Positions 1 through 64,000 of a stretch of DNA of 64,000 nt are shown here, piece by piece. The position numbers and the translations under genes were made by a program. The number at the start of each line of letters is the position of its first letter. Within the stretch, counting starts at the first letter, position 1. Origin of the DNA: Alphaproteobacteria bacterium (GTDB lineage Bacteria; Pseudomonadota; Alphaproteobacteria; Rhizobiales; Xanthobacteraceae). The notes under the pieces were generated by a model. It was not told where the DNA came from, did no database searches, and saw only the letters and a program-made list of their open reading frames with translations. Where the stretch lies: the NCBI GenBank assembly GCA_005884765.1, contig VAZV01000133.1:1-64000 (forward strand). The letters are read 5' to 3'.

Positions 1-52
1 CGGTGGCTGAGAGCGTGTTGTGCTCCCGTCTGCACGGCTAGGGAGCGCACCA

Positions 53-751
53 ATGCAGCAGCGAAACAACAACTTCCTTTTAAACCGACTTGAGCCAGAC
101 GTTTTGAACTGGATAACGTCGCAGCTGTTGCTGGTCGACTTGCCTCGTGGCCAAGTGCTTGCCGAACCCGACCAACAAATCGACAAGGTGTATTTCCCGC
201 ATTCCGGCGTGATCTCTTGCGTCGTCGAGTTGAGAAGCGGCGATGCGATTGAGACCGGGATGATCGGCAAGGATGGAGCATTCGGTGCCGGTCACGCCTT
301 TGATGGTCGAGTATCTATGAACCGCGCTGTTATGCAGGCTTCCGGGGTGGCGTCGGTCATATCGTCTGATCGACTTGAAGGCGTCGCCAACGAATTTCCA
401 GCTTTAAAGAAGCTGCTTCTCGACTACGAGCACTTCCTTTTGACTCAGGTGCAGCAGACGGCTGCCTGCAACGCGGTTCACGACGTGCAAGCCCGCACGT
501 GCAAATGGTTACTACGAATGCACGAGCTTGCCGGACCCGAACTTCTGCTGACTCAGGAGTTTTTGGCCCAAATGATGGGGGTCCAGCGTACCAGTGTGAC
601 TGGAGCTGCGAGCGAATTGCAGGAGGCGGGATTAATCACCTACGCGCGGGGCCACATTCGGATCAATGAAATTGGCAGGGTGAGGCAGCGCGCTTGCGAA
701 TGCGACGAAGACATAAGGTCGCATTATCGGCGAATAATGAAGACAAACTAA
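53..751 (+). CDS. Crp/Fnr-family transcriptional regulator
   Basis: This 232-residue protein has the two-part layout of Crp/Fnr regulators. Residues of roughly 25-120 form a cyclic-nucleotide-binding-like beta-roll (LPRGQVLAEPDQ, then YFPHSGVIS). Near residues 165-215 lies a winged helix with LTQEFLAQMMGVQRTSV as the recognition region. I see no Fnr-type N-terminal cysteine cluster, so an iron-sulfur oxygen sensor is unlikely; the effector is unknown. I chose the ATG at 53; a GTG at 20 would add eleven residues. It stands alone, with a non-coding stretch after it. Family assignment is firm, regulon unknown. Confidence 0.85.
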   Translation: MQQRNNNFLLNRLEPDVLNWITSQLLLVDLPRGQVLAEPDQQIDKVYFPHSGVISCVVELRSGDAIETGMIGKDGAFGAGHAFDGRVSMNRAVMQASGVASVISSDRLEGVANEFPALKKLLLDYEHFLLTQVQQTAACNAVHDVQARTCKWLLRMHELAGPELLLTQEFLAQMMGVQRTSVTGAASELQEAGLITYARGHIRINEIGRVRQRACECDEDIRSHYRRIMKTN

Positions 752-1073
752 GCCAACCGGCTTGGATTTGAGCGCCGGGTTTTTCTGACGGCAGCATCAC
801 AAGCGGTTTCGCCCCGTCCTCCGTGCTGCTACCCTCGGTGCGACGCTTGGCGACTCCGAATCCCTCACCCTCCGTGCCATCGTGATCGGCGAGACTCCGG
901 AGCGCGGGAAGTGAAGCCACCCGTTGACATCCCCGTCACCGATGCCAAGATCGGCGCGCCACGGCGGACCGGGCGGATGTACCCCGGAGGCGAGCGCGGG
1001 GCCTCGGAGCGATCCGGGGCCCTCACTTTTTGGCTTCCCTCTTCGCGCTTAAAATTCGGCCGCGTGGGCCATA
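752..1073. other. Intergenic stretch without a recognised gene
   Basis: No convincing gene is seen here. A weak hairpin follows the regulator stop (AAGCC/GGCTT near 752-765) with a short T-run about 20 bases later; it could end the regulator transcript but is not a clean terminator. The 72-codon frame at 911-1129 has no ribosome site or recognisable content. Confidence 0.4.
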
Positions 1074-1110
1074 AAAAACTCCCGTCCGCGCGAGGAGCAG
1101 CGGACGGGAC
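1074..1110 (-). terminator. Rho-independent terminator of the 32-residue gene
   Basis: Perfect 9-bp arms, CCCGTCCGC at 1081-1089 and GCGGACGGG at 1100-1108, are followed on the minus strand by a T-run (complement of the A-run near 1074-1079). It lies 16 bases past the stop of the small minus-strand gene at 1126. Confidence 0.75.
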
Positions 1111-1125
1111 GAAGTACCAAAGCTT

Positions 1126-1224
1126 TTAGTACCGGGCCCACCAAACAACCGCCAACCACGGCATCAAGCCTGTCACCCAAATAGCCACCGCCATCCAGTC
1201 GGCCCTAAGAAATCTTCGCTGCAT
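1126..1224 (-). CDS. Small single-span membrane protein, 32 residues
   Basis: I do not recognise a family. The frame encodes 32 residues: a basic start (MQRRFLRADW) followed by a hydrophobic, tryptophan-rich stretch (about residues 10-29) ending ARY, which suggests one membrane segment with the N terminus in the cytoplasm. The evidence for a real gene is contextual: a strong GGAGG sits about eight bases before the ATG, and a clean intrinsic terminator lies just past the stop. It has no operon partner. It may be a stress-type small membrane protein, but that is a guess. Confidence 0.6.
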   Translation of the reverse strand: MQRRFLRADWMAVAIWVTGLMPWLAVVWWARY

Positions 1225-1669
1225 CGGTCCCCTCCGATATACGAGGAATTCTGCCATCACTTACTCAGGCCCCACCTAGTTTACCGCGATCTATTGAGGC
1301 TCAAAAAGGGCGAGTTTAAAGCCAAAAAAGGCCATTTTGGTCGAGTCCCGAACTGCACGTGAGCCAAGTCGGACGACGCACCTCATCTGCGTGCTGCTGA
1401 TCGCGGCGGGTTTAAGCTGTATCCGCTGGAAGCAACCGTTGATGCGGGAGGCAGAAATAAAACCTGCGAGCCCTGCTTCCTTGCTTCAGGCGTCCGGGTT
1501 TTCGCGACCCTTTTTCTGTTTAGAAGTTAGAGATGAAGGGTTGGTCCTCAAAAGCTCTAACTTCTGTAGGTGGTGGAGATACCCGCGTATCTCTGCAGAT
1601 GAGTTCTTGGCCCGTGTTGCCCCGGGCGATCGCGCCGTCCATCGTCTGCGCCCGCCAACCCGCGCCGCG
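1225..1669. other. Intergenic stretch with two consecutive hairpins
   Basis: No gene is convincing. The plus-strand frame at 1337-1945 runs largely antisense to the glycosyltransferase and has no family features. The notable content is the hairpin pair at 1522-1593, listed separately. Confidence 0.4.
1522..1593. repeat. Two adjacent inverted repeats (possible structured RNA)
   Basis: The first is an 11-bp perfect inverted repeat, AGAAGTTAGAG at 1522-1532 with CTCTAACTTCT at 1555-1565, around a 22-base loop. The second, ten bases on, is GAGATAC at 1576-1582 with GTATCTC at 1587-1593 around a 4-base loop. Neither is followed by a T-run on either strand, so a plain terminator is unlikely. It lies about 75 bases past the stop of the minus-strand glycosyltransferase. 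Confidence 0.6.
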
Positions 1670-2605
1670 TCACTTCGTGCTAGCGGGAGGCTGCGACAGA
1701 TAGGCCAGCAGCTTCATTTCGCGGCGACCGCGCGTCACCGTATCCAGTACCAGTCCCGACGATGCCGACAACAACGCCACGATCATCAGGCCCATCGACA
1801 GCACCGCGGTCGGCAGCCGGGGGACAAGGCCGGTTTCCAGGTAGGTGACGACGATCGGAACGGCGAGGGCGATCGAGAGCAGCGCCAGAAAAATCCCGAT
1901 CGCGGTAAAGAAGCGCAATGGCTTTTCCGACCGGTAGAGCTTTAAAATGGTGCCGATAATCCGCAAACCGTCTCGCCAGGTATTGAGCTTGCTGAACGAT
2001 CCCTCCGGCCGCGCATAATAGGGCGTTTCGACCTCGGCGACCGGCAGCGCCAGCTCAAGCGCATGAACGCTCAGCTCGGTTTCGATTTCAAATCCGTCTG
2101 ACAGTACCGGAAACGATTTGACGAAGCGGCGCGAGAACACGCGATAGCCGGAGAGAATATCCTTGAAGGCCTTGCCAAACACCTGCGACAGGAAGCTCGT
2201 CAGCATCCAGTTGCCGGTGCGATGGCCGCGCCGGTAGGCCGCTTCGGACTGATCGACGCGAAGGCCCACGACCATATCGAGATGCTCCGACAGCAGTACA
2301 TCGATCATGCGCGGCGCGCTCGGCGCATCGTAAGTTGCGTCGCCGTCGACCAGCACATAGACGTCGGCGTCGACGTCGGCGAACATGCGCCGGACCACAT
2401 GGCCCTTGCCCTGGCGGTATTCGCTGCGCACCTCAGCACCCGCCTCGCGGGCGACCGCGGCGGTCCGATCAGACGAATTGTTGTCGTAGACATAGATCTG
2501 GGCCGACGGCAGCGCTTTACGAAAATCGCCGACGACCGTTGCGACCGCGGCCTCCTCGTTGAAGCACGGCACCAGTACGGCAATCCGCATCGCTTGAAGT
2601 GTCAT
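1670..2605 (-). CDS. Family 2 glycosyltransferase with C-terminal membrane anchor
   Basis: This 311-residue protein is a GT-A fold family 2 transferase. It starts with a nucleotide-sugar site (VLVPCFNEE, YVYDNNSSD) and has the metal-binding DGDATYD near residue 90 and the acceptor-region FKDILSGYRVFSR. Two hydrophobic segments follow at about 233-255 and 265-290, as in dolichyl/polyprenyl-phosphate sugar transferases of the DPM1/GtrB type. It probably moves a sugar from a nucleotide donor to a polyprenyl phosphate at the inner membrane; the sugar cannot be told. It is monocistronic in this window. A second ATG at 2590 is possible, and neither start has a strong ribosome site. Confidence 0.85.
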   Translation of the reverse strand: MTLQAMRIAVLVPCFNEEAAVATVVGDFRKALPSAQIYVYDNNSSDRTAAVAREAGAEVRSEYRQGKGHVVRRMFADVDADVYVLVDGDATYDAPSAPRMIDVLLSEHLDMVVGLRVDQSEAAYRRGHRTGNWMLTSFLSQVFGKAFKDILSGYRVFSRRFVKSFPVLSDGFEIETELSVHALELALPVAEVETPYYARPEGSFSKLNTWRDGLRIIGTILKLYRSEKPLRFFTAIGIFLALLSIALAVPIVVTYLETGLVPRLPTAVLSMGLMIVALLSASSGLVLDTVTRGRREMKLLAYLSQPPASTK

Positions 2606-2921
2606 TTGCAGAAACGCCCGTCGGTTGAGACCGACTCAAGGGTAGCATGATCGGGCTTTTGCCGCCCGCTTAAGCGGGGCATCGTCCACTACTTCCGCCG
2701 GCCGTGTCAGCGAGCCGAATAGCCGAATCGCAGAAAAGCATGGAGGCGGGAACCGTATAATACGGCGTTAAGAGGGGTAGCTTAAGAGGAACGCCGGATT
2801 AACCAGGCAAATTTCCGGCCGTGACCGAGGCAAGCTGCGGGATAGCGTTCCCCAAGCCGCGAACGCAAGATCAGGCCAATCCACCCAATCGCCAGCCGCG
2901 CGAAGCTCAAGGGTCGGTCGA
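2606..2921. other. Intergenic stretch upstream of the glycosyltransferase
   Basis: No gene recognised. It holds a 14-bp perfect palindrome at 2665-2678 about 60 bases before the glycosyltransferase start, listed separately. The remaining short frames overlap the PilZ gene and carry no family signature. Confidence 0.4.
2665..2678. promoter_or_regulatory. Perfect palindrome upstream of the glycosyltransferase
   Basis: CCCGCTTAAGCGGG is fully self-complementary and has no T-run on either side. It lies 60 bases upstream of the minus-strand glycosyltransferase start, so an operator is possible; chance is not excluded. Confidence 0.25.
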
Positions 2922-3179
2922 TCAGCTTTCAAACGCCACGCCAAAAAAATCGCCCTGGCGCCAAACCAATCGGCACATCCGAACCGATCTGAAATTGTCA
3001 AAGGACAATGCAAATTCCAGCGGCATGATTTTCAGGCCCTGGAGGCGAATACCGGCACCGGAATTTGTGACGTCGTGAACCGTGCAAGCATGGACGCCGG
3101 CGCCTTCGCTGAAAAACAGCAGCGCGCCTTTGGATATCTTCGTCCTTCCGATGGATCTCCGATCACTCGCTTCCGTCAT
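2922..3179 (-). CDS. PilZ-domain protein
   Basis: A compact PilZ protein of about 85 residues. It carries the c-di-GMP arginine motif RxxxR (RSIGR, residues about 8-12), then a strand FFSEGAGVHACTV, the second motif DVTNSGAG (DxTxxG instead of the usual DxSxxG), and the closing CRLVWRQGDFFGVAFES. Single-domain PilZ proteins act as c-di-GMP-responsive adaptors, often for surface polysaccharide or motility. Its place near an exopolysaccharide locus fits, but a direct link is inference. The start at 3179 was chosen because the conserved part begins directly after it; a longer frame reaches 3281. Confidence 0.7.
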   Translation of the reverse strand: MTEASDRRSIGRTKISKGALLFFSEGAGVHACTVHDVTNSGAGIRLQGLKIMPLEFALSFDNFRSVRMCRLVWRQGDFFGVAFES

Positions 3180-3396
3180 GCGCGTACTCGATGAACTTCT
3201 TATAGATCCAACGGTGTCCGTCATGGCGCCGCCATACCCTGCCATGGACGAGGCGCCCCGTGATCGATCGCCGCGGGACAATCACGGTCCATAGATGCCA
3301 GACCTGCGTCCAGGTGGTTGGCGGGTCGAGATGCATCGAAGTATGTCGGTCGCTGTCGGCAATCATTGCGTGGGGGCTCGCGAAGGATAGGGGGCT

Positions 3397-3759
3397 TTAG
3401 AAATCCGTTTCAGGGTCATTGATCTTTGCCAACTGCCGGGACAAAACGGCAATGGTGCTCTGGATGTTGTCCCGGCGTGCGCACATCGCTCTTGCCCCGA
3501 CCGGGTAGGCGAAGCTTGTGGGGTCGCGGACCTGAGATCCTTCCAGAATGGCATCGATGCTGGCGTTGAGGCTGGATGCGGCGCGTTCGAGCGCCGCGAT
3601 CATGTTCCTGATCCGCACCGCCGCCGCGCGGTTGTTTTCGGTTTCCTTTTGTCTGCGCCTTTCGTCCTGAACGAAACGTTTGTTAGCGCGCGTGCGAACC
3701 CGGTCTGGCTGATTCCTGCGCTCGGTCACTGTTGTCTCAAGATAGTACTGGTCCGCCAT
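3397..3759 (-). CDS. Conserved helical protein of unknown function
   Basis: I do not recognise a named family. The 120 residues are very rich in Arg, Glu and Gln through residues 12-45 (TERRNQPDRVRTRANKR) and then form amphipathic helices with two Cys-free leucine-rich stretches, which suggests a coiled coil in the cytoplasm. The ATG at 3759 has a GGACGGGG sequence upstream. It runs divergently from hldE with a roughly 210-base gap between them. Confidence 0.55.
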   Translation of the reverse strand: MADQYYLETTVTERRNQPDRVRTRANKRFVQDERRRQKETENNRAAAVRIRNMIAALERAASSLNASIDAILEGSQVRDPTSFAYPVGARAMCARRDNIQSTIAVLSRQLAKINDPETDF

Positions 3760-3970
3760 GTGCTGCCCCGTCCTGGTACACTACAAATGGGATTTCGACG
3801 TTCAGACCAGACAATCGCAAGAAGCTTGCCAAGGGAGCGTGCAAGGAGGCGTATCTTCGGACTTTTCGTGTAGTTAACCCTTCGTTGGGGGTATAAACGC
3901 GCCGTAAGATGCGACGCGGCGCAAGCCTTAGACTCCAGGTTTCGGCGCGGCTACCATTCAAGAGGTTGAT

Positions 3971-5440
3971 ATGCGGTCGGCTATATCGAAGGACCTAAGT
4001 TTGCGATCCAGCGATGGACCGCGGAAGATCGTTGCCGTGATCGGCGACATCATGGTCGATCGTTACCTGACCGGCAGGATCGAGCGCATTTCGCCCGAGG
4101 CGCCGGTCCCCGTGCTCGTTCATAATCACGAGAGGACCGTTGCTGGCGGTGCCGCAAACGTTGCGATGAATATCGCGTCGCTCGGCTGCGCTGTCCATTT
4201 GGTCGGAGCAATCGGCTCGGATGCCGACGGTGAAGATATAAGAACTCTTTTGTCCGATGCCGGGATTTCGCCGGAGTGGCTCGTGGTGGACCCTGGTCGG
4301 CCGACCATCAGCAAAACCCGCATCGTGAGCGGTCGTCAGCAGTTGGTCCGGATCGATCGCGAATTGACCGGGCGCCTCGCGTCCGAGGTCGAAGAGCGGA
4401 TAATTCGTGCGGCAGGGGCCGCGATTTCAAAAGCCGACATCGTGGTATTGTCGGACTACGCCAAGGGCGTGTTCGGTGATCGCGTGCTGCTGGAAGTGAT
4501 CGGTGCGGCCAAATCGGCTGGCAAGCGCGTGCTTGTCGATCCTAAGCGGCGCACTTTTGAAGTCTACCGTGGCGCCGACGTCATCAAACCGAACGCAGGC
4601 GAGCTTTCGGCAGCGACCGGGTTGCCGTGCGCCACCGATCAGGACCTTGAGGCGGCAGCTCTCGAACTGACAAAGCAGTTTGCGGGGACACTGGTGGTTA
4701 CTCGCGGCGAAGCCGGGCTTTCACTGTTTTCGCCGGGGCAACCCGCGCGCCACATCACCACCGTCGCCCAGGAAGTCGCGGACGTTTCAGGTGCAGGCGA
4801 TACGGCGCTGGCCGCGCTGGCCGTCGCTATGGCCGAAGGGTTGCCAATCGACGATGCGGCGGTGATCTCGAACTTCGCTGCTGGAATTGCGGTCGGCAAG
4901 CTCGGAACCGCCGTCATTAGCCGAAAGGAACTAAATACGGCGCTGTTGCGCGCGTCGGAAGCGGATTATCACCCGGGTGCTCTGACGAATCTTGCGGCTG
5001 CGGCTGAGATGGCTAACGCTTGGCGGTTGGCGGGTGAGCGCGTCGTCTTTGCCAATGGGTGCTTCGATCTCGTGCATGCCGGCCATATCGAATTGCTTAC
5101 GTCGGCGGCCGCTGAGGGCGACCGTCTCATCGTCGGGCTCAATTCAGATGCTTCAGTCAGGAGGCTAAAGGGGCCGACGCGGCCGATCCAGACCGAGGCA
5201 GACCGTGCTCGGATCGTGGGCGCGCTCAGGGCGGTCGATCTCGTCGTGCTGTTTGATGAGGACACGCCCTTGGCCCTGATCGATGCGATCTGTCCGGATG
5301 TCCTGGTAAAGGGGGCCGACTATACGGAAGATAAAGTGGTGGGTGGCGACCTCGTGAAGTCGCGCGGAGGGAGGGTTGCGCTCGTTCCGCTCGTTGTTGG
5401 CCGTTCCTCAACGACGATTGTGGAAAGGATGAGATCGTGA
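3971..5440 (+). CDS. hldE: Bifunctional heptose-7-phosphate kinase / heptose-1-phosphate adenylyltransferase
   Basis: The 489 residues carry both HldE activities. The N-terminal half is a PfkB-type sugar kinase (GDIMVDRYL, GGAANVAMN, and the catalytic DVSGAGDT at about residues 271-278). The C-terminal part, from about 350, is a nucleotidyltransferase with FANGCFDLVHAGH (about 359-371). The enzyme phosphorylates D-glycero-beta-D-manno-heptose 7-phosphate and adenylates the 1-phosphate on the way to ADP-heptose for the lipopolysaccharide core. Length is normal for the fused form. The other heptose genes (gmhA, gmhB, hldD) are not in the window. A TTAACC hexamer lies 97 bases upstream. Confidence 0.95.
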   Translation: MRSAISKDLSLRSSDGPRKIVAVIGDIMVDRYLTGRIERISPEAPVPVLVHNHERTVAGGAANVAMNIASLGCAVHLVGAIGSDADGEDIRTLLSDAGISPEWLVVDPGRPTISKTRIVSGRQQLVRIDRELTGRLASEVEERIIRAAGAAISKADIVVLSDYAKGVFGDRVLLEVIGAAKSAGKRVLVDPKRRTFEVYRGADVIKPNAGELSAATGLPCATDQDLEAAALELTKQFAGTLVVTRGEAGLSLFSPGQPARHITTVAQEVADVSGAGDTALAALAVAMAEGLPIDDAAVISNFAAGIAVGKLGTAVISRKELNTALLRASEADYHPGALTNLAAAAEMANAWRLAGERVVFANGCFDLVHAGHIELLTSAAAEGDRLIVGLNSDASVRRLKGPTRPIQTEADRARIVGALRAVDLVVLFDEDTPLALIDAICPDVLVKGADYTEDKVVGGDLVKSRGGRVALVPLVVGRSSTTIVERMRS

Positions 5441-5441
5441 C

Positions 5442-5460
5442 CTCGCGGCCTCTCCGCGAG
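5442..5460 (+). terminator. Hairpin just past hldE
   Basis: CTCGCGG at 5442-5448 pairs with CCGCGAG at 5454-5460 around a five-base loop, directly after the hldE stop. There is no T-run, so it may only protect the 3' end or act with Rho. Confidence 0.4.
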
Positions 5461-5544
5461 CTGACCAGAACAAACACGAGCCCGGATGGAATTTTGTATC
5501 GGCTGACGTAATATCAGAACGGTACTATGGCATCCGGAAGCTAG

Positions 5545-5922
5545 CTAGCGTCGAATACCGCGCTCTGGAATGCCAATGCAGGTGGTCGTTCCATCGGTCT
5601 CATGCGCTGCGGTGCTGCAGCGTCGCGCCGGGACGATCTTGGTCGATCCATCCGGGGCTGGTCGGGACATTCCGACCGTAGAGCTCGGGGCCTCCTCGGC
5701 AACCCCTTGCACCGCAGTGGGTGCGGGCGGCGCCGCTTGCCCTGTAATGGGCGGAGGCGGCGCCGTGCCGGTGCTGGGCGGGGAGCCGACACCGGCCATC
5801 CCGCTCGGCGCGCCGACCGATCCGGAAGGCACATCGCTGCCTTGGGCGAGAGCCAATCCGACCGGAAGGATCACGGCGAGTAGGCCAAGGGTTATCACTC
5901 TGGGTCCAGCGAAGGTCTTCAT
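5545..5922 (-). CDS. Exported Pro/Gly/Ala-rich protein
   Basis: A 125-residue protein with a clear Sec signal (MKTFAGPRVITLGLLAVILP, cleavage probably after LALAQG near residue 28). The mature part is low-complexity, rich in Gly, Pro, Ser and Ala (about residues 30-75), and ends with two cysteines (ARRCST, TTCIG) that could form a periplasmic disulfide. A good ribosome site (AGGAG) precedes the ATG. Function unknown; no partner gene is evident. It is convergent with hldE. Confidence 0.6.
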   Translation of the reverse strand: MKTFAGPRVITLGLLAVILPVGLALAQGSDVPSGSVGAPSGMAGVGSPPSTGTAPPPPITGQAAPPAPTAVQGVAEEAPSSTVGMSRPAPDGSTKIVPARRCSTAAHETDGTTTCIGIPERGIRR

Positions 5923-6060
5923 GGGTCCGCTCCTGATTTCGGTTTAAACCGTCATCGGGGGTGCTTGGTTCCCGCGATATTCAGGCCGGCTCTTGATTTT
6001 AGTGGGGACCGGCTGGGGGTCGATCGCGCTTCGGTCTATCCGGGCCCCTGACCTCTTGTC

Positions 6061-6100
6061 TTGGCCTGACGTAGTTGGCCCTGACATCTCTTGGCCCGAC
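6061..6100. repeat. Three degenerate short direct repeats
   Basis: TTGGCCTGAC (6061-6070), TTGGCCCTGAC (6075-6085) and TTGGCCCGAC (6091-6100) recur at 14- and 16-base steps; a looser copy, TTGGGCC, follows near 6115. They lie about 120-155 bases before the small exported protein at 6217 and could be operator half-sites. Confidence 0.4.
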
Positions 6101-6216
6101 GTCGGTCAGGCTTCTTGGGCCTTGCTTCTTATGGCCGCACGGTCACAATGTCGTCGGTTGTGCCTTAATCCTTTGAACCTATTCTTGTTCAGCAAAACTG
6201 CTTCGCGGAGGGCGTT

Positions 6217-6459
6217 ATGAGAAGGGTCGGACTGTTTGCACTCGCAGTGCTGGTCTTTGCTGCATTAACTTCCCGACCATCGGAGGCGAGGACATACGCG
6301 CATAGGTTCGGCTATTGCCTGCATGCCCTGCATTATGACGACAGCCACAGCAACAGCCTGTCGCCATACAGCTACATCTATCCGGCCGCCAATTGGGGTC
6401 CATTCTTCCAGTGTCGGATGTATTATGGCCCGGTCGCCTATCAGCCTGCGCCGTATTAA
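6217..6459 (+). CDS. Small exported protein
   Basis: 80 residues with a signal peptide (MRRVGLFALAVLVFAAL, cleavage near SEARTYA at about 25). The mature part is rich in Tyr, His, Ser and Pro with two cysteines (GYCLH, FFQCRMYY). GGAGG precedes the ATG at a normal distance. No family recognised; it resembles the many tiny tyrosine-rich secreted proteins of rhizobia. Confidence 0.6.
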   Translation: MRRVGLFALAVLVFAALTSRPSEARTYAHRFGYCLHALHYDDSHSNSLSPYSYIYPAANWGPFFQCRMYYGPVAYQPAPY

Positions 6460-6514
6460 TCGCCGGCGAAGCAGGCCGATCCGCTTGGATTCGCGGGCAT
6501 TCTATTTGGGCACG

Positions 6515-6763
6515 TCAGTGTTTGGTTGCGCTTTGCGCTTCGATCAGAGCCGACCGTGCCAGTGCGTGTTTTAAGAGCTCGAGCCCATCTTTTTCCCGGC
6601 GCGGCTGAAGGTGCCCTTCGGCTGAAATTAACGGCAGTCCAGTCGAGCTATCGTGCCGAACTTTGTCCGACTGCTCGAATTCGACCATCTCGCTTGGTGT
6701 AAGACCGACGAGAATGCGATGGCCATGCTGGTCCAGCAGGTATTCGAAATCGTCGTCATTCAT
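6515..6763 (-). CDS. Small acidic protein of unknown function
   Basis: 82 residues starting MNDDDFEYLLDQHGHRILVG, with LTPSEMVEFEQSD following. It is charged, with no signal peptide and no membrane segment, so probably cytoplasmic. GAAGG lies seven bases before the ATG. I do not recognise a family. Confidence 0.55.
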   Translation of the reverse strand: MNDDDFEYLLDQHGHRILVGLTPSEMVEFEQSDKVRHDSSTGLPLISAEGHLQPRREKDGLELLKHALARSALIEAQSATKH

Positions 6764-6973
6764 GCGCTCGCCTTCGGCTCACTTCCAGGACAGAGCCGGA
6801 CCATAGCGGCACCGCGGGCGACTGGTTTTGCCGAGCATACGAACTTAATGCAACCGACTAGGCTTATTTTGGTGCCGCATCGGCCAAACGGTTGCGGCGC
6901 AATGGGTCAAAAATGCCTCGTCGTGTGCAACGAAGCTCTTGATAAGCTCGAGTGTCGGCGGTTTTAATGCCTG

Positions 6974-7174
6974 ATGGACCCGACTAAAATTCGCATGAGC
7001 TATCTGCTCGTTGTTTTATTCGCTGCGATCATCGCCGCGGCTGTATTGCGTCATGTTCTCCACGTTCATGCGGGTTTCACCCGTAGAGAAATTTTAGAGG
7101 GGGCGCTGGCTTGCGTGGGCCTAACGGTCTGTCTTGCCTTTGCGTTGCGCCGCCGCCGAGATCGAAATCCCTGA
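6974..7174 (+). CDS. Small membrane protein, two spans
   Basis: 66 residues with hydrophobic segments at about 8-25 (SYLLVVLFAAIIAAAVL) and 42-58 (LEGALACVGLTVCLAFAL), a linker holding HVLHVHAGFTRRE, and a basic tail RRRRDRNP, giving both ends in the cytoplasm. The start could also be the ATG eight codons on. No family recognised. Confidence 0.5.
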   Translation: MDPTKIRMSYLLVVLFAAIIAAAVLRHVLHVHAGFTRREILEGALACVGLTVCLAFALRRRRDRNP

Positions 7175-7630
7175 TGCATCTCGCCCACTCGCCTCTTCCC
7201 GATAGCGCAAGAACAGGAAAAGCGCGGCACGCTTTCCGCCAAAACGCATCAGCGGGCTCTGTGGGTCGCGCTTAATGTCACCGTCCTCGATGATCTTGAT
7301 AGACGGTTTTCAGCAAGCCAACGGTCTTTCTGCGCATGAATATCGCGCACGTCGGTCCCCAAGATACCGTGCCCTTTTAAGCTTTGCGTGATTGTCACCA
7401 CGCTGGTCATTGAGTTCATCCGCGAACGCACTATCGGCAAGGTTAATATTTCGTCTTACCGATTGCTTCGCTTCGCTCGGCGCGGATATTCGCGGCAGCA
7501 TCGATGCGCGCCTGGCGGCTGGCCGATAAAGCGCCGACTACCAACAATTGCGAGCGGCTACGACTATGTTAACCAAATCCGTTTAAATTGGACCGTATTG
7601 CGGCTGGATTTTCGGGGTCTCTGTGGGGGA
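7175..7630. other. Intergenic stretch, possible gene remnant on the minus strand
   Basis: No intact gene. A minus-strand stop-free stretch at 7121-7309 reads KIIEDGDIKRDPQSPLMRF and onward in a protein-like way but has no start codon or ribosome site; it may be a fossil. The long upstream extension of the frame that begins at 7631 has no coding character. Confidence 0.35.
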
Positions 7631-8266
7631 ATGGCCGTGGATATTCTGTTGGTGCTGGGTTGTTTGGTTGCCACGTTGATGTGGGTGTCCTGGTCTTGTG
7701 CACGTTCATATTTCGAGACCGGACGGCTTCGGGGCATGGAGGAAGCGACACGCGAGATTGGTAGAGGTGTCGCCTCTCACTGTGAACGCGAGGGTGGGAT
7801 CGTCCCGGCGGCAGTGGAGAAGGCGATGGCTGCGGTCAAAGCGGTTGCTCAAAAAAGACGCCACCTGACCAGTACGAAAACAACCGATCCCTATCATGCG
7901 CAGCTCTGGATACTCGGTGACGCCATTGGCGAGGCATGCTGGCTAAAGGGGCATGCTTCCGGAATAAGAAGGAAAGCGCCGGCGGAAGGCAAAATCCGCA
8001 TCGACCTTTCTATCAATGAGCTACTGCAACTTAGCTGGTTGGCGCATCTCGGCTTTCAACACATGATGCCGAACTATCGCGGCTTCGAGATCTACCGGTT
8101 CAACAGTGAAGAAGACGCGCGGGAGGGTGCACTCGCGGTCGGCAAAATCGAAGGCGTTATTCCCGCAAAGGACAGACCCGTCGCCGACCTCACGGTTCAG
8201 TTCAAGAACCGGCAGAAGCTGATTAGCGATTGGTGGGAGAAAGAACCTGCTCGGTTGAGGGCTTGA
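7631..8266 (+). CDS. Membrane-anchored protein of unknown function
   Basis: The 211 residues begin with one hydrophobic segment (MAVDILLVLGCLVATLMWVS, residues 1-20) followed by a soluble domain. The domain has a helical part (TREIGRGVASHCEREGG, AMAAVKAVAQKRRH) and a mixed part (LSINELLQLSWLAHLGFQHM, VADLTVQFKNRQKLISDWW). I chose the ATG at 7631 because GGGGGA sits just before it and the signal-anchor starts there; the open frame extends back to 7388. No family recognised. Confidence 0.6.
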   Translation: MAVDILLVLGCLVATLMWVSWSCARSYFETGRLRGMEEATREIGRGVASHCEREGGIVPAAVEKAMAAVKAVAQKRRHLTSTKTTDPYHAQLWILGDAIGEACWLKGHASGIRRKAPAEGKIRIDLSINELLQLSWLAHLGFQHMMPNYRGFEIYRFNSEEDAREGALAVGKIEGVIPAKDRPVADLTVQFKNRQKLISDWWEKEPARLRA

Positions 8267-8275
8267 GAATAGTCC

Positions 8276-8482
8276 TCATTTGTCTTTTCGGAGCAGGCAA
8301 ACGACGCGTCCAAGCGTTTGAACGCGCACGCCTGGAATCGGTGCATTGAGCTCGTTCCGAATGGCCTCAGCAGCTTTGTTGCAAAGCTCTTCCGAGGGAA
8401 ACGACTGAATCTGCTGTGTGGTGGGTTGGGTCGGACTTCCTAGCACAATCCATTGCAGTGAAACGAAAAGAACCCATTCCAT
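8276..8482 (-). CDS. Small protein with N-terminal hydrophobic segment
   Basis: 68 residues: MEWVLFVSLQWIVLGSP looks like a signal or anchor, then a polar part with two cysteines (SEELCNKAAEAIRN and GRVVCLLRKDK). Proteins of this pattern in rhizobia are usually annotated as hypothetical. It is convergent with the gene ending at 8266. Confidence 0.5.
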   Translation of the reverse strand: MEWVLFVSLQWIVLGSPTQPTTQQIQSFPSEELCNKAAEAIRNELNAPIPGVRVQTLGRVVCLLRKDK

Positions 8483-8602
8483 ACGGTCTCTCCCGGTCTA
8501 TCCTCGCCTCAGCGCTCTGGCGGGCGATCTGCGCAGCAACGGCATCGGATGCATTTCAAAGCATCTTCATTTATGGTAGTGCTCAAGCGGGAGTGAGGAA
8601 GC

Positions 8603-8830
8603 ATGAGGTTCATGTTGGCAATTTTCTGCCTGTTTGCCGGCGCAACGTCGGCACTGGCGCAGTCAGGTGTTTCAAACCAACGGGATATGTACGGCAATCT
8701 TGTCCGCTCAACCGGAACATATTCGCCGAGAGGTATCAATCAGGGCCCTGTCAACAACGGACCGGTCGCCACTGCGCCGGCGCAACCGCCGACCGCCAAC
8801 TCGCGTACGGACAGGGGCACAAGCCGCTAG
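8603..8830 (+). CDS. Small exported protein
   Basis: 75 residues with a clear signal peptide (MRFMLAIFCLFAGATSALAQ, cleavage after ALAQ). The mature part is a short polar, Asn/Gly/Pro-rich chain (VSNQRDMYGNLVRSTGTYSP) without cysteine. GAGG precedes the ATG. Function unknown. Confidence 0.6.
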   Translation: MRFMLAIFCLFAGATSALAQSGVSNQRDMYGNLVRSTGTYSPRGINQGPVNNGPVATAPAQPPTANSRTDRGTSR

Positions 8831-8866
8831 CGGGTCCACTGCAGTATGAGGCTGGCTCGCCGCTCT

Positions 8867-9154
8867 TTACCACCACCAGATCATCGGCCTTTCCGGTGCT
8901 CCGCAAACGATTGTCCGTTGGCGCTGCACTCCAGAGGGCGTTTGCACCGGAACCACCTTGATGCAGCCGGGATAGACAGCCAGATTGTAGTGAAAGGGTG
9001 GCGAATCGAAGTAGCCGTGGATCGGGCAGAGATAAGCGAGATCGGGCCCGCAGCGGGTCAGGGGATACAGGCGGCCGTGAGCCGATGCCGTGTTCGACAT
9101 GCCGCCTAGGGCGGCGACGATTGCGATAGCGGCGATCTTCGTGAAATACGACAT
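8867..9154 (-). CDS. Small exported protein
   Basis: 95 residues with a signal peptide (MSYFTKIAAIAIVAALGG, cleavage near TASAHG at about 26). The mature part has four cysteines (TRCGPD, YLCPIHG, YPGCIKV, IVCGAP), suggesting two periplasmic disulfides. A strong GAGGGGA lies upstream of the ATG. Function unknown; convergent with the exported protein at 8603. Confidence 0.6.
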   Translation of the reverse strand: MSYFTKIAAIAIVAALGGMSNTASAHGRLYPLTRCGPDLAYLCPIHGYFDSPPFHYNLAVYPGCIKVVPVQTPSGVQRQRTIVCGAPERPMIWWW

Positions 9155-9403
9155 GCCCTGATCCCCTCAAAGATATTGTTCAGATGACGAAGCCTGGTAA
9201 GGCTGACAATAGACGTAGCCTAAGGGTTCGCCAAGCGCGAGAAGGTCGATTCCCATGCGAGAGCTGGTAGTCTTCGATGTCGCAAATCCGCCCGAACTGC
9301 AGCTTTAGCTAGCTGTCTCAATGCTGGCGGCATGAGCATGCGAGTAGACCCGCTGAGGGAAAGACTTTCTTTTTCAACAGATTAAATGGTGTAGTGGGCC
9401 CTT

Positions 9404-10621
9404 GTGGATCAGCCCGATATGGTCATGAACTCAGAATCTTCGAATATCGATCAGCGCAGAATGGTCTCGCCTCATGCGCAAGAGATCGAGTATGCCCTGA
9501 TTCTTTCGCGCATGATCAATACCGTGAAGGAAGATCCTTCGCAGATTCGCCTCACAATCTATGAGTTTGCGCGCGCCCGACTGAAGCTCGACACGTCATG
9601 GACTGACGAAGCCGAACGAAACCGGCTTTTGGCCGCGCTTGAAACGGCCATCCAGGGGGTCGAAGATTTTTCCGTGCGCCGCGAGGAGCGAGAGCAGCTC
9701 GGGCCGCCACCCGTACCTGCGCAGATCGGGTCAGCGAGATCGCCGGCCGAATCGGCACCTGCGCCGATGCGGGCGATCCACCAGCCAAGCCAGGCTCCGG
9801 AGGATACTTTTGTTCCGAACAGGGCTTATTGGCACCCTCAAGTGCTGCCAATTCTCGATGTTCGAACGCGGTCGCTGGCTTCGACGCTGATCCGCTTTTG
9901 CATCGGAGTGGTGCTGGTCGGCGCCGTGGCGGGCCTAGCGCTCTACAAGGAACGGGCGGGGATTGATTTGCCTTCGCAGCTGCTGTCGAAGCTCGTCAGG
10001 CCGCAAACCAAGCCGCCGATTCCCGAGACACCCCAGCAGGCCTCTCCCACCATCGATCCGAAGAGGGCACTTGCCTCCGCGAATGCGCTGCCGTTCCCGG
10101 TGCCAAGCGACTATGGCGTCTACGCCTTGAGCGATTCCTCGCTCAGCGAGCTCTATCTGCTGCCGGAACGAGTGCCGGACAAGAGAATTGCGATGTCTAC
10201 CCCGGTTGATCAGCCCAGCCGGACAACGATTCCAGATGGAAAGGCAAAGTTCGTCCTTTTCCGCCGCGACCTTGCCGGCAACGCCCCCGAGCGAATGGAA
10301 GTCCGCGTGGTGGCCCGGGTGATGAGGGCTCTGACCTTCGATGCCAAGGGAAAGCCGACCTTCTCGCCGATCTCGGACGCGTGGAACATACGGAACGTGT
10401 CATATGAGTTCAGGGTGCGGCCGATTGCCGGAAACCCGGAGATGCTGCTGGTGCAGCCGGACAAGACCGATTTTACGCTGCCCCCTGGACGCTACGTTCT
10501 CGTTCTAAGGGATCAGGGCTATGATTTTACGGTCGCGGGCAAGATCACAGAGCCGTCGCAGTGCGTCGAACGAACCGAAGCAGCGAACGGGACGTTCTAT
10601 TCCGAGTGTCAAAAGCTGTGA
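9404..10621 (+). CDS. Single-span membrane protein of unknown function
   Basis: 405 residues. Residues about 20-100 are a helical cytoplasmic part (EIEYALILSRMINTVKED, LDTSWTDEAERNRLLAALE), then a Pro/Ala-rich linker, one membrane segment at about 165-185 (FCIGVVLVGAVAGLALY), a Pro-rich spacer, and a beta-rich domain from about 225 (FVLFRRDLAGNAPERMEV, LPPGRYVLVLRDQGYDF) ending with two cysteines (PSQCVE, SECQKL), presumably in the periplasm. I do not recognise the family. The GTG at 9404 is the longest start; an ATG at 9419 is equally possible. It stands alone. Confidence 0.65.
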   Translation: MDQPDMVMNSESSNIDQRRMVSPHAQEIEYALILSRMINTVKEDPSQIRLTIYEFARARLKLDTSWTDEAERNRLLAALETAIQGVEDFSVRREEREQLGPPPVPAQIGSARSPAESAPAPMRAIHQPSQAPEDTFVPNRAYWHPQVLPILDVRTRSLASTLIRFCIGVVLVGAVAGLALYKERAGIDLPSQLLSKLVRPQTKPPIPETPQQASPTIDPKRALASANALPFPVPSDYGVYALSDSSLSELYLLPERVPDKRIAMSTPVDQPSRTTIPDGKAKFVLFRRDLAGNAPERMEVRVVARVMRALTFDAKGKPTFSPISDAWNIRNVSYEFRVRPIAGNPEMLLVQPDKTDFTLPPGRYVLVLRDQGYDFTVAGKITEPSQCVERTEAANGTFYSECQKL

Positions 10622-10683
10622 GTGCTGTGACCTGAAAATCGACCGGGCTACCGCGACATCAAGCATGACATCAAGGCGCGACA

Positions 10684-10938
10684 TCAAAGGATGTGACGTA
10701 CGCGGTGTTCTGCGGCGAAAAAAGCTCGTGCCACGAGTCCCAGAAAATAACTGCCTTGAAGGATCGTCTGCACCACCATGATCGTCAGCGCGGTATCGAG
10801 AAAGTTGAACCCGCTGGCGAGCGAGAAGACGATGGACGCAAAAAGCAGCAGCGCGAGGATTAATATCAGGACCTTCAATCGGAAAACCGCACCAACCGCA
10901 AACCCCAATATGGCTAGCGAAACGGCGGCGTATCCCAT
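10684..10938 (-). CDS. Small integral membrane protein
   Basis: 84 residues with three hydrophobic segments (LAILGFAVGAVFRL, VLILILALLLFASIVFSLA, and TIMVVQTILQGSYFLGLVA) and a basic C-terminal tail (AEHRVRHIL). I began it at the ATG at 10938, where the hydrophobic protein starts; the frame is open further up to 11097, but that part is not protein-like. No family recognised. Confidence 0.55.
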   Translation of the reverse strand: MGYAAVSLAILGFAVGAVFRLKVLILILALLLFASIVFSLASGFNFLDTALTIMVVQTILQGSYFLGLVARAFFAAEHRVRHIL

Positions 10939-11757
10939 GACAATGATTCCGTCCTCTACGCGCTCGACGCGCGCGGAAATCCAGGGGGCGGCGGAGCAGC
11001 CCCACTTTGCCGGTGTAAGGGTTAATACTTTGGCTACTGGTAACTCGCTTGCTCGATCAGGCCGCCGCCTGATCCCCTTGCCGCAAAAACGAATCACTCT
11101 GTCTAATAGATCACGGCATTCGACAAAAATCAGCTACAATCCAAACGGCAGGAAGGGCATTCGCGCGGCCAGTAGTTGCGTCCCTCGATCGTGGGCCAGC
11201 CGCCGTAATCACCGGCCTGCAGAGCTCCAAAGGCCGACCGGTCAACGGGTGAAATGAGCCGGACAACGTCGATTCGTGGTCGCCAGCGAAAGCGATGCTT
11301 TTTGACGGCTAACGGGCTCCTTTTTGCCGCCCGAAAGTCGCACAGCGGGCGCGGATCGAGGAAGGTCGAACGCCCCCAAGGCGCGCTGCTGTCGAGCCGA
11401 GATAACCGTCGGTTCGATACAAGTGGCTAAATTTGCAACTATTTCGCACCTGGAACGGGCCGCCCGGGCAAGTGTGACCCGAATGCAACTTGTGCCGCCA
11501 AACACGATCTCACAACGTTCTGCGCCCTTTGATGCGGCGAAGTCCCCCTGTAGGTTCTCCGTCGGATGGAGCGTTTGGGGGCCGATCCCCGCAAGGTTAA
11601 CGTCAAATTAGAGATGAGATTTGACAATCTCGATGGGCATTAAGGGGCGGCTTTGAGAATCCGAATTATCCCGTTTCTCGCGACAGGGGCTCGGCCGAAC
11701 CTGGTCAGACGCTGGTCGCCAGGGGTGGCCGGTTGTGGCGACCAGCGAGCCTTCGTT
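10939..11757. other. Long intergenic region before the exopolysaccharide genes
   Basis: About 820 bases with no convincing gene on either strand; several overlapping frames exist but carry no signal, membrane or family pattern. A GGTTAACG occurs near 11595 and TTGACA at 11621-11626, but no well-placed -10 box follows. It is the likely promoter region of the export gene at 11758. Confidence 0.4.
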
Positions 11758-12930
11758 ATGTTGAAGCGATTTCGTTCCTCTTTCTGTGCGATTGTCGTCG
11801 CAGCGTTGTTGCCGGCCTGTTCGTTGCTGCCAGCGACGGGACCGTCAAGCGACACTGTGAACAGCAATGCGACTGCCGGCGTGCGTTCCAATGCGGCCTT
11901 GCCTTACGCTCTGGTCGACGTCTCGGCCGACACGATCGGCTTCCTGTCGCAACCCAATGTGGTCACGTTCAAAGGCGAGTTTCCCGATAAGCGTCCCAAG
12001 CCGGAGCAGGTCGTAGGCGTCGGCGATGTGCTCAATGTCTCGATCTTCGAAGCTGCCCCGGGCGGATTGTTCACCCCCGGCCAGGCCGCGGGCGCACGTC
12101 CCGGTAACTTCGTGGATTTGCCGGCGCAAGCGGTCGATCAGAAGGGTAGCATTTATGTTCCTTACGCCGGCGAGATTCCCGCCGCCGCGCGGACCATACC
12201 GGAAATACAGCAGGCGGTCGTTGCGCGGCTGCGCAATCGCGCGATCGAGCCTCAGGTCGTCATTAGCCTCAATCAGCAGCACTCGAGCGTCGTGAGCGTT
12301 TTGGGTGACGTGAACACGCCGGGCGTGCTGGCTCTCAACAGCGTCGGCGAACGCTTGCTGGCGCTGATCGCACGCGCGGGAGGGCCCAAATTCGAGGCGA
12401 TCGAAAGCTACGTTACGCTGCAGCGCGACGGCAAGCGCGTCCGGGTATTGCTGAGCCGCGTGGTCCACGATCCGCGCGAAAACATTTTCATTCGGCCGAA
12501 TGACGTTATCTTCATCACCCGCGAAGCGCCCACGTTCACCGCGCTCGGAGCGCTCAATCAGAACGTCTTCGGGTTCAACTCCGAAATTCCGTTCGACGTC
12601 GAAACGCTGACGCTCGCCCAGGCGATCGGCAAGGCCGGCGGATTGAATGACCAGCAGTCCGACCCCAAAGAGGTTTATGTCTACCGCTACGAGGATCGTC
12701 ACTTCCTGGAGAAGCTCGGTGTCGACACCACGCGATTTACCTACGACAGGGTGCCAACCATTTATCGTGCCAACCTGCGCGATCCCTCGGGCTACTTGCT
12801 CGCCTCCGGTTTCCAGATGCGGACCAAGGACGTCATGTATGTCGCCAACGCCAAGGTCGTAGACTACTATAAGCTGCTGACGCTTATCGACCGGACGACC
12901 GGGACAGTGACCAACACGGCGTCGCGATGA
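11758..12930 (+). CDS. Outer-membrane polysaccharide export lipoprotein (OPX, Wza-like)
   Basis: 390 residues. A lipoprotein signal (LLPAC, lipidated Cys about 21) starts the protein; the polysaccharide export domain follows (QVVGVGDVLNVSIFEAAPG, YVPYAGEIPAAARTIPEIQ), then SLBB-type repeats (SVLGDVNTPGVLALN, and a second near FGFNSEIPF). It forms the outer-membrane pore of Wzx/Wzy systems together with a co-polymerase, here probably the ExoP-like protein at 19017. I chose the ATG at 11758 because it directly precedes the signal; the frame opens at 11653. Its stop overlaps the next start by four bases (ATGA), so the two are translationally coupled. Confidence 0.9.
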   Translation: MLKRFRSSFCAIVVAALLPACSLLPATGPSSDTVNSNATAGVRSNAALPYALVDVSADTIGFLSQPNVVTFKGEFPDKRPKPEQVVGVGDVLNVSIFEAAPGGLFTPGQAAGARPGNFVDLPAQAVDQKGSIYVPYAGEIPAAARTIPEIQQAVVARLRNRAIEPQVVISLNQQHSSVVSVLGDVNTPGVLALNSVGERLLALIARAGGPKFEAIESYVTLQRDGKRVRVLLSRVVHDPRENIFIRPNDVIFITREAPTFTALGALNQNVFGFNSEIPFDVETLTLAQAIGKAGGLNDQQSDPKEVYVYRYEDRHFLEKLGVDTTRFTYDRVPTIYRANLRDPSGYLLASGFQMRTKDVMYVANAKVVDYYKLLTLIDRTTGTVTNTASR

Positions 12931-14378
12931 TCCGCCGGCGATATCTGAAGTTTCCGGTCGAGACGTTCAAGTCGATCCAGCTTTGGGTGACGATTACGGC
13001 GCTAACGCTGGCACCGTTATTTTTTGGATCCGTGGATCAGCTATGGGTAGCGACTTGGACGATCCTGCTCGCGATTAGTACCCTCTGCGGCCTCGCGGCG
13101 CCGATGGGAATCAGGCAGACGCGCGTAATGACTGGCTTTCTCGCTGTCTGCTTCGCCTATGGGCTCGTCGCGATCCTTCAGGTCGTTCCGCATCTCATCG
13201 ATCAACTCGACGATCCGATCTGGCAAAGGGCAAACGATCTTCTTGGATTTAATACTTTGCCCCGGATTTCAAGCCGGGCCGAAATACCGCCGGTCGCGAT
13301 CGGACATTTTCTGCTGCTTGTAACGTCTTTCATGAGCGGCTTCTTCGTTGGGACGTCCCACCGCAACGCGGACTTGCTCATCTGGTTTGCGCGATACTCG
13401 ATACTGTCGTACGCGGCCTATGGCCTGGTTGCGCTGGTGCTGACGCCGAATATGCTGTTGTGGGCTCCAAAGGTCGCCTACCAAGGAAGTCTAACGGCGA
13501 CCTTTGTCAACCACAACACTGCCGCAACCTTCATCGGTGCCGGCGCGATCCTATGGTTCTGCGTGGGATTTGCGTCGCTGCAATCCTTTCAATATTCATC
13601 GATCCGCCTATTGCTCCTCAGTCCATCGAACGAGAAGCTAGCCTTCAACCTGATGCTCCGTTTGGCCGCTGCTCTCACGTGTTTTCTTGCGTTGCTGCTG
13701 ACGGGCTCGCGCGGCGGTTTGATATGTTCCAGTCTAGGATTGCTCGCCGCTATTGGCCTGATGATCGCCAACAAGCTTAGGCCCAGGCTCTGGTCCATTC
13801 TTGGTTGGGCAGGCTTGGCGTTGGTCGTGGTGGCGGTGTGGTTGAGCGGGGCCGGCCGAATAGGAAGCCATGGGCTGTTCGATGACGGGCGGTGGACCGT
13901 CTACGGATTTTGCATCGAAGCCATCGGCCAGCGGCCGCTGTTAGGGGCCGGCGCCGGCACCTTTGCGGATTTGTTCCCTTCGTTGCGAGCGGCCGATCTT
14001 AGCAGTTGGGGTGTGTGGGATTATGCTCACTCGACAATCCTCGAAATGGCTGTCGAAATGGGAATCCCGATTGCAGCGATGGTCGTGATCGCTGCGGCCG
14101 CATCGCTATTCATCCTTGTGCGAGCGGCGCTCAGGTCCAAAGACCGGAGCCAGACCTCGCTTGCCGCCATCACGGGAATTGCGGTACTTAGTTATCTGCA
14201 CTCAATTATTGATTTTTCGTTGCAGATACCCGGTTATCTCATCGTGTTCGGGATCCTACTCGGCTGCGGACTGGCGAGGGCATCGTCCGAACAAACAACG
14301 GTGCAGAGAGCGCGCTCGGGCACCTCTAATTTCCGTGAGATCAATCGGAGTTCGGAACGGCCGGTTAGCCTAACTTAA
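12927..14378 (+). CDS. O-antigen ligase / Wzy-like polymerase membrane protein
   Basis: 483 residues with about eleven hydrophobic segments and the large periplasmic loop typical of the Wzy_C (O-antigen ligase) family. The signature region is LLTGSRGGLICSSLGLL near residue 255, followed by GAGAGTFADLFPSLR and DYAHSTILEMAVEMG, whose Arg and His residues match the family's functional positions. It joins lipid-linked repeat units at the periplasmic face of the inner membrane or ligates them. The start overlaps the export gene by four bases. Whether it is polymerase or ligase cannot be read from sequence; a second Wzy candidate lies at 28836. Confidence 0.85.
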   Translation: MIRRRYLKFPVETFKSIQLWVTITALTLAPLFFGSVDQLWVATWTILLAISTLCGLAAPMGIRQTRVMTGFLAVCFAYGLVAILQVVPHLIDQLDDPIWQRANDLLGFNTLPRISSRAEIPPVAIGHFLLLVTSFMSGFFVGTSHRNADLLIWFARYSILSYAAYGLVALVLTPNMLLWAPKVAYQGSLTATFVNHNTAATFIGAGAILWFCVGFASLQSFQYSSIRLLLLSPSNEKLAFNLMLRLAAALTCFLALLLTGSRGGLICSSLGLLAAIGLMIANKLRPRLWSILGWAGLALVVVAVWLSGAGRIGSHGLFDDGRWTVYGFCIEAIGQRPLLGAGAGTFADLFPSLRAADLSSWGVWDYAHSTILEMAVEMGIPIAAMVVIAAAASLFILVRAALRSKDRSQTSLAAITGIAVLSYLHSIIDFSLQIPGYLIVFGILLGCGLARASSEQTTVQRARSGTSNFREINRSSERPVSLT

Positions 14379-14390
14379 CTTGGCGAGACC

Positions 14391-14405
14391 CTCCGCGTGG
14401 CGGAG
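14391..14405. terminator. Hairpin between convergent genes
   Basis: CTCCGC at 14391-14396 pairs with GCGGAG at 14400-14405 around a three-base loop, between the convergent Wzy-like and protease genes. No T-run follows, so termination is only suggested. Confidence 0.35.
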
Positions 14406-14460
14406 CAATGTCGAGTAACGATGCGTCAACGCTCCGGGCGCGCTTGCAATCGGGAGTCCG

Positions 14461-15108
14461 TTACCGATCGGCCAAACGCACCTTTCGATCGGCTTGTGAC
14501 AGGGATAGCGCGGGCGCCTTGACCTCGTACCAGAACCTGGCATCGGCGGCTGACTGGATCTTGAGCCAATGATAGTCGGCGCTCTGCCAGGGACGGATCG
14601 TGTCGGTCAGATTGTCCAGCACCAAGTCGGCCTTTGTAGTTGCGACCACAACAACCAAGTGGCCGATTCCTGACGCTGTCTTGACCACCGACAACCGCAG
14701 GGCTTTGGCGGGCAGGCCGCTCTGAAGCAGCTCGTGCCGCTTGGTGACGGCGTAATCGTTGCAGTCTCCCTTGATCGGCGCAATGGTCCATCCGTCCTGG
14801 AGTTCCGCGCCATAGCTCTTAAGCATCGGAATAATGGCTGCATTGACGCTGCGATTGACACGATTCAGCAATTCAGAATTCTCGGCAGTCAGGTCGATAC
14901 GTTCGTTTTCCATTGGGTCCGATTTGCAGTCGGACGGATAACGAAGACAGAAACGAACGTGCTGAAAAGGAGCCAAGGTAGGCGAAGCCTCCGTGATCGG
15001 CGCCTGGGGACCGGAGTCCTGGAGGGGGCGATCGCGCGCATCAGCGTCACTCGCAAAGAAGGCTGCGGCAAGAGACGCCAATAGGATCGTCGGAGCACGT
15101 CGCGCCAT
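14461..15108 (-). CDS. Bacterial transglutaminase-like cysteine protease (BTLCP family)
   Basis: 215 residues with a signal peptide (MARRAPTILLASLAAAFFAS). The catalytic triad of the family is visible: Cys in GDCNDYAV (about 116), His in GIGHLVVVVAT (about 150) and Asp in LDNLTD (about 165). The best known member is LapG, a periplasmic protease that clips adhesins and is controlled by the c-di-GMP receptor LapD; neither LapD nor an adhesin is in the window. Here it sits between exopolysaccharide genes, which suggests a role in surface attachment or in processing an export component. AGGTGG precedes the ATG. Confidence 0.88.
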   Translation of the reverse strand: MARRAPTILLASLAAAFFASDADARDRPLQDSGPQAPITEASPTLAPFQHVRFCLRYPSDCKSDPMENERIDLTAENSELLNRVNRSVNAAIIPMLKSYGAELQDGWTIAPIKGDCNDYAVTKRHELLQSGLPAKALRLSVVKTASGIGHLVVVVATTKADLVLDNLTDTIRPWQSADYHWLKIQSAADARFWYEVKAPALSLSQADRKVRLADR

Positions 15109-15278
15109 AGGGCCGCCACCTGATCGGGAAGATGCAATCGCCGGAGGGGCGCGCCATCGATGGGCGGATTGTCCCTTCGGGGAGTTAAATCTTCGCTAGC
15201 GAGTGGAGTTAACGAACCGTGACGTTCGGGAATATGGGCAGTCTGCCGAGCATCGGCAAGCTGTTTCGGAAAACGGAA

Positions 15279-15330
15279 TCAGGCCGGAAGGTGGTTGGAG
15301 TGCCAGTTCCAGGCGGTATCGATGATCGAC
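15279..15330 (-). pseudogene. galE: Displaced C-terminal end of galE
   Basis: Directly past the galE stop, another frame reads KSIIDTAWNWHSNHLPA and then stops, which is the normal end of a GalE protein. About 24 codons that should lie between RREGD and this tail are missing and the frame is shifted by one base, so this stretch is the stranded end of the gene, not a separate one. Confidence 0.7.
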
Positions 15331-16188
15331 TTAGTCACCCTCGCGGCGTGGCCCGTGTACGACCTCGAAGTCTCTACCTGCGACGCTCCGAACGGTCTCG
15401 AGCAATTCTTTCACCGTCGTTCCGTGGCCGGTTCCGAGGTTCAAAGCGTGGCTCGTACCCTCGTTCAGGAGATGCTCAAGCGCGCGGGTATGCGCGTCGG
15501 CGAGATCGAGAACGTGAACGAAATCGCGAACGCAAGATCCGTCGCGCGTATCGTAATCAGTGCCCAAAACCTGAAAATGCGTTCGGCGGCCCAGCGCGGC
15601 GTCCATTGCGATAGGAATGGCGTGAGTTTCAGGCGAATGCCATTCGCCAATTCTTCCTTCGGGGTCTGCGCCCGCAGCATTAAAATAGCGCAGGATGAAG
15701 CAGCGAAACGCTTGGTAGCGGTCGAGATCCTGCAAGATCTGCTCAACGATCAGCTTGCTCCGGCCATATGGGTTGATCGGTGCCTGGACGTGAGTCTCGT
15801 TGATCGGTATCGATGAAGGGATCCCGTATGTAGCACAGGTCGAGGAGAACACGATCTTGTCGATACCTGCTGCCTGCGCCGCTCGAAGCAAGGTGATCGT
15901 GCCGGCGACGTTGTTGTCGTAGTAGTCGCTCGGGTTACGAACCGAGTCAGCAACCTCTATCGCCGCCGCAAAATGTATGATGGCTTCCGGCCTGTATTTC
16001 GCAAGAACTTCGTCAATTCTCTTGCGATCTCGAATATCGCCGATCTCAAGCGGGCCCCATTTGACGAATTCGGCATGGCCATTTGACAGATTGTCATAAA
16101 CGATTGGACTAAAGCCCTTCCCGAATAGATCCAGGCATGTGTGCGATCCAATATAGCCCGCTCCACCAGCCACAAGGATATTTTTCAT
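15331..16188 (-). CDS. galE: UDP-glucose 4-epimerase, C-terminally truncated
   Basis: 285 residues against the usual 325-340. The Rossmann motif GGAGYIGSH, the SSTCATYG strand with catalytic Ser, and YGRSK with catalytic Tyr and Lys are intact; the substrate half is present up to GPRREGD, where an early stop ends it. GalE interconverts UDP-glucose and UDP-galactose. The missing part includes the residue equivalent to Tyr299 of the E. coli enzyme and the last helix, so activity is doubtful. The true tail lies just downstream in another frame (see 15279). A good GGGAG lies before the ATG. It may be a recent pseudogene or an assembly error. Confidence 0.85.
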   Translation of the reverse strand: MKNILVAGGAGYIGSHTCLDLFGKGFSPIVYDNLSNGHAEFVKWGPLEIGDIRDRKRIDEVLAKYRPEAIIHFAAAIEVADSVRNPSDYYDNNVAGTITLLRAAQAAGIDKIVFSSTCATYGIPSSIPINETHVQAPINPYGRSKLIVEQILQDLDRYQAFRCFILRYFNAAGADPEGRIGEWHSPETHAIPIAMDAALGRRTHFQVLGTDYDTRDGSCVRDFVHVLDLADAHTRALEHLLNEGTSHALNLGTGHGTTVKELLETVRSVAGRDFEVVHGPRREGD

Positions 16189-16336
16189 CTACCGCTATCT
16201 CCCGGAACGCCGTTGTCAGTTCCGTTGCGACCGTCAACTTTTGGCCATCAATCTCGCGGCTTGGGCCTCGCCAGAATGCCCGGACACGAGCGCGCAGGTT
16301 TTCAAGCAAACGTGCGAACCAAGCCGTAGCGTGAAG

Positions 16337-16549
16337 TCAAGGGAGCATCGTCCACAGCTTTTTAGTGTAAGCCGTTGCCAGTCGCAATATTTCAAGCATC
16401 CCCCAACCAAGGAAGCCGAACCAAGCAACCATTACCACGATGATCAATATGACCAACAATCCGATCACAACCCTTCTGGTCGTCCACATGGACGACGACC
16501 GGGCCTTGATCTCCGGATCGTGCAGGTCGACGGGTCGCAGATTGTTCAT
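16337..16549 (-). CDS. Small single-span membrane protein
   Basis: 70 residues: a polar start (MNNLRPVDLHDPEIKARSSS), one strong hydrophobic segment at about 26-48 (VIGLLVILIIVVMVAWFGFL) and a short basic tail ending KKLWTMLP. The frame extends up to 16660 but that part lacks coding character, so I used the inner ATG. No family recognised; it sits between the initiating transferase and galE. Confidence 0.5.
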   Translation of the reverse strand: MNNLRPVDLHDPEIKARSSSMWTTRRVVIGLLVILIIVVMVAWFGFLGWGMLEILRLATAYTKKLWTMLP

Positions 16550-16981
16550 TCGTTTGTCACTGTTTGACGCGTACTGATCAGTAACTGCAACGAACAAACG
16601 GAGCAATCTCAAGCGGAAATTAACGTAAAGGTTCTCGACCCCGCTACTATTCGTAACCAAGTTATGGGTATTTTAATTCTATGTTTGCTTGATTTGAGGG
16701 TTAGACCCTCTCCGGATCGCGCGCGAGGCGGCCGACTATGCTGCGGCGGAACGGCGATAGCAGGCGACTGTTGCGCGGGATACGGTAATGGCTCGGTCTG
16801 CGCAATCAAATGTGCGATGAGGTTCAGACGGAACTAAGCGAGAAAGGACTAGGGCCACACCCAATCCGCCGACGATCCTCAGCGAGCTAGACGCGCTTTA
16901 CCTGCCGTCCCGATTAAGCGCCGGAGGCCGGGGAGAGATCTCCACTTTGTTCCTCTCCTGATATCGCGACTGACCCACGGC
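16550..16981. other. Intergenic stretch downstream of the sugar transferase
   Basis: No gene recognised on either strand. It contains an AATTAACG near 16617 and no clear promoter or hairpin. Confidence 0.35.
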
Positions 16982-17656
16982 TCAGAACGCGCTGTCGGAA
17001 AGTACAAGGGAGGGAATCGTAACAACCAATATTTTTGCGTCGAGTGCCATCGACCAATTACGTGCATAAAACGCGTCACATGCGACGCGCTTGTCGTACG
17101 TGGTTTTGCTGCGGCCGCTGACCTGCCACAGCCCCGTGATACCGGGTCGGCACGCCAGATATTCGCCTATGGAACTCGCGTAACGCTCCAGCTCTTCGTC
17201 GGTCACCGGACGAGGGCCCACGATGCTCATGTCGCCTTTGAGAACATTGAACAACTGGGGCAGCTCGTCCAAGCTAGACCTGCGAAGGATGGCGCCGATC
17301 GCCGTCACTCTGGGATCGTACCTCAGTTTGCGACTGGCCGTCCATTCGGCAGCCGCCACGGGATCCAATTCAAGCAATTGGCGCAAGCGCTCAGGAGCAT
17401 CCGCAACCATGGTGCGGAATTTCAGGCAATCGAAATGCTTGCCGTTAAACCCGACCCGCCGATGACGAAAGAGCGCTGGCCCCGGTGAGCTCAGGATCGT
17501 GAAAACAAAACAGATGATCAATAGCGGCGCCAGCAGGACGAGCCCGGAGAGTGCTAGTACAATATCAACTATTCTTTTGGGAGTCATTCCGATGGGAGCC
17601 GCTGATTCTATTGAAGCCAATTGCAGACCGCTACGTGTATCGGCCAAGCTGTTCAT
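16982..17656 (-). CDS. Initiating sugar-phosphate transferase (ExoY-like)
   Basis: 224 residues of the bacterial sugar transferase family. One membrane segment at about 29-53 (IVLALSGLVLLAPLLIICF) is followed by the cytoplasmic catalytic part with FRHRRVGFNGKHFDCLKF, RRSSLDELPQLFNVLKGDMS and SIVGPRPVTDEE, where Asp-Glu and the basic residues form the active site; CRPGITGLWQVSGRS closes it. It transfers a sugar 1-phosphate, galactose in ExoY, from UDP-sugar to undecaprenyl phosphate and so starts the repeat unit. GGAGTACC precedes the ATG. It is shorter than WbaP and has no extra N-terminal membrane helices. The donor sugar is inferred only by similarity. Confidence 0.9.
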   Translation of the reverse strand: MNSLADTRSGLQLASIESAAPIGMTPKRIVDIVLALSGLVLLAPLLIICFVFTILSSPGPALFRHRRVGFNGKHFDCLKFRTMVADAPERLRQLLELDPVAAAEWTASRKLRYDPRVTAIGAILRRSSLDELPQLFNVLKGDMSIVGPRPVTDEELERYASSIGEYLACRPGITGLWQVSGRSKTTYDKRVACDAFYARNWSMALDAKILVVTIPSLVLSDSAF

Positions 17657-18285
17657 TTCGGTACTCCAAAAAACAAATCTCTAAAAAGCTTCCCGACTTT
17701 CGTCATTCTTAATGCGCTTCTTTAACTGTTTTTTATCAAAGTAATGGGCGCTGCACAATTCGAGCAAGCCTGTATTGTATGCAAGATTTAATTAAGCTGA
17801 ATGCAATAACTTCTTAAATTTGTTAACCATTTTGATGGTCCTTGTCAAAACAAGCAGATGCTGCGCCAAAGCTGGCCAGAACCGGACGTTTGGATGTTGC
17901 TCCGCGATGTGGTCGAATGAGAAGCGTTCAAGTCGTGAGTCTTCCGTCACCCGAAAAGGTTCGAATTTGCCTTGATTTTTTGCGGATCGTTAACCGATCG
18001 GGGTAGGCAGGGGCGGCTGCTGCAGCCTGAGAACTGCGAAATTCCCGCTGAACTCGTGTGCCGAGCCCCGCAGACGGCTTTGGCCCGACGCTGATTAGTG
18101 GCCTCGGAAGGCTGTCCGATACAATAGGCGGTCGCAGATGGTCCTACGGCGGACGTTGCGCCGATGCTGCCGTCAGGAGGGGTCAACAACAGAGCCGTGA
18201 AGCAGCATGGCAACAACTTCACCGAAGGTCGAATTTTGCAAGCTCTCCCCGGGTAGCGGGAAACGTCGCGCCAGCAGAGTCCGCC
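17657..18285. promoter_or_regulatory. AT-rich upstream region of the initiating transferase
   Basis: This 629-base gap has a strongly AT-rich core (about 17690-17830) upstream of the minus-strand transferase, unlike its neighbours. It holds TTAACCAT at 17823-17830 (the CtrA half-site form in alphaproteobacteria) and TTAACC at 17990-17995. It is a plausible promoter and control region. A 91-codon minus frame at 17947-18222 starts like a signal peptide but lacks a good ribosome site, so I did not call it. Confidence 0.45.
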
Positions 18286-19014
18286 TCATGAGCGGAGTTT
18301 GTGCAACGCGTCGGAAAAAGCGCTCTGGCTAAGCGGGTCGAGTTGGTCAATGCGTGATTGGAGTAATGTGCGCACGGCAGCGGGTGCGTTCAAATAGGCG
18401 CGGGCGGGGATCTCAATAAATCGATCGCTAACAAGATGCTCGAATTCGGTCAGGATTTTCTGCCGAACCGCCTCGGGTGCAGCAAAGACCACGGGTATCG
18501 CAACGACGATACGACGGACCGCCACCCACGCCTCATTTGGTGAGGTCTCGTAGGACATCGCGAGCAGATCAAACGAATGTTCGTTCAATACCCCATGCTC
18601 GATTTCTAGCCCGAACGCCGCAAGCCAAACAAATGATTCGCGCGGGCTGCAATTCAGAATCCGCCGGACGCGAGCTTCGAGAGACTGAATGTGCTGATCG
18701 TATTCATGAAAGGCTCCGGACCGTAGGGCAGCATCTGCGAGTGGAATTTCCAGGAGCAGGAGTACGCGCTGCGAGTGATTGTCGCAGGCGCCCACGTTCT
18801 CCACAGCCGCGCCCTCAAGCATCCTGATAGCCGCGCTGCGGTTGAAGGTCTCGAATCGCAGGAGGCGAGCCTCAACATCCCGAAAATCGTCGGCCGCCGC
18901 ACCGCTCGCCAAATTTGAAATTCCCCAGACCAGTCCCAGAGAGCCGATGGCGAACGCCACGGTCCGCAGAGCAAATATTCGAAAGGCAAGCCCTGGCTTT
19001 GAGGCGGCAGGCAA
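18286..19014 (-). CDS. Membrane-anchored protein encoded next to the tyrosine autokinase
   Basis: 242 residues, one hydrophobic segment at about 15-38 (TVAFAIGSLGLVWGISNLA) and a helical, probably periplasmic domain with two cysteines (VGACDNHSQRV and ILNCSPRESF). The TTG start lies two bases past the stop of the ExoP-like gene, so the two are surely one transcript. I do not know the family; similar helical proteins accompany exopolysaccharide co-polymerases in related bacteria, so a helper role in chain-length control or export is a guess. Confidence 0.65.
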   Translation of the reverse strand: MPAASKPGLAFRIFALRTVAFAIGSLGLVWGISNLASGAAADDFRDVEARLLRFETFNRSAAIRMLEGAAVENVGACDNHSQRVLLLLEIPLADAALRSGAFHEYDQHIQSLEARVRRILNCSPRESFVWLAAFGLEIEHGVLNEHSFDLLAMSYETSPNEAWVAVRRIVVAIPVVFAAPEAVRQKILTEFEHLVSDRFIEIPARAYLNAPAAVRTLLQSRIDQLDPLSQSAFSDALHKLRS

Positions 19015-19016
19015 AA

Positions 19017-21275
19017 TTAAACGACTTCCGAAGGAATTTTTTCGTTGGTGTAGTAGTGATAGCTGCGATCCGAGTATCCTTCGAAGCGCCGCATGACGGC
19101 CTCGTCGGCCTTGTTGAGAACGGCCCCGAGCAATCGCTCCGAAACAATGGAGGAGGCCGAGACAGCCTTGAGGATTTCATCGGACGAGGTGCTCCCCCAC
19201 TCGACCACCAGAACGAAGGCGTCGAATAAATGAGCCGCCGCCTTGACATCCACCACCGGAAGGATGGGAGGCAAGTCGACGAGGACGTAATCGTAGTCGT
19301 TCTTGGCGGCCTTTAACATCTGCCGCATTGCCGGGGAGTTCAGAATATCTGAACTGTTGGACGGCTTGATCCGCGTCGAAGATGGCAGGAAGTCGAACTT
19401 ATACTCGGTGTCGGTGATGACCAGATCGTCGAAAGACGATTTGTCAGCGACCATGTCGAGTAGCCCCGGCGCATTGGCGTAGCCAAGCGTATTGGTCATC
19501 GATGGATTTCGCAAATCCGCATCAATCAGCAGCACGCGGCTTCCGCTCTTCGCGACAAAGGCCGCGAAGCTCGCAGCAACCGTCGTTTTTCCCTCGCCCG
19601 GAAGCGCTGAAACGATCCCCACGACTTTACCACCGGCCGGATGCAGGTCGATCGCGACCTTGATATATCGAAGCGCTTCGGCGGTCGCAGAGAAAGGTGC
19701 TACTTCGCTGATCTCTCGAAACGCCCCTGAATCTCTTGGCGCCCCGTGTTTGCGGAGAGGGGGTCTTTTTCCAGCAACGGCCGGCAGGACCGCAAGACAG
19801 CCGATCCCAAGAAGGCCCTCAAGCTGAGCGCGCGTGTGGATTTGGCGGTTCATCTGCTCACGGGTGTACGCCAACATGATCCCGAGGCCGAACCCGCAGA
19901 CAACTGCCAGTGCGAGCGTCAGGGTGGTCTTGGGCGAACTAGGTGCGCGGGGCGGGGAGGCGACAGTGACAACCCGCGCCTCGGTCGAGGGAAACGACTG
20001 TTGTTGCACCGATTGAGTGAACCGGGACAGGAATGTCTCGTAGATATTGCGATAGGTATTCGCGGCGGTCTCCAGTTCGCGCAAGCGCACCTGCGATTGT
20101 CGCGTCGATCCGGACTGCTGGAAAACGTCCATCATGCGCTTGTCGATGGATTCTTCCTGGCTTTTGGCGATCTGAAGCTCGCTCTTATAGCTCTCGGCGA
20201 TGCGCGAGATTTCGTCCCAGATCGCGCGTTGCAGCGCCGCCATTTCAGCGCGAAGATTTCTTGCGGCCTGATGATCAGCCCCGTAACGAGCGCTCCATTC
20301 AGATTCCCTGTTTTGATCGTCAAGGAACTGCTGACGGAGCTTCGTAATCACGGGATTGCTGAGGGCGTCGGTGACGACCGGGTCAGGGATGCCAAAGCTC
20401 TCCTTGTCGTTGCGCTGCTCAAGAACGCGCGCTATACGGTCGAGCTTTGCTCTGGCCTGGCTGGTATCGGCGCGAGCTTTCGCCAGGGCGACGCCCAATT
20501 GATCGAGTTCGACCTCGCTCGCCAGCTTGCCATCGACGCCGATAATGATGCTGTTCGCGGACTTGAAATCCTGCACGGCCTTGTAGGCATCGCTCGCTTG
20601 CTGGCGCAGTTCTCCTATCCGCTGCTCCAACCACACGCTGGCGCGATGCGTCGCCTCGAATTTCGCCTGGAGCTGATCGTCTATATAGGCATCGGCAAAG
20701 GCGTTCGCGATCGTTGCGGCCTTTTCCCGGTCACGTGACGTGTAGGCGATCTGCTCGATATAACTGCGCCCCAGGCGGGTAACCCGTAGATTGTCTTTCA
20801 GCGCTCCAAGAGTGCGGCGCATTATTTCGTCATTTGACGGCTCGGATTGCGGTCCTGAAGTCAGTCCCAATAGCGAGAAGATGTGCTGCTTCAGGCCGCT
20901 GCCGGTGCCGACAAATTCGGGATCTTCATTCAAATGTAGCTGGCGGATGACAGTAAGGGCGACCTTTTCGGACTTCGTGGTTTCTATCTCACTCTCCACC
21001 GCGGGGTCTTCAACCGGATGATTTTCGGTTGCGAGCTCAGACTGCGTCCAAGTGATCCTCTTCGTGTCGATGATCATATCCGCCTGCGCGGTATATCTTG
21101 ATGGCGTGATTGCAAGGTATGCTACGCCGACGATCAGGGCCAAGCCCGTGACCAGAACGATGAACCGCCATTGTCTGCTCAGAAAATCGCGAACATGCGT
21201 CAGTGATAACGTTCCGGCGTTGGGATCGGATTCCATTGCCGGCGCGTATCGCGGAAATTGCCCGGCTATGTTCAT
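19017..21275 (-). CDS. Polysaccharide co-polymerase with tyrosine autokinase domain (ExoP-like)
   Basis: 752 residues. The Wzz-type N-terminal part has a first membrane helix at about 37-56 (VTGLALIVGVAYLAI), a long coiled-coil periplasmic region and a second helix near residue 435 (TLALAVVCGFGLGIMLAY). The C-terminal BY-kinase has Walker A PGEGKTT (about 560), Walker A' LLIDADLRNPS (about 585), Walker B VLVDLPPILP (about 665) and a tyrosine cluster SYHYY near the end. Such proteins set chain length and drive export, with phosphorylation of the tyrosine tail controlling oligomer state. I used the ATG at 21275, which has GAGGAG correctly spaced; a TTG six bases up is possible. Confidence 0.92.
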   Translation of the reverse strand: MNIAGQFPRYAPAMESDPNAGTLSLTHVRDFLSRQWRFIVLVTGLALIVGVAYLAITPSRYTAQADMIIDTKRITWTQSELATENHPVEDPAVESEIETTKSEKVALTVIRQLHLNEDPEFVGTGSGLKQHIFSLLGLTSGPQSEPSNDEIMRRTLGALKDNLRVTRLGRSYIEQIAYTSRDREKAATIANAFADAYIDDQLQAKFEATHRASVWLEQRIGELRQQASDAYKAVQDFKSANSIIIGVDGKLASEVELDQLGVALAKARADTSQARAKLDRIARVLEQRNDKESFGIPDPVVTDALSNPVITKLRQQFLDDQNRESEWSARYGADHQAARNLRAEMAALQRAIWDEISRIAESYKSELQIAKSQEESIDKRMMDVFQQSGSTRQSQVRLRELETAANTYRNIYETFLSRFTQSVQQQSFPSTEARVVTVASPPRAPSSPKTTLTLALAVVCGFGLGIMLAYTREQMNRQIHTRAQLEGLLGIGCLAVLPAVAGKRPPLRKHGAPRDSGAFREISEVAPFSATAEALRYIKVAIDLHPAGGKVVGIVSALPGEGKTTVAASFAAFVAKSGSRVLLIDADLRNPSMTNTLGYANAPGLLDMVADKSSFDDLVITDTEYKFDFLPSSTRIKPSNSSDILNSPAMRQMLKAAKNDYDYVLVDLPPILPVVDVKAAAHLFDAFVLVVEWGSTSSDEILKAVSASSIVSERLLGAVLNKADEAVMRRFEGYSDRSYHYYTNEKIPSEVV

Positions 21276-21331
21276 CCACAACTCCTCGAACCGACTGCCG
21301 TGTCAGCAGGTTTCATGCACGCCACGGACAT

Positions 21332-21964
21332 TCAATGTGTTGCGCTTACTGGATTTGCCGCAGTCGACGAGCCGGATGCCGTCGGCTTGCTTGTCGGGCC
21401 AGCGGTTGCGCCTGCCGATGTGATCTGGAAAAACGGGGGTGAGCCGGCCCCGCCAGGGTCTTTGGGTAATCCCGGCGATCGGTTCGGATTTACGATGACC
21501 ACGCTGCCCACAGAACTGGTGGCGGACGACACAGCCGCATCCGTTGCAGCGGTCGACAGATCGCCTGCTACCGCAGCGAAGGCGTTCTGGAATTCGCCGT
21601 CCTGAAAGCCGGCCACCGCTTGCTGGATGAGCAAGGCCGCGTGCAGGTCAATATTGGAACAGGCTATCGCGGCCTGAGCGAGACCGGCAGCGATCGCGGT
21701 CTGAAACCGCGGTGTCGTTGTGCTTGCAAGTCGAACAAGATCCACAGCAAGGGAAGCGTCGGTCCCCACCAAGTCTCTCACGAAGGCTTCGACCGTGCGG
21801 GTATCTGAATTTGCGGCGACGATGTCTTTAGGATTTGATTTGAACTGAGCGACTGCTTGGTCCGATAGGGGCGGAACGACACATGGCGTAGCTGCCGCCT
21901 GACTGGCGCAATATGCAACCAATAATTGAGGGACAAGTATCCTTACCACGAATCCGATACGCAT
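21332..21964 (-). CDS. Exported protein upstream of the tyrosine autokinase
   Basis: 210 residues with a signal peptide (MRIGFVVRILVPQLLVAYCA, cleavage near QAAATP). The mature part is helical and alanine-rich (VEAFVRDLVGTDASLAVDLV, AAIAAGLAQAAIACSN-type segments), with a Gly/Ser/Ala-rich tail from about 150 containing VGSVVIVNPNRSPG. GGAG lies eight bases before the ATG at 21964; a longer frame begins at 22003. It precedes the ExoP-like gene by 56 bases and probably shares its transcript. Function unknown; a periplasmic partner of the export machine is plausible. Confidence 0.6.
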   Translation of the reverse strand: MRIGFVVRILVPQLLVAYCASQAAATPCVVPPLSDQAVAQFKSNPKDIVAANSDTRTVEAFVRDLVGTDASLAVDLVRLASTTTPRFQTAIAAGLAQAAIACSNIDLHAALLIQQAVAGFQDGEFQNAFAAVAGDLSTAATDAAVSSATSSVGSVVIVNPNRSPGLPKDPGGAGSPPFFQITSAGATAGPTSKPTASGSSTAANPVSATH

Positions 21965-22307
21965 CAACACGCTCCAAATACCTGTTTGAATGGAAAAATG
22001 CACATTTAAGTCTACAATGAGATACGAGATTGCATCAACCGTGTTTCTTTAGCTATGGTTGACGGGTCAGCTTTCCGGCAGAGGCGGACCTTACCCCCGC
22101 TTGACGCTTGAATATGCTAGCGTTTTGAGAACGGGGCACTTCCTGCTAGCGTTTCTGTGTCAGGTTTTCGGAAGGTTGCAGGCTGCGATAAATCTACGGA
22201 ATGCAGTTTTCGCGACGTCGGATCGAGGAAAGCTGATTGTCCGTCTTGCGCGGCTCGTGAAATGAAATGACCCCATTCCCTTTTGCAAACTGCTCGGCGA
22301 GGGCGAG
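21965..22307. other. Intergenic region between divergent exopolysaccharide genes
   Basis: Likely holds the promoters for the autokinase operon (minus) and the phosphatase (plus). A 68-codon plus frame at 22059-22265 lacks a ribosome site and family features. No clear sigma-70 boxes seen. Confidence 0.35.
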
Positions 22308-23075
22308 TTGATAGAGCCCTTAACGCTTTTTGGTGTCGATCGTTTGAAAGTACTCGGGCGGCGTCCTTCGTTATCCGCAGGCCAGAGAATTTATGCGGTT
22401 GGCGACATTCATGGTCGGCTCGATCTGCTCAATGAACTGCTGGCCTGGATCGACACCGATATCGGACTTCGTCCGACCGCCAGGCCGATTTACGTCTTTC
22501 TGGGTGATTATATCGATCGCGGACCTGCCTCGCGCGAGACGATCGATCGATTGATCGAACACAGCGAAGCTAACGAATGCATATTCCTGAAAGGCAATCA
22601 CGAACTGATCGCGATCAAATGTCTCAGTGATCGCAACCTGTTCGATCAATGGATGCGCCTGGGCGGGATGGAAACGCTTGTTTCGTACGGGATCTCTGCT
22701 CAGGGCCTGGCGAATGGAAGGAACATAGTTGAGTTGCAGGCGGCCTTTCACCGGGCATTGCCGCAAGTCCATTTCCGCTTTTTCCGAGACTTGCAGCCGT
22801 TCTTTGTCTGTGGCGATTTTTTCTTTGTCCACGCGGGGGTGAGACCCAATGTCGACCTAACCCGGCAGAAAGAGAGCGATCTGCTCTGGATTAGGGACGA
22901 GTTTCTCTCGTCGAACGTCGACTTCGGCAAGATCGTCGTTCACGGGCACACGCCGACCCTCGAGATCGAAGTCGGATCGAACCGGATCAACATCGATACC
23001 GGCGCATTTGCGACTGGCCGTCTCACATGCCTCGTGATCGAGGAGTCATCATTGTCAGCTGTCAACACATTCTAG
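22308..23075 (+). CDS. PPP-family metallophosphoesterase (serine/threonine phosphatase type)
   Basis: 255 residues with all PPP signatures: GDIHGRLD (about 33-40), FLGDYIDRG (about 65-73), LKGNHE (about 96-101), then HAGVRP and VVHGHT as the remaining metal ligands. Two metal ions carry out phosphate ester hydrolysis. Relatives include bacterial PrpA/PrpB and phage lambda phosphatase. It lies next to the tyrosine autokinase, divergently, which makes a signalling link conceivable, though PPP enzymes mostly act on Ser/Thr and on small substrates. I accept the TTG at 22308 because GAGGGCGAG immediately precedes it. Confidence 0.88.
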   Translation: MIEPLTLFGVDRLKVLGRRPSLSAGQRIYAVGDIHGRLDLLNELLAWIDTDIGLRPTARPIYVFLGDYIDRGPASRETIDRLIEHSEANECIFLKGNHELIAIKCLSDRNLFDQWMRLGGMETLVSYGISAQGLANGRNIVELQAAFHRALPQVHFRFFRDLQPFFVCGDFFFVHAGVRPNVDLTRQKESDLLWIRDEFLSSNVDFGKIVVHGHTPTLEIEVGSNRINIDTGAFATGRLTCLVIEESSLSAVNTF

Positions 23076-23115
23076 CGCCACCGTCCGAGCGAAGGATCCT
23101 CGCTGCCGCCCGCGA

Positions 23116-24219
23116 TCAATGTATGCTGGCTCGCTTGCGAAGCAGGCCGTCGATGTGGCTGCCCATCTTCTGAAAGAATTGCTCGCGGCCGAATTGCTTC
23201 GCATGCGCCGCGATCTTTTCGGAATCGAACTCGACCTCAGCCAGGCTCTTTACCGCCGCGGTGATCGCCTCGACCGTCTGATCGGCGAAGAACACGCCCG
23301 ATACGCCTTTGGCAACGGTTTCGGTGGCTCCGCCGCGTGCAAAGGCGACGACCGGACGCCCGCTCGCCATCGCCTCAACCGGCACCATCCCAAAATCCTC
23401 CTCGCCGGGAAAGATCAGCGCACGGCATTGAGCATAATGCTCTTTCAGGACATCGAAAGGTTGCGCCCCCATCACCGTGACGGTCGGGCCGGCGATACGG
23501 CGGATTTCATCGATCATCTCGCCGCCGCCGATCACGACCAGCTTCAATTTCATCTCGTTAAATGCGCGGACCGCGAGATCGGGCCGTTTATAGGAGACGA
23601 GCTCGCCCGCCATCAAATAGTACTCGCCGAGGTTCGATGGCGCCGCGATCGAAAACGCATCGGTGTCGACGGGCGGGTGAATGACAACAGAATCCCGTCC
23701 GTAATATCGCTCGATGCGTTTTGCGACGGTGGCCGAGTTCGCGACGAAGCTGTCGACGCGCGCCGCCGACGCGACGTCCCACATCCGCAGGTAGTGCGCC
23801 AGGGGAGGCATCGCGAGCCGCGTCATCCGGCCGGCGCCGGCGCGATACTCGTGATACATGTTCCAGATGTAGCGCATCGGCGTGTGGCAGTAGCAAACGT
23901 GAAGCGCATCCGGCGGTGGAATGACGCCTTTTGCAGGTCCGGATTCGCTGCTGATGACGAGGTCATATCCGCGCAGGTCGAGCTGCTCAAGCGCAAGCGG
24001 CATCAAAGGAAGATAGCTCTTGTACATCCGTGTGGCGCGCGGCAGCGCATTGATGTAGGTCGGAATGATCCGATGCCGACGAATCCTGTCGGATATCATC
24101 TCGGGATCATAAACATGGGTGAAAATATCGGCCTGCGGGTACATCTCGCAGAGCGCCTCGATCACCTTCTCGCCGCCGCGCATGCCGACGAGCCAGTAGT
24201 GAACAATTGCTACTTTCAT
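23116..24219 (-). CDS. Family 4 glycosyltransferase
   Basis: 367 residues, GT-B fold. The acceptor half begins MKVAIVHYWLVGMRGGEKV, and the donor half has EDFGMVPVEAMASGRPV, the E-x7-E nucleotide-sugar motif, followed by FARGGATETV. It would add a hexose to the lipid-linked repeat unit at the cytoplasmic face of the membrane, using a retaining mechanism. The donor cannot be inferred. I used the ATG at 24219, preceded by AAGG; a TTG at 24225 also fits. It is convergent with the phosphatase, and divergent from the next transferase. Confidence 0.88.
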   Translation of the reverse strand: MKVAIVHYWLVGMRGGEKVIEALCEMYPQADIFTHVYDPEMISDRIRRHRIIPTYINALPRATRMYKSYLPLMPLALEQLDLRGYDLVISSESGPAKGVIPPPDALHVCYCHTPMRYIWNMYHEYRAGAGRMTRLAMPPLAHYLRMWDVASAARVDSFVANSATVAKRIERYYGRDSVVIHPPVDTDAFSIAAPSNLGEYYLMAGELVSYKRPDLAVRAFNEMKLKLVVIGGGEMIDEIRRIAGPTVTVMGAQPFDVLKEHYAQCRALIFPGEEDFGMVPVEAMASGRPVVAFARGGATETVAKGVSGVFFADQTVEAITAAVKSLAEVEFDSEKIAAHAKQFGREQFFQKMGSHIDGLLRKRASIH

Positions 24220-24573
24220 CGGCAATGCCTTGGATTATTTCTGTTGCAACTGCCATCGAGTGCCTTCTTAGCTTTGCGCTTCGATCAGGCCAATAGCCGC
24301 AGCAGCCTTCAACCGGGTAATGTTAACTCACGCCTGCACCCTCACCCAGGGCTGAGCAGGAGCCGGGAAGCACGGCGAGCTTTGCGGGAGCGATTAACCT
24401 TGTTGTCGGCCTATCGGTAAGGCCTCGTGCGCTCCGTTTAACTAACTCGATGAAGATTTCTTCGGCGGCGTTCGCGAATCGTTGCGGTGCCAATGTCCTC
24501 CTGCCAAGAGAACAGTGGCACGCCAGCCAAATAAGGTCATGGAAGGGCGATCATTCGATCGAAATCACCGGCG
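24220..24573. other. Intergenic region between divergent glycosyltransferases
   Basis: Contains TTAACC at 24394-24399, 175 bases before the plus-strand transferase, and ATGTTAAC near 24318. A 12-codon reading frame at 24539-24577 ends inside the next start codon (ATGA); see findings. No other gene seen. Confidence 0.35.
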
Positions 24574-25527
24574 ATGAGCGAAAATGTCGTGAAAGGAACG
24601 GCTGGTTCTGACGATCTCCCTTGGGGACAGTCAGCGCGCGGAAAGCTCAGGATCGCTGTTGGCATCGCGACTGCCGGTCGACGGACGATCGTTGGCTACA
24701 CGCTCGATCTGATCGCGCGACAGACGCGCTTGCCCGACGCGCTGATCGTTTGTCCGGCGGTTCCCGAAGATTTGGATGCGGCGGCGCTTCAGCGTCTTCC
24801 GTTCGAGACCGCGGTTCGGACCGGCAAGCGCGGGCTCACGGCACAGCGCAATCAGATCTTGTCGGCCGCAGATTCCGCGGACGTGATCGTGTTCTTCGAC
24901 GACGATTTCTTTCCCCAACTCAATTATCTCGCGGAAGTCGAAGAGCTCTTTCTTGATCATGCCGACGTGGTCGCGATAACCGGCCGACCGATAGTGGATG
25001 GGGCCAATGGCCCGGGGCTGGAGACGGAGGCTGCGCTGCGATTGATTTCCGCGGATGGCCCGTGTCCACATGACCGGTGTTTCGTGCCGACCTACGGGAC
25101 GTATGGCTGTAACATGGCCTTTCGGATGAAGCCGATCCGTCAGAGCGGCCTCTTGTTCGACGAAAATCTGCCGCTCTATGGTTGGCAGGAGGACATCGAC
25201 TTTTCCCGGCAGTTGGCCGGTTTTGGCCGGATCATCGATGCCAAGGTGTTGCGCGGCGTACATTTGGGTACGAAAGGCGGACGTACCTCGGGCGTCCGGG
25301 TTGGCTATTCGCAGATCGCCAACCCCGTTTACCTGATCCGCAAAGGCACGATGTCCGTCGCGTTCGCAGCGCCGCTTCTCTGGCGGAACGTGTTGGCCAA
25401 TCTGGCCAAAAGCTTGCGGCCGGAGCCCTGGATCGACCGTAGGGGACGTTTGAAGGGCAATTTTTTGGCCTTGCGCGATCTCCTTACTGGACACATCTCG
25501 CCGCAACGCATCCTCGAGCTTACCTGA
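24574..25527 (+). CDS. Family 2 glycosyltransferase
   Basis: 317 residues of the GT-A type. It begins with a short polar tail, then RIAVGIATAGRRTIV, the donor-site TGKRGLTAQRNQIL, and the metal-binding VIVFFDDDFFP (about 107-117). The acceptor region shows YGTYGCNMAFRMKP and PLYGWQEDIDFSRQ, where the ED is the usual catalytic-base site. No membrane segment. It probably adds one sugar of the repeat unit; donor and linkage are unknown. GT2 enzymes of this subtype accompany many rhizobial exopolysaccharide clusters. Confidence 0.85.
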   Translation: MSENVVKGTAGSDDLPWGQSARGKLRIAVGIATAGRRTIVGYTLDLIARQTRLPDALIVCPAVPEDLDAAALQRLPFETAVRTGKRGLTAQRNQILSAADSADVIVFFDDDFFPQLNYLAEVEELFLDHADVVAITGRPIVDGANGPGLETEAALRLISADGPCPHDRCFVPTYGTYGCNMAFRMKPIRQSGLLFDENLPLYGWQEDIDFSRQLAGFGRIIDAKVLRGVHLGTKGGRTSGVRVGYSQIANPVYLIRKGTMSVAFAAPLLWRNVLANLAKSLRPEPWIDRRGRLKGNFLALRDLLTGHISPQRILELT

Positions 25528-25801
25528 CAACGCGAAGCTTCGCCGATCTCGTTACAACCGGCCGTGTCGCCGAGAATGCGAGGGTGCTCCCTGCCTCGTC
25601 ATTGTCTTGCCGCCGCAATTTCCGACTTCTCAAGAGCTCGAGCCTCTTGCCATTCCGAAACGGTTCCGTCTGTTGTCGCGATTAAAGTTACCAAAGCTGG
25701 CGACTTGTAATAAGAGATGCACGATGCGATGCTGAAATCACTTACAGGCGCCAAGGACTTGTCCGCTATGACTTCTTTGCCGCCGACCTAAGAGGGTCAA
25801 T

Positions 25802-27175
25802 ATGGACCGCTGGGTATCCCTTTTGAACCAAACTTCCGGCAATGCGCCGCGGACCGCTCGTTCGACCGGGCCGGCGCCGGCGGTTATCGCCGCACTGATG
25901 ATTGGTTTTTCCTGCAGCCCATTGCTGGGAAAGGAGGGAAAAGTCATACGGTCTTCCGATATGATTCAGTTGATCGGCGTCAACACGCACATGATCTATA
26001 ATGATGGCGCTTACGCCAAGCTGGAGAATGTTCTGCAGGATCTCAAGTTTCTTGGCGTCAGTCACATTCGCGACGTCCTGCCTGGAGCGGATAGCCAGCC
26101 TGCGTTGCAAGGTCGCGACGCTCTGAGGCGCATGGTCCACGAGAACATCAAACTAAATATCTTTGTGCCCTCGGGCTGGACTTCCACGTCAATTGCCTGG
26201 CTCCGGTCGCTAGAGGCGGGAGTACCAGGCGCCATCGCCTCAGTCGAAGGCTACAATGAAATCAACAATTTTCCGCCAAAGTTCGAAGGGCTGAGCGGAC
26301 CGGAGGCAGCAAAGGCAGGCCAGAAAGCGCTTTACGAGGCGATCAAGTCCGATCCAGTGCTGAGCCATGTTGCTGTCGCCGACATGACAGGCTTCGAAAT
26401 GATCAAGGAGCCGACATTCTCTTACGGCACCACCCTTGCCGGTTATGCTGATGTCATGAACATTCATGAGTACGCTCAGAACGGCGCACCGCCAGGCGTT
26501 TGGATCAACCCCACTCGACATCGATTCTACCAAAATGTGGGAGCTGATGTACCGAAAGTGCTCACGGAGTTCGGTTACTCGTCGAGGCCTGAAAGCAACT
26601 GGGGCTTTATCGGAGTGGACGAGCGCACACAGGCGAAGGGCGTCATCAACGGGCTCTTCGACGCTGCGCGGTCCGGTTACAGCAAGGTGTATCTCTACGA
26701 GCTCCTAGACGAGAAGCCGGATCCCGAAATGAAGGACTTGGGATTCCATTTTGGCCTGTTTACGTATGAAAATAAGCCGAAGATGGCGGCGCGCGCGATC
26801 AAAAATCTAACGCAGGTTCTTGCCAGCAAGGCTGGTGTTGATAAGGGGGGCGCAGATATGTCGTCTTCCGATGCGTCAATAAAGGTCAGAATTGACGAAC
26901 CGGAAGACAATATCCCGGTGTTCTGGATCGTCTTACTAAGGGAAAATGGTTCGCCGATCGTTGCAGCGTGGCGTGAGACGCCATTTTGGGACAGAGCAAA
27001 GGGGAGCCCGCTGGAGGCGCGGCCAATTCAGGCGAACATCTCGTTTGGGAAAACGTGCGGATCAATCCGGACCTATGATTTGCTTCAGTCAAGCGACCCA
27101 ACTTCGGTGCATGCTGGTGACTCCCTATCCCTGACAATAGGAGACTACGTGCAACTTATCGAATGCGCCTTGTGA
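25802..27175 (+). CDS. Exported glycoside-hydrolase-like protein (TIM-barrel clan)
   Basis: 457 residues. A hydrophobic stretch at about 26-42 (PAVIAALMIGFSCSPLL) serves as signal or anchor. The barrel shows the clan A acid pair: EGYNEINNF (acid/base Glu near 151) and VLTEFGYSS (nucleophile Glu near 253), with the usual aromatic strand ends. A C-terminal part from about 340 looks like a beta-sandwich. This layout suggests a retaining beta-glycanase or glycosidase that trims the exported polymer. The family number cannot be given from sequence alone, and the exact start is uncertain because the N-terminal 25 residues are not signal-like. Confidence 0.72.
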   Translation: MDRWVSLLNQTSGNAPRTARSTGPAPAVIAALMIGFSCSPLLGKEGKVIRSSDMIQLIGVNTHMIYNDGAYAKLENVLQDLKFLGVSHIRDVLPGADSQPALQGRDALRRMVHENIKLNIFVPSGWTSTSIAWLRSLEAGVPGAIASVEGYNEINNFPPKFEGLSGPEAAKAGQKALYEAIKSDPVLSHVAVADMTGFEMIKEPTFSYGTTLAGYADVMNIHEYAQNGAPPGVWINPTRHRFYQNVGADVPKVLTEFGYSSRPESNWGFIGVDERTQAKGVINGLFDAARSGYSKVYLYELLDEKPDPEMKDLGFHFGLFTYENKPKMAARAIKNLTQVLASKAGVDKGGADMSSSDASIKVRIDEPEDNIPVFWIVLLRENGSPIVAAWRETPFWDRAKGSPLEARPIQANISFGKTCGSIRTYDLLQSSDPTSVHAGDSLSLTIGDYVQLIECAL

Positions 27176-27294
27176 GATTATCGATAAATGAGCGGACTCT
27201 CTGTCGACCCCCTGTGGGCATTTCCATAACGGCTATGGTGTTCGGATCGGCGGGAACTCTGCTGCTTCATTGAGACTTCGACGATGGCGGTCAG

Positions 27295-28509
27295 ATGATC
27301 GGAGCGTGGATCGGAAGTTCGCTGAAGCCTTTGCGAATCAGGAATATCCGTAGATTTTCTTTTGTTGGGTCGTTTCAAGCATCATGGATTGCAGGGGCTG
27401 AATTGGCGAAGCAGGGCGAAGCCAAGCACCGGCGGGTCGATTTTCTTGATGCGCTGCGCTTGATTGCGGCCGGGGCGGTCTTGTTCCAGCACGTTTTTGA
27501 AGGTCGAAATGCGGCTTTGGACGCTATCGTAGACTTGACCTCTCCGGGCGTGTTTGGCGTCGTCCTGTTCTTCTTCATCAGCGGTTTTGTCATGCCCATG
27601 ACGTCGGAACGTGGCTTCAGTCTTCCCCGGTTCGCGACTAAGCGGGTTCTGCGTATCTATCCTCTGCTGCTACTCGCGTTTCTATTCATTGCGGTTTTGA
27701 ACGGCGCCACCGGAGGGGCGTTTTTTCCCGCGGCCTTCACAACAAGTCCCAAATTCTGGCTAGCCAATATTTTCTTGATCCAGGATTATGTTCGTGCGCC
27801 GGCAGTCTTGAACGTGACCTGGACGCTGTCCCTCGAATTCGCCTGGTACGCCCTGTTCGCTGCAATGATGCACTTTCGCGGGCATCCCAACATTCAGACC
27901 TTGATCCGCGCAGCGCCGATCGTTCTGCTTGTGTTGACGGCGGCATCGGTCCTCGCCCATTTTAGAATGCCTTTCGGGCGGGTTGGAATGATCTATGCGG
28001 CGATATTCGGCGCCCGAGCCTATCAGCTGCTACGGGGCCAGATCGAGACACGGGATTTCCTTCGAGACGCACTCATCTTCGAGGCGGTGACCTTGATTTC
28101 AAACGGTGTAGCCTTTGGCTATTTCCGTCACCCGAATATCACACTATGGCAGGCGATCATGCCCTGGACGCTGGCTCTGATCGTCTTCACAACCGTCTGC
28201 AGTGTGCAATCGATCCGCCAGTCGAGACTTCTGAACGCGGAGGTATTACTATTCGGCGGACGAATCAGCTACTCACTCTACCTGCTGCACCCCATTGCCC
28301 TGCGGATCGCTGATCTGTTGCTTGGCCGCGCAAATGCGCTGCTGGTGGGCATCGTTCTCGCTTTCGTCATGGCGGCCGCGGGCTATTTCCTGGTGGAGAG
28401 ACCCGGTCAGGATTTTGCAAATTGGGTCACGCGCAAGGGCGCCTTGCCGAAGGTCGCCGCCGATGCAGTTGGCACATCCTGCGAGCCGGGACCACCGCTG
28501 CGTCCATAA
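27295..28509 (+). CDS. Acyltransferase 3 family membrane protein
   Basis: 404 residues with about ten membrane helices. The family marks are RVDFLDALRLIAAGAVLFQHV (with the catalytic-type His), FFFISGFVMP and RFATKRVLRIYPLLL. These proteins O-acylate (acetyl, succinyl) exported sugars from cytoplasmic acyl-CoA, as ExoZ and ExoH do for succinoglycan. The first 45 residues are unlike the family and the true start may be inside the frame. It follows the GH-like gene by about 120 bases and may share its transcript. Confidence 0.85.
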   Translation: MIGAWIGSSLKPLRIRNIRRFSFVGSFQASWIAGAELAKQGEAKHRRVDFLDALRLIAAGAVLFQHVFEGRNAALDAIVDLTSPGVFGVVLFFFISGFVMPMTSERGFSLPRFATKRVLRIYPLLLLAFLFIAVLNGATGGAFFPAAFTTSPKFWLANIFLIQDYVRAPAVLNVTWTLSLEFAWYALFAAMMHFRGHPNIQTLIRAAPIVLLVLTAASVLAHFRMPFGRVGMIYAAIFGARAYQLLRGQIETRDFLRDALIFEAVTLISNGVAFGYFRHPNITLWQAIMPWTLALIVFTTVCSVQSIRQSRLLNAEVLLFGGRISYSLYLLHPIALRIADLLLGRANALLVGIVLAFVMAAAGYFLVERPGQDFANWVTRKGALPKVAADAVGTSCEPGPPLRP

Positions 28510-28835
28510 AACAACCGCTCCGCGAGGCTGCGAACCCACATCTGTTTTCCGTTCGGATGGCCGTGGCGCGCCGCTCAACAATCGCCGTTGGCGCTGCGTG
28601 ATGCGGAGAGGCTTGAAAAGACGGTCTATTTGAAATCTGATGAGTTCCGTCGACCGTCATCGCACCTGAGCGGTTGCGGTCTACCCGGCCTGCCGGCTAT
28701 AAAATGTCTGGACCCATTGTATTGTTTCGAAAGCGGCCGTTGCCGCCGATTGAGATTTGCTGGCTCATTCCGCTCGGACCAGCGCTCACGTCAGAGGCAA
28801 ACTCTGTCGGGAATATTGGAAAAGATGCGACTCGC
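28510..28835. other. Intergenic stretch before the second Wzy candidate
   Basis: The downstream frame opens at 28674 with a TTG, and an ATG at 28704 would also give a longer protein, so part of this region may code. I see no ribosome site for those starts and no other feature. Confidence 0.3.
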
Positions 28836-30260
28836 ATGACGGTTGAACTAGTTGGCGTGATCGCTCTCGTTCTCGGCCTGATAGGCCTGTTTCTTGAGCC
28901 TGCTTTCCTTGTCTACGTGTTTTTTGGCGCAACCCTGCTTGGCGCGGCCGCCGCTTTCGTGCTGGACTCGCTGGGTGGTACCACGATTCAACCTGCCCAC
29001 CTGTTTCTCGGCATCCTGACCGCCAAGCTGCTCAGCCGTCGCGACGTGCGTGCGGGAGTCCTTGGTACCCTAAGCCTCGGCAGTCCCGGCTTTTGGCTTT
29101 TGATCACTGCTGGCTACGCCGCGATGTCCGCATATGTCATGCCACGGTTGTTTATGGGGCAGACGCTCGTATTTGCGGTGCGAGCAGAACCAGGCAGCTA
29201 TTACGCTGCTCCACTGGTTCCGACGATGTCAAACCTGACTCAATCGATCTATTTCGTCGGAGATTGCGTTTGCTTCCTGGTCTTGTCCAGCTTTGGCAGC
29301 ACCGAAGCCGGCCGGAAATGCCTGGGACGCGCTGCACTGATGTGCGTCGTGCTCAACCTGGTCTTCGCGGTCCTGGACTTGGCGACCTATGCAACCAACA
29401 CGAGCGAATTGCTGTCATTCATTCGCAATTCAACATACTCGGTGTTGAACGACAACGAACTGGCTGGCTTCAAGAGAATCGTTGGATCTTTCGTCGAAGC
29501 GTCAAGCTTTGGCTATTGGACCTTGGGATATTTTGCGTTCGCGACGACGCTTTGGCTTAACGGGATCGTTGCCCGCTTGACGCTGCCGCTGAGCATGCTG
29601 TCACTCCTCGCTTTGCTGTTATCTACATCCACGACGGCATATGTCGGGTTGGCGGCTTACCTGACGGTGCTATTTGCCACGCTGGCTTTCCAGTTCGTAT
29701 TTCGGCCGGTGCGGCCACAGATGATCATTTTCTTGATCGGCGCGCCCTTCGTGCTGTGTGTGCTTGTTCTCGTGATCTGTCTCAACGATGCGTCCTATGC
29801 TTACGTCACGGACCTCCTGAACACCTTTATCCTCAATAAAATGTCGACCGGGTCCGGCATCGAGCGATCGAGCTGGAACAATCAGGCAATGCTGAATTTC
29901 ACGGATACGCTTGGGTTCGGCGCCGGCAATGGAAGCGTGCGCGCATCCAGCTTTCCGGTTGCAGTCATCGCCAGTCTCGGCTTCCTGGGAACTGCGGCCT
30001 ATGTGTCGTTCTTGCTGACGATCTGGATCAGAAGGATAAGACCGGCGCCTCCAACCGTATCGGCGATGCAAAGCGCGGCCAGATCCGCCTGTTTGGCGTG
30101 GCTGATTGCCGCATCAGCATCGGGCAGTTTCATCGATCTCGGATTACCGTTTTTTGCTTTTGCCGCGCTTGCCTGCGCGGACGTGCTGGGCTCGCGAGCG
30201 CAGGTTTCAGCGACGCGGGCGGGCATTCCATACCGTCAGCTCTCGACCGCACTCGATTAA
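28836..30260 (+). CDS. Polytopic membrane protein, probable Wzy-type polymerase
   Basis: 474 residues with about eleven hydrophobic segments, starting MTVELVGVIALVLGLIGLF. A large loop near residues 170-240 holds YSVLNDNELAGFKRIVGSF, and near 335-375 STGSGIERSSWNNQAM and TLGFGAGNGSVRASS, which look like the Arg/Gly-rich catalytic loop of Wzy proteins (compare GAGAG in the protein at 12927). Sequence similarity within this class is always low, so the call rests on topology and position. The start at 28836 was chosen where the hydrophobic protein begins; upstream starts at 28674 or 28704 remain possible. Confidence 0.65.
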   Translation: MTVELVGVIALVLGLIGLFLEPAFLVYVFFGATLLGAAAAFVLDSLGGTTIQPAHLFLGILTAKLLSRRDVRAGVLGTLSLGSPGFWLLITAGYAAMSAYVMPRLFMGQTLVFAVRAEPGSYYAAPLVPTMSNLTQSIYFVGDCVCFLVLSSFGSTEAGRKCLGRAALMCVVLNLVFAVLDLATYATNTSELLSFIRNSTYSVLNDNELAGFKRIVGSFVEASSFGYWTLGYFAFATTLWLNGIVARLTLPLSMLSLLALLLSTSTTAYVGLAAYLTVLFATLAFQFVFRPVRPQMIIFLIGAPFVLCVLVLVICLNDASYAYVTDLLNTFILNKMSTGSGIERSSWNNQAMLNFTDTLGFGAGNGSVRASSFPVAVIASLGFLGTAAYVSFLLTIWIRRIRPAPPTVSAMQSAARSACLAWLIAASASGSFIDLGLPFFAFAALACADVLGSRAQVSATRAGIPYRQLSTALD

Positions 30261-30483
30261 CTTGGTCGCGTCCATTTTGTTGGACGAGGAGGCCGGTGGA
30301 TATACCCGCTTAACCATGGGCTTCGGCGGAGGAGTCTGCGAGCGCCTGTTTAGCCTATTCGTTGATTCACATTGTACCGTCGCTATTGATCTCTTAATTT
30401 TGGACAGGCGCGAGGTGGCGCGTTGAACAAACCGCCGTTGGGATGTTCGACGAAATGCGCGCAGATAGCGCAAAGGAATTTTG

Positions 30484-31125
30484 ATGATAGCTTTTGGTGG
30501 TTTCAAGCAAGTTAGACGCCTTCTATGCGTCGGAGCCCATTCTGACGACATCGAAATCGGTGCCGGGGCAACCGTGCTGCGTATCGTCCGAGAAAACCCC
30601 GATGTCGAAGTGACATGGTGCGTCCTTTCCGGCAATGAGATTCGCCATGAGGAGGCGCGCCGCGGCGCGGACCAGGTGCTGGGACCCCGCGTGGCGCGGT
30701 CGATTGTCTTGAAGGATTTTGTGGACTCACGCTTTCCCGAGCATCGTGAAAAGATCAAGGAGTTCTTCGAACAGCGTCTGAAGTCAACCGATCCCGACCT
30801 GATCCTCACGCATACGCGTGCCGACGCGCATCAGGACCATCGCATGGTTAATGAGCTGACCTGGAATACCTTCCGATCGCATCAGATCTGGGAATACGAG
30901 ATTCCGAAATGGGATGGAGATCTGATGCAGCCAAACCTCTATGTTCCGCTCGACCCTGAAGACGTCGCCGCGAAGGTCGCTGTGCTGCGCGACGTGTTTT
31001 CGAGCCAGCGCAACAAGCACTGGTTCGACGAAGAGACATTCCGCGGACTGATGCGGATCCGGGGCCTTGAAAGCAACACCCGCTATTCAGAGGCATTTTT
31101 TGCCAGAAAAATCGTGGTTGCGTAG
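30484..31125 (+). CDS. PIG-L family deacetylase
   Basis: 213 residues. The zinc motif appears as VGAHSDDIEIGAGAT (normally AHPDDE; Ser replaces Pro) near 16-30, with DAHQDHRMV near 120 supplying the second ligand and base. The family removes N-acetyl groups from GlcNAc-type sugars (GlcNAc-PI, mycothiol precursors, teicoplanin) in the cytoplasm. Here a nucleotide sugar or lipid-linked repeat unit is the likely substrate. AAAGGA lies before the ATG. It has its own upstream gap containing TTAACCAT at 30310-30317. Confidence 0.88.
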   Translation: MIAFGGFKQVRRLLCVGAHSDDIEIGAGATVLRIVRENPDVEVTWCVLSGNEIRHEEARRGADQVLGPRVARSIVLKDFVDSRFPEHREKIKEFFEQRLKSTDPDLILTHTRADAHQDHRMVNELTWNTFRSHQIWEYEIPKWDGDLMQPNLYVPLDPEDVAAKVAVLRDVFSSQRNKHWFDEETFRGLMRIRGLESNTRYSEAFFARKIVVA

Positions 31126-31469
31126 AGCTTGGCGAGATGCCTGTCACTGATGATGAGATTGCGGCGGCTTTGGAGTTCGTAGCTTAAGATTAACGAGCGA
31201 AGCGCGATTGACGCTGGGGATCGCAAGCTAAATAAATGTACGTGATTGATTTTGAGCGACGCCGACGGCCTCATCGGACAGTAGCCACGAACTCTGGCCG
31301 CGTGGATTTCGCACCTTGACGATGACACAGGGACGAAAAGCGAGCCTGATGTCTGGCGCGAGCCGGCCGCGGTTCCGGCTGATCGGTCTATGAGAGGTTT
31401 CTGGTTTGCTGCCAGATCGGCCAGCAAACGATTTTTCGAGCAGGCGCCAAGCGTCTGAAGCGAGGGGCG
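31126..31469. other. Intergenic stretch with a possible promoter
   Basis: No gene recognised. TTGACG at 31208-31213 is followed 15 bases on by TAAATA, a weak sigma-70-like pair, about 240 bases before the GT4 start; GATTAACG occurs near 31189. The minus frame at 31083-31427 overlaps the deacetylase end and is not protein-like. Confidence 0.3.
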
Positions 31470-32588
31470 GTGAGTTTCCGACGGTTAGCGATCAATGGCA
31501 AATTCTTGGGCGCGAAGCCTACCGGCGTCCACCGCGTCGCTGAACAACTTATTCGCCAACTGGCTATTCGTCGTCGCGAGCTGGCCGAGCTGTTCCCAAA
31601 TGCGCCCGGCATCATTGCGCCGGCCAATGTTCGAAATAATCCTGAAGCTTCGTTCGCGATAGAACGAGGTGGGCTGTTCCGGGGCCAACTATGGGAACAG
31701 CTTGATCTCCCCCATTTGGCGGGAGGGGATCTGCTCCTCAACCTTTGCAACCTGGGGCCCATGGCGAGCACGGCCGCGATCACGATGATCCATGATGCGC
31801 AGGTCTTCATTTCGCCGGACTCCTATACCTGGGCGTTCGCAAACTGGTATCGCAATGTGCTGCCGGTGCTCGGGCGCAGACATGCGAGAATACTGGCGGT
31901 TTCGGAATTCTCTGCTTCGCAATTGGCTCGGTTCGGCGTCGCCAAGCCCGACCAGATCTCGGTGATCTCAAACGGGGCCGACCACTTGCTCGCCCACGAG
32001 GCGCGCCCCGAGATTATTGGTCGCCTGCAGCTGGACTGCCGCAAGTTCGTCGTCGCGTTGGCCAACGTCCAGGTGCACAAGAATATTGGCCTATTGTTGA
32101 AGGCGTTCGCCGATCCTGCGCTCGCTGCGATAAAGCTCGTCCTGGTGGGGGCTGCTGGCCGGAAGCAATTTGAGGCGTTGGGCCATTCGGTCCCGGAAAA
32201 CGCCGTGTTCGCCGGCAGGATCGATGACGGCGAACTCCGCGCGCTCCTCGAAGGGGCCCTCTGTGTAGCGTTCCCCTCGACCACCGAAGGATTTGGTCTG
32301 CCGCCGCTTGAAGGCATGACGGTCGGGTGCCCGGCAGTACTTGCGCCGTGTGGAGCGTTGCCTGAAGTTGGAGGGGAGGCGGCCATCTTCGCGGCCGCGG
32401 ATGATCCCGGGCAATGGGTGAGGGCTATCGATAAACTAGCAACCGATTCCGGCTTTTGGGAACAATATTCACGCGCCGGCCGAAAACGTTCGGGATTGTT
32501 TACATGGGAAAGGGCCGGCGGAAAACTCCTCGAAGTGATGAGGTCGGTCGTTGCTGGCCAAATATCAGGTGGCCGCGGGCGCCGCTGA
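31470..32588 (+). CDS. Family 4 glycosyltransferase
   Basis: 372 residues of GT-B fold. The N-terminal half starts LAINGKFLGAKPTGVHRVAE, a pattern of mannosyl/rhamnosyl GT4 enzymes; the donor half has VISNGADHLL, ALANVQVHKNIGLLLKAF and STTEGFGLPPLEGMTVGCP, the E-x7-E motif, followed by APCGALPEVGGEAA. It should add one sugar to the lipid-linked unit. It uses a GTG start with GAGGGGCG almost touching it. Neighbour of the deacetylase; they may form one unit despite the gap. Confidence 0.88.
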   Translation: MSFRRLAINGKFLGAKPTGVHRVAEQLIRQLAIRRRELAELFPNAPGIIAPANVRNNPEASFAIERGGLFRGQLWEQLDLPHLAGGDLLLNLCNLGPMASTAAITMIHDAQVFISPDSYTWAFANWYRNVLPVLGRRHARILAVSEFSASQLARFGVAKPDQISVISNGADHLLAHEARPEIIGRLQLDCRKFVVALANVQVHKNIGLLLKAFADPALAAIKLVLVGAAGRKQFEALGHSVPENAVFAGRIDDGELRALLEGALCVAFPSTTEGFGLPPLEGMTVGCPAVLAPCGALPEVGGEAAIFAAADDPGQWVRAIDKLATDSGFWEQYSRAGRKRSGLFTWERAGGKLLEVMRSVVAGQISGGRGRR

Positions 32589-32710
32589 TGACATCGTTGC
32601 GAAGCCCATTGTAGTGATGCTTGCTGGCATCATGTAGCGGGTCGACTCGGACGCGCAAAGCCGGCCGAGTGGACGCCTAGGCCAAGGGTCCGCCTAACCT
32701 TGCTGTGAAT

Positions 32711-33571
32711 CTACTGAAGGCTATCATTGATATCCCGCATCGTACCGTTGGGGTTGACGGCAGCTCCGATCGCCGATGGTGCGAGCCGCGGCGCGGAGTT
32801 CGCCCAAACCTGCCACTTTGCCTTTCCGGAATTCACCATGTCGTCAAGCATCATCTTCTCTTTGAAGGTATCCATGCATGCCCAAAAGCCGTCATAGCGG
32901 TAGGGCGCAAGCTGCTTTGCTGCGATAAGGCGCTGCATGGGTTCTTCGACGACCTCCTCGCCCGGCTTGATGAAGTCAAAGACTTCCTGACGCATGATCC
33001 AATAACCGCCATTGATATAGAGACCGAGTTGATCAGCCGGTTTGATTCCGATCATCTCGCCGGCGGGGTCATATTGCACGGCATGAAAGCTTGAGCTTGG
33101 CTTTACTGCAACGAAGCTCATGGTCTTTTTGGATCGCTTGAGAGTATCGACCATGTCGTCGAGCGGCGCATCCGTGAGACAGTCCGCATAACTGCACATG
33201 AAATATTCATCGGCAGAAACGTAATCCCGTACCTTTACCAATCTTTCACCGATCTTGGATTCGATACCCGTGTCGACGAATGTAATGGTCCAATCGTCGA
33301 TGTCCGATGAGAGTAATTTAACCGTCCTCCCACCGTTGGTGATGATGAAATTATTGCTCATAGCTTCGCTGTAGTTGAGAAAAAAATCTTTGATGAATTC
33401 GGCTTTGTGGCCAAGGGCTAAAATGAATTCTTTGTGTCCGTAATGAGCGAAGTACTTCATTGTGTGCCAGATGATCGGCCTCGAACCGACGGGAACCATT
33501 GGCTTTGGAATATTCTCCGAGAAGTCACGGAGCCTGAGACCTTTGCCGCCACAAAAAATTACGACTTTCAT
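32711..33571 (-). CDS. rfbF: Glucose-1-phosphate cytidylyltransferase-like nucleotidyltransferase
   Basis: 286 residues of the NTP-transferase fold. The signature is VIFCGGKGLRLRDFS with PKPMVPVGSRPIIWH, and the RfbF-type features are YFAHYGHKEFILALGHKAEF, TFVDTGIESKIGERL, INGGYWIMRQEVFDFI and a closing FWACMDTFKEKMMLD. RfbF makes CDP-glucose from CTP and glucose 1-phosphate for 3,6-dideoxy and branched sugars. Its first residue pair CGG differs from the usual AGG, and the C terminus has an extra tail. No rfbG dehydratase is in the window. GC is visibly lower than around it, suggesting transfer. It could use another sugar phosphate. Confidence 0.82.
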   Translation of the reverse strand: MKVVIFCGGKGLRLRDFSENIPKPMVPVGSRPIIWHTMKYFAHYGHKEFILALGHKAEFIKDFFLNYSEAMSNNFIITNGGRTVKLLSSDIDDWTITFVDTGIESKIGERLVKVRDYVSADEYFMCSYADCLTDAPLDDMVDTLKRSKKTMSFVAVKPSSSFHAVQYDPAGEMIGIKPADQLGLYINGGYWIMRQEVFDFIKPGEEVVEEPMQRLIAAKQLAPYRYDGFWACMDTFKEKMMLDDMVNSGKAKWQVWANSAPRLAPSAIGAAVNPNGTMRDINDSLQ

Positions 33572-34074
33572 GTATGCGCTCCTCTGAGCCCGCTGCAGGT
33601 GCTATGATCGTACCCAAATGACCAGTTAAACTAGGGCTTTAGTTGCAGGCTTACAATGCGAATCCGGGAATAGTCTAAACGCAAAGGCCTCCCCGCGTCA
33701 TATGGTTAAAGGTCAAATTTCGGAGTGGCAGTCACTTGGATTCACCAGCTGAAGGGGGGCCTGGATGGCTCGGCTATGCCGCACGCCGCTGCGTCGGATG
33801 CACCATCGGCTGCTTCCGGATTTTGATCGGGGAGAGACTAATCCTCTGAACGGCTTTTGAGTGCACTGGGCCTTAGCCGGTGTGAGGTCTGCAACATCGA
33901 AGCACACCTGATGTCACAGCGAACGAAGCGGCGACGGCATTCCGCGTTTACTAAACGCCAACCTGAAAGATTGTCACAAGCTGAGTGTTCTGATAACGAG
34001 CGGCAAATCCCGAGGGATTTCAATCGAGACCAAAATGAGTTCCACGTTGATATAGCGATGAATTGGAGTCCCCT
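33572..34074. other. Intergenic region between rfbF and a coupled small gene
   Basis: About 500 bases without a convincing gene. ATGGTTAA at 33702-33709 (TTAACCAT on the minus strand) lies 131 bases upstream of rfbF. The minus frame at 33838-34128 has no ribosome site or family features. Confidence 0.35.
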
Positions 34075-34215
34075 ATGGACTGTCGGTGGGAAGCCATTTT
34101 TGCGCGCGCGGACCGGAGGTTCCCCCATGGCGACTTGCCGGAGGCCATGGCGGTCGGAATGACGTGGGACCAGCTCAACATAGCGAACCGACTATTGCAA
34201 AAGATCACGGCATGA
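34075..34215 (+). CDS. Small protein (46 residues) coupled to a glycosyltransferase
   Basis: Forty-six residues beginning MDCRWEAIFARADRRFP and ending with a likely amphipathic helix, WDQLNIANRLLQKITA. GGAG is seven bases before the ATG, and the stop overlaps the next start as ATGA (34212-34215), the usual arrangement for translational coupling. By my count about three quarters of third codon positions are G or C although the surrounding DNA is AT-richer, which favours coding. No family recognised, no membrane segment. It may be a partner or a leader of the transferase. Confidence 0.55.
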   Translation: MDCRWEAIFARADRRFPHGDLPEAMAVGMTWDQLNIANRLLQKITA

Positions 34216-35222
34216 AAGGACGGTCCGCGTCGGCTCAACCTCTCGTTGCTGTGGTGACACCAGTATACAATGGGGGCGCCTATCTCGAAGCCACAATGAG
34301 GTGCGTTCAACAGCAAACCTATGGCAGACTTATACATGTCATGGTTGACAACTGTAGTTCGGACGATACGTCGGCGATCATCGATCGGTTTCGCTCCCAA
34401 CGCGTTGAGTTGATTACCTCGCGAAACGACAGCGTAATTCCACTGCAGGAGAACTGGACCAAGGCGCTGTGCGCTGTTCCAGCCGAGGCGACTTATGTGA
34501 AGATTCTCTGCGCTGATGACCTCATGCGCAGTGATTGTATCGCGCGCTTCGTAGAGGTCGCTGAATCCGACGAAAAAATTGAGGTCGTTCTCTGCGATGA
34601 TGTCTTCGCAGACATGGTGCACCGCGCTAATTTGCCTTCAGACCAAACCGTTTTTGATGGAATTAAGATTGTGGGCAAGATGCTAGACGAAAGCATCAAT
34701 TGGTTACCCTATCATCATCTCTTTGTTCGCTTCCATGGCGGCATGCACAGCGCGGAATTTTTCAATGGCGCGCCGGTCCATTTTGACTTTGCCGCGGTTG
34801 TGCGCAGTTCACTATCTCGCAAGCTTGCGTATTTGCATGAACCCCTCGTCTACACGCGTTGGCACTCGAATTCTCTCACCAGCCAGCAGCTAGGTGCGAA
34901 TCAGTTAAAACCCTTACTCGAGCGTTTTGATCTTTTATGCACGTTCGGTGCTCAGTGCTGGGACGAGCCGACTTTTCGAAACAAAAAGGAATATATGCGC
35001 GCCAAATTGATGCGTTTGGCCATCAAATGGACCGTGAGGGGCAGGCGGGACGCGGCCCAAGAGCTCTTGAGTGGCCTGAAAGAGCGGCAAGTCGCTCCGG
35101 GCGTTGCGGATTGGGGCAGATCAATCATTGGATGGATATCATATATGAAATGGAAGCGAAGCTGGCGTCTTCCAACCGGCCCCGAAATTAATGAAGCCAA
35201 GTTCCGCTCTGAGAATTTCTAG
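34212..35222 (+). CDS. Family 2 glycosyltransferase
   Basis: 336 residues. It begins with the GT-A nucleotide site VAVVTPVYNGGAYLEATM and VMVDNCSSDDTSAII, with the metal-site equivalent VKILCADDLMRSD near 98-110. Later parts (SEFFNGAPVHF-like region, LVYTRWHSNSLTSQQLG) resemble enzymes that move hexoses to lipid-linked acceptors. No membrane segment. I used the ATG at 34212, overlapping the small gene; the frame is open back to 34086 but without protein-like content. GC is lower than that of housekeeping genes further on. Confidence 0.85.
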   Translation: MKGRSASAQPLVAVVTPVYNGGAYLEATMRCVQQQTYGRLIHVMVDNCSSDDTSAIIDRFRSQRVELITSRNDSVIPLQENWTKALCAVPAEATYVKILCADDLMRSDCIARFVEVAESDEKIEVVLCDDVFADMVHRANLPSDQTVFDGIKIVGKMLDESINWLPYHHLFVRFHGGMHSAEFFNGAPVHFDFAAVVRSSLSRKLAYLHEPLVYTRWHSNSLTSQQLGANQLKPLLERFDLLCTFGAQCWDEPTFRNKKEYMRAKLMRLAIKWTVRGRRDAAQELLSGLKERQVAPGVADWGRSIIGWISYMKWKRSWRLPTGPEINEAKFRSENF

Positions 35223-35310
35223 GCCAGTAGCCGCCGCAGGCCCCAAGCGAGGGCTCGTTAACCGGAACGGCTCAAAAACATAATGGCGACGGAAAGTGAT
35301 CTTCCGCAAC

Positions 35311-36645
35311 TCAAAGGATCTCGGACAACAACTCCTGTTCGTGTTGTTTTACACGAAACTGGATGGCATCGAGGTTCTGCCGAATGATCGCCCGATAATG
35401 CTCTTTGTTTTTCAGTAGTTCGGCGAGGTGCATCTCCAGCAGATCGAGGTCAAGATTTTCCACGGATTGGCAGAATTCTCCAACGCCGAGATCGGTCATT
35501 ACTGCGTCGTTCTTTGCCTCATACCCGATGGAGATCGTCGGTCGAGCAAGCTTTAATGCGCAAACGACGTTGTGAAAGCGCGTGGCGACAACGATGTCAG
35601 TGTCGCTGATTTGCTGCATTACATCGTGCAGGGAGCTGATTGGCTCCGTGATAAGCTGTTGGGCCTTTGGAGGGGCCAGGACGCCGTCAATCAGCTCATA
35701 TCCGCTCGCTTTGGCAATACGACCGATATCCCTCACTGCCCGCGCATCCACGGTTTCGCCGGTCAAAAGGCGTACTCGGTAGCCGCGGTCAAGCAACGAG
35801 TTGACGAAACGTCCGATCCTCTCAATGTAGGTTCGATAGATCTTAGGGTCCGACCCCGAGTTGTGGCCTGCGCGCCAGCCATTATAATTCATAAGGCCGA
35901 CGCCAATCGTTATCAGCTTTTCTTGCGTCCCGTCCCGCTTTGGCAACGGTGTTGGTAATTTGAATACGAGATCTGGGTAGACTTGGTCACTACTTGTATC
36001 GATGCCAAGTGATGCCAAGAAATCCTTGGATACCTGGTCACGGAACGAACGGAAGCCTGCCCAAGCCGCTGCAGACCTTAACATCCAGCGACTGACAGGA
36101 TGCAGGATCGGACCGGCGCCGGTTCCAACAAAGCAGAACTTCACCCCGCACAGTCGCGCAGCTGCGGCCCAGCGGAATAGGCCGTAGGATGTTCCCCACG
36201 GACCTGAGCCGTAGTCGTTCAAGGTGGATGTGCCCGGCACAATCACGATGTCGAATTGCCGGACATGTTTGATTGCGCGGCGCCAGTTCGCCAGCCTTCC
36301 AAGCATTCTCAGGCTGAGTTTATTGCAGAACCTCAGGAAGGCATTGGAAAATTCCGGGGCGCTGATTGGCGTTGTGGCAATCTGATGCGCTTGTCCTATT
36401 GCAGCAGGATCAACGCAAACACATGAGATATGCGCATCGGGCCGCGCTTCCCGCAAAAAAAGCAAAAACGATTCGAGCGATGCGTCGTTGCCGAAATTGC
36501 CTCCGCCGAACATTCCAAAAAGGCATATTTTACGAGGCCGCACGCGGCTGTCTGCCCAATTGTCACTGTGGGTTTCTGTAGACGGCGAGGCGTCAATTGC
36601 CTTGGCTATTCCGTCTCTGGCTCGATGTACGCTGGATTGAATCAT
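35311..36645 (-). CDS. Polysaccharide pyruvyl transferase family protein
   Basis: 444 residues of the PS_pyruv_trans family. The N-terminal nucleotide-like loop is CLFGMFGGGNFGNDASLESFL (spanning about 42-62), with FDIVIVPGTSTLNDYG and FCFVGTGAGPILHP in the middle and TDIVVATRFHNVVCALKL (about 356-373) in the second half, where Arg and His are the conserved pair. The family transfers pyruvate from phosphoenolpyruvate as a ketal to hexoses (ExoV-type), giving an acidic polymer. A GTG at 36660 would add five residues; neither start has a strong ribosome site. It is convergent with the GT2 gene. Confidence 0.85.
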   Translation of the reverse strand: MIQSSVHRARDGIAKAIDASPSTETHSDNWADSRVRPRKICLFGMFGGGNFGNDASLESFLLFLREARPDAHISCVCVDPAAIGQAHQIATTPISAPEFSNAFLRFCNKLSLRMLGRLANWRRAIKHVRQFDIVIVPGTSTLNDYGSGPWGTSYGLFRWAAAARLCGVKFCFVGTGAGPILHPVSRWMLRSAAAWAGFRSFRDQVSKDFLASLGIDTSSDQVYPDLVFKLPTPLPKRDGTQEKLITIGVGLMNYNGWRAGHNSGSDPKIYRTYIERIGRFVNSLLDRGYRVRLLTGETVDARAVRDIGRIAKASGYELIDGVLAPPKAQQLITEPISSLHDVMQQISDTDIVVATRFHNVVCALKLARPTISIGYEAKNDAVMTDLGVGEFCQSVENLDLDLLEMHLAELLKNKEHYRAIIRQNLDAIQFRVKQHEQELLSEIL

Positions 36646-37000
36646 GAGATAAAATATCACACGAGAAGGAAACTCGAAATCGTTATCGCCCCCGAACGGC
36701 CGGACCAGTCAGGGACTGTGAACCGCGATGAACTCGCGAGGTCAGATTCTGATACGCTGGTTTACAGGACTGGGCAATGGGGGCAAACGAGGCGTGGGTC
36801 CAGAAAGCATTATGACAAAACTGCATCCGCTCGATGAGAGTTAACCGTAAACCGATTAACCAAAATCTGGGTGCTGCAGTATTTTGTTCGGCTGGTCTTC
36901 GCTCTTGAATTTCCCGGGGGCGAAGCGCCAAGTCCTCACAATGGGTCGACGCATTCCAACGACCTACTTTGAAAAGCGCGGTTTGCTGCTCTAACAACCA
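36646..37000. other. Intergenic region upstream of the flippase
   Basis: Two TTAACC hexamers lie at 36841-36846 and 36856-36861, 15 bases apart and about 150 bases before the flippase start. The 114-codon minus frame at 36683-37027 has no family pattern. No other feature seen. Confidence 0.35.
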
Positions 37001-38506
37001 ATGAAATCCTTGAAGCCTCAAACACACAATATCAAAGGCCGCACCGCTGCCGGTGCGACCATTATGATTGCTTCGCGGTTGATTACGCGCTGCATCGATT
37101 TTGCAGCACTGATCGTTCTCGCGCGCCTCTTATCGCCGGAAGATTTTGGACTCGTTGCAATCGCGATGTCGGTTATCATGATTGTCGAAGCAATCATGGA
37201 ACTGCCGTTGGGATACGCACTTGTCGCGTTGCAGACGCGGACAAAGTCCCACTACGATACCGTCTTCACGCTTCAACTCCTGAGGGGATCAGGGCTTGCC
37301 GTAATCCTGCTGATTTCGGCTTGGCCGCTTTCGCAGCTATATAGTGACCACAGATTGATCTGGCTTATCTGTGCGCTCAGCATCGCGCCGGCATCGCGCG
37401 GTCTCAGCAGTCCTCGCATTATTGAATTCTCGATCGCCTTTGAGTTTTGGCCCAATCTCATAATGGAGGTCACAGGCAAGCTGACTGCTCTTGCATTGTC
37501 GGTCGGTTCAGCGTGGTTGACCAGAAGCTATTGGTCCCTTGCGATTGGCACAATCGCTGCTCCGGTCACTATGTTCGTCGTCTCTTATATTTATGCCCCG
37601 TTTCTACCGGCTATCTCGCTTCGAAAATGGCGCGATTTCGCCGGATATGTTGGTTGGAACACATTTGGACAGACCATAAGGGCGCTGGTCTGGCAAATGG
37701 ATTCGTTGATGCTCGGCCGCTTCGTGAATCGCTTCGAGCTCGGCGGCTTTTCGATGGCTGCAAACCTTGCGGCGCTCCCTGGGCAGATATTCGTCGATCA
37801 GATGATGAACCCCCTTTTAGTGGCTTTCTCTTCGGTCCGGGAAGATACACGAAGATTGACAACGGCCTATCAGAAGAGCGGCATCAGCATCGTCGCGCTT
37901 GGCCTTCCGATCATGATAGGGATGAGCACGAACGCCGAACCGATACTCCGGCTTGCTTTCGGGGAAAAATGGTTAGCGGCGGCACCCATTTTGCGATGGC
38001 TTTGCTGGGCGATCATTCCCTCGTTCTTTACGGCTCCTTTCGCAGCGCTTGCGATCTCTCTTGAGAGGCCTCGACTGATTACTCGGCTTGTCGCTAGCGA
38101 ATTTCTCGTCAGGCTTCCTCTTATGTTCTTTGGGATCTTGTACTATGGGATTGCAGGGGCCGTAGCAGCTCGTCTGGTAACCGGCTTTGCGATTGCGGGA
38201 TATGCAATGCTGTCTGTGCGCGAATTGATTGGGTTGCGCGTCAGAGATCAACTGCTCGGTGCATGGCGGCCAATGACTAGCGTCGCCATTATGGCAGCCA
38301 CGATTGCGCCACTGGAAATATCCCCGGGGGACGTATCGGGATATTACCAACTCATACTCCGGCTTGCGATCATCGTGGGTGTCGGTGCGGCTGCTTATGC
38401 AAGCTCAATGTTCTTGCTGTGGCGCCTTGTTGGTCGTCCGGATGGACTTGAATCCCATATTGCAAGGCTGCTGGCCGTCGGTGTGCGGAGAGTTCGCAGG
38501 GTTTAG
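37001..38506 (+). CDS. Wzx-type oligosaccharide flippase
   Basis: 501 residues with 12-14 predicted membrane helices, of the polysaccharide transport (MATE/MVF-like) superfamily. The N terminus GATIMIASRLITRCIDFAAL, and LLSPEDFGLVAIAMSVIMI and GRFVNRFELGGFSMAANLAA further on, are typical of the WzxC/lipopolysaccharide biosynthesis group. It turns undecaprenyl-linked repeat units from the cytoplasmic to the periplasmic leaflet, delivering them to Wzy. Length is normal for the group. No strong ribosome site was found before the ATG. Confidence 0.9.
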   Translation: MKSLKPQTHNIKGRTAAGATIMIASRLITRCIDFAALIVLARLLSPEDFGLVAIAMSVIMIVEAIMELPLGYALVALQTRTKSHYDTVFTLQLLRGSGLAVILLISAWPLSQLYSDHRLIWLICALSIAPASRGLSSPRIIEFSIAFEFWPNLIMEVTGKLTALALSVGSAWLTRSYWSLAIGTIAAPVTMFVVSYIYAPFLPAISLRKWRDFAGYVGWNTFGQTIRALVWQMDSLMLGRFVNRFELGGFSMAANLAALPGQIFVDQMMNPLLVAFSSVREDTRRLTTAYQKSGISIVALGLPIMIGMSTNAEPILRLAFGEKWLAAAPILRWLCWAIIPSFFTAPFAALAISLERPRLITRLVASEFLVRLPLMFFGILYYGIAGAVAARLVTGFAIAGYAMLSVRELIGLRVRDQLLGAWRPMTSVAIMAATIAPLEISPGDVSGYYQLILRLAIIVGVGAAAYASSMFLLWRLVGRPDGLESHIARLLAVGVRRVRRV

Positions 38507-38693
38507 GTGGCGGCCTCGTGAGCTTAACCGCTTTCACGGAAGATCCAAGGGTTGAACAGTTCGGCGTTGATTGACCCGTTCAGGTACTGATCCGAAACTT
38601 GGATCGAACGTCCAATTCAGTGAGTGGGAAATAAGCGTTCGAATATGTACATTTTGATGAGTACCAGCATGGCGCGTGAAAGCCCGGGCGGCT

Positions 38694-40133
38694 ATGATTA
38701 GTCGCAGGACCTTCTATCTCAGCGTGGCGGCGGGCGTCTCCGCTTTGGCGGGAGGCAGTGTCTTTTTCCGCTTCTTGCGCAGGGGAGAAGCGCAGCCAGA
38801 GGCGGGAAACTGCTTGCCCATTGCATCAAAAGCAGACGTGACAAAGTGGAAGTCGATTGAGCAGCAAAGTGTGGCGACCACCGTGTTCCCGCTGCATCCG
38901 GTCGAAGGACAGCGCTACCTTGTGGATGCTTTGGGGCAGCCGTTCCTGATTGTCGGGGATAGCGCGTGGTCGCTGTTAACACAACTCACGACTGAAGACG
39001 CCGAGCTTTATCTTAACGATCGTCAGGCCAAAGGCTTCAACACGGTGCTCGTCAATCTGCTCGAGCATAAGTTTGCCAACGGCGCCCCCAGAAATGTATA
39101 TGGCGACGGGCCGTTCAAGCAGGATGGGGACTTCTCGACAACGAACGATCGTTATTTTGATCACGCCGAACGTGTCTTGCGCGACGCCGTTCAGAAGGGC
39201 TTCCTCGTGCTCCTGGCGCCGGCCTACACCGGGGCCGGAGGCGGTGATGAGGGCTGGTATCGCGAGATGAAGGCGTGCGGCCCGGATAAATTGCGGGACT
39301 TTGGCCGCTACGTGGGCAAACGCTTCAAGGATTTCAAAAACATCATTTGGGTCAATGTCGGCGATTATAATCCGCCAAATAAGAAGCTTAGTGAGGCGGT
39401 GGTCGAAGGGATCCGAGAGATATTACCTGATTCCCTTCATACTGCGCATAATGGCCCTGGTATGCATGGTCTGGGATACTGGAGCGCCAGCGAGATACCG
39501 ATTGCTATCGATACACTTTACACTTATGCGCCCGTTGCAGCAGAAGCTTTGCTGCTGGCTGAAAATCGAAAAACGCCATACTTCCTGATCGAAAGCGCGT
39601 ACGAAAACGAGGGCGATGGAACGCCGTTGAGGACCAGAATTCAGGCATGGCAAGCCGTGCTTTCTGGGGCCGCCGGTCAAGTCTTCGGCAACAACCCCAT
39701 CTGGTATTTCAACGCATCGGCAGTCAAATCGCAGCCAATGCAATGGAAGGCGGCGCTAAACAGTCCTGGCACGCTCGGTGTGAGCCATTTGCGGAATTTT
39801 CTTTTGTCGTTGCCCTGGTTCGCCCTGGAACCGGATAGGGATCAACACCTGCTCGTTGGCGGCGCGCTTCACGGACACTTTCAGGCGGTGGCGGCATACT
39901 CGCCCGATGGAAAATTTGGGATCGTTTATCTGCCATCTCCTCGCCCGTTCGCCATCGATATGAAGCAGTTTGCCGGCGACCACGTGGCGGCGCGCTGGTT
40001 TGACCCGGCAGATGGCCGGTTCTTGAACTCAGACCCCGAACATCTACGGGCATCCGGGCGACAGGAATTCACCGTCCCCGGTTGCAGCCGCGATGGCGAT
40101 TGGGTGTTGTTGCTTTCCGCTATCGCGGCGTAG
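38694..40133 (+). CDS. Tat-exported DUF4038-type glycoside hydrolase
   Basis: 479 residues. The start MISRRTFYLSVAAGVSALAG is a twin-arginine signal (SRRTFYL), so a folded protein is exported. The DUF4038 (apiosidase-like) domain covers about 80-370: FLIVGDSAWSLLTQLT, LNDRQAKGFNTVLVNLL, YVGKRFKDFKNIIWVNVGDYN, YFLIESAYENE, with acidic residues GDY and ES in the TIM-barrel active-site positions. A small C-terminal beta-domain follows (DGKFGIVYLPSPRPF, ARWFDPADGRF). Related enzymes split terminal apiose or similar sugars; the substrate here is probably the locus product. The start follows an 18-codon frame that overlaps it. Confidence 0.82.
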   Translation: MISRRTFYLSVAAGVSALAGGSVFFRFLRRGEAQPEAGNCLPIASKADVTKWKSIEQQSVATTVFPLHPVEGQRYLVDALGQPFLIVGDSAWSLLTQLTTEDAELYLNDRQAKGFNTVLVNLLEHKFANGAPRNVYGDGPFKQDGDFSTTNDRYFDHAERVLRDAVQKGFLVLLAPAYTGAGGGDEGWYREMKACGPDKLRDFGRYVGKRFKDFKNIIWVNVGDYNPPNKKLSEAVVEGIREILPDSLHTAHNGPGMHGLGYWSASEIPIAIDTLYTYAPVAAEALLLAENRKTPYFLIESAYENEGDGTPLRTRIQAWQAVLSGAAGQVFGNNPIWYFNASAVKSQPMQWKAALNSPGTLGVSHLRNFLLSLPWFALEPDRDQHLLVGGALHGHFQAVAAYSPDGKFGIVYLPSPRPFAIDMKQFAGDHVAARWFDPADGRFLNSDPEHLRASGRQEFTVPGCSRDGDWVLLLSAIAA

Positions 40134-40350
40134 GGGATGGGCCGTGCATTCGGGGTGTCGGGCCAGACTTTTAGTCGTCGGCAAGGGCTGCGGTGAACGA
40201 ACTATCGAAAGTCACCCAGTCCGCTGAACCCATTTTGTGGAGCGGCTCGATACGCCATTCCGAGTGAGGATACGCGCTATCTCGTGACGGGAAAACTCAG
40301 TCCAGATAGGAAAAACGCCTTAAGGTGCAGCCAAGCGCAATGGGCGCATC

Positions 40351-41688
40351 TCAGTTAAATTTCCTAAACACGGGCTTGACCGGGCGACCAACCAGGAAAT
40401 TTTCGACTCCGTTCTCCAGTGCCCGCCTGTACACCTGAAGTGACTCGCCGATCGCCTCGATGGTTCGATCGATGTCTGCGTCGGTATGAGAAAAGCTCAC
40501 AACCAAGGAAGGGGTCAGCAAGCCTCGTTGAATCATTTCCTGAAGGAAAAGCGTTCTGAACGGCTGTGAAGGCTGCTTCGATTGATCGCGTGTTGCGAAG
40601 ACCAGGTTTGAGGGGCGGCCGAGCAATTGGAAGTAATCGCCGAGGCCAAGCGATTCGATCACGCGATCGACTCCGGTTCGCAACCTCTCCCCCTGCCGAT
40701 GCATAAATTCAATCACGTTATCCCGACGATAGATCTGCATCGTTTCGATGGCTGCAGCGAGTGAGTGGTTTTCCGCGCCGTGCGTCGTAGACAGCAAAAA
40801 GACGCGCTCTCGGTCGTGGTGTAAACCACCCAGTTCCATAATTTCTTTTTTGCCCGCCAAAGCTGAAACTGAGAAGCCATTCCCCATGCCTTTGCCGAAG
40901 GTCGAAAGATCCGGCGAAATCCCGTATACTTTTTGCGCGCCACCAATGTGCCAGCGAAACCCGGTGATCATCTCATCGAGAACAAATACAGCACCTTCGC
41001 TACGGCATAGCATTTGAACTGAGCGGAGAAAGTCAGCTTTTGGCTCTACCGCCGTCGCAGCTTCGAGAATAACACAAGCAATTCGGCCGGGATTTTGTTC
41101 GAAAAGTAATCGCAGGCTCTCAATGTCATTGTATCGAAACTGAAGGGTCAGCTCTTGCACGGCTTTCGGAATGCCTGCCGACATTGGAGTGGTTCCGATG
41201 AACCAATCTTCGACGGAAAAAAATGGTTGATCGGCGCATCGAGCAATCAGGTCGCGCCCCGTGTAGGCCCGCGCCAATTTCACGGCAGCACTGGTCGCGT
41301 CCGATCCATTTTTGGCGAACTTGACCATATCAGCGCCATCGATCAGACGGAGAAATTCTTCGGCGCAGTCCAACTCGATCGCAGCCGGCCGCGTATAGTT
41401 TTCTCCAAGAAGCATCTGGCGATGGGCAGCTTCCACAACTGGCCGATGGGCGTGGCCTAGAGTAACGGCACGCAAACCCATGCCATATTCAATGAACTCG
41501 TTTCCATCGACATCCCAGACATGACACCCTTCGCCCCGCCTCAGGAACCCGGGGGCTAACAGCGGATATTGATCGTCCCCTTTGGCATAGGTATGGGCTC
41601 CCCCTGGAATTACAGAATGAGCCCGGGTTCGCATGTCGGACGACCTTTGGAAGGTCCGCGAATTGAGTTGCTTAGTTGGCGAGTTCAA
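40351..41688 (-). CDS. Class III aminotransferase, glutamate-1-semialdehyde aminomutase type
   Basis: 445 residues of PLP fold type I, closest in pattern to HemL: VIPGGAHTYAKGDDQYP, DVDGNEFIEYGMGLRAV, VKFAKNGSDATSAAVKLAR, FVLDEMITGFRWH and STFGKGMGNGFSVSAL with the PLP lysine. HemL itself acts in tetrapyrrole synthesis; paralogues of this type appear in sugar clusters where they aminate a keto sugar or an acyclic precursor. Position next to the SDR and methyltransferase points to such a role. The TTG at 41688 is the longest start; an ATG at 41634 is an alternative. Confidence 0.8.
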   Translation of the reverse strand: MNSPTKQLNSRTFQRSSDMRTRAHSVIPGGAHTYAKGDDQYPLLAPGFLRRGEGCHVWDVDGNEFIEYGMGLRAVTLGHAHRPVVEAAHRQMLLGENYTRPAAIELDCAEEFLRLIDGADMVKFAKNGSDATSAAVKLARAYTGRDLIARCADQPFFSVEDWFIGTTPMSAGIPKAVQELTLQFRYNDIESLRLLFEQNPGRIACVILEAATAVEPKADFLRSVQMLCRSEGAVFVLDEMITGFRWHIGGAQKVYGISPDLSTFGKGMGNGFSVSALAGKKEIMELGGLHHDRERVFLLSTTHGAENHSLAAAIETMQIYRRDNVIEFMHRQGERLRTGVDRVIESLGLGDYFQLLGRPSNLVFATRDQSKQPSQPFRTLFLQEMIQRGLLTPSLVVSFSHTDADIDRTIEAIGESLQVYRRALENGVENFLVGRPVKPVFRKFN

Positions 41689-41973
41689 GCAAATAGCTCT
41701 ACATTTATTTCATTACGGCTTTGAAGCCGGGCACACTTTTTAAGCATCTGTGCCGGCGGCGCCTCTAACTCTAAAAGCTAGACCAGATCAGCGCTGATAC
41801 CAAGCTAAAACGCAGAACTTGAAAATGTAACGTTAAGATGGATTATGCTCTAGAGTAGGCCTGCAACCAAGCGCGCCATTAACCTGAACGGCACACAAGA
41901 TACAATCGGGTTCAGAGACGGCGTAAGGAGTTATGTCGGAATTCCGATCCGTAATCGTTAGAGGTAAACGCCT

Positions 41974-43020
41974 TTGAAAATTCTCATTACCGGAAATATG
42001 GGCTATGTCGGTCCGGCGGTCGGGAAATATTTGCGTGCGCGACGACCGGACGCCACGTTGCATGCGTTTGACAATGCCTATTTTGCGCATTGCTTGACCG
42101 GCGCGCCCGTTCTTCCCGAACGCTATCTGGACGAGCAATTCTATGGTGACGTCCGCGACGTTTCCCTCGATTTGAGCGGATATGATGCGGTTGTCCAGTT
42201 GGCCGCCATCTCAAATGATCCGATGGGCAATCAATTCGAGGCGGTGACGCTGGATATCAACCAGAACACCACGATTTCGATCGCGAAAGCGGCTGCGGCG
42301 GCCGGCGTGAAGAATTTCGTCTTCGCATCGAGCTGCAGCGTCTACGGAATAGCCGAGGGCGCGCCGCGCAAGGAGACAGATCCGCTCAACCCGATTACGG
42401 CTTACGCGAAATCCAAGATTGGAGCTGAGCGGGAGCTTTCAACCATCGATACCAAGATGGCCATTACCAGCCTCCGTTTTGCAACGGCGTGCGGAATGTC
42501 GGATCGGCTCCGGCTCGACCTGGTCCTGAATGATTTCGTCGCATGCGCGCTTAGCAAAGGGTTGATCAGCGTACTGTCGGACGGTTCGCCGTGGCGTCCC
42601 TTGATCGATATAGCGGACATGGCCCGCGCGATTGATTGGGCGATCGATCGCCCTGCCGAGATCGGAGGGCGATACTTGGCCGTCAATGCTGGTTCGGACG
42701 ATCGTAATTATCAGGTCAAGGATCTCGCCAACGCGGTCGCCAAGAGCGTTCCGGGCACGGAAGTATCAATCAACACTTCCGCTCCGGTCGATAGCCGTTC
42801 CTACAAGGTGGATTTCGGGCTGTATCGTTCCCTCGCGCCCAATCATCAGCCCGTCGTGAGCCTTGACCAATCGATCCAGAACCTGATCGCCGGCTTGAAG
42901 AGAATGAATTTCAAGGATGCCGATTTTCGCTCGTCCGGTCTGATGCGCCTCAGGGTACTGCAAGATCACATCGATAATCGACGGCTCAACCGCTCCCTGC
43001 AGTGGCTCAAGTTACCTTGA
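41974..43020 (+). CDS. NAD-dependent epimerase/dehydratase (extended SDR)
   Basis: 348 residues. NAD-binding TGNMGYVGPAVGKYL starts the protein; SSCSVYG carries the Ser and TAYAKSKIGAE the Tyr-Lys pair. The C-terminal substrate part contains SDGSPWRPLIDIADMARAI, typical of nucleotide-sugar enzymes. It would oxidise, epimerise or reduce a nucleotide-linked hexose. It uses a TTG start with GAGG ten bases upstream, and TTAACC lies 95 bases before the start. First gene of the plus-strand run to 48000. The exact reaction cannot be told. Confidence 0.85.
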   Translation: MKILITGNMGYVGPAVGKYLRARRPDATLHAFDNAYFAHCLTGAPVLPERYLDEQFYGDVRDVSLDLSGYDAVVQLAAISNDPMGNQFEAVTLDINQNTTISIAKAAAAAGVKNFVFASSCSVYGIAEGAPRKETDPLNPITAYAKSKIGAERELSTIDTKMAITSLRFATACGMSDRLRLDLVLNDFVACALSKGLISVLSDGSPWRPLIDIADMARAIDWAIDRPAEIGGRYLAVNAGSDDRNYQVKDLANAVAKSVPGTEVSINTSAPVDSRSYKVDFGLYRSLAPNHQPVVSLDQSIQNLIAGLKRMNFKDADFRSSGLMRLRVLQDHIDNRRLNRSLQWLKLP

Positions 43021-43568
43021 TCTCTTGCGACCGCATGCGGTGCAAGGGCGCTGGCCACGTCTTATAAATGTGGCTCAGCCGGATGCAGGCTGACGGAGGC
43101 ATTACTCGGCGCTCGACCATTTCTTCGGACACTTGCCGGTCCCGCAAAGGCTCCGTATTTGGAGGCCAACAGTGCGCCGTCTTTCATCGATCGGCTGAAG
43201 AAAAATACTCCTTAACGACATCGGACTTGTAGCCGAACCACAGCAGGAAATCACGATGCCATGCGGGCTGCAAAAGTGCACAATATATGCCAAATTGCCG
43301 GCTTGGAATGCCCTCCGATGGGGGTCCCGAGACCGCCGGAAAACGAGACGGCCTTCATTGGCCGGAGCGCTTAATAATTGATGGCCAACATGGTTTATTG
43401 CCAAAGTTTGTCGCTGGAAACGAACGGAGGCGGGCTATTTCGGCGATATCGTAAACGTCGCAGATTCAGCATAAACCAATTGCGCTGATGTGGTTTGCAT
43501 TGGTCCAAGATAATAATCGGGATATCGAATATAACCAGACATGTGGCGTGAAATACGAGGGAGTAACG
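43021..43568. other. Intergenic stretch within the sugar cassette
   Basis: About 550 bases without a recognised gene. A 35-codon plus frame beginning near 43380 (MANMVYCQS) lacks a clear ribosome site. The gap is unusually long between genes that should work together, so a lost gene is possible, but I can see no remnant. Confidence 0.35.
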
Positions 43569-44828
43569 ATGAACATTAGCTTCCCGGCAGCGCACGGCGT
43601 TGCACCAAAGTGCCGTCATTGCGGCCATGAACTCACGCTCAAGCTTATCGATCTCGGGCTCTCACCGGTCGCCAACGACTATGTCGATCCCGAAAACTAC
43701 ACCAAGGCCGAACCGTTCTATCCACTGGAGGCGCTGGTCTGCCGCGAATGCCGCCTGGTGCAGACACGGGATTTGCTGGCCGCCTCGGACATCTTTCGTG
43801 CCGACTACGCCTATTTCTCCTCGCACTCGACCTCGTGGCTGGACCACGCTAGCTCGTATGTCGATGATATGGCCACGCGATTCAATCTGGACTCCAGCTC
43901 GCGACATGTCGAAATCGCGTCGAACGACGGTTACCTGCTGCAGTACTCACTGAAGAAGCAGATCAAGTGCCTGGGCATTGAGCCCTGCGAAAGCGTTGCG
44001 CTGGCCGCGCGCAAGAGAGGAATCGAGACTCGTATTGAATTCTTCGGTCGTGAGTATGCCAGAAAACTGCTGCATGAGGGATGGGCGGCCGATCTCCTCA
44101 CAGCCAACAATGTGTTGGCGCATGTCCCGGACATCAATGATTTCGTCGGCGGCGTCAAGATATTGCTCGCCGCAGAGGGGGTGGCGACATTTGAGGTGCA
44201 ACATCTGCTGACGCTGATGCAGCGTCACCAGTTCGATACGATCTATCATGAGCATTATTCCTATCTGTCCTTGATTGCCGGCCAGCGGATATTCGCCAAG
44301 GCCGGCTTGCGTGTGTTCGACGTCGAACTGCCGGAGACGCACGGCGGGTCGATACGATTTTTTGTTTGCCACGAGCAGTCCCCTCGTCCTGACAGTCCGC
44401 GAGTGGAGGAAGTCCTGGCGAAGGAGCGCGCCTACGGTCTCGACCGTGATGCCGTCTACGCAGCCTGGAACGAGTCGGTGAAGGAGACGAAGCGTAGCCT
44501 TCTTGAGCTGCTTGTGCCGCTGAAGCGCGAAGGTAAGACCATCGTCGGTTACGGAGCTCCAGCCAAATCCGTGACCCTGTTGAACTTCTGCGGAGTCGCG
44601 AGGGATTTCCTCGATTTTACCGTCGATCGCGCCCCGTCAAAGCAGGGCCGTTACCTTCCCGGCGCCCGCATTCCCATTTTACCGCCGGAGGCGATTTTCG
44701 AGGCGAAACCAGACTACGTTCTAATTCTGCCGTGGAATATCAAGGACGAGATCAAAACGCAGATGGAGGGAATCCGATCTTGGGGCGGACGCTTCATCGT
44801 CCCCGTTCCAAAGGCGACCATTGAATAA
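43569..44828 (+). CDS. SAM-dependent sugar C-methyltransferase
   Basis: 419 residues, three-part layout of the TylC3/NovU-like C-methyltransferases. A zinc-binding head has CRHCGHEL and CRECRLVQ; the SAM domain shows HVEIASNDGYLLQ and LTANNVLAHVPD; the C-terminal domain holds VGYGAPAKSVTLLNFCG and YVLILPWNIKDEI. These enzymes add a methyl group to C3 or C5 of a 4-keto nucleotide sugar, giving branched sugars. GAGGGAG lies before the ATG at 43569; the frame opens earlier at 43488. It is followed closely by the RmlC-like gene. Confidence 0.9.
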   Translation: MNISFPAAHGVAPKCRHCGHELTLKLIDLGLSPVANDYVDPENYTKAEPFYPLEALVCRECRLVQTRDLLAASDIFRADYAYFSSHSTSWLDHASSYVDDMATRFNLDSSSRHVEIASNDGYLLQYSLKKQIKCLGIEPCESVALAARKRGIETRIEFFGREYARKLLHEGWAADLLTANNVLAHVPDINDFVGGVKILLAAEGVATFEVQHLLTLMQRHQFDTIYHEHYSYLSLIAGQRIFAKAGLRVFDVELPETHGGSIRFFVCHEQSPRPDSPRVEEVLAKERAYGLDRDAVYAAWNESVKETKRSLLELLVPLKREGKTIVGYGAPAKSVTLLNFCGVARDFLDFTVDRAPSKQGRYLPGARIPILPPEAIFEAKPDYVLILPWNIKDEIKTQMEGIRSWGGRFIVPVPKATIE

Positions 44829-44949
44829 CTTGCGAACAGGTCCGGCTATACGGTCGGGCAGTTCCGATTTCGGCGGGATTGATACTGCGCGCGGCATGCC
44901 AGACGGCACGACCGATCGGCGGCGGTTCAGTCCAGGAGGATATTCTGCC

Positions 44950-45492
44950 GTGAAGTTCGTTCCTCTTGGTAATTCGGATGCGCGACTGATTGAATTGGTC
45001 GTACAGGGAGACACGCGCGGCAATTTCACCAGAACCTGGTGCGCGGCGAGCTTTGCAGAGCACGGAATCGACTTCACGCCGGTTCAGGGCAACAGTTCGT
45101 TGACGCGCAAGCGCGGAAGCGTTCGCGGAATGCATTTCCAGCGCGCGCCGAAAGCCGATGCAAAGATTGTCCGATGTACATCGGGTAAGATCTACGATGT
45201 CATTGTCGACGTGAGGCCGACGTCTCCCACGCGGGGGCAAGTCTTTGTCAACGAGTTAGCACCGTCCTCGGCCAGCATGCTCTATATTCCGGCGGGCTTC
45301 GCCCACGGATTCCAGACGCTGGCGGATGACTCGGTGGTGGAATACCTGATGGGAATAGAATATGTCGCGGGTCTGTCGGACGGCTTTCGCTACGACGATC
45401 CCACGATTGGTATTGTGTGGCCTGAACCTGTATCGGTGTTGTCGGACAAGGATGCTGCCTGGCCGCTGCTCGTGGATCGCAAGCTATGGTAA
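44950..45492 (+). CDS. dTDP-4-dehydrorhamnose 3,5-epimerase-like protein
   Basis: 180 residues, the usual RmlC length. The cupin marks are VQGNSSLTRKRGSVRGMHF (with His), IVRCTSGKIYDVIVDVRP and YIPAGFAHGFQTLADD. RmlC-type enzymes epimerise C3 and/or C5 of 4-keto-6-deoxy sugars; here the substrate is probably a CDP- or dTDP-linked keto sugar shared with the methyltransferase. I used the GTG at 44950 because AGGAGG sits ten bases before it and the family normally begins there. A TTG at 44821 overlapping the previous gene would add 43 poorly conserved-looking residues. Confidence 0.85.
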   Translation: MKFVPLGNSDARLIELVVQGDTRGNFTRTWCAASFAEHGIDFTPVQGNSSLTRKRGSVRGMHFQRAPKADAKIVRCTSGKIYDVIVDVRPTSPTRGQVFVNELAPSSASMLYIPAGFAHGFQTLADDSVVEYLMGIEYVAGLSDGFRYDDPTIGIVWPEPVSVLSDKDAAWPLLVDRKLW

Positions 45493-46823
45493 GCGCCGAC
45501 AGGGTCCGGATGCCGGACGCAAAAGAATTTCCGGCTTCGGACGAATCGCCGTCGCTCGACCTGCATGGCCTGGTCAAGGAGCTGTTTCCGATCAACCGAA
45601 GTCTCACCGGTTCGGGGGTCCGGCAAACCCTGGCGATCATTGCCCGGTACATTGATCTGGAGATCCATGAAGTCAAAACCGGGACCGCGGTGCTCGACTG
45701 GCATGTGCCGATGGAATGGAACATTCGCAGCGGCACGATTACGAGCATGGTCGGACAGCGTCTCGTCGACTTCGCCGCAAACAATCTTCACATCCTGGGC
45801 TACAGCAAGCCAGTGCAGGGAGTGTTCAGCCGCGCCGAGCTCGCCCAGCATGTCCATACGCTGCCCGACCAACCGGACCTCATCCCATATCGGACCGGGT
45901 ATTATGCCGACGATTGGGGCTTCTGCATGTCGCACAATCTCTGGCAATCGATGCAGGACGACTACTATCGCGTCGAAATCGACAGCGATATTTCGCCGGG
46001 ATCGCTCACCTACGGCGAGCTCTTTCTTCCCGGTGAAACGTCGGACGAGGTGCTGATTACCTGTCACATCTGCCACCCGAGTCTCGCCAACGACAATCTT
46101 TCGGGAATTGCGGTCATGACCGCGCTGGCGATGCGGCAGGCCGGTCGAAGACGGCGGCTCGGCTATCGCTTTCTCTTTCTTCCGGCAACGATCGGAGCGA
46201 TCACGTGGCTTGCCCGCAACGAGGCCCGTCTCGACAGGATTAAACATGGCCTGGTCCTGACCTGCCTAGGCGATCCTGCCCGGTTTCACTACAAGCAAAG
46301 CCGCAGCGGAGCGACTATCGATCGCGCCGTGGCCCATGTGCTGCGTCATTCCGGCCACTCATACGAAATTTTGCCGTTCAACCCGTACGGATACGATGAA
46401 CGGCAATTCTGTTCTCCGGATTTCGATCTGCCGGTCGGCTGCCTGATGCGCAGCGTGCACGGTACTTTCCCGGAATATCACACCTCGGCAGACAACCTGG
46501 ATTTAGTCAAGCCTGAAGCGCTCGGACAATCCTACGCAACGATCGGGGCGATCTTCGACTTGCTCGATAATAACCGCACCTATCGACGTGTCGACGGACG
46601 GGGTGAACCTCAGTTGGGCCGGCGCGGGCTTTACCGGGCCATCGCGGGGCAGCGCGAGGCTGGTGGTGCCACGCAGATGGACCTGCTGTGGTTCCTCAAT
46701 CTAGCCGATGGCAACCATAGCCTGCTGGATATGGCGGTTCGCGCCGATGTTCCGTTCTTTCGACTCGAAGCTGCCGCGCGCCTTGCACTAGAGGCGTCGC
46801 TCGTCGGAGAAACCGCCCGATGA
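45486..46823 (+). CDS. DUF4910 aminopeptidase-like protein
   Basis: 445 residues of the DUF4910 family: a DUF2172-like part, a zinc peptidase M28-like core and a C-terminal winged helix. Visible are ELFPINRSLTGSGVRQTL, YGELFLPGETSDEVLITCH, the metal site CHICHPSLANDNLSG and EYHTSADNLDLVKPE. Its catalytic role is not established, yet the gene turns up repeatedly within nucleotide-sugar clusters, suggesting deacylation or a step on an aminated sugar. It overlaps the epimerase gene by seven bases, so coupling is likely. The final 60 residues (LNLADGNHSLLDMAVRAD) form the winged helix. Confidence 0.82.
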   Translation: MVSADRVRMPDAKEFPASDESPSLDLHGLVKELFPINRSLTGSGVRQTLAIIARYIDLEIHEVKTGTAVLDWHVPMEWNIRSGTITSMVGQRLVDFAANNLHILGYSKPVQGVFSRAELAQHVHTLPDQPDLIPYRTGYYADDWGFCMSHNLWQSMQDDYYRVEIDSDISPGSLTYGELFLPGETSDEVLITCHICHPSLANDNLSGIAVMTALAMRQAGRRRRLGYRFLFLPATIGAITWLARNEARLDRIKHGLVLTCLGDPARFHYKQSRSGATIDRAVAHVLRHSGHSYEILPFNPYGYDERQFCSPDFDLPVGCLMRSVHGTFPEYHTSADNLDLVKPEALGQSYATIGAIFDLLDNNRTYRRVDGRGEPQLGRRGLYRAIAGQREAGGATQMDLLWFLNLADGNHSLLDMAVRADVPFFRLEAAARLALEASLVGETAR

Positions 46824-46854
46824 CCAGAGAGATGCCGGAGCTAGGGAGCGGACA

Positions 46855-48000
46855 ATGAGTACCGATTTCCAGACGATGAAAATTCCGGAGAGCGACAACA
46901 AGCCCGCTGGAAACGAGATCAATCCTGTCGGTGGCACGATCCAAAGCTTGCAGCATTTGCGAGTCCTCGCCGCGTCGATGATCGTGCTTTATCACACCGA
47001 GCTACAGATCATGCGGCTGACGGACGGGCAACATACCCATTCGCTCGGTTACGGCGCGGCAGGAACCGATTTGTTCTTTGTAATCGGCGGCTTTATTCTG
47101 GTGTACACAAGCTACGATCGGAAAGATACGTTCGGCGCGTTTCTGTACCGTCGCATCATGCGCATCGCGCCGCTCTACTGGCTGTTCACATTTCTCATGC
47201 TGACCGTGCTGCTCGTCGCCCCAAGTCATCTGCTGACGACAAAAATCGAATTTTGGCATTTTATTCTCTCGCTCGTGTTCATTCCGTATCCCCATCCGGT
47301 TCTCGGGATCGATCGGCCGTTTCTGTTTGCGGGTTGGGTGCTCAACCATTTTGTATTCTTCTATCTGTTGTTCGGCGCGCTGTTGTTCCTGCCGATCGGG
47401 CGGCGTGTCCTTGCCGCGGGCGCGGTGCTATGCGCGTTGATGGCACTGAAATTCTTGTTTGCAGGCGAAAGCAACCTGCTCGACTTCTATGGCGCGACGG
47501 TCGCGCTGGATTTCGTGCTGGGAATGATCGTGGCCTGGCTATTCCTTGAACGACGGGCGTCACCTGTGATGATCGTCGCGGTATTCCTCACCGGCGCGTC
47601 GATTTTTGCCGCTGGCGTCGTGGAGGGCGTTTCAGACGGGAGTGAACGGGCGCTTTATTGGGGTGTAGCCGACGCGTCTCTGCTGTTTGTATGCGTGTTC
47701 AGAGAGAAGCAATGGGGCTGGCCGAAGTGGCGCTTTCTCAGCGCGCTGGGCGATGCGTCGTATTCGGTATTCGTGTCCCATCTGTTCACGCTCGCATTGG
47801 TGACGAGCATCATGCGTGCGCTTGGAATATTTCCAATGCTGGGCGTTTGGGGCGCGAGAATCGTCTTTCTCGGAGCCGCCTGGACGCTGGGAATGGTGGT
47901 CTACACGGCAATCGAGCGACCTTTGATGCGGCGCATCGGCCAGCAGAGGAGCGCGCGGCCGATCGGATCGAGCAAGCTGATTGTTGCGAAGGGATCTTGA
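46855..48000 (+). CDS. Acyltransferase 3 family membrane protein
   Basis: 381 residues with about ten membrane helices. Family motifs are SLQHLRVLAASMIVLYHTEL (with the conserved His), GTDLFFVIGGFILVY and YRRIMRIAPLYWLF. It would O-acylate a sugar of the exported polymer from the cytoplasmic side. AGGGAG precedes the ATG. It closes the plus-strand cassette after DUF4910. It is the second acyltransferase of the locus (other at 27295), so two different acyl decorations are possible. Confidence 0.88.
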   Translation: MSTDFQTMKIPESDNKPAGNEINPVGGTIQSLQHLRVLAASMIVLYHTELQIMRLTDGQHTHSLGYGAAGTDLFFVIGGFILVYTSYDRKDTFGAFLYRRIMRIAPLYWLFTFLMLTVLLVAPSHLLTTKIEFWHFILSLVFIPYPHPVLGIDRPFLFAGWVLNHFVFFYLLFGALLFLPIGRRVLAAGAVLCALMALKFLFAGESNLLDFYGATVALDFVLGMIVAWLFLERRASPVMIVAVFLTGASIFAAGVVEGVSDGSERALYWGVADASLLFVCVFREKQWGWPKWRFLSALGDASYSVFVSHLFTLALVTSIMRALGIFPMLGVWGARIVFLGAAWTLGMVVYTAIERPLMRRIGQQRSARPIGSSKLIVAKGS

Positions 48001-48096
48001 ACGAGCGCGGTTGCCATGTGGCCTTGATCTAACCGATGGCAAATAAGGCCTGCCCGAATGACAAGCGCGCCGAGCTTCAATTCGGTCAAGCGTAAA

Positions 48097-49509
48097 CTAA
48101 TGCGAAGCCGGCACGTCCACTATGGATAAATTCTCACTTGCGCCTTGAACGATCTTGACTATCTCGTTGGCCCGAGCGGGATGGAGTTCTACAAGACGTC
48201 GCAGGTAGGTGGCGATCAATGCAGGCTCACCACGCGGTACATCGTGAATAGCCTCAGATGCGTGCAAGTAGCAACTGCTGGGATCACGCTCCAGCTCTTT
48301 GGGAAACAATGCAACTAGCTTGGTGCCTGACGGCGCGGGCAGTTCTGGAATTGCCGCTCCTGTAAGGAAAGCTACGAGCGCCCCGCAGACATCATGTCCA
48401 AAGAGTTTACCGAGATGACAACTACCTACACAACGTGGGTTCATTTCTATGAGTGCGGCTCGATCCTCCTCTTCGTCAATCATAAAATCGTAGCTGACGA
48501 AGCCCGAACATCCGAGTGCTGCGGTCATCACAACTGCAATTTCATCCATCTCACGATTATTGACTAGGCGCACGACAGTGCTCGCACCAGTCGGTTCAGG
48601 ATGGACGCATTCCGCAGCGAAGCTTACCCCCGCTATTACCTGGCCGTTCCAAGCCGCTACGGTGCGAAACGCGGGTATGCCCCGCGCGCACGACTGTATC
48701 AAAATGCTGTTTTCAGACCCAAGGTGAAAACCGGCCATCGCGCACAAAAAACGCTTTACCTGTCCAATGAAGCGTCGCCGTAGACCGACCGAAAGCTTGG
48801 CTTGGAGCTGCTTTCGCAACTCAGCAGTGTCGGGAACCATCGTCACTCCATCGCCGCCACAGGAGTGCTCCGTCTTGAGGAACAAAGGTAAATCCCAATT
48901 TTCCGGAACGGCTGGGAAATCGGTAACTGCGTCCGCCTGTAGATGATACGGCTTCCGGACGCCAAGCCGTGAGGCAACATCCATAAGCTCTCGCCGGCTT
49001 ACCACCGCTTTGTATCCGCTGGGTGATCCAAAAGAGTTAACAAGTAAATCACGGAGCAATTGGCTCACCGAGGATTTGGTGGCCAGACTACGCAGCAGCC
49101 AAGCGGCTATGTCGTCGAGAGGAACTACAAGTGTGGGTTGCCAATCGCGAGCGATGGATTCCAGTCGTCTCCGAACCAACAGCGCGTGAAGCCAAACGCT
49201 TGGAAGCGTCGGAAGTGAAAAGTGTTGCGCGAGTGCTGTTGTTTGGGTGCAATAATAATCCGGAGGACTGAGGAGGGCACAAACGGCGCCGTGATCAGCG
49301 ATCTCGGCAATCACACGCTCGATCCCGACGTTGTTGACCAAGGCAACAAAGAGTATCCGGAGCTTTGATTGATCCGGCGGCCGACTTGGTCTCGCAAGTT
49401 CTAATGGAGACGCCGTGAAATCGATCTCAGGACCGTACGATCGAGCCCGTAATAAGTCGGTTTCTATGAATCCATTGCCCTTAAAAGCCGGATTGATCTC
49501 CTGGCTCAC
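48097..49509 (-). CDS. ATP-grasp family carboxylate ligase
   Basis: 470 residues with the three ATP-grasp parts. The N-terminal part has RILFVALVNNVGIERVIAEI; the ATP lid is LFLKTEHSCGGDGVTMVPD (about 203-221); the Mg site is YDFMIDEEEDRAALIEMNPR (about 340-360). ATP-grasp enzymes join a carboxylate, through an acyl phosphate, to an amine, thiol or other nucleophile. The substrate is unknown. Its start overlaps the stop of the monooxygenase at 49506 by four bases (ATGA), so the pair is translationally coupled. The carboxyl acceptor could be an amino acid or a polymer uronic acid; it is not one of the known purine or glutathione enzymes. Confidence 0.82.
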   Translation of the reverse strand: MSQEINPAFKGNGFIETDLLRARSYGPEIDFTASPLELARPSRPPDQSKLRILFVALVNNVGIERVIAEIADHGAVCALLSPPDYYCTQTTALAQHFSLPTLPSVWLHALLVRRRLESIARDWQPTLVVPLDDIAAWLLRSLATKSSVSQLLRDLLVNSFGSPSGYKAVVSRRELMDVASRLGVRKPYHLQADAVTDFPAVPENWDLPLFLKTEHSCGGDGVTMVPDTAELRKQLQAKLSVGLRRRFIGQVKRFLCAMAGFHLGSENSILIQSCARGIPAFRTVAAWNGQVIAGVSFAAECVHPEPTGASTVVRLVNNREMDEIAVVMTAALGCSGFVSYDFMIDEEEDRAALIEMNPRCVGSCHLGKLFGHDVCGALVAFLTGAAIPELPAPSGTKLVALFPKELERDPSSCYLHASEAIHDVPRGEPALIATYLRRLVELHPARANEIVKIVQGASENLSIVDVPASH

Positions 49510-50759
49510 TGCATCTGCCTTTGTGCCTCGACATTTGAATTCAGCTTCGCCGCAAGAACGGTACTTCGCGGCGACCGGCCGACGAGGTGCTGAGAAAGCC
49601 GGCGAGACGTGAAAGCAGCTCCATGAGCAAAACGCATCATTGGGCCAAAGCTATTCGCTGCAGCCGTCCCCACAAAGTACAAGTCAGGCACGCTGGACTC
49701 AAAGTTGCGGGACAAGGCGGGAGCCCCGGCGGCGCGTTTCAGGCGCGACCTAATACCCTCTCCGAGAAAGATCAGCCTATCCAAATCCACGCGATACCCT
49801 GTTGCGGCGACAACGTGGTCGGCAAAGACCTCACGGGTTTGTCCTTCGGCTTGCCGGATCAAGAGGCGCACACGCCCATCTTTGACGGAAGCCTCGGCGA
49901 CGCTTGAGCCCGTGATGTAGGGAACATGACCTTCAATCTGCTCCCGCACGAACCAGGCCGGCGCCGGTCCGAGATATCGGCGTACCACGTCGACGCGAAA
50001 CGCTTCCGGCATAGCGTGAAAGACCATGGGAGCCCGGACGCAAAGTACGGATTTCCATCCCGGCCCAAGAGGCGTCATTGGCGCAACGATCTTCTCATAT
50101 ACCGAGCGTGCGCCTAGAGGGGATTGGAAGCGGATACCCTGACGTCGGGTCATGACGCTAGGAGTGGCTCCTCGCGCCCTTAGGAGTGCTGCGATGTCCA
50201 TCGCGGACGCGCCAGCTCCGACTACAATGACGTCTCGCCCGGAAAGATGGTGGGCATCGCCGTAGGCGACGCTATGCGTGAGTAACTCGGGCGGGAGACC
50301 GCGGAGCTCTGCAGGAATGTAATCGAACGACCGGATTCCGGAGGCGACGACGACCCGGCGCGCGGCGACAACCTCTTCGTTTTCCAGGACCAAATCGAAC
50401 CCATGAGGCGCGGGCTCGACCGAGACAACCATTTTGCGCTCAAGATCCGGTACGAATCTTCGCTGAAATGCTTCGCCATATGAGATAAATGTGTCCACAT
50501 CGACGGGAAGGCCGGTGTGAGCGTAGGAGATATGATTCTTTGAACAATATGCCTTGAGCGTATATTCGCGTCCAGGATCCGAAAGGTTGGAAGCAAATCC
50601 CTCAGACTTTAACTTCATCCCGTTCGGCATCGACTCGCGCCAAGCCTGCATCGGGTGACCGAAAATGCGGACACCCACGCCGCGTGCGAGAAGGTGGCTG
50701 GCCAGTGACAATCCGTAGGGCCCCGCCCCGATGACGGCAATATCAGCAACGCGCCCCAT
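49506..50759 (-). CDS. Flavin-dependent monooxygenase-type oxidoreductase
   Basis: 417 residues. The FAD motif VIGAGPYGLSLASHLL starts at about residue 8; a second, NADPH-type Rossmann motif VIVVGAGASAMDIAALL lies near 177; and AATGYRVDLDRL near 315 marks the class B flavin monooxygenase family (FMO, lysine/ornithine N-hydroxylases, Baeyer-Villiger enzymes). It could hydroxylate a nitrogen or sulfur or convert a ketone. It is the upstream gene of the coupled pair with the ATP-grasp ligase, so both probably act on one small molecule. No clear ribosome site stands out before the ATG. Confidence 0.82.
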   Translation of the reverse strand: MGRVADIAVIGAGPYGLSLASHLLARGVGVRIFGHPMQAWRESMPNGMKLKSEGFASNLSDPGREYTLKAYCSKNHISYAHTGLPVDVDTFISYGEAFQRRFVPDLERKMVVSVEPAPHGFDLVLENEEVVAARRVVVASGIRSFDYIPAELRGLPPELLTHSVAYGDAHHLSGRDVIVVGAGASAMDIAALLRARGATPSVMTRRQGIRFQSPLGARSVYEKIVAPMTPLGPGWKSVLCVRAPMVFHAMPEAFRVDVVRRYLGPAPAWFVREQIEGHVPYITGSSVAEASVKDGRVRLLIRQAEGQTREVFADHVVAATGYRVDLDRLIFLGEGIRSRLKRAAGAPALSRNFESSVPDLYFVGTAAANSFGPMMRFAHGAAFTSRRLSQHLVGRSPRSTVLAAKLNSNVEAQRQMQ

Positions 50760-51022
50760 GCTCGTTCATCCCAAATTTCTTAGAAGTATCTTTAAGATAT
50801 TAGATCGTCGCGAAAATAAATACCAAGTTACTAAACCCTACTATCGAATAACTAGCAATAGTTAATGGACAGGGCGGAAATGTCGGCATCGTGGCAGCTG
50901 CTCCGAACGTTGAGATCGTTGAGTATTAGCCGCGCGACGTTGCCGTCCGTGACGGCTCCTCAATCGCTTGATAAAAGCTAGCCGCAAGAAAAGGCTATGG
51001 AGCCACAACGGGGAAATCCTGG

Positions 51023-52177
51023 ATGACTGCAATCAAACCCTCGGCCAGCATCGTCGAAAACCGCGAAATCACCAGCATCCTGACGGCGCTGATGGTCGAC
51101 CATTCGCTGCCATTGTGGTCTCTCGAAGGCTGGGATGCGACCGCGGGCGGCTTTGTCGAACGGCTTGACATCGAGGGGAAGGCGGACCGCTTCACGCCCC
51201 GCCGCGTGCGCGTTCAGGCCCGCCAAATCTACTGCTTCGCCAAGGCCGCCCAACTCGGCTGGTACCCGCAGGGCCGCGAAATTGCGATCAAGGGCCTGGA
51301 GTATCTTCTGGCGAAGGCCAAAAGCCCCGATGGCCAGCCGGGCTTTGTCCATCTGCTCGATCCGATCGGCGCTGTCCTCAACCCGTCGCGCGATACATAT
51401 GACCACGCATTCGTTCTGCTGGCTTTCGCGACAGTGTATCAGTTGAGCGGGGATGCGCAGGTTGGGGACGAGATCAAATCACTGGTTGGATTTCTCGATA
51501 CCGATCTGCGCTCACCGCACGGCGGTTTCCTCGAGGGAATTCCGACGACGCTGCCGCGCCGGCAGAATCCGCACATGCATCTGTTCGAGGCGATGATCGC
51601 CACGTTCGATGCCACCGATGATCCGATCTATCAGAATCGCGCCGGTGATCTATTCGCTCTTTTTATTGCGAATTTATACGATTCCCGGCGTCAGGTTCTC
51701 GGCGAATATTTCGAAGAAGACTGGTCGAGAATAGAACCTGCCAGTGTCGAACCGGGACATCAGGCGGAATGGGTTTGGCTCCTCAAAGGCTTTGAGCGGA
51801 TTACCGGCTGCCGGACCGCCCGCCACCGCGCGCAGTTGCTCGCATCGGCGCTGCGCTATCGCGATGAAGTGACGGGCTGTTTGTTCGACGAGGGCGACGC
51901 CGACGGAAGGATCCGAAAGTTTACCCGGCGTTTATGGCCGCAGACGGAGATTGCCAAGGCCTTCATCGCGCAAGCCGAGGCGGGAGAGCGGGGTGCTGCC
52001 GACGAAGCGCTCAAGGCTCTGAACCGGCTCTATCAGCACTATCTGCGTCATCCCGTGCTGGGCGGCTGGTACGATCAATTCGATCACGACAACCGGTCGC
52101 TCGTCGATTTCATTCCCGCGTCCTCGTTCTATCACATCCTCTGCGCGGTCGCGGAAGCCGAGAGGGTTCTCGGTTAA
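51023..52177 (+). CDS. AGE-family sugar epimerase/isomerase
   Basis: 384 residues with the (alpha/alpha)6-barrel pattern of N-acylglucosamine 2-epimerases and YihS/mannose isomerases. Key parts are PLWSLEGWDATAGGFVERL, RVRVQARQIYCFAKAAQLG, MHLFEAMIATFDATDD, EPGHQAEWVWLLKGFERI and GWYDQFDHDN, with the two His residues serving as acid and base. It interconverts mannose/glucose-type sugars at C2 without nucleotide. The gene often serves mannose supply for polysaccharides. It starts after a GGGGAAATCC site and stands alone. Confidence 0.85.
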   Translation: MTAIKPSASIVENREITSILTALMVDHSLPLWSLEGWDATAGGFVERLDIEGKADRFTPRRVRVQARQIYCFAKAAQLGWYPQGREIAIKGLEYLLAKAKSPDGQPGFVHLLDPIGAVLNPSRDTYDHAFVLLAFATVYQLSGDAQVGDEIKSLVGFLDTDLRSPHGGFLEGIPTTLPRRQNPHMHLFEAMIATFDATDDPIYQNRAGDLFALFIANLYDSRRQVLGEYFEEDWSRIEPASVEPGHQAEWVWLLKGFERITGCRTARHRAQLLASALRYRDEVTGCLFDEGDADGRIRKFTRRLWPQTEIAKAFIAQAEAGERGAADEALKALNRLYQHYLRHPVLGGWYDQFDHDNRSLVDFIPASSFYHILCAVAEAERVLG

Positions 52178-52237
52178 GAACGCGCCCTGTGTGGGGCCGC
52201 GAAGAAGCTGGTCGGCGGTGCGGGCGTCAGGCTTGTC

Positions 52238-52465
52238 TTAGACAAATAGCCGGACCAGCCATACCAAGCCTGCCCACATCGAGAGGCTTATTCCAAGCGC
52301 AAGAGCCCAAGGCCAAGGTGATGAATATTTCAGGCTAGGGGCATTCGCGATTTCGTCGCGCCCCAGTCGGTCGTTGGTGCGATTGCGCCCAACTCGATCA
52401 TAGGCACGATCGACGACGCGGGGTGCTTGTCTAGCGTCGAGATATCGATGTTTGAAACCATCCAT
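52238..52465 (-). CDS. Small tail-anchored membrane protein
   Basis: 75 residues: a polar, Arg/Asp-rich N-terminal part (MDGFKHRYLDARQAPRVVDR) and one C-terminal membrane segment (PWALALGISLSMWAGLVWLV) that leaves only a few residues outside. GAGG precedes the ATG at 52465. No family recognised. It is convergent with the epimerase. Confidence 0.55.
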   Translation of the reverse strand: MDGFKHRYLDARQAPRVVDRAYDRVGRNRTNDRLGRDEIANAPSLKYSSPWPWALALGISLSMWAGLVWLVRLFV

Positions 52466-52630
52466 GGCTGGTCCTCTAGCCAATTTAGTTACCAGCCCAA
52501 TGACTTAACAATTGGGTTCATCGAATGTTCCAATTGTGGACGACGCTGGTTCATATTGAGACAGGGAAACCCGGGGCGTCGCAGATTACCGAGGGGCCAA
52601 AATTGCGGCCGCTGCGCGGTAAGCCTCTAG

Positions 52631-52932
52631 AACGTCGATCCTTCTTGATCGATCTGTGAGGCGCATGCGGGTTTTGAAAATTCGTCCTCTTTGTGACGAT
52701 ATTCTTACAATCGCACAAATTTCGGACAGCTACAAGTTGTTGCGAGCTGAGCGTCCAAAAAAACGGTGAATAACAATCCGCGGTCTTCTTCTCCGACGCA
52801 TCGAGCGAAGCGCTCCGTGCTTAGCTGCTGACAGACGGCTCGGCCTGCGCTCTCCATCCGGGGAGACGTCAGCGAGTTCTTTTTGAACTGCTATCGAAGC
52901 GCACAAGCGATTGCGGACAGAAACAAGAAACT
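52631..52932. promoter_or_regulatory. Likely promoter and long leader of the cold-shock fusion gene
   Basis: No gene here. Cold-shock genes usually have long structured 5' leaders, and this 300-base gap upstream of the cold-shock domain gene would fit. TTGTGACGATATTCTTACAAT near 52691-52712 (about a -35/-10 spread) is a weak candidate promoter. I see no convincing folded element by eye. Confidence 0.3.
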
Positions 52933-53478
52933 ATGATTACGGGCACCGTAAAGCTGTTCCACTCGTCAAAAGGTTACGGCTTTATCCGGCGGGACACCGG
53001 CGGCAGGGATGTCTTTGTTCACCACTCGGCGGTGCAGATTGCCGGACTCACGGATTTACGCAAAGGCCAGAAGCTAAGCTTTGAGATATTCGACAATCAA
53101 GGCAAGCTGGCCGCGAAAAACTTGCGTATACATGGTGTCCTTGAAAACCCATCACAGGACAGCTCGACTTCGTCCGGAGAAACGCAACATGCGCGATGCG
53201 AGATGAGCCCGAAAATCGTGGAGCGAACAGAAGTCAAACGCACGCCCATTACCCGGACCGCGCTCGAAGCGGCGTTGGCCGAGGCCGTTCGCGCGCGCGA
53301 TACACAGTGCGAGGGTTTGGTTGGAATTATTGTCGAACGCGTCAATCCGGCGCCCCCCGGCGGCACCAATTGGTCTGTTAAGGGCGTCAAATATGGAAAG
53401 GCCGAGCGGGATCGATGCGACATTGCACTGTCAGCCTGTGTGGAGCAAATGCAGCGTGAGTTCGAGGTCTCGGGTTAG
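52933..53478 (+). CDS. Cold-shock domain protein with C-terminal extension
   Basis: 181 residues. The cold-shock domain fills 1-67: GTVKLFHSSKGYGFIRRDTG carries RNP1 (KGYGFI) and DVFVHHSAV carries RNP2, so it should bind single-stranded RNA or DNA. After a Ser/Thr linker, residues about 105-178 form a second compact region with two spaced cysteines (ARDTQCEGLVGIIV, ERDRCDIALSACVEQM) and a Gly-rich loop (PAPPGGTNWSVKGVKYGKA). I do not recognise that region as a named domain; it may dimerise or bind a partner. Simple CspA proteins are only 67-70 residues long. No strong ribosome site before the ATG. Confidence 0.8.
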   Translation: MITGTVKLFHSSKGYGFIRRDTGGRDVFVHHSAVQIAGLTDLRKGQKLSFEIFDNQGKLAAKNLRIHGVLENPSQDSSTSSGETQHARCEMSPKIVERTEVKRTPITRTALEAALAEAVRARDTQCEGLVGIIVERVNPAPPGGTNWSVKGVKYGKAERDRCDIALSACVEQMQREFEVSG

Positions 53479-53600
53479 TCGGCCCCGATTGGTCCTCGCT
53501 GCAAACCCCGCAAGAACAGAGTCCGTCGGGTTATCTGCGCTTGTCTGGGCAGGCGCAGCTATCATAATGCGAGATTATTTTTCCTGTTTTGGTGCCATAG

Positions 53601-54537
53601 ATGCGGATTGCCGGTACAATTCTGTTGCTCGGTGGTTTTTTGCTGTGCGTTTCCATCGTTTGGGCCGCCGTTGGCCTGCCAATGATTGGTTTCGGCCTGG
53701 TTTGCCTGCTCATTGCAGAGCGGCGAAAGAAGCAGCCGATCGCGGTCGTCGTCACGCGTTCCGATCCGCTCGATCGCAGGCAAGAGCCGCCCTCGCTGCC
53801 AATCGAGGAAAGCGCGCCGTCCGCCAAATTGGTCGAGGTGTCCCCGGGCAGGATGAAAGCGCAGCAAGCGCCGTCAGCGCACCCGGCGTCCAGGCAACCA
53901 AGGGCGCCGAAGCCTGCCCTCACCTCGCGGAAGGAGCCTGCCGATAGACGTCGAAACGAGCCCGACTTGGAAAAATGGAGCAGGCTCGTAAAGATTGATG
54001 CCGATATTTCACGATCGGTGGAAGCTCTGCAGCCGTTCGGAAGGAAGTACGTGGATCAACTGGCGACGGCTCATTTGGCGTTCGGCGAAAAATCTTATCT
54101 CCCGACAATCGTAAAGCTGGTCGCCGATGCGATAAAAAAAGGACTCTGGCCGGGATCCGGCGAGCGCAGTCGCGTTCGACGATGCCGCGAACACGGGCCT
54201 GATCAGCTTTGCGCTGAGCAAGGCGCGCACCTCCGTTGTAGCACAGGCTTTCGCTGCCCCGGCACTCAACGATGGCTTTGCGGAAAAGCACTCTGTGTTG
54301 AGCAGGGCCTCGCCGGAGGGCGAACCGGATGCAGAAGCGAAGCTGGTGGCGGTTCAATCCGAATTGAAAACGTCCGGCAGCCGGCCCGAGGGCGGGGCAG
54401 GGAGCACGAGGCGAGCTGACGCCATGGACCAGGGATTAGCTGTCAACGTCGTCGCGCCGGCTCGCAAGGATATGGCGAGCGAGAGGGACATCGATGACGC
54501 ACAGAATTTAGCAGATCTGCTCAATAAGATTGCATGA
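53601..54537 (+). pseudogene. Membrane-anchored helical protein, frame broken at an A7 run
   Basis: The first frame starts MRIAGTILLLGGFLL with two hydrophobic helices (about 3-40), then a Pro/Lys/Glu-rich linker and a helical part ending ...VKLVADAIKK. At the A7 run (54134-54140) the sensible frame moves by one base: reading with six As gives IKKDSGRDPASAVAFDDAAN and then ISFALSKARTSVVAQ through to LADLLNKIA at 54537. The rejoined product would be 311 residues. Uncorrected, translation runs to 54419 as a non-coding-looking tail. It could be a pseudogene, a sequencing indel or use of slippage at the A-run. Confidence 0.7.
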
Positions 54538-54688
54538 GAGCTCGCTTTTTGTGACCCACACGGAGGCCGGTGCGAGGCCTGACAGGTGGTAACCAAGGCA
54601 AAATTTCCATTGAAACGCGGACTTGACGCCCATATGACGAGGGTGTTGCAATGCACCTATTGCAGTGCAGTTGCGTCGGAGTTTTTCA

Positions 54689-54901
54689 ATGAAGGAAATT
54701 GTTGAGCAGGCCTTGGGCGCCTACGAATTAATCGGCGAAATGGATGTGGCGTTGGTGGCGCAATCCCGCGAGAAGATTGCCCGGTATATCGACAAGCTGG
54801 CCTCGGCCGGACACAAAGACCCGCATCAGTTAATGGAGTATGCCCGCGCCTATCTGAAGGAATTGCATGAAGGGCCGGACCCGCGGTTCACTGGCTGCTG
54901 A
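54689..54901 (+). CDS. Small helical protein of unknown function
   Basis: 70 residues, helical throughout (VEQALGAYELIGEMDVALVA, REKIARYIDKLASAGHKD, LMEYARAYLKELHEG), cytoplasmic, no cysteine cluster. I used the ATG at 54689, which has CGGAG upstream. The gene overlaps the convergent gene at 54888 by 14 bases. No family name is known to me; helical mini-proteins of this sort are common in Bradyrhizobium. Confidence 0.6.
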   Translation: MKEIVEQALGAYELIGEMDVALVAQSREKIARYIDKLASAGHKDPHQLMEYARAYLKELHEGPDPRFTGC

Positions 54902-55163
54902 TCACGCCGTTTGCGCGTCGAAGTTCTCCGATGCGGAGTTCTCGTGGCGGGGTATGGATCGGCTTTTGCGGCGCTTGCTCGATCATATCGTCAAGAGACG
55001 GCACCAGCGACGGCGCTGTTTCATGATCAGCTTTTGCTAATTGCTCAATCAGATATTGCAGACGAGGCGGAAGTTCGCTCGAGACTTCGGGTCGCAGCGT
55101 GTCGCGGAGACGGTCGCCGATCTCGGCGCAGATCGCGCGTGCATGAACCGCATCGATCCGCAT
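54888..55163 (-). CDS. Small helical protein of unknown function
   Basis: 91 residues beginning MRIDAVHARAICAEIGDRLR, with PPRLQYLIEQLAKADHETAP and a Pro-rich tail. No signal or membrane segment. I used the ATG at 55163; the frame opens at 55214 and other starts at 55187 and 55163 are both possible. Function unknown. Confidence 0.5.
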   Translation of the reverse strand: MRIDAVHARAICAEIGDRLRDTLRPEVSSELPPRLQYLIEQLAKADHETAPSLVPSLDDMIEQAPQKPIHTPPRELRIGELRRANGVISSQ

Positions 55164-55399
55164 ATTCACGCCTGTCCTCGCTAACATGGTCCGCCCGACG
55201 GCAATGTAGATCAAAACGAGTCAATAAGCTCACCGCAGGGTTCAAAACCGGTAAATAGGCGTGAGCGACTTCGGGACTGGTAAAAACCAGGTAAAAATCG
55301 GGTTGCGCGGCAGCGACGAACAAGGCCCGGCAAACAGCGCCCGCAAAGCGTCACAGATCCGAGTGCCCGCGGATTAGCCACAACGTGACGGGCCGCTGC

Positions 55400-55859
55400 T
55401 CAGAATAACACCCACAGGATGCCGCGAGCGATCGAGCGGGCCATCGCGGTGTCAAAGCCCTTTCTTTCGAGCAAAGCGATCACCATCGATCCGACCATGA
55501 TGGGCGATCACGCCGAAGGCGATGGCGATCCAACGCTCGCACCAAACCCTATCTCTGAACTCCAAATTCGGCGGACGGAACGATTTTGCGACCAAATACG
55601 CAGCGCCGATGATGCTGGCGAGCGTTTGAAATAGCACCCTCAGAAAATCACCGACCGTCAGGTCAACGAGATGGGATCCGAGCAGGGCGAAGGGAAAAAT
55701 CTTGTGAAAAACCGCGTACGCGGCCAACAGAAAAAGCAAATGCCGCAGCGCCGTGGCGGCTCCGCGCTCAAATTTGCTGCTATCGTCAGGAACTCTCGAA
55801 AGCAATGAGAAGCCTGGCTGCCGAAAAACAATAAAGATGTCGCAATCGAAATTGATCAT
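55400..55859 (-). pseudogene. Small membrane protein with a C-terminal frameshift
   Basis: The frame from the ATG at 55859 reads as a membrane protein (LRHLLFLLAAYAVFHKIFPF, LVDLTVGDFLRVLFQTLASI, WIAIAFGVIA) and then turns into an implausible tail, stopping at 55452. If one base of the C3 run (G3 on the plus strand, 55502-55504) is dropped, it continues IMVGSMVIALLERKGF and MARSIARGILWVLF to a stop at 55400, a natural membrane-protein end. The rejoined protein would be about 152 residues with four helices. AGGT precedes the ATG. Sequencing indel or real decay. Confidence 0.6.
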
Positions 55860-55938
55860 AGTTACCTGCGGGGTCACGGAAAGCTCCAATTGCGGTCTGC
55901 CCCATCTATTTTTTTGGCGCCATGTCCGTTTGAGCCGC

Positions 55939-56279
55939 ATGCCGCCCGCGTTGGCGACTGCGAAGTTGCCGGAAAAAATGCTTGCCACTGCCCGGATCAC
56001 CCTCACTGAGGTTGAGCGAGATGAGCAGGAAGGCGCGCGCAAACCCGACGGGCACCCGATCGTTCCCTGGTATTACTGGGAGGCCGCTGGGATGTACCGG
56101 AAGCTCAAGCGCTACCACGAAGTACGTCGCTTCGCCCGCAATTACGATGTCGCTTCAGGACTTTGTCAAAGCGATATCGATCGACGTCAGATGCCAAAGA
56201 GACTTGGGCTGTAAGATTTCTGGAACGGCTTGAGACGGCGAAGGCTCTGGCGGCCGGTCGCCTCGGCGACGAGGCTTGA
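55939..56279 (+). pseudogene. Small cytoplasmic protein, frame broken near 56152
   Basis: The first frame has TLTEVERDEQEGARK, PIVPWYYWEAAGMYRKLKRY and RRFARNYDV, after which it makes little sense. From about 56152 the third frame continues FRTLSKRYRSTSDAKETW and VRFLERLETAKALAAGRLG to a stop at 56279. A one-base loss near 56146-56153 would explain this. The true start is unclear (ATG at 55939 used). The family is not named to me; a W/Y-rich helical protein with a charged tail. It is the third disrupted frame within 2.7 kb. Confidence 0.55.
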
Positions 56280-56501
56280 CGGGACAGATGCGCGCGTCGT
56301 CGGATGATGCGCGCGCCCAGTGTTTGACAAGTGTGAGCTTGTTCACACTCCTACTGTGCGATCAGCGGTATTATATGGCGTCTCGACCTCGCCAAACGAT
56401 TCTCGAGGGCAGGTTGCCGCGGGGCATTCGGTCATCCCACCATGCCGCGGTGACGATGGCGAGTGCTTCTGTTTGGATGGTATTTCGGAGCTGACCGCAT
56501 C

Positions 56502-56768
56502 ATGGAGGCAGATGGCGCCACAGCGGATCATTGCCCATACTGCCGCCATGCCTTCGAAATCGTCGCTGTCAAATTCAGATTGACCGGCACCACAATCATC
56601 TCGGCATGCGCGAATTGCGGGGTGTCCATGGCGGAGAATTCGAACCGACGAGGATTGAAAAACCCCCGGGGCGGCGGCGTAGCAAAAGTTCAACAGCGAT
56701 TTGCGAAACCAGGATCGACCGGACGAGCTTTCCAGAAGGTCGAAATTTCCGTCAAGCGGCAACCATGA
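56502..56768 (+). CDS. Small zinc-ribbon-like protein
   Basis: 88 residues with paired cysteines CPYC (about residues 11-14) and CANC (about 36-39) separated by a beta-rich segment (FEIVAVKFRLTGTTIISA), the layout of a zinc ribbon. The C-terminal half is basic and low in structure. The ATG at 56502 is preceded by GACCGCATC with only a weak ribosome site; the frame opens earlier at 56463. It could bind nucleic acid or a protein; no family known to me. Confidence 0.6.
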   Translation: MEADGATADHCPYCRHAFEIVAVKFRLTGTTIISACANCGVSMAENSNRRGLKNPRGGGVAKVQQRFAKPGSTGRAFQKVEISVKRQP

Positions 56769-56850
56769 CAGCCGTTCCGGCGCGGTAGCGACAGCAGTGA
56801 GCGGTCAGCACCGAAACCGCTTCGCGCAGCGCTCATTCACGTAAATGAGC

Positions 56851-57279
56851 CTATCTGCTGCGTGCGATGGCTCCGGCCACGATTTGCATCGTCACGCCAA
56901 ACACCCACGCAACCATGATCACTATAGTCCACGCCAGTTGCGGATTTTCACGAAGCACGATGATGCCGACTGAGACAAAAGCCGTCACCGTCGCCAGAAA
57001 CGTGCCTGCGGCGCTAAGAAATTCGGCGGCGTCAATCTTGTCGCTGGTCTCGCCTTGCGGCGGCTGATCGTGCTCCCGAAAGGGTAGACCTGGCGTGTCA
57101 ATTCCCAGGTAAAACCCGACAGCGCCGGCAACCATCATAACGAGAATAAAGGCCTGAGAAGTGAGAGCCGCAATCGTTGATCCCACATGGGCAGCAACAA
57201 ACAATCCACCTGCCGCTCCAGCCATCGCAAGGCCGGTGCGTTCCAGAACGTGAGCAAACTTTCTGATGCGGAAGCGCAT
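56851..57279 (-). CDS. Integral membrane protein of unknown function
   Basis: 142 residues with four hydrophobic segments (TGLAMAGAAGGLFVAAHV, AFILVMMVAGAVGFYLGI, AAGTFLATVTAFVSVGIIVL and WTIVIMVAWVFGVTMQIVAG). The middle loop is polar (REHDQPPQGETSDKID). AGGGACGACT precedes the ATG. I do not recognise a family. It stands between a zinc-ribbon gene and the ferritin-like gene. Confidence 0.65.
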   Translation of the reverse strand: MRFRIRKFAHVLERTGLAMAGAAGGLFVAAHVGSTIAALTSQAFILVMMVAGAVGFYLGIDTPGLPFREHDQPPQGETSDKIDAAEFLSAAGTFLATVTAFVSVGIIVLRENPQLAWTIVIMVAWVFGVTMQIVAGAIARSR

Positions 57280-57404
57280 AGTCGTCCCTGGCCGGGAACA
57301 ACTCTATCGTTTCTCGAAGAGCTCGTCGATGAGCGTTTGTTCCGAAGTCAGGTCAACGGAGAACCTGGCGCTCTTGGGGAGTGCCGCCTCCGGTCTCCAA
57401 TGCT

Positions 57405-57899
57405 TCAGGCGGCCACCGCTTCCGGATTTACTTCCCGTTTGGCGAGTTGCGTGAGCAGGGCGTCGATCCGTTTCTCTTCCTCAAGGCTCAAATGCAGCAT
57501 TTTCTGCTCGTCGCGCAGATCCAACTGGCCGGCGAGCGCTGCCGCCGTGCCGTACGCGGCAATCTCGTAGTGTTCAAGCTTCTGGGCCGACGCGATCAGG
57601 CCCGCATCGCGAAGATTGTCCTCGGTTAGTATGGTAAGCATTTTCTTGGCTTCCGTGATCAGCGTCTGCATGGCCTGATCGGTATGCGCAGTGGGGCTTG
57701 CGCCATGCGTTTCAAGGATGGTCGCGAGCCGGTCTCTTTGAGTCTCGGTCTCCGCGCGATGATGGATCAGTACACGCTTGAGCGCGGGATTCGAGGCGGC
57801 TCCCGCCATGCGCAGCAGCGCGTCAGCGAGTTGCGCTTCGACGCTCGCCAGTTCCTGCAGCTCTGCCAGGTACATATCCTTGAAATTGGTGATCTCCAT
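57405..57899 (-). CDS. DUF892 ferritin-like protein (YciE/YciF type)
   Basis: 164 residues, a four-helix bundle of the DUF892 family: LAELQELASVEAQLADALLR, HRAETETQRDRLATILETHG, KLEHYEIAAYGTAAALAGQ and LEEEKRIDALLTQLA. The Glu and His residues on helices 1 to 4 are the probable diiron ligands (ELQELASVE, HHRAETE, EHYE, EEEKRID). Such proteins bind metal and appear under stress; a reaction is not established. I used the ATG at 57899 because GAAGGG lies close before it; the frame begins at 57923. Confidence 0.82.
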   Translation of the reverse strand: MEITNFKDMYLAELQELASVEAQLADALLRMAGAASNPALKRVLIHHRAETETQRDRLATILETHGASPTAHTDQAMQTLITEAKKMLTILTEDNLRDAGLIASAQKLEHYEIAAYGTAAALAGQLDLRDEQKMLHLSLEEEKRIDALLTQLAKREVNPEAVAA

Positions 57900-58100
57900 T
57901 AGAAGGCCCTTCCGTTCGTCCAAGATGCGCCATCGAAAGTTTGTGAGGAGGAAAACCGCAAAAACGTCAGTCGCGCCCGCGGCTTTTCCGTTTCCGCTTT
58001 TTTCGGCATCCTCAACGACGTCAAGGACCCCTCAGTTCCGGTGCGTTTGCATTTCGTCCAATGATCTCGTTGAGGTGAGCCCGCAAATATGCGTCCGCTC

Positions 58101-58143
58101 GAAAACGCCCACCGAGCGGAACAAAGGATAACTCGGTGGGCGT
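58101..58143 (-). terminator. Rho-independent terminator of the Tyr/Gly-rich gene
   Basis: ACGCCCACCGAG at 58105-58116 pairs perfectly with CTCGGTGGGCGT at 58132-58143 (12 bp), and on the minus strand a TTTT follows (complement of the A-run at 58102-58105). It lies 65 bases beyond the stop at 58208. Confidence 0.75.
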
Positions 58144-58207
58144 CGGTTCTGATTAAGCCTGATCGGCCAGTCGGCGGGACAGCTTGGCGCCCTGCGGAAA
58201 GCGCGGC

Positions 58208-58495
58208 TCAGTAGCCCGGACCGATGCCGAAGCTGAAGCCCGGCCCATAAACGCCGATGCCCGGCCGCTCATAGTAGCCGCGATCGTAGTAGTAGCCGCG
58301 ATCGTAGTCGCGGTAATAGCGGGGCCCAGCATAGTAACCCCGCGTATGCCAGCATTGGCCGGCGTCGTTACAGACCAGCCGTGTCTGGTGAAGCAGCGGG
58401 GAGCTCGGCTCGATTTGGGTCACGTCGGCGGCGTATGCGTTCGAGGCTATGAGGGCACCGGCGCCGGCGAGCAATGTCAGTGTCAGTTTTCTCAT
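58208..58495 (-). CDS. Exported Tyr/Gly-rich repeat protein
   Basis: 95 residues with a signal peptide (MRKLTLTLLAGAGALIASNA, cleavage after YAAD near 23). The mature part has two cysteines (LVCNDAGQCWHTRG), then tyrosine-rich repeats (YYRDYDRGYYYDRGYYE) and a Gly-rich end (GVYGPGFSFGIGPGY). Such proteins are common in rhizobia with unknown role, perhaps cell-surface. GAGGAG sits six bases before the ATG at 58495, preferred over the ATG at 58501 that touches it. A strong terminator follows. Confidence 0.68.
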   Translation of the reverse strand: MRKLTLTLLAGAGALIASNAYAADVTQIEPSSPLLHQTRLVCNDAGQCWHTRGYYAGPRYYRDYDRGYYYDRGYYERPGIGVYGPGFSFGIGPGY

Positions 58496-58766
58496 GTCCA
58501 TCTCCTCTGCGCGGAAGTCCCGGACCAGAAGCAACGCCTCAATCGAGATGCCGTTCCAGCAGAGATCAGCGCTGCATAGTCGCATTCGATGAAACCTGGA
58601 ACCTACGGGCGGCGATAGGCCGGAGAACTGCTCGCCTGGGCGGGGAACCAATGGAACCGACCCATAATATCCGGTGCGGAACCATTGTCCGAGAGAATCG
58701 CTTTTCATGCGGTGGCGGAATTTGAGGTCGCACAAAATCGACTCGAGGCTGACGAAGGGACCGAAC

Positions 58767-59201
58767 ATGAGAGTAGCCGACGTCATGACGCGAAGCGTCT
58801 TTATCGTAAATCCGGACGAAACGATCCAGGAGGCGGCAATGGCCATGGCGGGAATCGACGCGGGCATCTTGCCGGTCGCCAACGATGATCGGCTCGTAGG
58901 CATGATCACTGACCGCGATATCGCGGTTCGCGGCGTTGCCGAGGGCAAGGGTCCGGATACCAAGGTGCACGACGTCATGACAAAGGATATAAAGTACTGC
59001 TTCGATGACCAGGACATCGAGGACGTCATCCACAATATGGGCGATATCCAGGTCCGGCGTCTGCCGGTGGTCAGCCGGGACAAGCGGCTTGTTGGCATCT
59101 TGTCGCTCGGAGACATTGCCAGTAGCGCAAGTGACGGCAAGGCGGGCGCAGCGCTAGGCAAAATCTCGCGACCGGGCGGAGAACACACCCAAACCAGTTA
59201 G
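58767..59201 (+). CDS. CBS-domain pair protein
   Basis: 144 residues consisting of two CBS domains. The first is MRVADVMTRSVFIVNPDETI to DRDIAVRGVAEG; the second is VHDVMTKDIKYCFDDQDIED to RRLPVVSRDKRLVGILSLGD. A pair of CBS domains forms a Bateman module that binds adenosine nucleotides and often senses energy status. No catalytic domain is fused, so it likely acts as a free regulator. GAAGGGACC precedes the ATG at 58767; the frame opens at 58674. Confidence 0.87.
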   Translation: MRVADVMTRSVFIVNPDETIQEAAMAMAGIDAGILPVANDDRLVGMITDRDIAVRGVAEGKGPDTKVHDVMTKDIKYCFDDQDIEDVIHNMGDIQVRRLPVVSRDKRLVGILSLGDIASSASDGKAGAALGKISRPGGEHTQTS

Positions 59202-59214
59202 AGATTTGCGCAAC

Positions 59215-59541
59215 TCAGCGGCCGTCGTCCAGGACCTCGGCAACTTCATAAAGATGTGGATCGATTTGATCGGTCAACTCGTCAAACTTGCGCCACGCCT
59301 TGCGAAAGTCCGGCGATTTGTGAGCCGACTGCAGCAGTTCACGGTTTTGCCATTGGACGTAGTTGACGATGCGGCGTCCGTCGAGGCTTCGATGCAAGCT
59401 GATTGAGACAAAACCCGGCTGGCGCGCCATGAAACGCGCCCGCTCGGCCATCAGCGACAGCGCCTCACGCTGCTGTTCCGGCTCGGCTTCGATGACGGTG
59501 ATCTGAGTGACCGGTTGATTGCCTGTCTGAATGCGGGGCAT
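59215..59541 (-). CDS. ABM-domain protein (antibiotic biosynthesis monooxygenase fold)
   Basis: 108 residues. The ABM pattern is VTQITVIEAEPEQQREALSL, then QPGFVSISLHRSLDGRRIVN, and YVQWQNRELLQSAHKSPDFR at the end. The dimeric ferredoxin-like fold serves cofactor-free oxygenases and haem degradation in some members; many are uncharacterised. I used the ATG at 59541 because GGAG lies six bases before it. Convergent with the CBS gene, with 13 bases between the stops. Confidence 0.8.
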   Translation of the reverse strand: MPRIQTGNQPVTQITVIEAEPEQQREALSLMAERARFMARQPGFVSISLHRSLDGRRIVNYVQWQNRELLQSAHKSPDFRKAWRKFDELTDQIDPHLYEVAEVLDDGR

Positions 59542-59636
59542 GGAAGTCTCCATTTTTCAAGTCGGAAAATATAACGGCGGACGCTGCAGCTGCGGTCCAG
59601 GCCCGCGTTCAAGTCGCTAATCTCAGCTTCTGGTGC

Positions 59637-60827
59637 CTATCGATCTATCTCCCCGAACACGATGTCGAGCGATCCGATGATGGCGGAGACGTCGGCCAGC
59701 ATGTGGCCGCGCGACAGGAAGTCCATCGCCGAAAGATGCGCAAAGGAGGGTGCACGGATCTTGCACTTGTAGGGCTGGTTGGTCCCGTCGGAGACAAGAT
59801 AAACACCAAACTCGCCTTTGGGCGCCTCGACCGCGGCATAGACCTCACCGGCCGGAACGCGGTGGCCTTCGGTATAAAGCTTGAAATGCTCGATGGTCGC
59901 CTCCATGGAGCGTTTCATGTCGGCGCGCCGCGGCGGAACAATTTTGTGATCTCCGACAATGACGGGCCCCTGTCCTTCGGGTTGCCGAAGCTTTTCGATG
60001 CATTGTTTCATGATGCGCACCGATTGACGCATCTCCTCCATGCGGACCAGGTAGCGATCGTAACAATCGCCGTGCTTGCCAATCGGGATGTCGAAATCAA
60101 ATTCGGGGTAGCATTCGTAGGGCTGCGCCTTGCGCAGGTCCCACGCAGCGCCGGAGCCCCGCACCATCACGCCGGAAAAGCCCCACGCCCATGCGTCGGC
60201 AAGCGAGACCGCGCCGACGTCGACATTGCGCTGCTTGAAAATGCGATTTTCGGTCAACAAGCCTTCGAGATCGTTGCACACCTTCAGGAACGGATCGCAG
60301 AACGCCCAGATATCGTCGAGCAGACTGGGCGTCAGATCCTGGTGCACGCCGCCGACGCGAAAATAGTTGGCGTGCATGCGCGCCCCGGAGGCCCGCTCAT
60401 AAAACATCATCAGCTTCTCGCGTTCCTCGAAACCCCACAGCGGCGGCGTGAGTGCGCCGACATCCATGGCCTGGGTGGTGATGTTGAGCAGGTGCGAGAG
60501 CAGCCTGCCGATCTCGCAATAGAGCACGCGGATGAGCTGGCCTCGCCTCGGCACCGTGAGGCCCAATAGCTTTTCAGCCGCCAGGCAGAATGCATGTTCC
60601 TGATTCATCGGCGCGACATAGTCGAGCCGGTCGAAGTACGGCAGCGCCTGCAGATAGGTTTTGTGTTCGATCAGCTTTTCCGTGCCGCGATGGAGCAGGC
60701 CGATATGGGGGTCGACCCGCCGCACCACCTCGCCGTCCAGTTCCAGCACAAGACGCAGCACCCCATGTGCCGCCGGGTGCTGAGGCCCTAAATTGATCGT
60801 GAAATTGCGGAGCCCAGCTTCGGTCAT
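59637..60827 (-). CDS. nuoD: NADH-quinone oxidoreductase subunit D, stand-alone copy
   Basis: 396 residues, full length for NuoD (49-kDa subunit), with [19 protein letters not shown] at the quinone site, [38 protein letters not shown], and [18 protein letters not shown] at the end. In complex I, NuoD contributes the quinone-binding pocket next to NuoB. The rest of complex I is missing here; the only other subunit is nuoB, divergently at 61074. GAGGCG precedes the ATG. It may be a second copy, since complex I genes normally form one operon. Confidence 0.92.
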
Positions 60828-61073
60828 GCGCGCCTCGTGCTGCCGCTCGTGTCGCAGGGTGAAACTCTCCTTGAGCTTCGTCGGTTCCTACGCACCCGCG
60901 GGTCGCCAGCCGGAGAACATCACGAACAGGCGAGGCAGTCGCGGCCGGGAACCTTTTCGGCCGGCTTTGATTTGGCTGCATAGAACGGCAAGCGCGGCGG
61001 GGCGCGGGCGGCTCAGGCCAGTTGAAGCGCGCATGGCAATGAGCGACGCACGAGCCAATATGGATACCCAAGC

Positions 61074-61628
61074 ATGACTGCGGCTGGATCAGCTGGAACG
61101 ATCGATTTACGTGCTGGGCTTCAAGCCGGCGTTGACGACCACTTTTTTCGCGACGTGAACCACGAATTGTCCGACAGGGGCTTTGTGGTCACGACCGCGG
61201 AAAATTTGATTACCTGGGCACGCTCGGGTTCGCTGATGTGGATGACGTTCGGTCTCGCCTGCTGCGCGATCGAAATGATGCAAATGGCGATGCCGCGCTA
61301 CGACGCCGAGCGCTTCGGCTTTGCCCCGCGGGCGTCGCCGCGTCAATCCGACGTGATGATCGTCGCCGGCACGCTTTGCAACAAGATGGCACCGGCATTG
61401 CGCAAGGTCTACGATCAGATGCCCGAGCCCCGTTACGTGATCTCGATGGGATCCTGCGCCAACGGCGGCGGCTATTATCATTACTCGTATTCGGTGACAC
61501 GCGGCTGCGATCGGATCGTCCCGGTCGACATCTACGTGCCAGGCTGTCCGCCCACTGCCGAGGCGCTGCTCTACGGGGTCATGCTCTTGCAAAAGAAGAT
61601 CCGTCGAACCGGCACGATCGAACGATGA
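61074..61628 (+). CDS. nuoB: NADH-quinone oxidoreductase subunit B, stand-alone copy
   Basis: 184 residues with the four cysteines for the N2 iron-sulfur cluster: [20 protein letters not shown] and [11 protein letters not shown]. Length and sequence ([36 protein letters not shown]) match NuoB. It hands electrons to quinone at the interface with NuoD. It is 246 bases from nuoD and transcribed the other way. No clear ribosome site was seen before the ATG. Read as a partial duplicate of complex I genes. Confidence 0.92.
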
Positions 61629-61809
61629 AGTGGCGGCCGGTCCGATAGCGATAGGAACCGTCCGGGGATTGGCCGCGTTTACGCCGTGACGTGACAGGCG
61701 CGCGTATTGAAAACGCGGTGCTCCCGGCGGCTGGCCGTTGCGCCATCTCAAATTCGATGCCCGTTGGAGGGTGGAGGGCTGCGAATTTGGATATTGCAGG
61801 AGACATCTC

Positions 61810-63306
61810 ATGACCGATCAGCGTAGCGGTGGCAGGATGCGGCGCGCTATTTTCGCTGCCACTATCCTTGCGGTCGCAATCCTTGGGGCAGGAACGGCCG
61901 CGTGGGTGGCGGGACCGCGCGTTGCGGCGTGGAGAGATCTGTACAATTGGTACAATCCGTCGGTTGGCTTTCAATCTGCCGCCTTACCGGTGGGTTTTGA
62001 AGATCTTGTGGACCGCGTCAAGCCGAGCGTCGTGGGCGTACGCGCCAAGGTAGGGCAAGACACCGACGAGGCGGAGCGGCCTCTCGGTGGCGGCCCGTCA
62101 GCAAATCCTTCCGATCTGCCGAGAGGCTGTCCTGGTGCGCCGCAGCGCCATGGCGCCACCAATCAGGGGGCGGGCTTCTTCATATCGTCGGATGGGTATG
62201 CGATGACGACCAATCATCTGATTGAGCACAGCGAGAAGATCGAAGTCACCACCGACGACGGCAAGACCTATGCCGCAAAGCTGGTTGGCGCCGATCCGAA
62301 GACAGACCTCGCACTGCTCAAGATCGACGGCGGAACTGATTTTTCGGTTGCGTCGATGGCCGACAAGGCGCCTCGGATCGGCGAGTGGGTTCTTGCCGTC
62401 GGCAATCCGTTCGGACTTGGTGGAACGGTGACAGCCGGGATTGTCTCTGCCCGCGCGCGTGATATCTTCGGCCCCTACAATGATTTCATTCAAATTGATG
62501 CGCCGGTCAATCAGGGCAATTCCGGTGGACCGACCTTCGATGTCACGGGCAAAGTCATTGGCGTCAACAGTGCAATATTTTCGCCGACAGGCGGCTCGGT
62601 CGGCATCGGCTTTGCCATTCCGGCAGCGACCGCGAGGACCATCGCGGACAAACTGAAAGACAAGGGGACCATCTCCCGCGGCTGGATCGGGATCGAGGTC
62701 CAGTCCATGAGCCCTGAAATCGCCGAGGGCCTCGGCCTCGACAAGCCGGAACATGGCGTCCTGGTCGCCGAGACCGAGCCCGACAGCCCCGCGGCGAAGG
62801 CCGGTATCGCCCCGGGCGACGTCATTACGTCCCTAGCCGGCCAGCCGGCCAGGGACGATCGTGACCTGACAAGGCGTGTCAGCAATATGCCTCCCGGCAA
62901 GACCATCGAGCTTGGCCTCATCCATCAAAACCAGGAGAAAACCATCAGCGTAACGCTGGGCGAACTTCCGACGCCTCGCGTTGAGAACCGCTCGAGTGCC
63001 GAAAAGAAAGATCTAGTCGCGTCTCGTGGCGATAAGCCAAACATCGGACTGACGCTGATGCCCGCGGACAAGCTTGGCCTCTCTGCCCAAGGTGTCGTGG
63101 TCACCGATCTTGATCCCGCCGGCGTGGCTGCTGAAAGCGGTCTCTCGGCCGGGGATGTTATTCTCGATGTTGGCGGCAACGGCGTGAAAACCCCCGCCGA
63201 TTTCTACAACGCGCTGAGTGGAGTCCACAGTCTCGGCAAACGCGTTGCGTTGGCGCGGGTTAGGTCGAGCGAAGCAACGCGATTTGTTGCCATTCCTGTT
63301 AGCTGA
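61810..63306 (+). CDS. DegP/HtrA-like serine protease
   Basis: 498 residues. A signal/anchor (RAIFAATILAVAILGAG, about 11-28) exports it. The trypsin-like core has TTNHLIEHSEKIEV with the catalytic His, PKTDLALLKIDG with Asp, and QGNSGGPTFDVTG with Ser; two PDZ domains follow (GVLVAETEPDSPAAKAGIAPG and QGVVVTDLDPAGVAAESGLS). DegP/DegQ enzymes degrade and refold periplasmic proteins under stress. The ATG at 61810 directly precedes the signal; the frame is open back to 61738. It has no cpxRA-type or rseP neighbour here. Confidence 0.9.
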   Translation: MTDQRSGGRMRRAIFAATILAVAILGAGTAAWVAGPRVAAWRDLYNWYNPSVGFQSAALPVGFEDLVDRVKPSVVGVRAKVGQDTDEAERPLGGGPSANPSDLPRGCPGAPQRHGATNQGAGFFISSDGYAMTTNHLIEHSEKIEVTTDDGKTYAAKLVGADPKTDLALLKIDGGTDFSVASMADKAPRIGEWVLAVGNPFGLGGTVTAGIVSARARDIFGPYNDFIQIDAPVNQGNSGGPTFDVTGKVIGVNSAIFSPTGGSVGIGFAIPAATARTIADKLKDKGTISRGWIGIEVQSMSPEIAEGLGLDKPEHGVLVAETEPDSPAAKAGIAPGDVITSLAGQPARDDRDLTRRVSNMPPGKTIELGLIHQNQEKTISVTLGELPTPRVENRSSAEKKDLVASRGDKPNIGLTLMPADKLGLSAQGVVVTDLDPAGVAAESGLSAGDVILDVGGNGVKTPADFYNALSGVHSLGKRVALARVRSSEATRFVAIPVS

Positions 63307-63404
63307 CCGGCGAGAGCATGACCCGGAAAAGTGGGTGAAACCGCATTGTGCGGGAAACTCTGCCGCTGGTCGAACGTTCGTCTTGGTGGACAACGGAGGT
63401 CACC

Positions 63405-64000
63405 GTGCCGTTTTCCTTGGGTTCATATCTGTTGGGAGTTGGAACCGTCGTCGGCGCGCTCGCGTTCGGCTTTGGCAGCGGCGCGCTTCTGACCAGTACT
63501 CCCATGAAGGAAACCACCGCAGCGCCGACCAGAACCGAGCGCGTTGCGCGCGCTGAGCCGAAGCCTCCGGCTCAACAGGAGAAGCCTCCGGTTCAACAGG
63601 AGAAGCCTGCGGCGCCGCAGGAGAAACCTCCGGCTCAACAGGATACGAGGGCAAACCCGGCACTGCCCGCCGAGCCGGCCGCGGTCGCCGCTCACCCCGA
63701 TCCAGTCCCGCCGGCGCAAGCAGCAACGCCTCGGCCAGAGGTTCGAAGAGAAACCGAAAGCGCGAAGCAACCCGAAAGCGCGAAGCAATCAAAGCCGGCC
63801 GCAAAGCAACCGGCGCCCGAGAAGCAAGCCTCCTCAGCGAAGCCAGGTGAACCGGCAAATCGTGAACCGGCAAGTCGTGAGCCGGCAAATCAAACGGAAC
63901 AAAAGGAAGCCGTGCAAAAGAAGGCGGCAGAGCGCAAGGGCGATCGGCAGAAGCGTTATACGGATTATACAGAGCGACAAGACACGGAGCGAAATGCCAG
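63405..64000 (+). CDS. Membrane-anchored Pro/Lys-rich protein, cut by the window end
   Basis: The frame has no stop before the window ends, so at least 198 residues. It begins with a GTG that has GGAGG spaced six bases before it. Residues 6-29 are one membrane segment (SYLLGVGTVVGALAFGFGSG); everything after is Pro, Lys, Glu and Gln-rich, including four tandem 7-residue repeats of the form KPPAQQE, then ESAKQ and NREPAS-type repeats. This is a TonB/PspC-like rigid spacer pattern; the C-terminal domain and function lie outside the window. Confidence 0.7.
   Translation, partial: MPFSLGSYLLGVGTVVGALAFGFGSGALLTSTPMKETTAAPTRTERVARAEPKPPAQQEKPPVQQEKPAAPQEKPPAQQDTRANPALPAEPAAVAAHPDPVPPAQAATPRPEVRRETESAKQPESAKQSKPAAKQPAPEKQASSAKPGEPANREPASREPANQTEQKEAVQKKAAERKGDRQKRYTDYTERQDTERNA
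63561..63644 (+). repeat. Four tandem 21-base repeats in the Pro/Lys-rich gene
   Basis: Units start at 63561, 63582, 63603 and 63624 and encode KPPAQQE, KPPVQQE, KPAAPQE and KPPAQQD. The first two differ by a single base; the third is the most diverged. Confidence 0.7.

What the first reader, a model, noticed from the sequence alone, without database searches (positions are those of the whole stretch)
48097..50759. Coupled ATP-grasp ligase and flavin monooxygenase: possible small biosynthetic unit
Seen: genes overlap by ATGA (49506-49509); the ligase has a complete ATP lid and Mg site; the oxidoreductase has two Rossmann motifs and the ATGY mark of class B monooxygenases. Known: ATP-grasp enzymes form amides or esters, FMO-type enzymes hydroxylate amines or ketones. 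A two-gene ligase and oxygenase pair inside an exopolysaccharide locus fits either decoration of a uronic acid by an amide-linked, N-oxidised group, or an independent small metabolite. I know of no described system with this pair.
Basis: partly seen in the sequence, partly recalled or inferred. Interest (0 to 1): 0.6.

Follow-up and report, generated by a model that had tools for sequence, protein, structure and literature searches.

The report
Conserved N-oxygenase and amide-ligase gene pair
Two overlapping genes in a soil bacterium's surface-sugar locus encode an oxygen-adding flavoprotein and an ATP-driven bond-making enzyme that keep company in distant bacteria, which points to an unknown oxidised amino-acid-like decoration or metabolite.

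Summary
The pair is real. Oxygenase (49506-50759, -) and ATP-grasp ligase (48097-49509, -) overlap by 4 bases, GTGA rather than ATGA. Among the 80 best oxygenase relatives kept, 51 have an ATP-grasp at +/-1 and two more are adjacent across a spurious ORF: 53 of 80, in three arrangements. Elsewhere (positions 2-8) ATP-grasps are 8 of 756 genes, those two included. One genome fuses both. In 11 acidobacterial loci MetY-like and homoserine-acyltransferase genes follow the oxygenase instead, with an AMP-binding enzyme next in the one scanned; a planctomycete has an NRPS; 15 show no such partner beside it. Partner distances co-vary (r 0.69-0.71). By fold the oxygenase is closest to amine N-hydroxylases. 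No NCBIfam cut-off was reached. Best reading: N-oxygenation plus amide ligation of an amino-acid-like group, probably on a surface glycan; substrates unknown. Against obligate coupling: 7 of 8 other genomes with the ligase in the order sample lack the oxygenase nearby. A proposed ATP-grasp/N-hydroxylase pairing exists in pseudouridimycin biosynthesis (PMC10127198).

The parts
49506..50759 (-). Flavin-dependent N-hydroxylating-monooxygenase-like protein, 417 aa (Pyr_redox_3 / Lys_Orn_oxgnase)
   Evidence: (PF13434 45.1 bits, cut-off 21.3)
48097..49509 (-). ATP-grasp carboxylate ligase, 470 aa from a GTG start; conserved core begins near residue 48
49506..49509 (-). 4-base overlap GTGA (stop TGA of the oxygenase, start GTG of the ligase)
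   Evidence: a 4-base overlap (gap -3) also in L055, L056, L118, L119, L130, L131
40351..41688 (-). Class-III aminotransferase, glutamate-1-semialdehyde aminomutase-like (PRK06209); wider cassette, also near the pair in L131
41974..43020 (+). NAD-dependent sugar epimerase/dehydratase; wider cassette (L059, L129, L131)
43488..44828 (+). Sugar C-methyltransferase (Methyltransf_13/14); wider cassette (L059, L088, L129, L131)
44821..45492 (+). RmlC-type 3,5-epimerase; wider cassette (L059, L088, L129, L131)
45486..46823 (+). DUF4910/DUF2172 aminopeptidase-like protein; wider cassette (L059, L088)
46855..48000 (+). Membrane acyltransferase 3 next to the pair
   Evidence: only weakly enriched near the oxygenase elsewhere (7 of 429 genes at positions 1-3 against 4 of 545 at 4-10)

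Best explanation
The pair is a two-enzyme module. The flavoprotein uses NAD(P)H and O2 to hydroxylate a nitrogen of an amino-acid-like substrate (inferred from fold and motifs). The ATP-grasp enzyme activates a carboxylate as acyl phosphate and joins it to an amine, forming an amide (inferred from the superfamily). Together they make and attach an N-oxidised aminoacyl-type group (N-hydroxy amine or hydroxamate), here most likely onto a sugar of the surface polysaccharide built by the surrounding locus, whose own cassette may provide a C-methylated, possibly aminated sugar. Shown: adjacency, one fusion, partner replacement, co-variation, fold class, polysaccharide setting. Inferred: N as the oxidation site, order of steps, glycan as the acceptor.
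For: Adjacency in 53 of 80 relatives in three gene orders; 51 of 157 genes at +/-1 are ATP-grasps against 8 of 756 at positions 2-8. ATP-grasp and oxygenase fused in L051. Oxygenase and ligase distances correlate, r 0.687 for 46 pairs and 0.705 for 70, none of 1000 permutations as high. Where the ATP-grasp is not adjacent, other amino-acid-handling enzymes can stand in: MetY-like + homoserine acyltransferase in 11 of 80 loci, followed by an AMP-binding enzyme in L069; an NRPS with condensation and thioesterase domains in L060. Full-length fold matches to N-hydroxylases: PvdA Z 33.9, rmsd 2.7, 363 aligned; KtzI 33.0; SsDesB 32.9; putrescine N-hydroxylase 32.4, ahead of YpdA 30.6 (310 aligned) and a small FMO 30.4 (323 aligned). 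PF13434 over its cut-off. Profile match to six bradyrhizobial PvdA-like proteins, E 1.4e-22 over 338 columns. Glycan setting: window, L032, L033, L035; glycosyltransferase families lead the Pfam tally of 128 of 228 neighbour proteins, the first with 8 members. Parts of the window's sugar cassette near the oxygenase in 4 loci.
Against: The conserved LKD motif of the PvdA-like proteins (K68/D69 in A7) falls in a gap of the profile alignment, so the substrate pocket differs. SidA-type N-hydroxylases (Z 30.4 and lower) are tied with YpdA in the fold comparison. Sequence profiles against PDB rank ferredoxin-NADP/thioredoxin-reductase types first, though over the dinucleotide-binding parts. 7 of 8 other genomes with a window-type ligase in the order sample lack the oxygenase within about 1.5 kb. 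15 of the 80 oxygenases show no ATP-grasp, MetY/acyltransferase or NRPS next to them, several on contigs that end close by. The sugar cassette recurs in only 4 of the loci compared. No assay, no metabolite.
Confidence: 0.45

Rival explanations
1. Same two-enzyme chemistry, but the product is a free small metabolite (an N-oxidised dipeptide or amide, exported), and the polysaccharide locus is only where the module tends to land.
For: NRPS with thioesterase as neighbour in L060; thioesterase domain fused to the ATP-grasp in L118 and L129; AMP-binding, TPP-enzyme and P450 genes in L069; Methylobacillus copy among an adenylyltransferase-like gene, an EamA-type transporter and oxygenase-like genes (names read from sequence, not scanned); pseudouridimycin precedent.
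Against: Glycosyltransferase, flippase, Wzy and export neighbours and parts of the shared sugar cassette in 4 loci.
Confidence: 0.3
2. The flavoprotein is not a monooxygenase but an NAD(P)H-dependent reductase or oxidase of the YpdA / ferredoxin-NADP reductase kind working in the same pathway.
For: Best NCBIfam match is YpdA (63.7 bits, far under the 339.9 cut-off); sequence-profile PDB hits are led by reductases; YpdA fold Z 30.6.
Against: PvdA, KtzI, DesB-type N-hydroxylases align over about 50 more residues and at higher Z; PF13434 passes its cut-off; no reductase family cut-off is met among the families shown.
Confidence: 0.15
3. The genes are neighbours by chance or only because polysaccharide loci are crowded with ATP-grasps.
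For: The ligase subfamily also occurs without the oxygenase.
Against: 51 of 157 genes at +/-1 against 8 of 756 at positions 2-8; natural fusion; co-variation.
Confidence: 0.02

Closest known systems
Pseudouridimycin biosynthesis: ATP-grasp ligase PumK and N-hydroxylating flavoenzyme PumE (PMC10127198, passages read; these two roles are proposed there)
   Same: An ATP-grasp amide ligase and a flavin N-hydroxylase are proposed to act one after the other on an aminoacyl amide.
   Different: Nucleoside antibiotic in Streptomyces, not a polysaccharide-linked pair; homology of PumE/PumK to these proteins was not tested.
Predicted amino-acid ligation onto cell-surface sugars with a Rossmann-fold monooxygenase (PMC2922099, passages)
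   Same: Predicted logic: a monooxygenated aminoacyl group joined to a cell-surface sugar.
   Different: There the activating enzyme is a seryl-tRNA-synthetase paralogue with an acyl carrier protein; here an ATP-grasp. Homology of the oxygenases not tested.
Ornithine/diamine N-hydroxylases (PvdA, KtzI, SidA, DesB, DfoA)
   Same: Full-length fold, GxGP and ATGY motifs, PF13434.
   Different: 15-20% identity to the rows of these enzymes; the LKD motif falls in a gap. Siderophore genes were not searched for.
ATP-grasp carboxylate ligases: CPS/PurK type, PylC, L-amino acid ligases BacD and RizA
   Same: Fold (PurK Z 23.6, CPS-type 23.4, PylC 21.6, BacD 20.0) and ATP/Mg residues.
   Different: 9-16% identity to the 50 chains listed; no match in PDB by single-sequence search at E 0.1; substrates unknown.

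Membership tests
ATP-grasp superfamily | Pfam ATP-grasp model over its cut-off | tested here: met
   PF02655 25.2 bits, cut-off 23.2; PF02786 21.5, cut-off 19.8
ATP-grasp superfamily | ATP-grasp fold and Mg/ATP residues | tested here: met
   Z 23.6 to PurK, 23.4 to a CPS-type protein; K212, D341, E355, N357 conserved in at least 42 of 43; roles of these residues recalled
ATP-grasp superfamily | Carboxylate-amine ligase activity | not testable with these tools
   needs an assay
Class B N-hydroxylating monooxygenases (PF13434) | Pfam model over its cut-off | tested here: met
   45.1 bits against 21.3, profile positions 2-215 of 339; Pyr_redox_3 scores higher (61.9)
Class B N-hydroxylating monooxygenases (PF13434) | Full-length fold match | tested here: met
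   PvdA Z 33.9, rmsd 2.7, 363 of 417 residues aligned
Class B N-hydroxylating monooxygenases (PF13434) | ATGY motif and two dinucleotide-binding motifs | tested here: met
   meaning of the motif recalled
Class B N-hydroxylating monooxygenases (PF13434) | NAD(P)H-dependent N-hydroxylation | not testable with these tools
   needs an assay
Ornithine/lysine N-hydroxylases (PvdA/SidA subgroup) | Substrate-site LKD motif (K68/D69 in A7) | tested here: not met
   falls in a gap of the profile alignment; substrate role recalled. The protein is said to work like, not to be a member of, this subgroup
Baeyer-Villiger / class B FMO | FxGxxxHxxxW-type fingerprint (recalled) | tested here: not met
   residues up to the invariant H162 read P156-P-E-L-L-T-H162; no F or G at the required places
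YpdA bacillithiol disulfide reductase | TIGR04018 over its cut-off | tested here: not met
   63.7 bits against 339.9
ArsO monooxygenase | NF040505 over its cut-off | tested here: not met
   45 bits against 425
PumK/PumE-type pair | Homology to PumK and PumE | not tested
   their sequences were not fetched

The most novel reading that the evidence does not exclude
A mobile module of one N-oxygenase lineage with exchangeable amide-forming partners (several unlike ATP-grasps, thioesterase-ATP-grasp fusions, AMP-ligase with a homoserine-derived amino acid, NRPS) that puts N-oxidised amino-acid groups, possibly metal-binding hydroxamates, on bacterial surface polysaccharides, a decoration for which my searches turned up no report.
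Probability: 0.18. Interest if true: 0.8.

Novelty: new variant of a known kind. Interest (0 to 1): 0.5.

Why it matters
No NCBIfam model reaches its cut-off on either protein, yet oxygenases of this lineage were found in four phyla, in three of them beside an ATP-grasp. If the reading holds, it defines a way to put N-oxidised amino-acid groups on surface glycans or into small metabolites, and gives a ready set of paired enzymes with different ligases to compare. It is directly testable in Bradyrhizobium sp. BTAi1, whose oxygenase is 64-66% identical and has the same 4-base overlap with its ligase.

Tried and rejected
Looked for named relatives of the ligase in genome contigs with the single sequence: none confirmed; the allowed second scan used the oxygenase alignment instead. 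The lysine K51 of the oxygenase (78 of 78 in A5; 15 K and 6 R of 21 in A1) was considered as the counterpart of the ornithine-hydroxylase substrate lysine; the profile alignment puts the latter in a gap, so dropped. Acyltransferase 3 and FemAB/GNAT genes as constant partners: only weak enrichment (FemAB-type 7 of 545 at positions 1-4, 2 of 429 at 5-10). A defence role: no PADLOC match. Chance adjacency: rejected. Single-sequence PDB search with the oxygenase gave 8 weak hits, the first a fungal-type flavin monooxygenase 8z16/8z12 (DiatB; E 1.6e-5; 'fungal' recalled), not followed. The label 'thioesterase fusion' in the tree was given by length; the domain was seen in L118 and L129, not in L133, and L119 and L131 were not scanned. 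L051 and L052 were left out of that tree.

Literature: (ATP-grasp with flavin-containing monooxygenase, exopolysaccharide and gene cluster; with FAD-dependent and O-antigen; with N-hydroxylase and gene neighborhood) found 0 papers; one search found 3 and one search found 1 (listings only, not read; among them a Pantoea phosphonate paper, PMC7858074, that names both ATP-grasp and flavin); some searches gave listings (3, 12 of 60, 12 of 478 and 10 of 54 seen), from which PMC10127198, PMC9113183 and PMC2922099 were read in passages. Only open-licence PMC papers are held, so absence in print is not shown.
Full report
What is there. Two minus-strand genes, oxygenase (49506-50759, 417 aa) then ligase (48097-49509, 470 aa), overlap by four bases. 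The locus around it is a polysaccharide locus: Wzz/kinase-type protein at 19017-21281, glycosyltransferases at 24574, 31470 and 34086, pyruvyl transferase at 35311, flippase-type protein at 37001, acyltransferase 3 at 27295 (3 of the 10 ORFs scanned had no match) and at 46855, and a sugar cassette at 40351-46823: class-III aminotransferase, epimerase, C-methyltransferase, RmlC, DUF4910.

What the proteins are. The ligase is an ATP-grasp protein by Pfam and by fold: its model (pLDDT 86.6) matches PurK at Z 23.6 (rmsd 3.9, 326 aligned), a CPS-type protein at 23.4, PylC at 21.6 and the amino-acid ligase BacD at 20.0. No single-sequence PDB match was found. The oxygenase model (pLDDT 93.2) matches amine N-hydroxylases best: PvdA Z 33.9 (rmsd 2.7, 363 aligned), KtzI 33.0, SsDesB 32.9, putrescine N-hydroxylase 32.4, DfoA 31.9; then YpdA 30.6 (310 aligned), tied with SidA 30.4 and small FMOs near 30. 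It passes the PF13434 cut-off, and its family profile matches six bradyrhizobial PvdA-like proteins (probability 99.5, E 1.4e-22, 338 columns). By sequence profile alone, reductases of the ferredoxin-NADP and YpdA type score higher, over the dinucleotide-binding parts. The LKD motif of the PvdA-like proteins falls in a gap. Neither protein reaches an NCBIfam cut-off in the families shown (25 of 40 shown for the oxygenase); seven further oxygenases and three further ligases did not either.

Do the genes belong together? In 197 related genomes the oxygenase occurs in 16, own included, all of the same genus (E up to 1e-15). I fetched 17 loci from the other 15: the ATP-grasp is adjacent, overlapping or fused in 13 of 17, 1.6-1.8 kb away in 2, 7.4 kb away in 1 and not seen in 1. 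Of these 80, 51 have an ATP-grasp at +/-1 (23 upstream and divergent, 20 downstream on the same strand, 8 upstream on the same strand), and L073 and L112 are adjacent across a spurious ORF, giving 53 of 80. At positions 2-8, ATP-grasps are 8 of 756 genes, those two included. In evenly drawn samples the oxygenase is rare: 3 of 397 other genomes of the phylum and 5 of 384 of the class (E up to 1e-60), 7 distinct genomes; the ligase is within 1.5 kb in 4 of 7, and in 4 of the 5 that score over 300 bits. Of 11 plasmid records with a match, 7 were opened: ATP-grasp next to the oxygenase in both Granulicella plasmids and in B. barranii, 1.9 kb away with a gene between in Mesorhizobium, and none in the stretch shown in two Streptomyces and one Deinococcus record. 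In the other direction the link is looser: a window-type ligase is in 9 of 397 genomes of the order (own included), and only the own genome and G489 have the oxygenase within about 1.5 kb.

Fusion and partner exchange. In G090 (L051) a 795-aa protein carries PylC-like N, ATP-grasp and oxygenase domains. The ATP-grasps compared are very unlike each other (14-29% identity to the window's in A2, 20 others, one of which, L004, has no oxygenase in the DNA held), while the oxygenases keep 36-47% (20 others). In L118 and L129 the ATP-grasp carries an N-terminal thioesterase domain; L133, scanned too, does not. In 11 of 80 loci, all acidobacterial, the oxygenase is followed by a MetY-like enzyme and a homoserine O-acyltransferase (Pfam on L069); three of the 11 (L075, L094, L110) also hold an ATP-grasp 2.4-7.1 kb away. 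In L069 an AMP-binding enzyme, a TPP enzyme and a P450 follow (the other ten were not scanned). In the planctomycete L060 a protein with two AMP-binding stretches, condensation and thioesterase domains is the neighbour. The remaining 15 of 80 show none of these partners beside the oxygenase; several lie on contigs that end close by, and L066 has an ATP-grasp 2.7 kb away. The partners seen activate or ligate carboxylates or make amino acids, which is why I read the oxygenase as acting on an amino-acid-like substrate. In a tree of 100 oxygenases the partner types are strongly clustered (20 changes against 48.5 shuffled), and the distances of oxygenase and ligase correlate (0.687 for 46 pairs, 0.705 for 70; none of 1000 permutations as high). 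Shared descent of the host genomes can add to that correlation.

Setting. Of 228 neighbour ORFs of suitable length within four genes of the oxygenase in 53 loci, 128 were drawn and scanned; glycosyltransferase families lead the tally, but the first has only 8 members, and 121 families in all were hit; Wzy (3), sugar transferase (2), flippase-type (2) and C-methyltransferase (2) recur. GT4-type genes are at 19 of 545 positions 1-4 and 7 of 429 positions 5-10. Parts of the window's own sugar cassette are near the oxygenase in L059 (Acidobacteriota), L088 (Alphaproteobacteria), L129 and L131 (Actinomycetota), 4 of the 104 loci L031-L134 whose ORFs were searched.

Reading and limits. I take the pair as an N-oxygenase with an amide ligase that makes an N-oxidised aminoacyl-type group, more likely for a surface glycan than for a free metabolite (0.45 against 0.30). 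Fold, motifs and neighbourhood are shown; the reaction, the substrates and the acceptor are not. The nearest described pathway is pseudouridimycin, where an ATP-grasp ligase (PumK) and an N-hydroxylating flavoenzyme (PumE) are proposed to act in succession (PMC10127198, passages). PMC2922099 (passages) predicts a related logic with a tRNA-synthetase-like activating enzyme and a monooxygenase linked to surface-saccharide genes. So the kind is known in outline and this is a new variant of it.

Noticed in passing
window 40351-46823: Aminotransferase, epimerase, C-methyltransferase, RmlC and DUF4910 genes form a sugar cassette, parts of which lie near the oxygenase in L059, L088, L129 and L131; it may make a C-methylated amino sugar.
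   Followed up: partly
L059:4933-6036, L131:18788-19774: An uncharacterised protein family, without a Pfam match in L131, lies near the oxygenase in 7 of 80 loci.
   Followed up: partly
L069:9995-19056: Acidobacterial cluster oxygenase, MetY-like, homoserine acyltransferase, AMP-binding enzyme, TPP enzyme, P450: looks like an undescribed amino-acid-derived pathway.
   Followed up: partly
L102, L154, L160: Methylobacillus copy of the oxygenase stands without an ATP-grasp, beside an adenylyltransferase-like gene and an EamA-type transporter (read from sequence).
   Followed up: no
L052:9037-10547: The second oxygenase of G077 is split into two overlapping frames: a broken copy or a sequencing error, beside a full-length ligase ORF.
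   Followed up: no
window 34001-42000: G+C is 0.53-0.55 over this part of the polysaccharide locus, against 0.58-0.62 at the window ends; may reflect horizontal origin.
   Followed up: no
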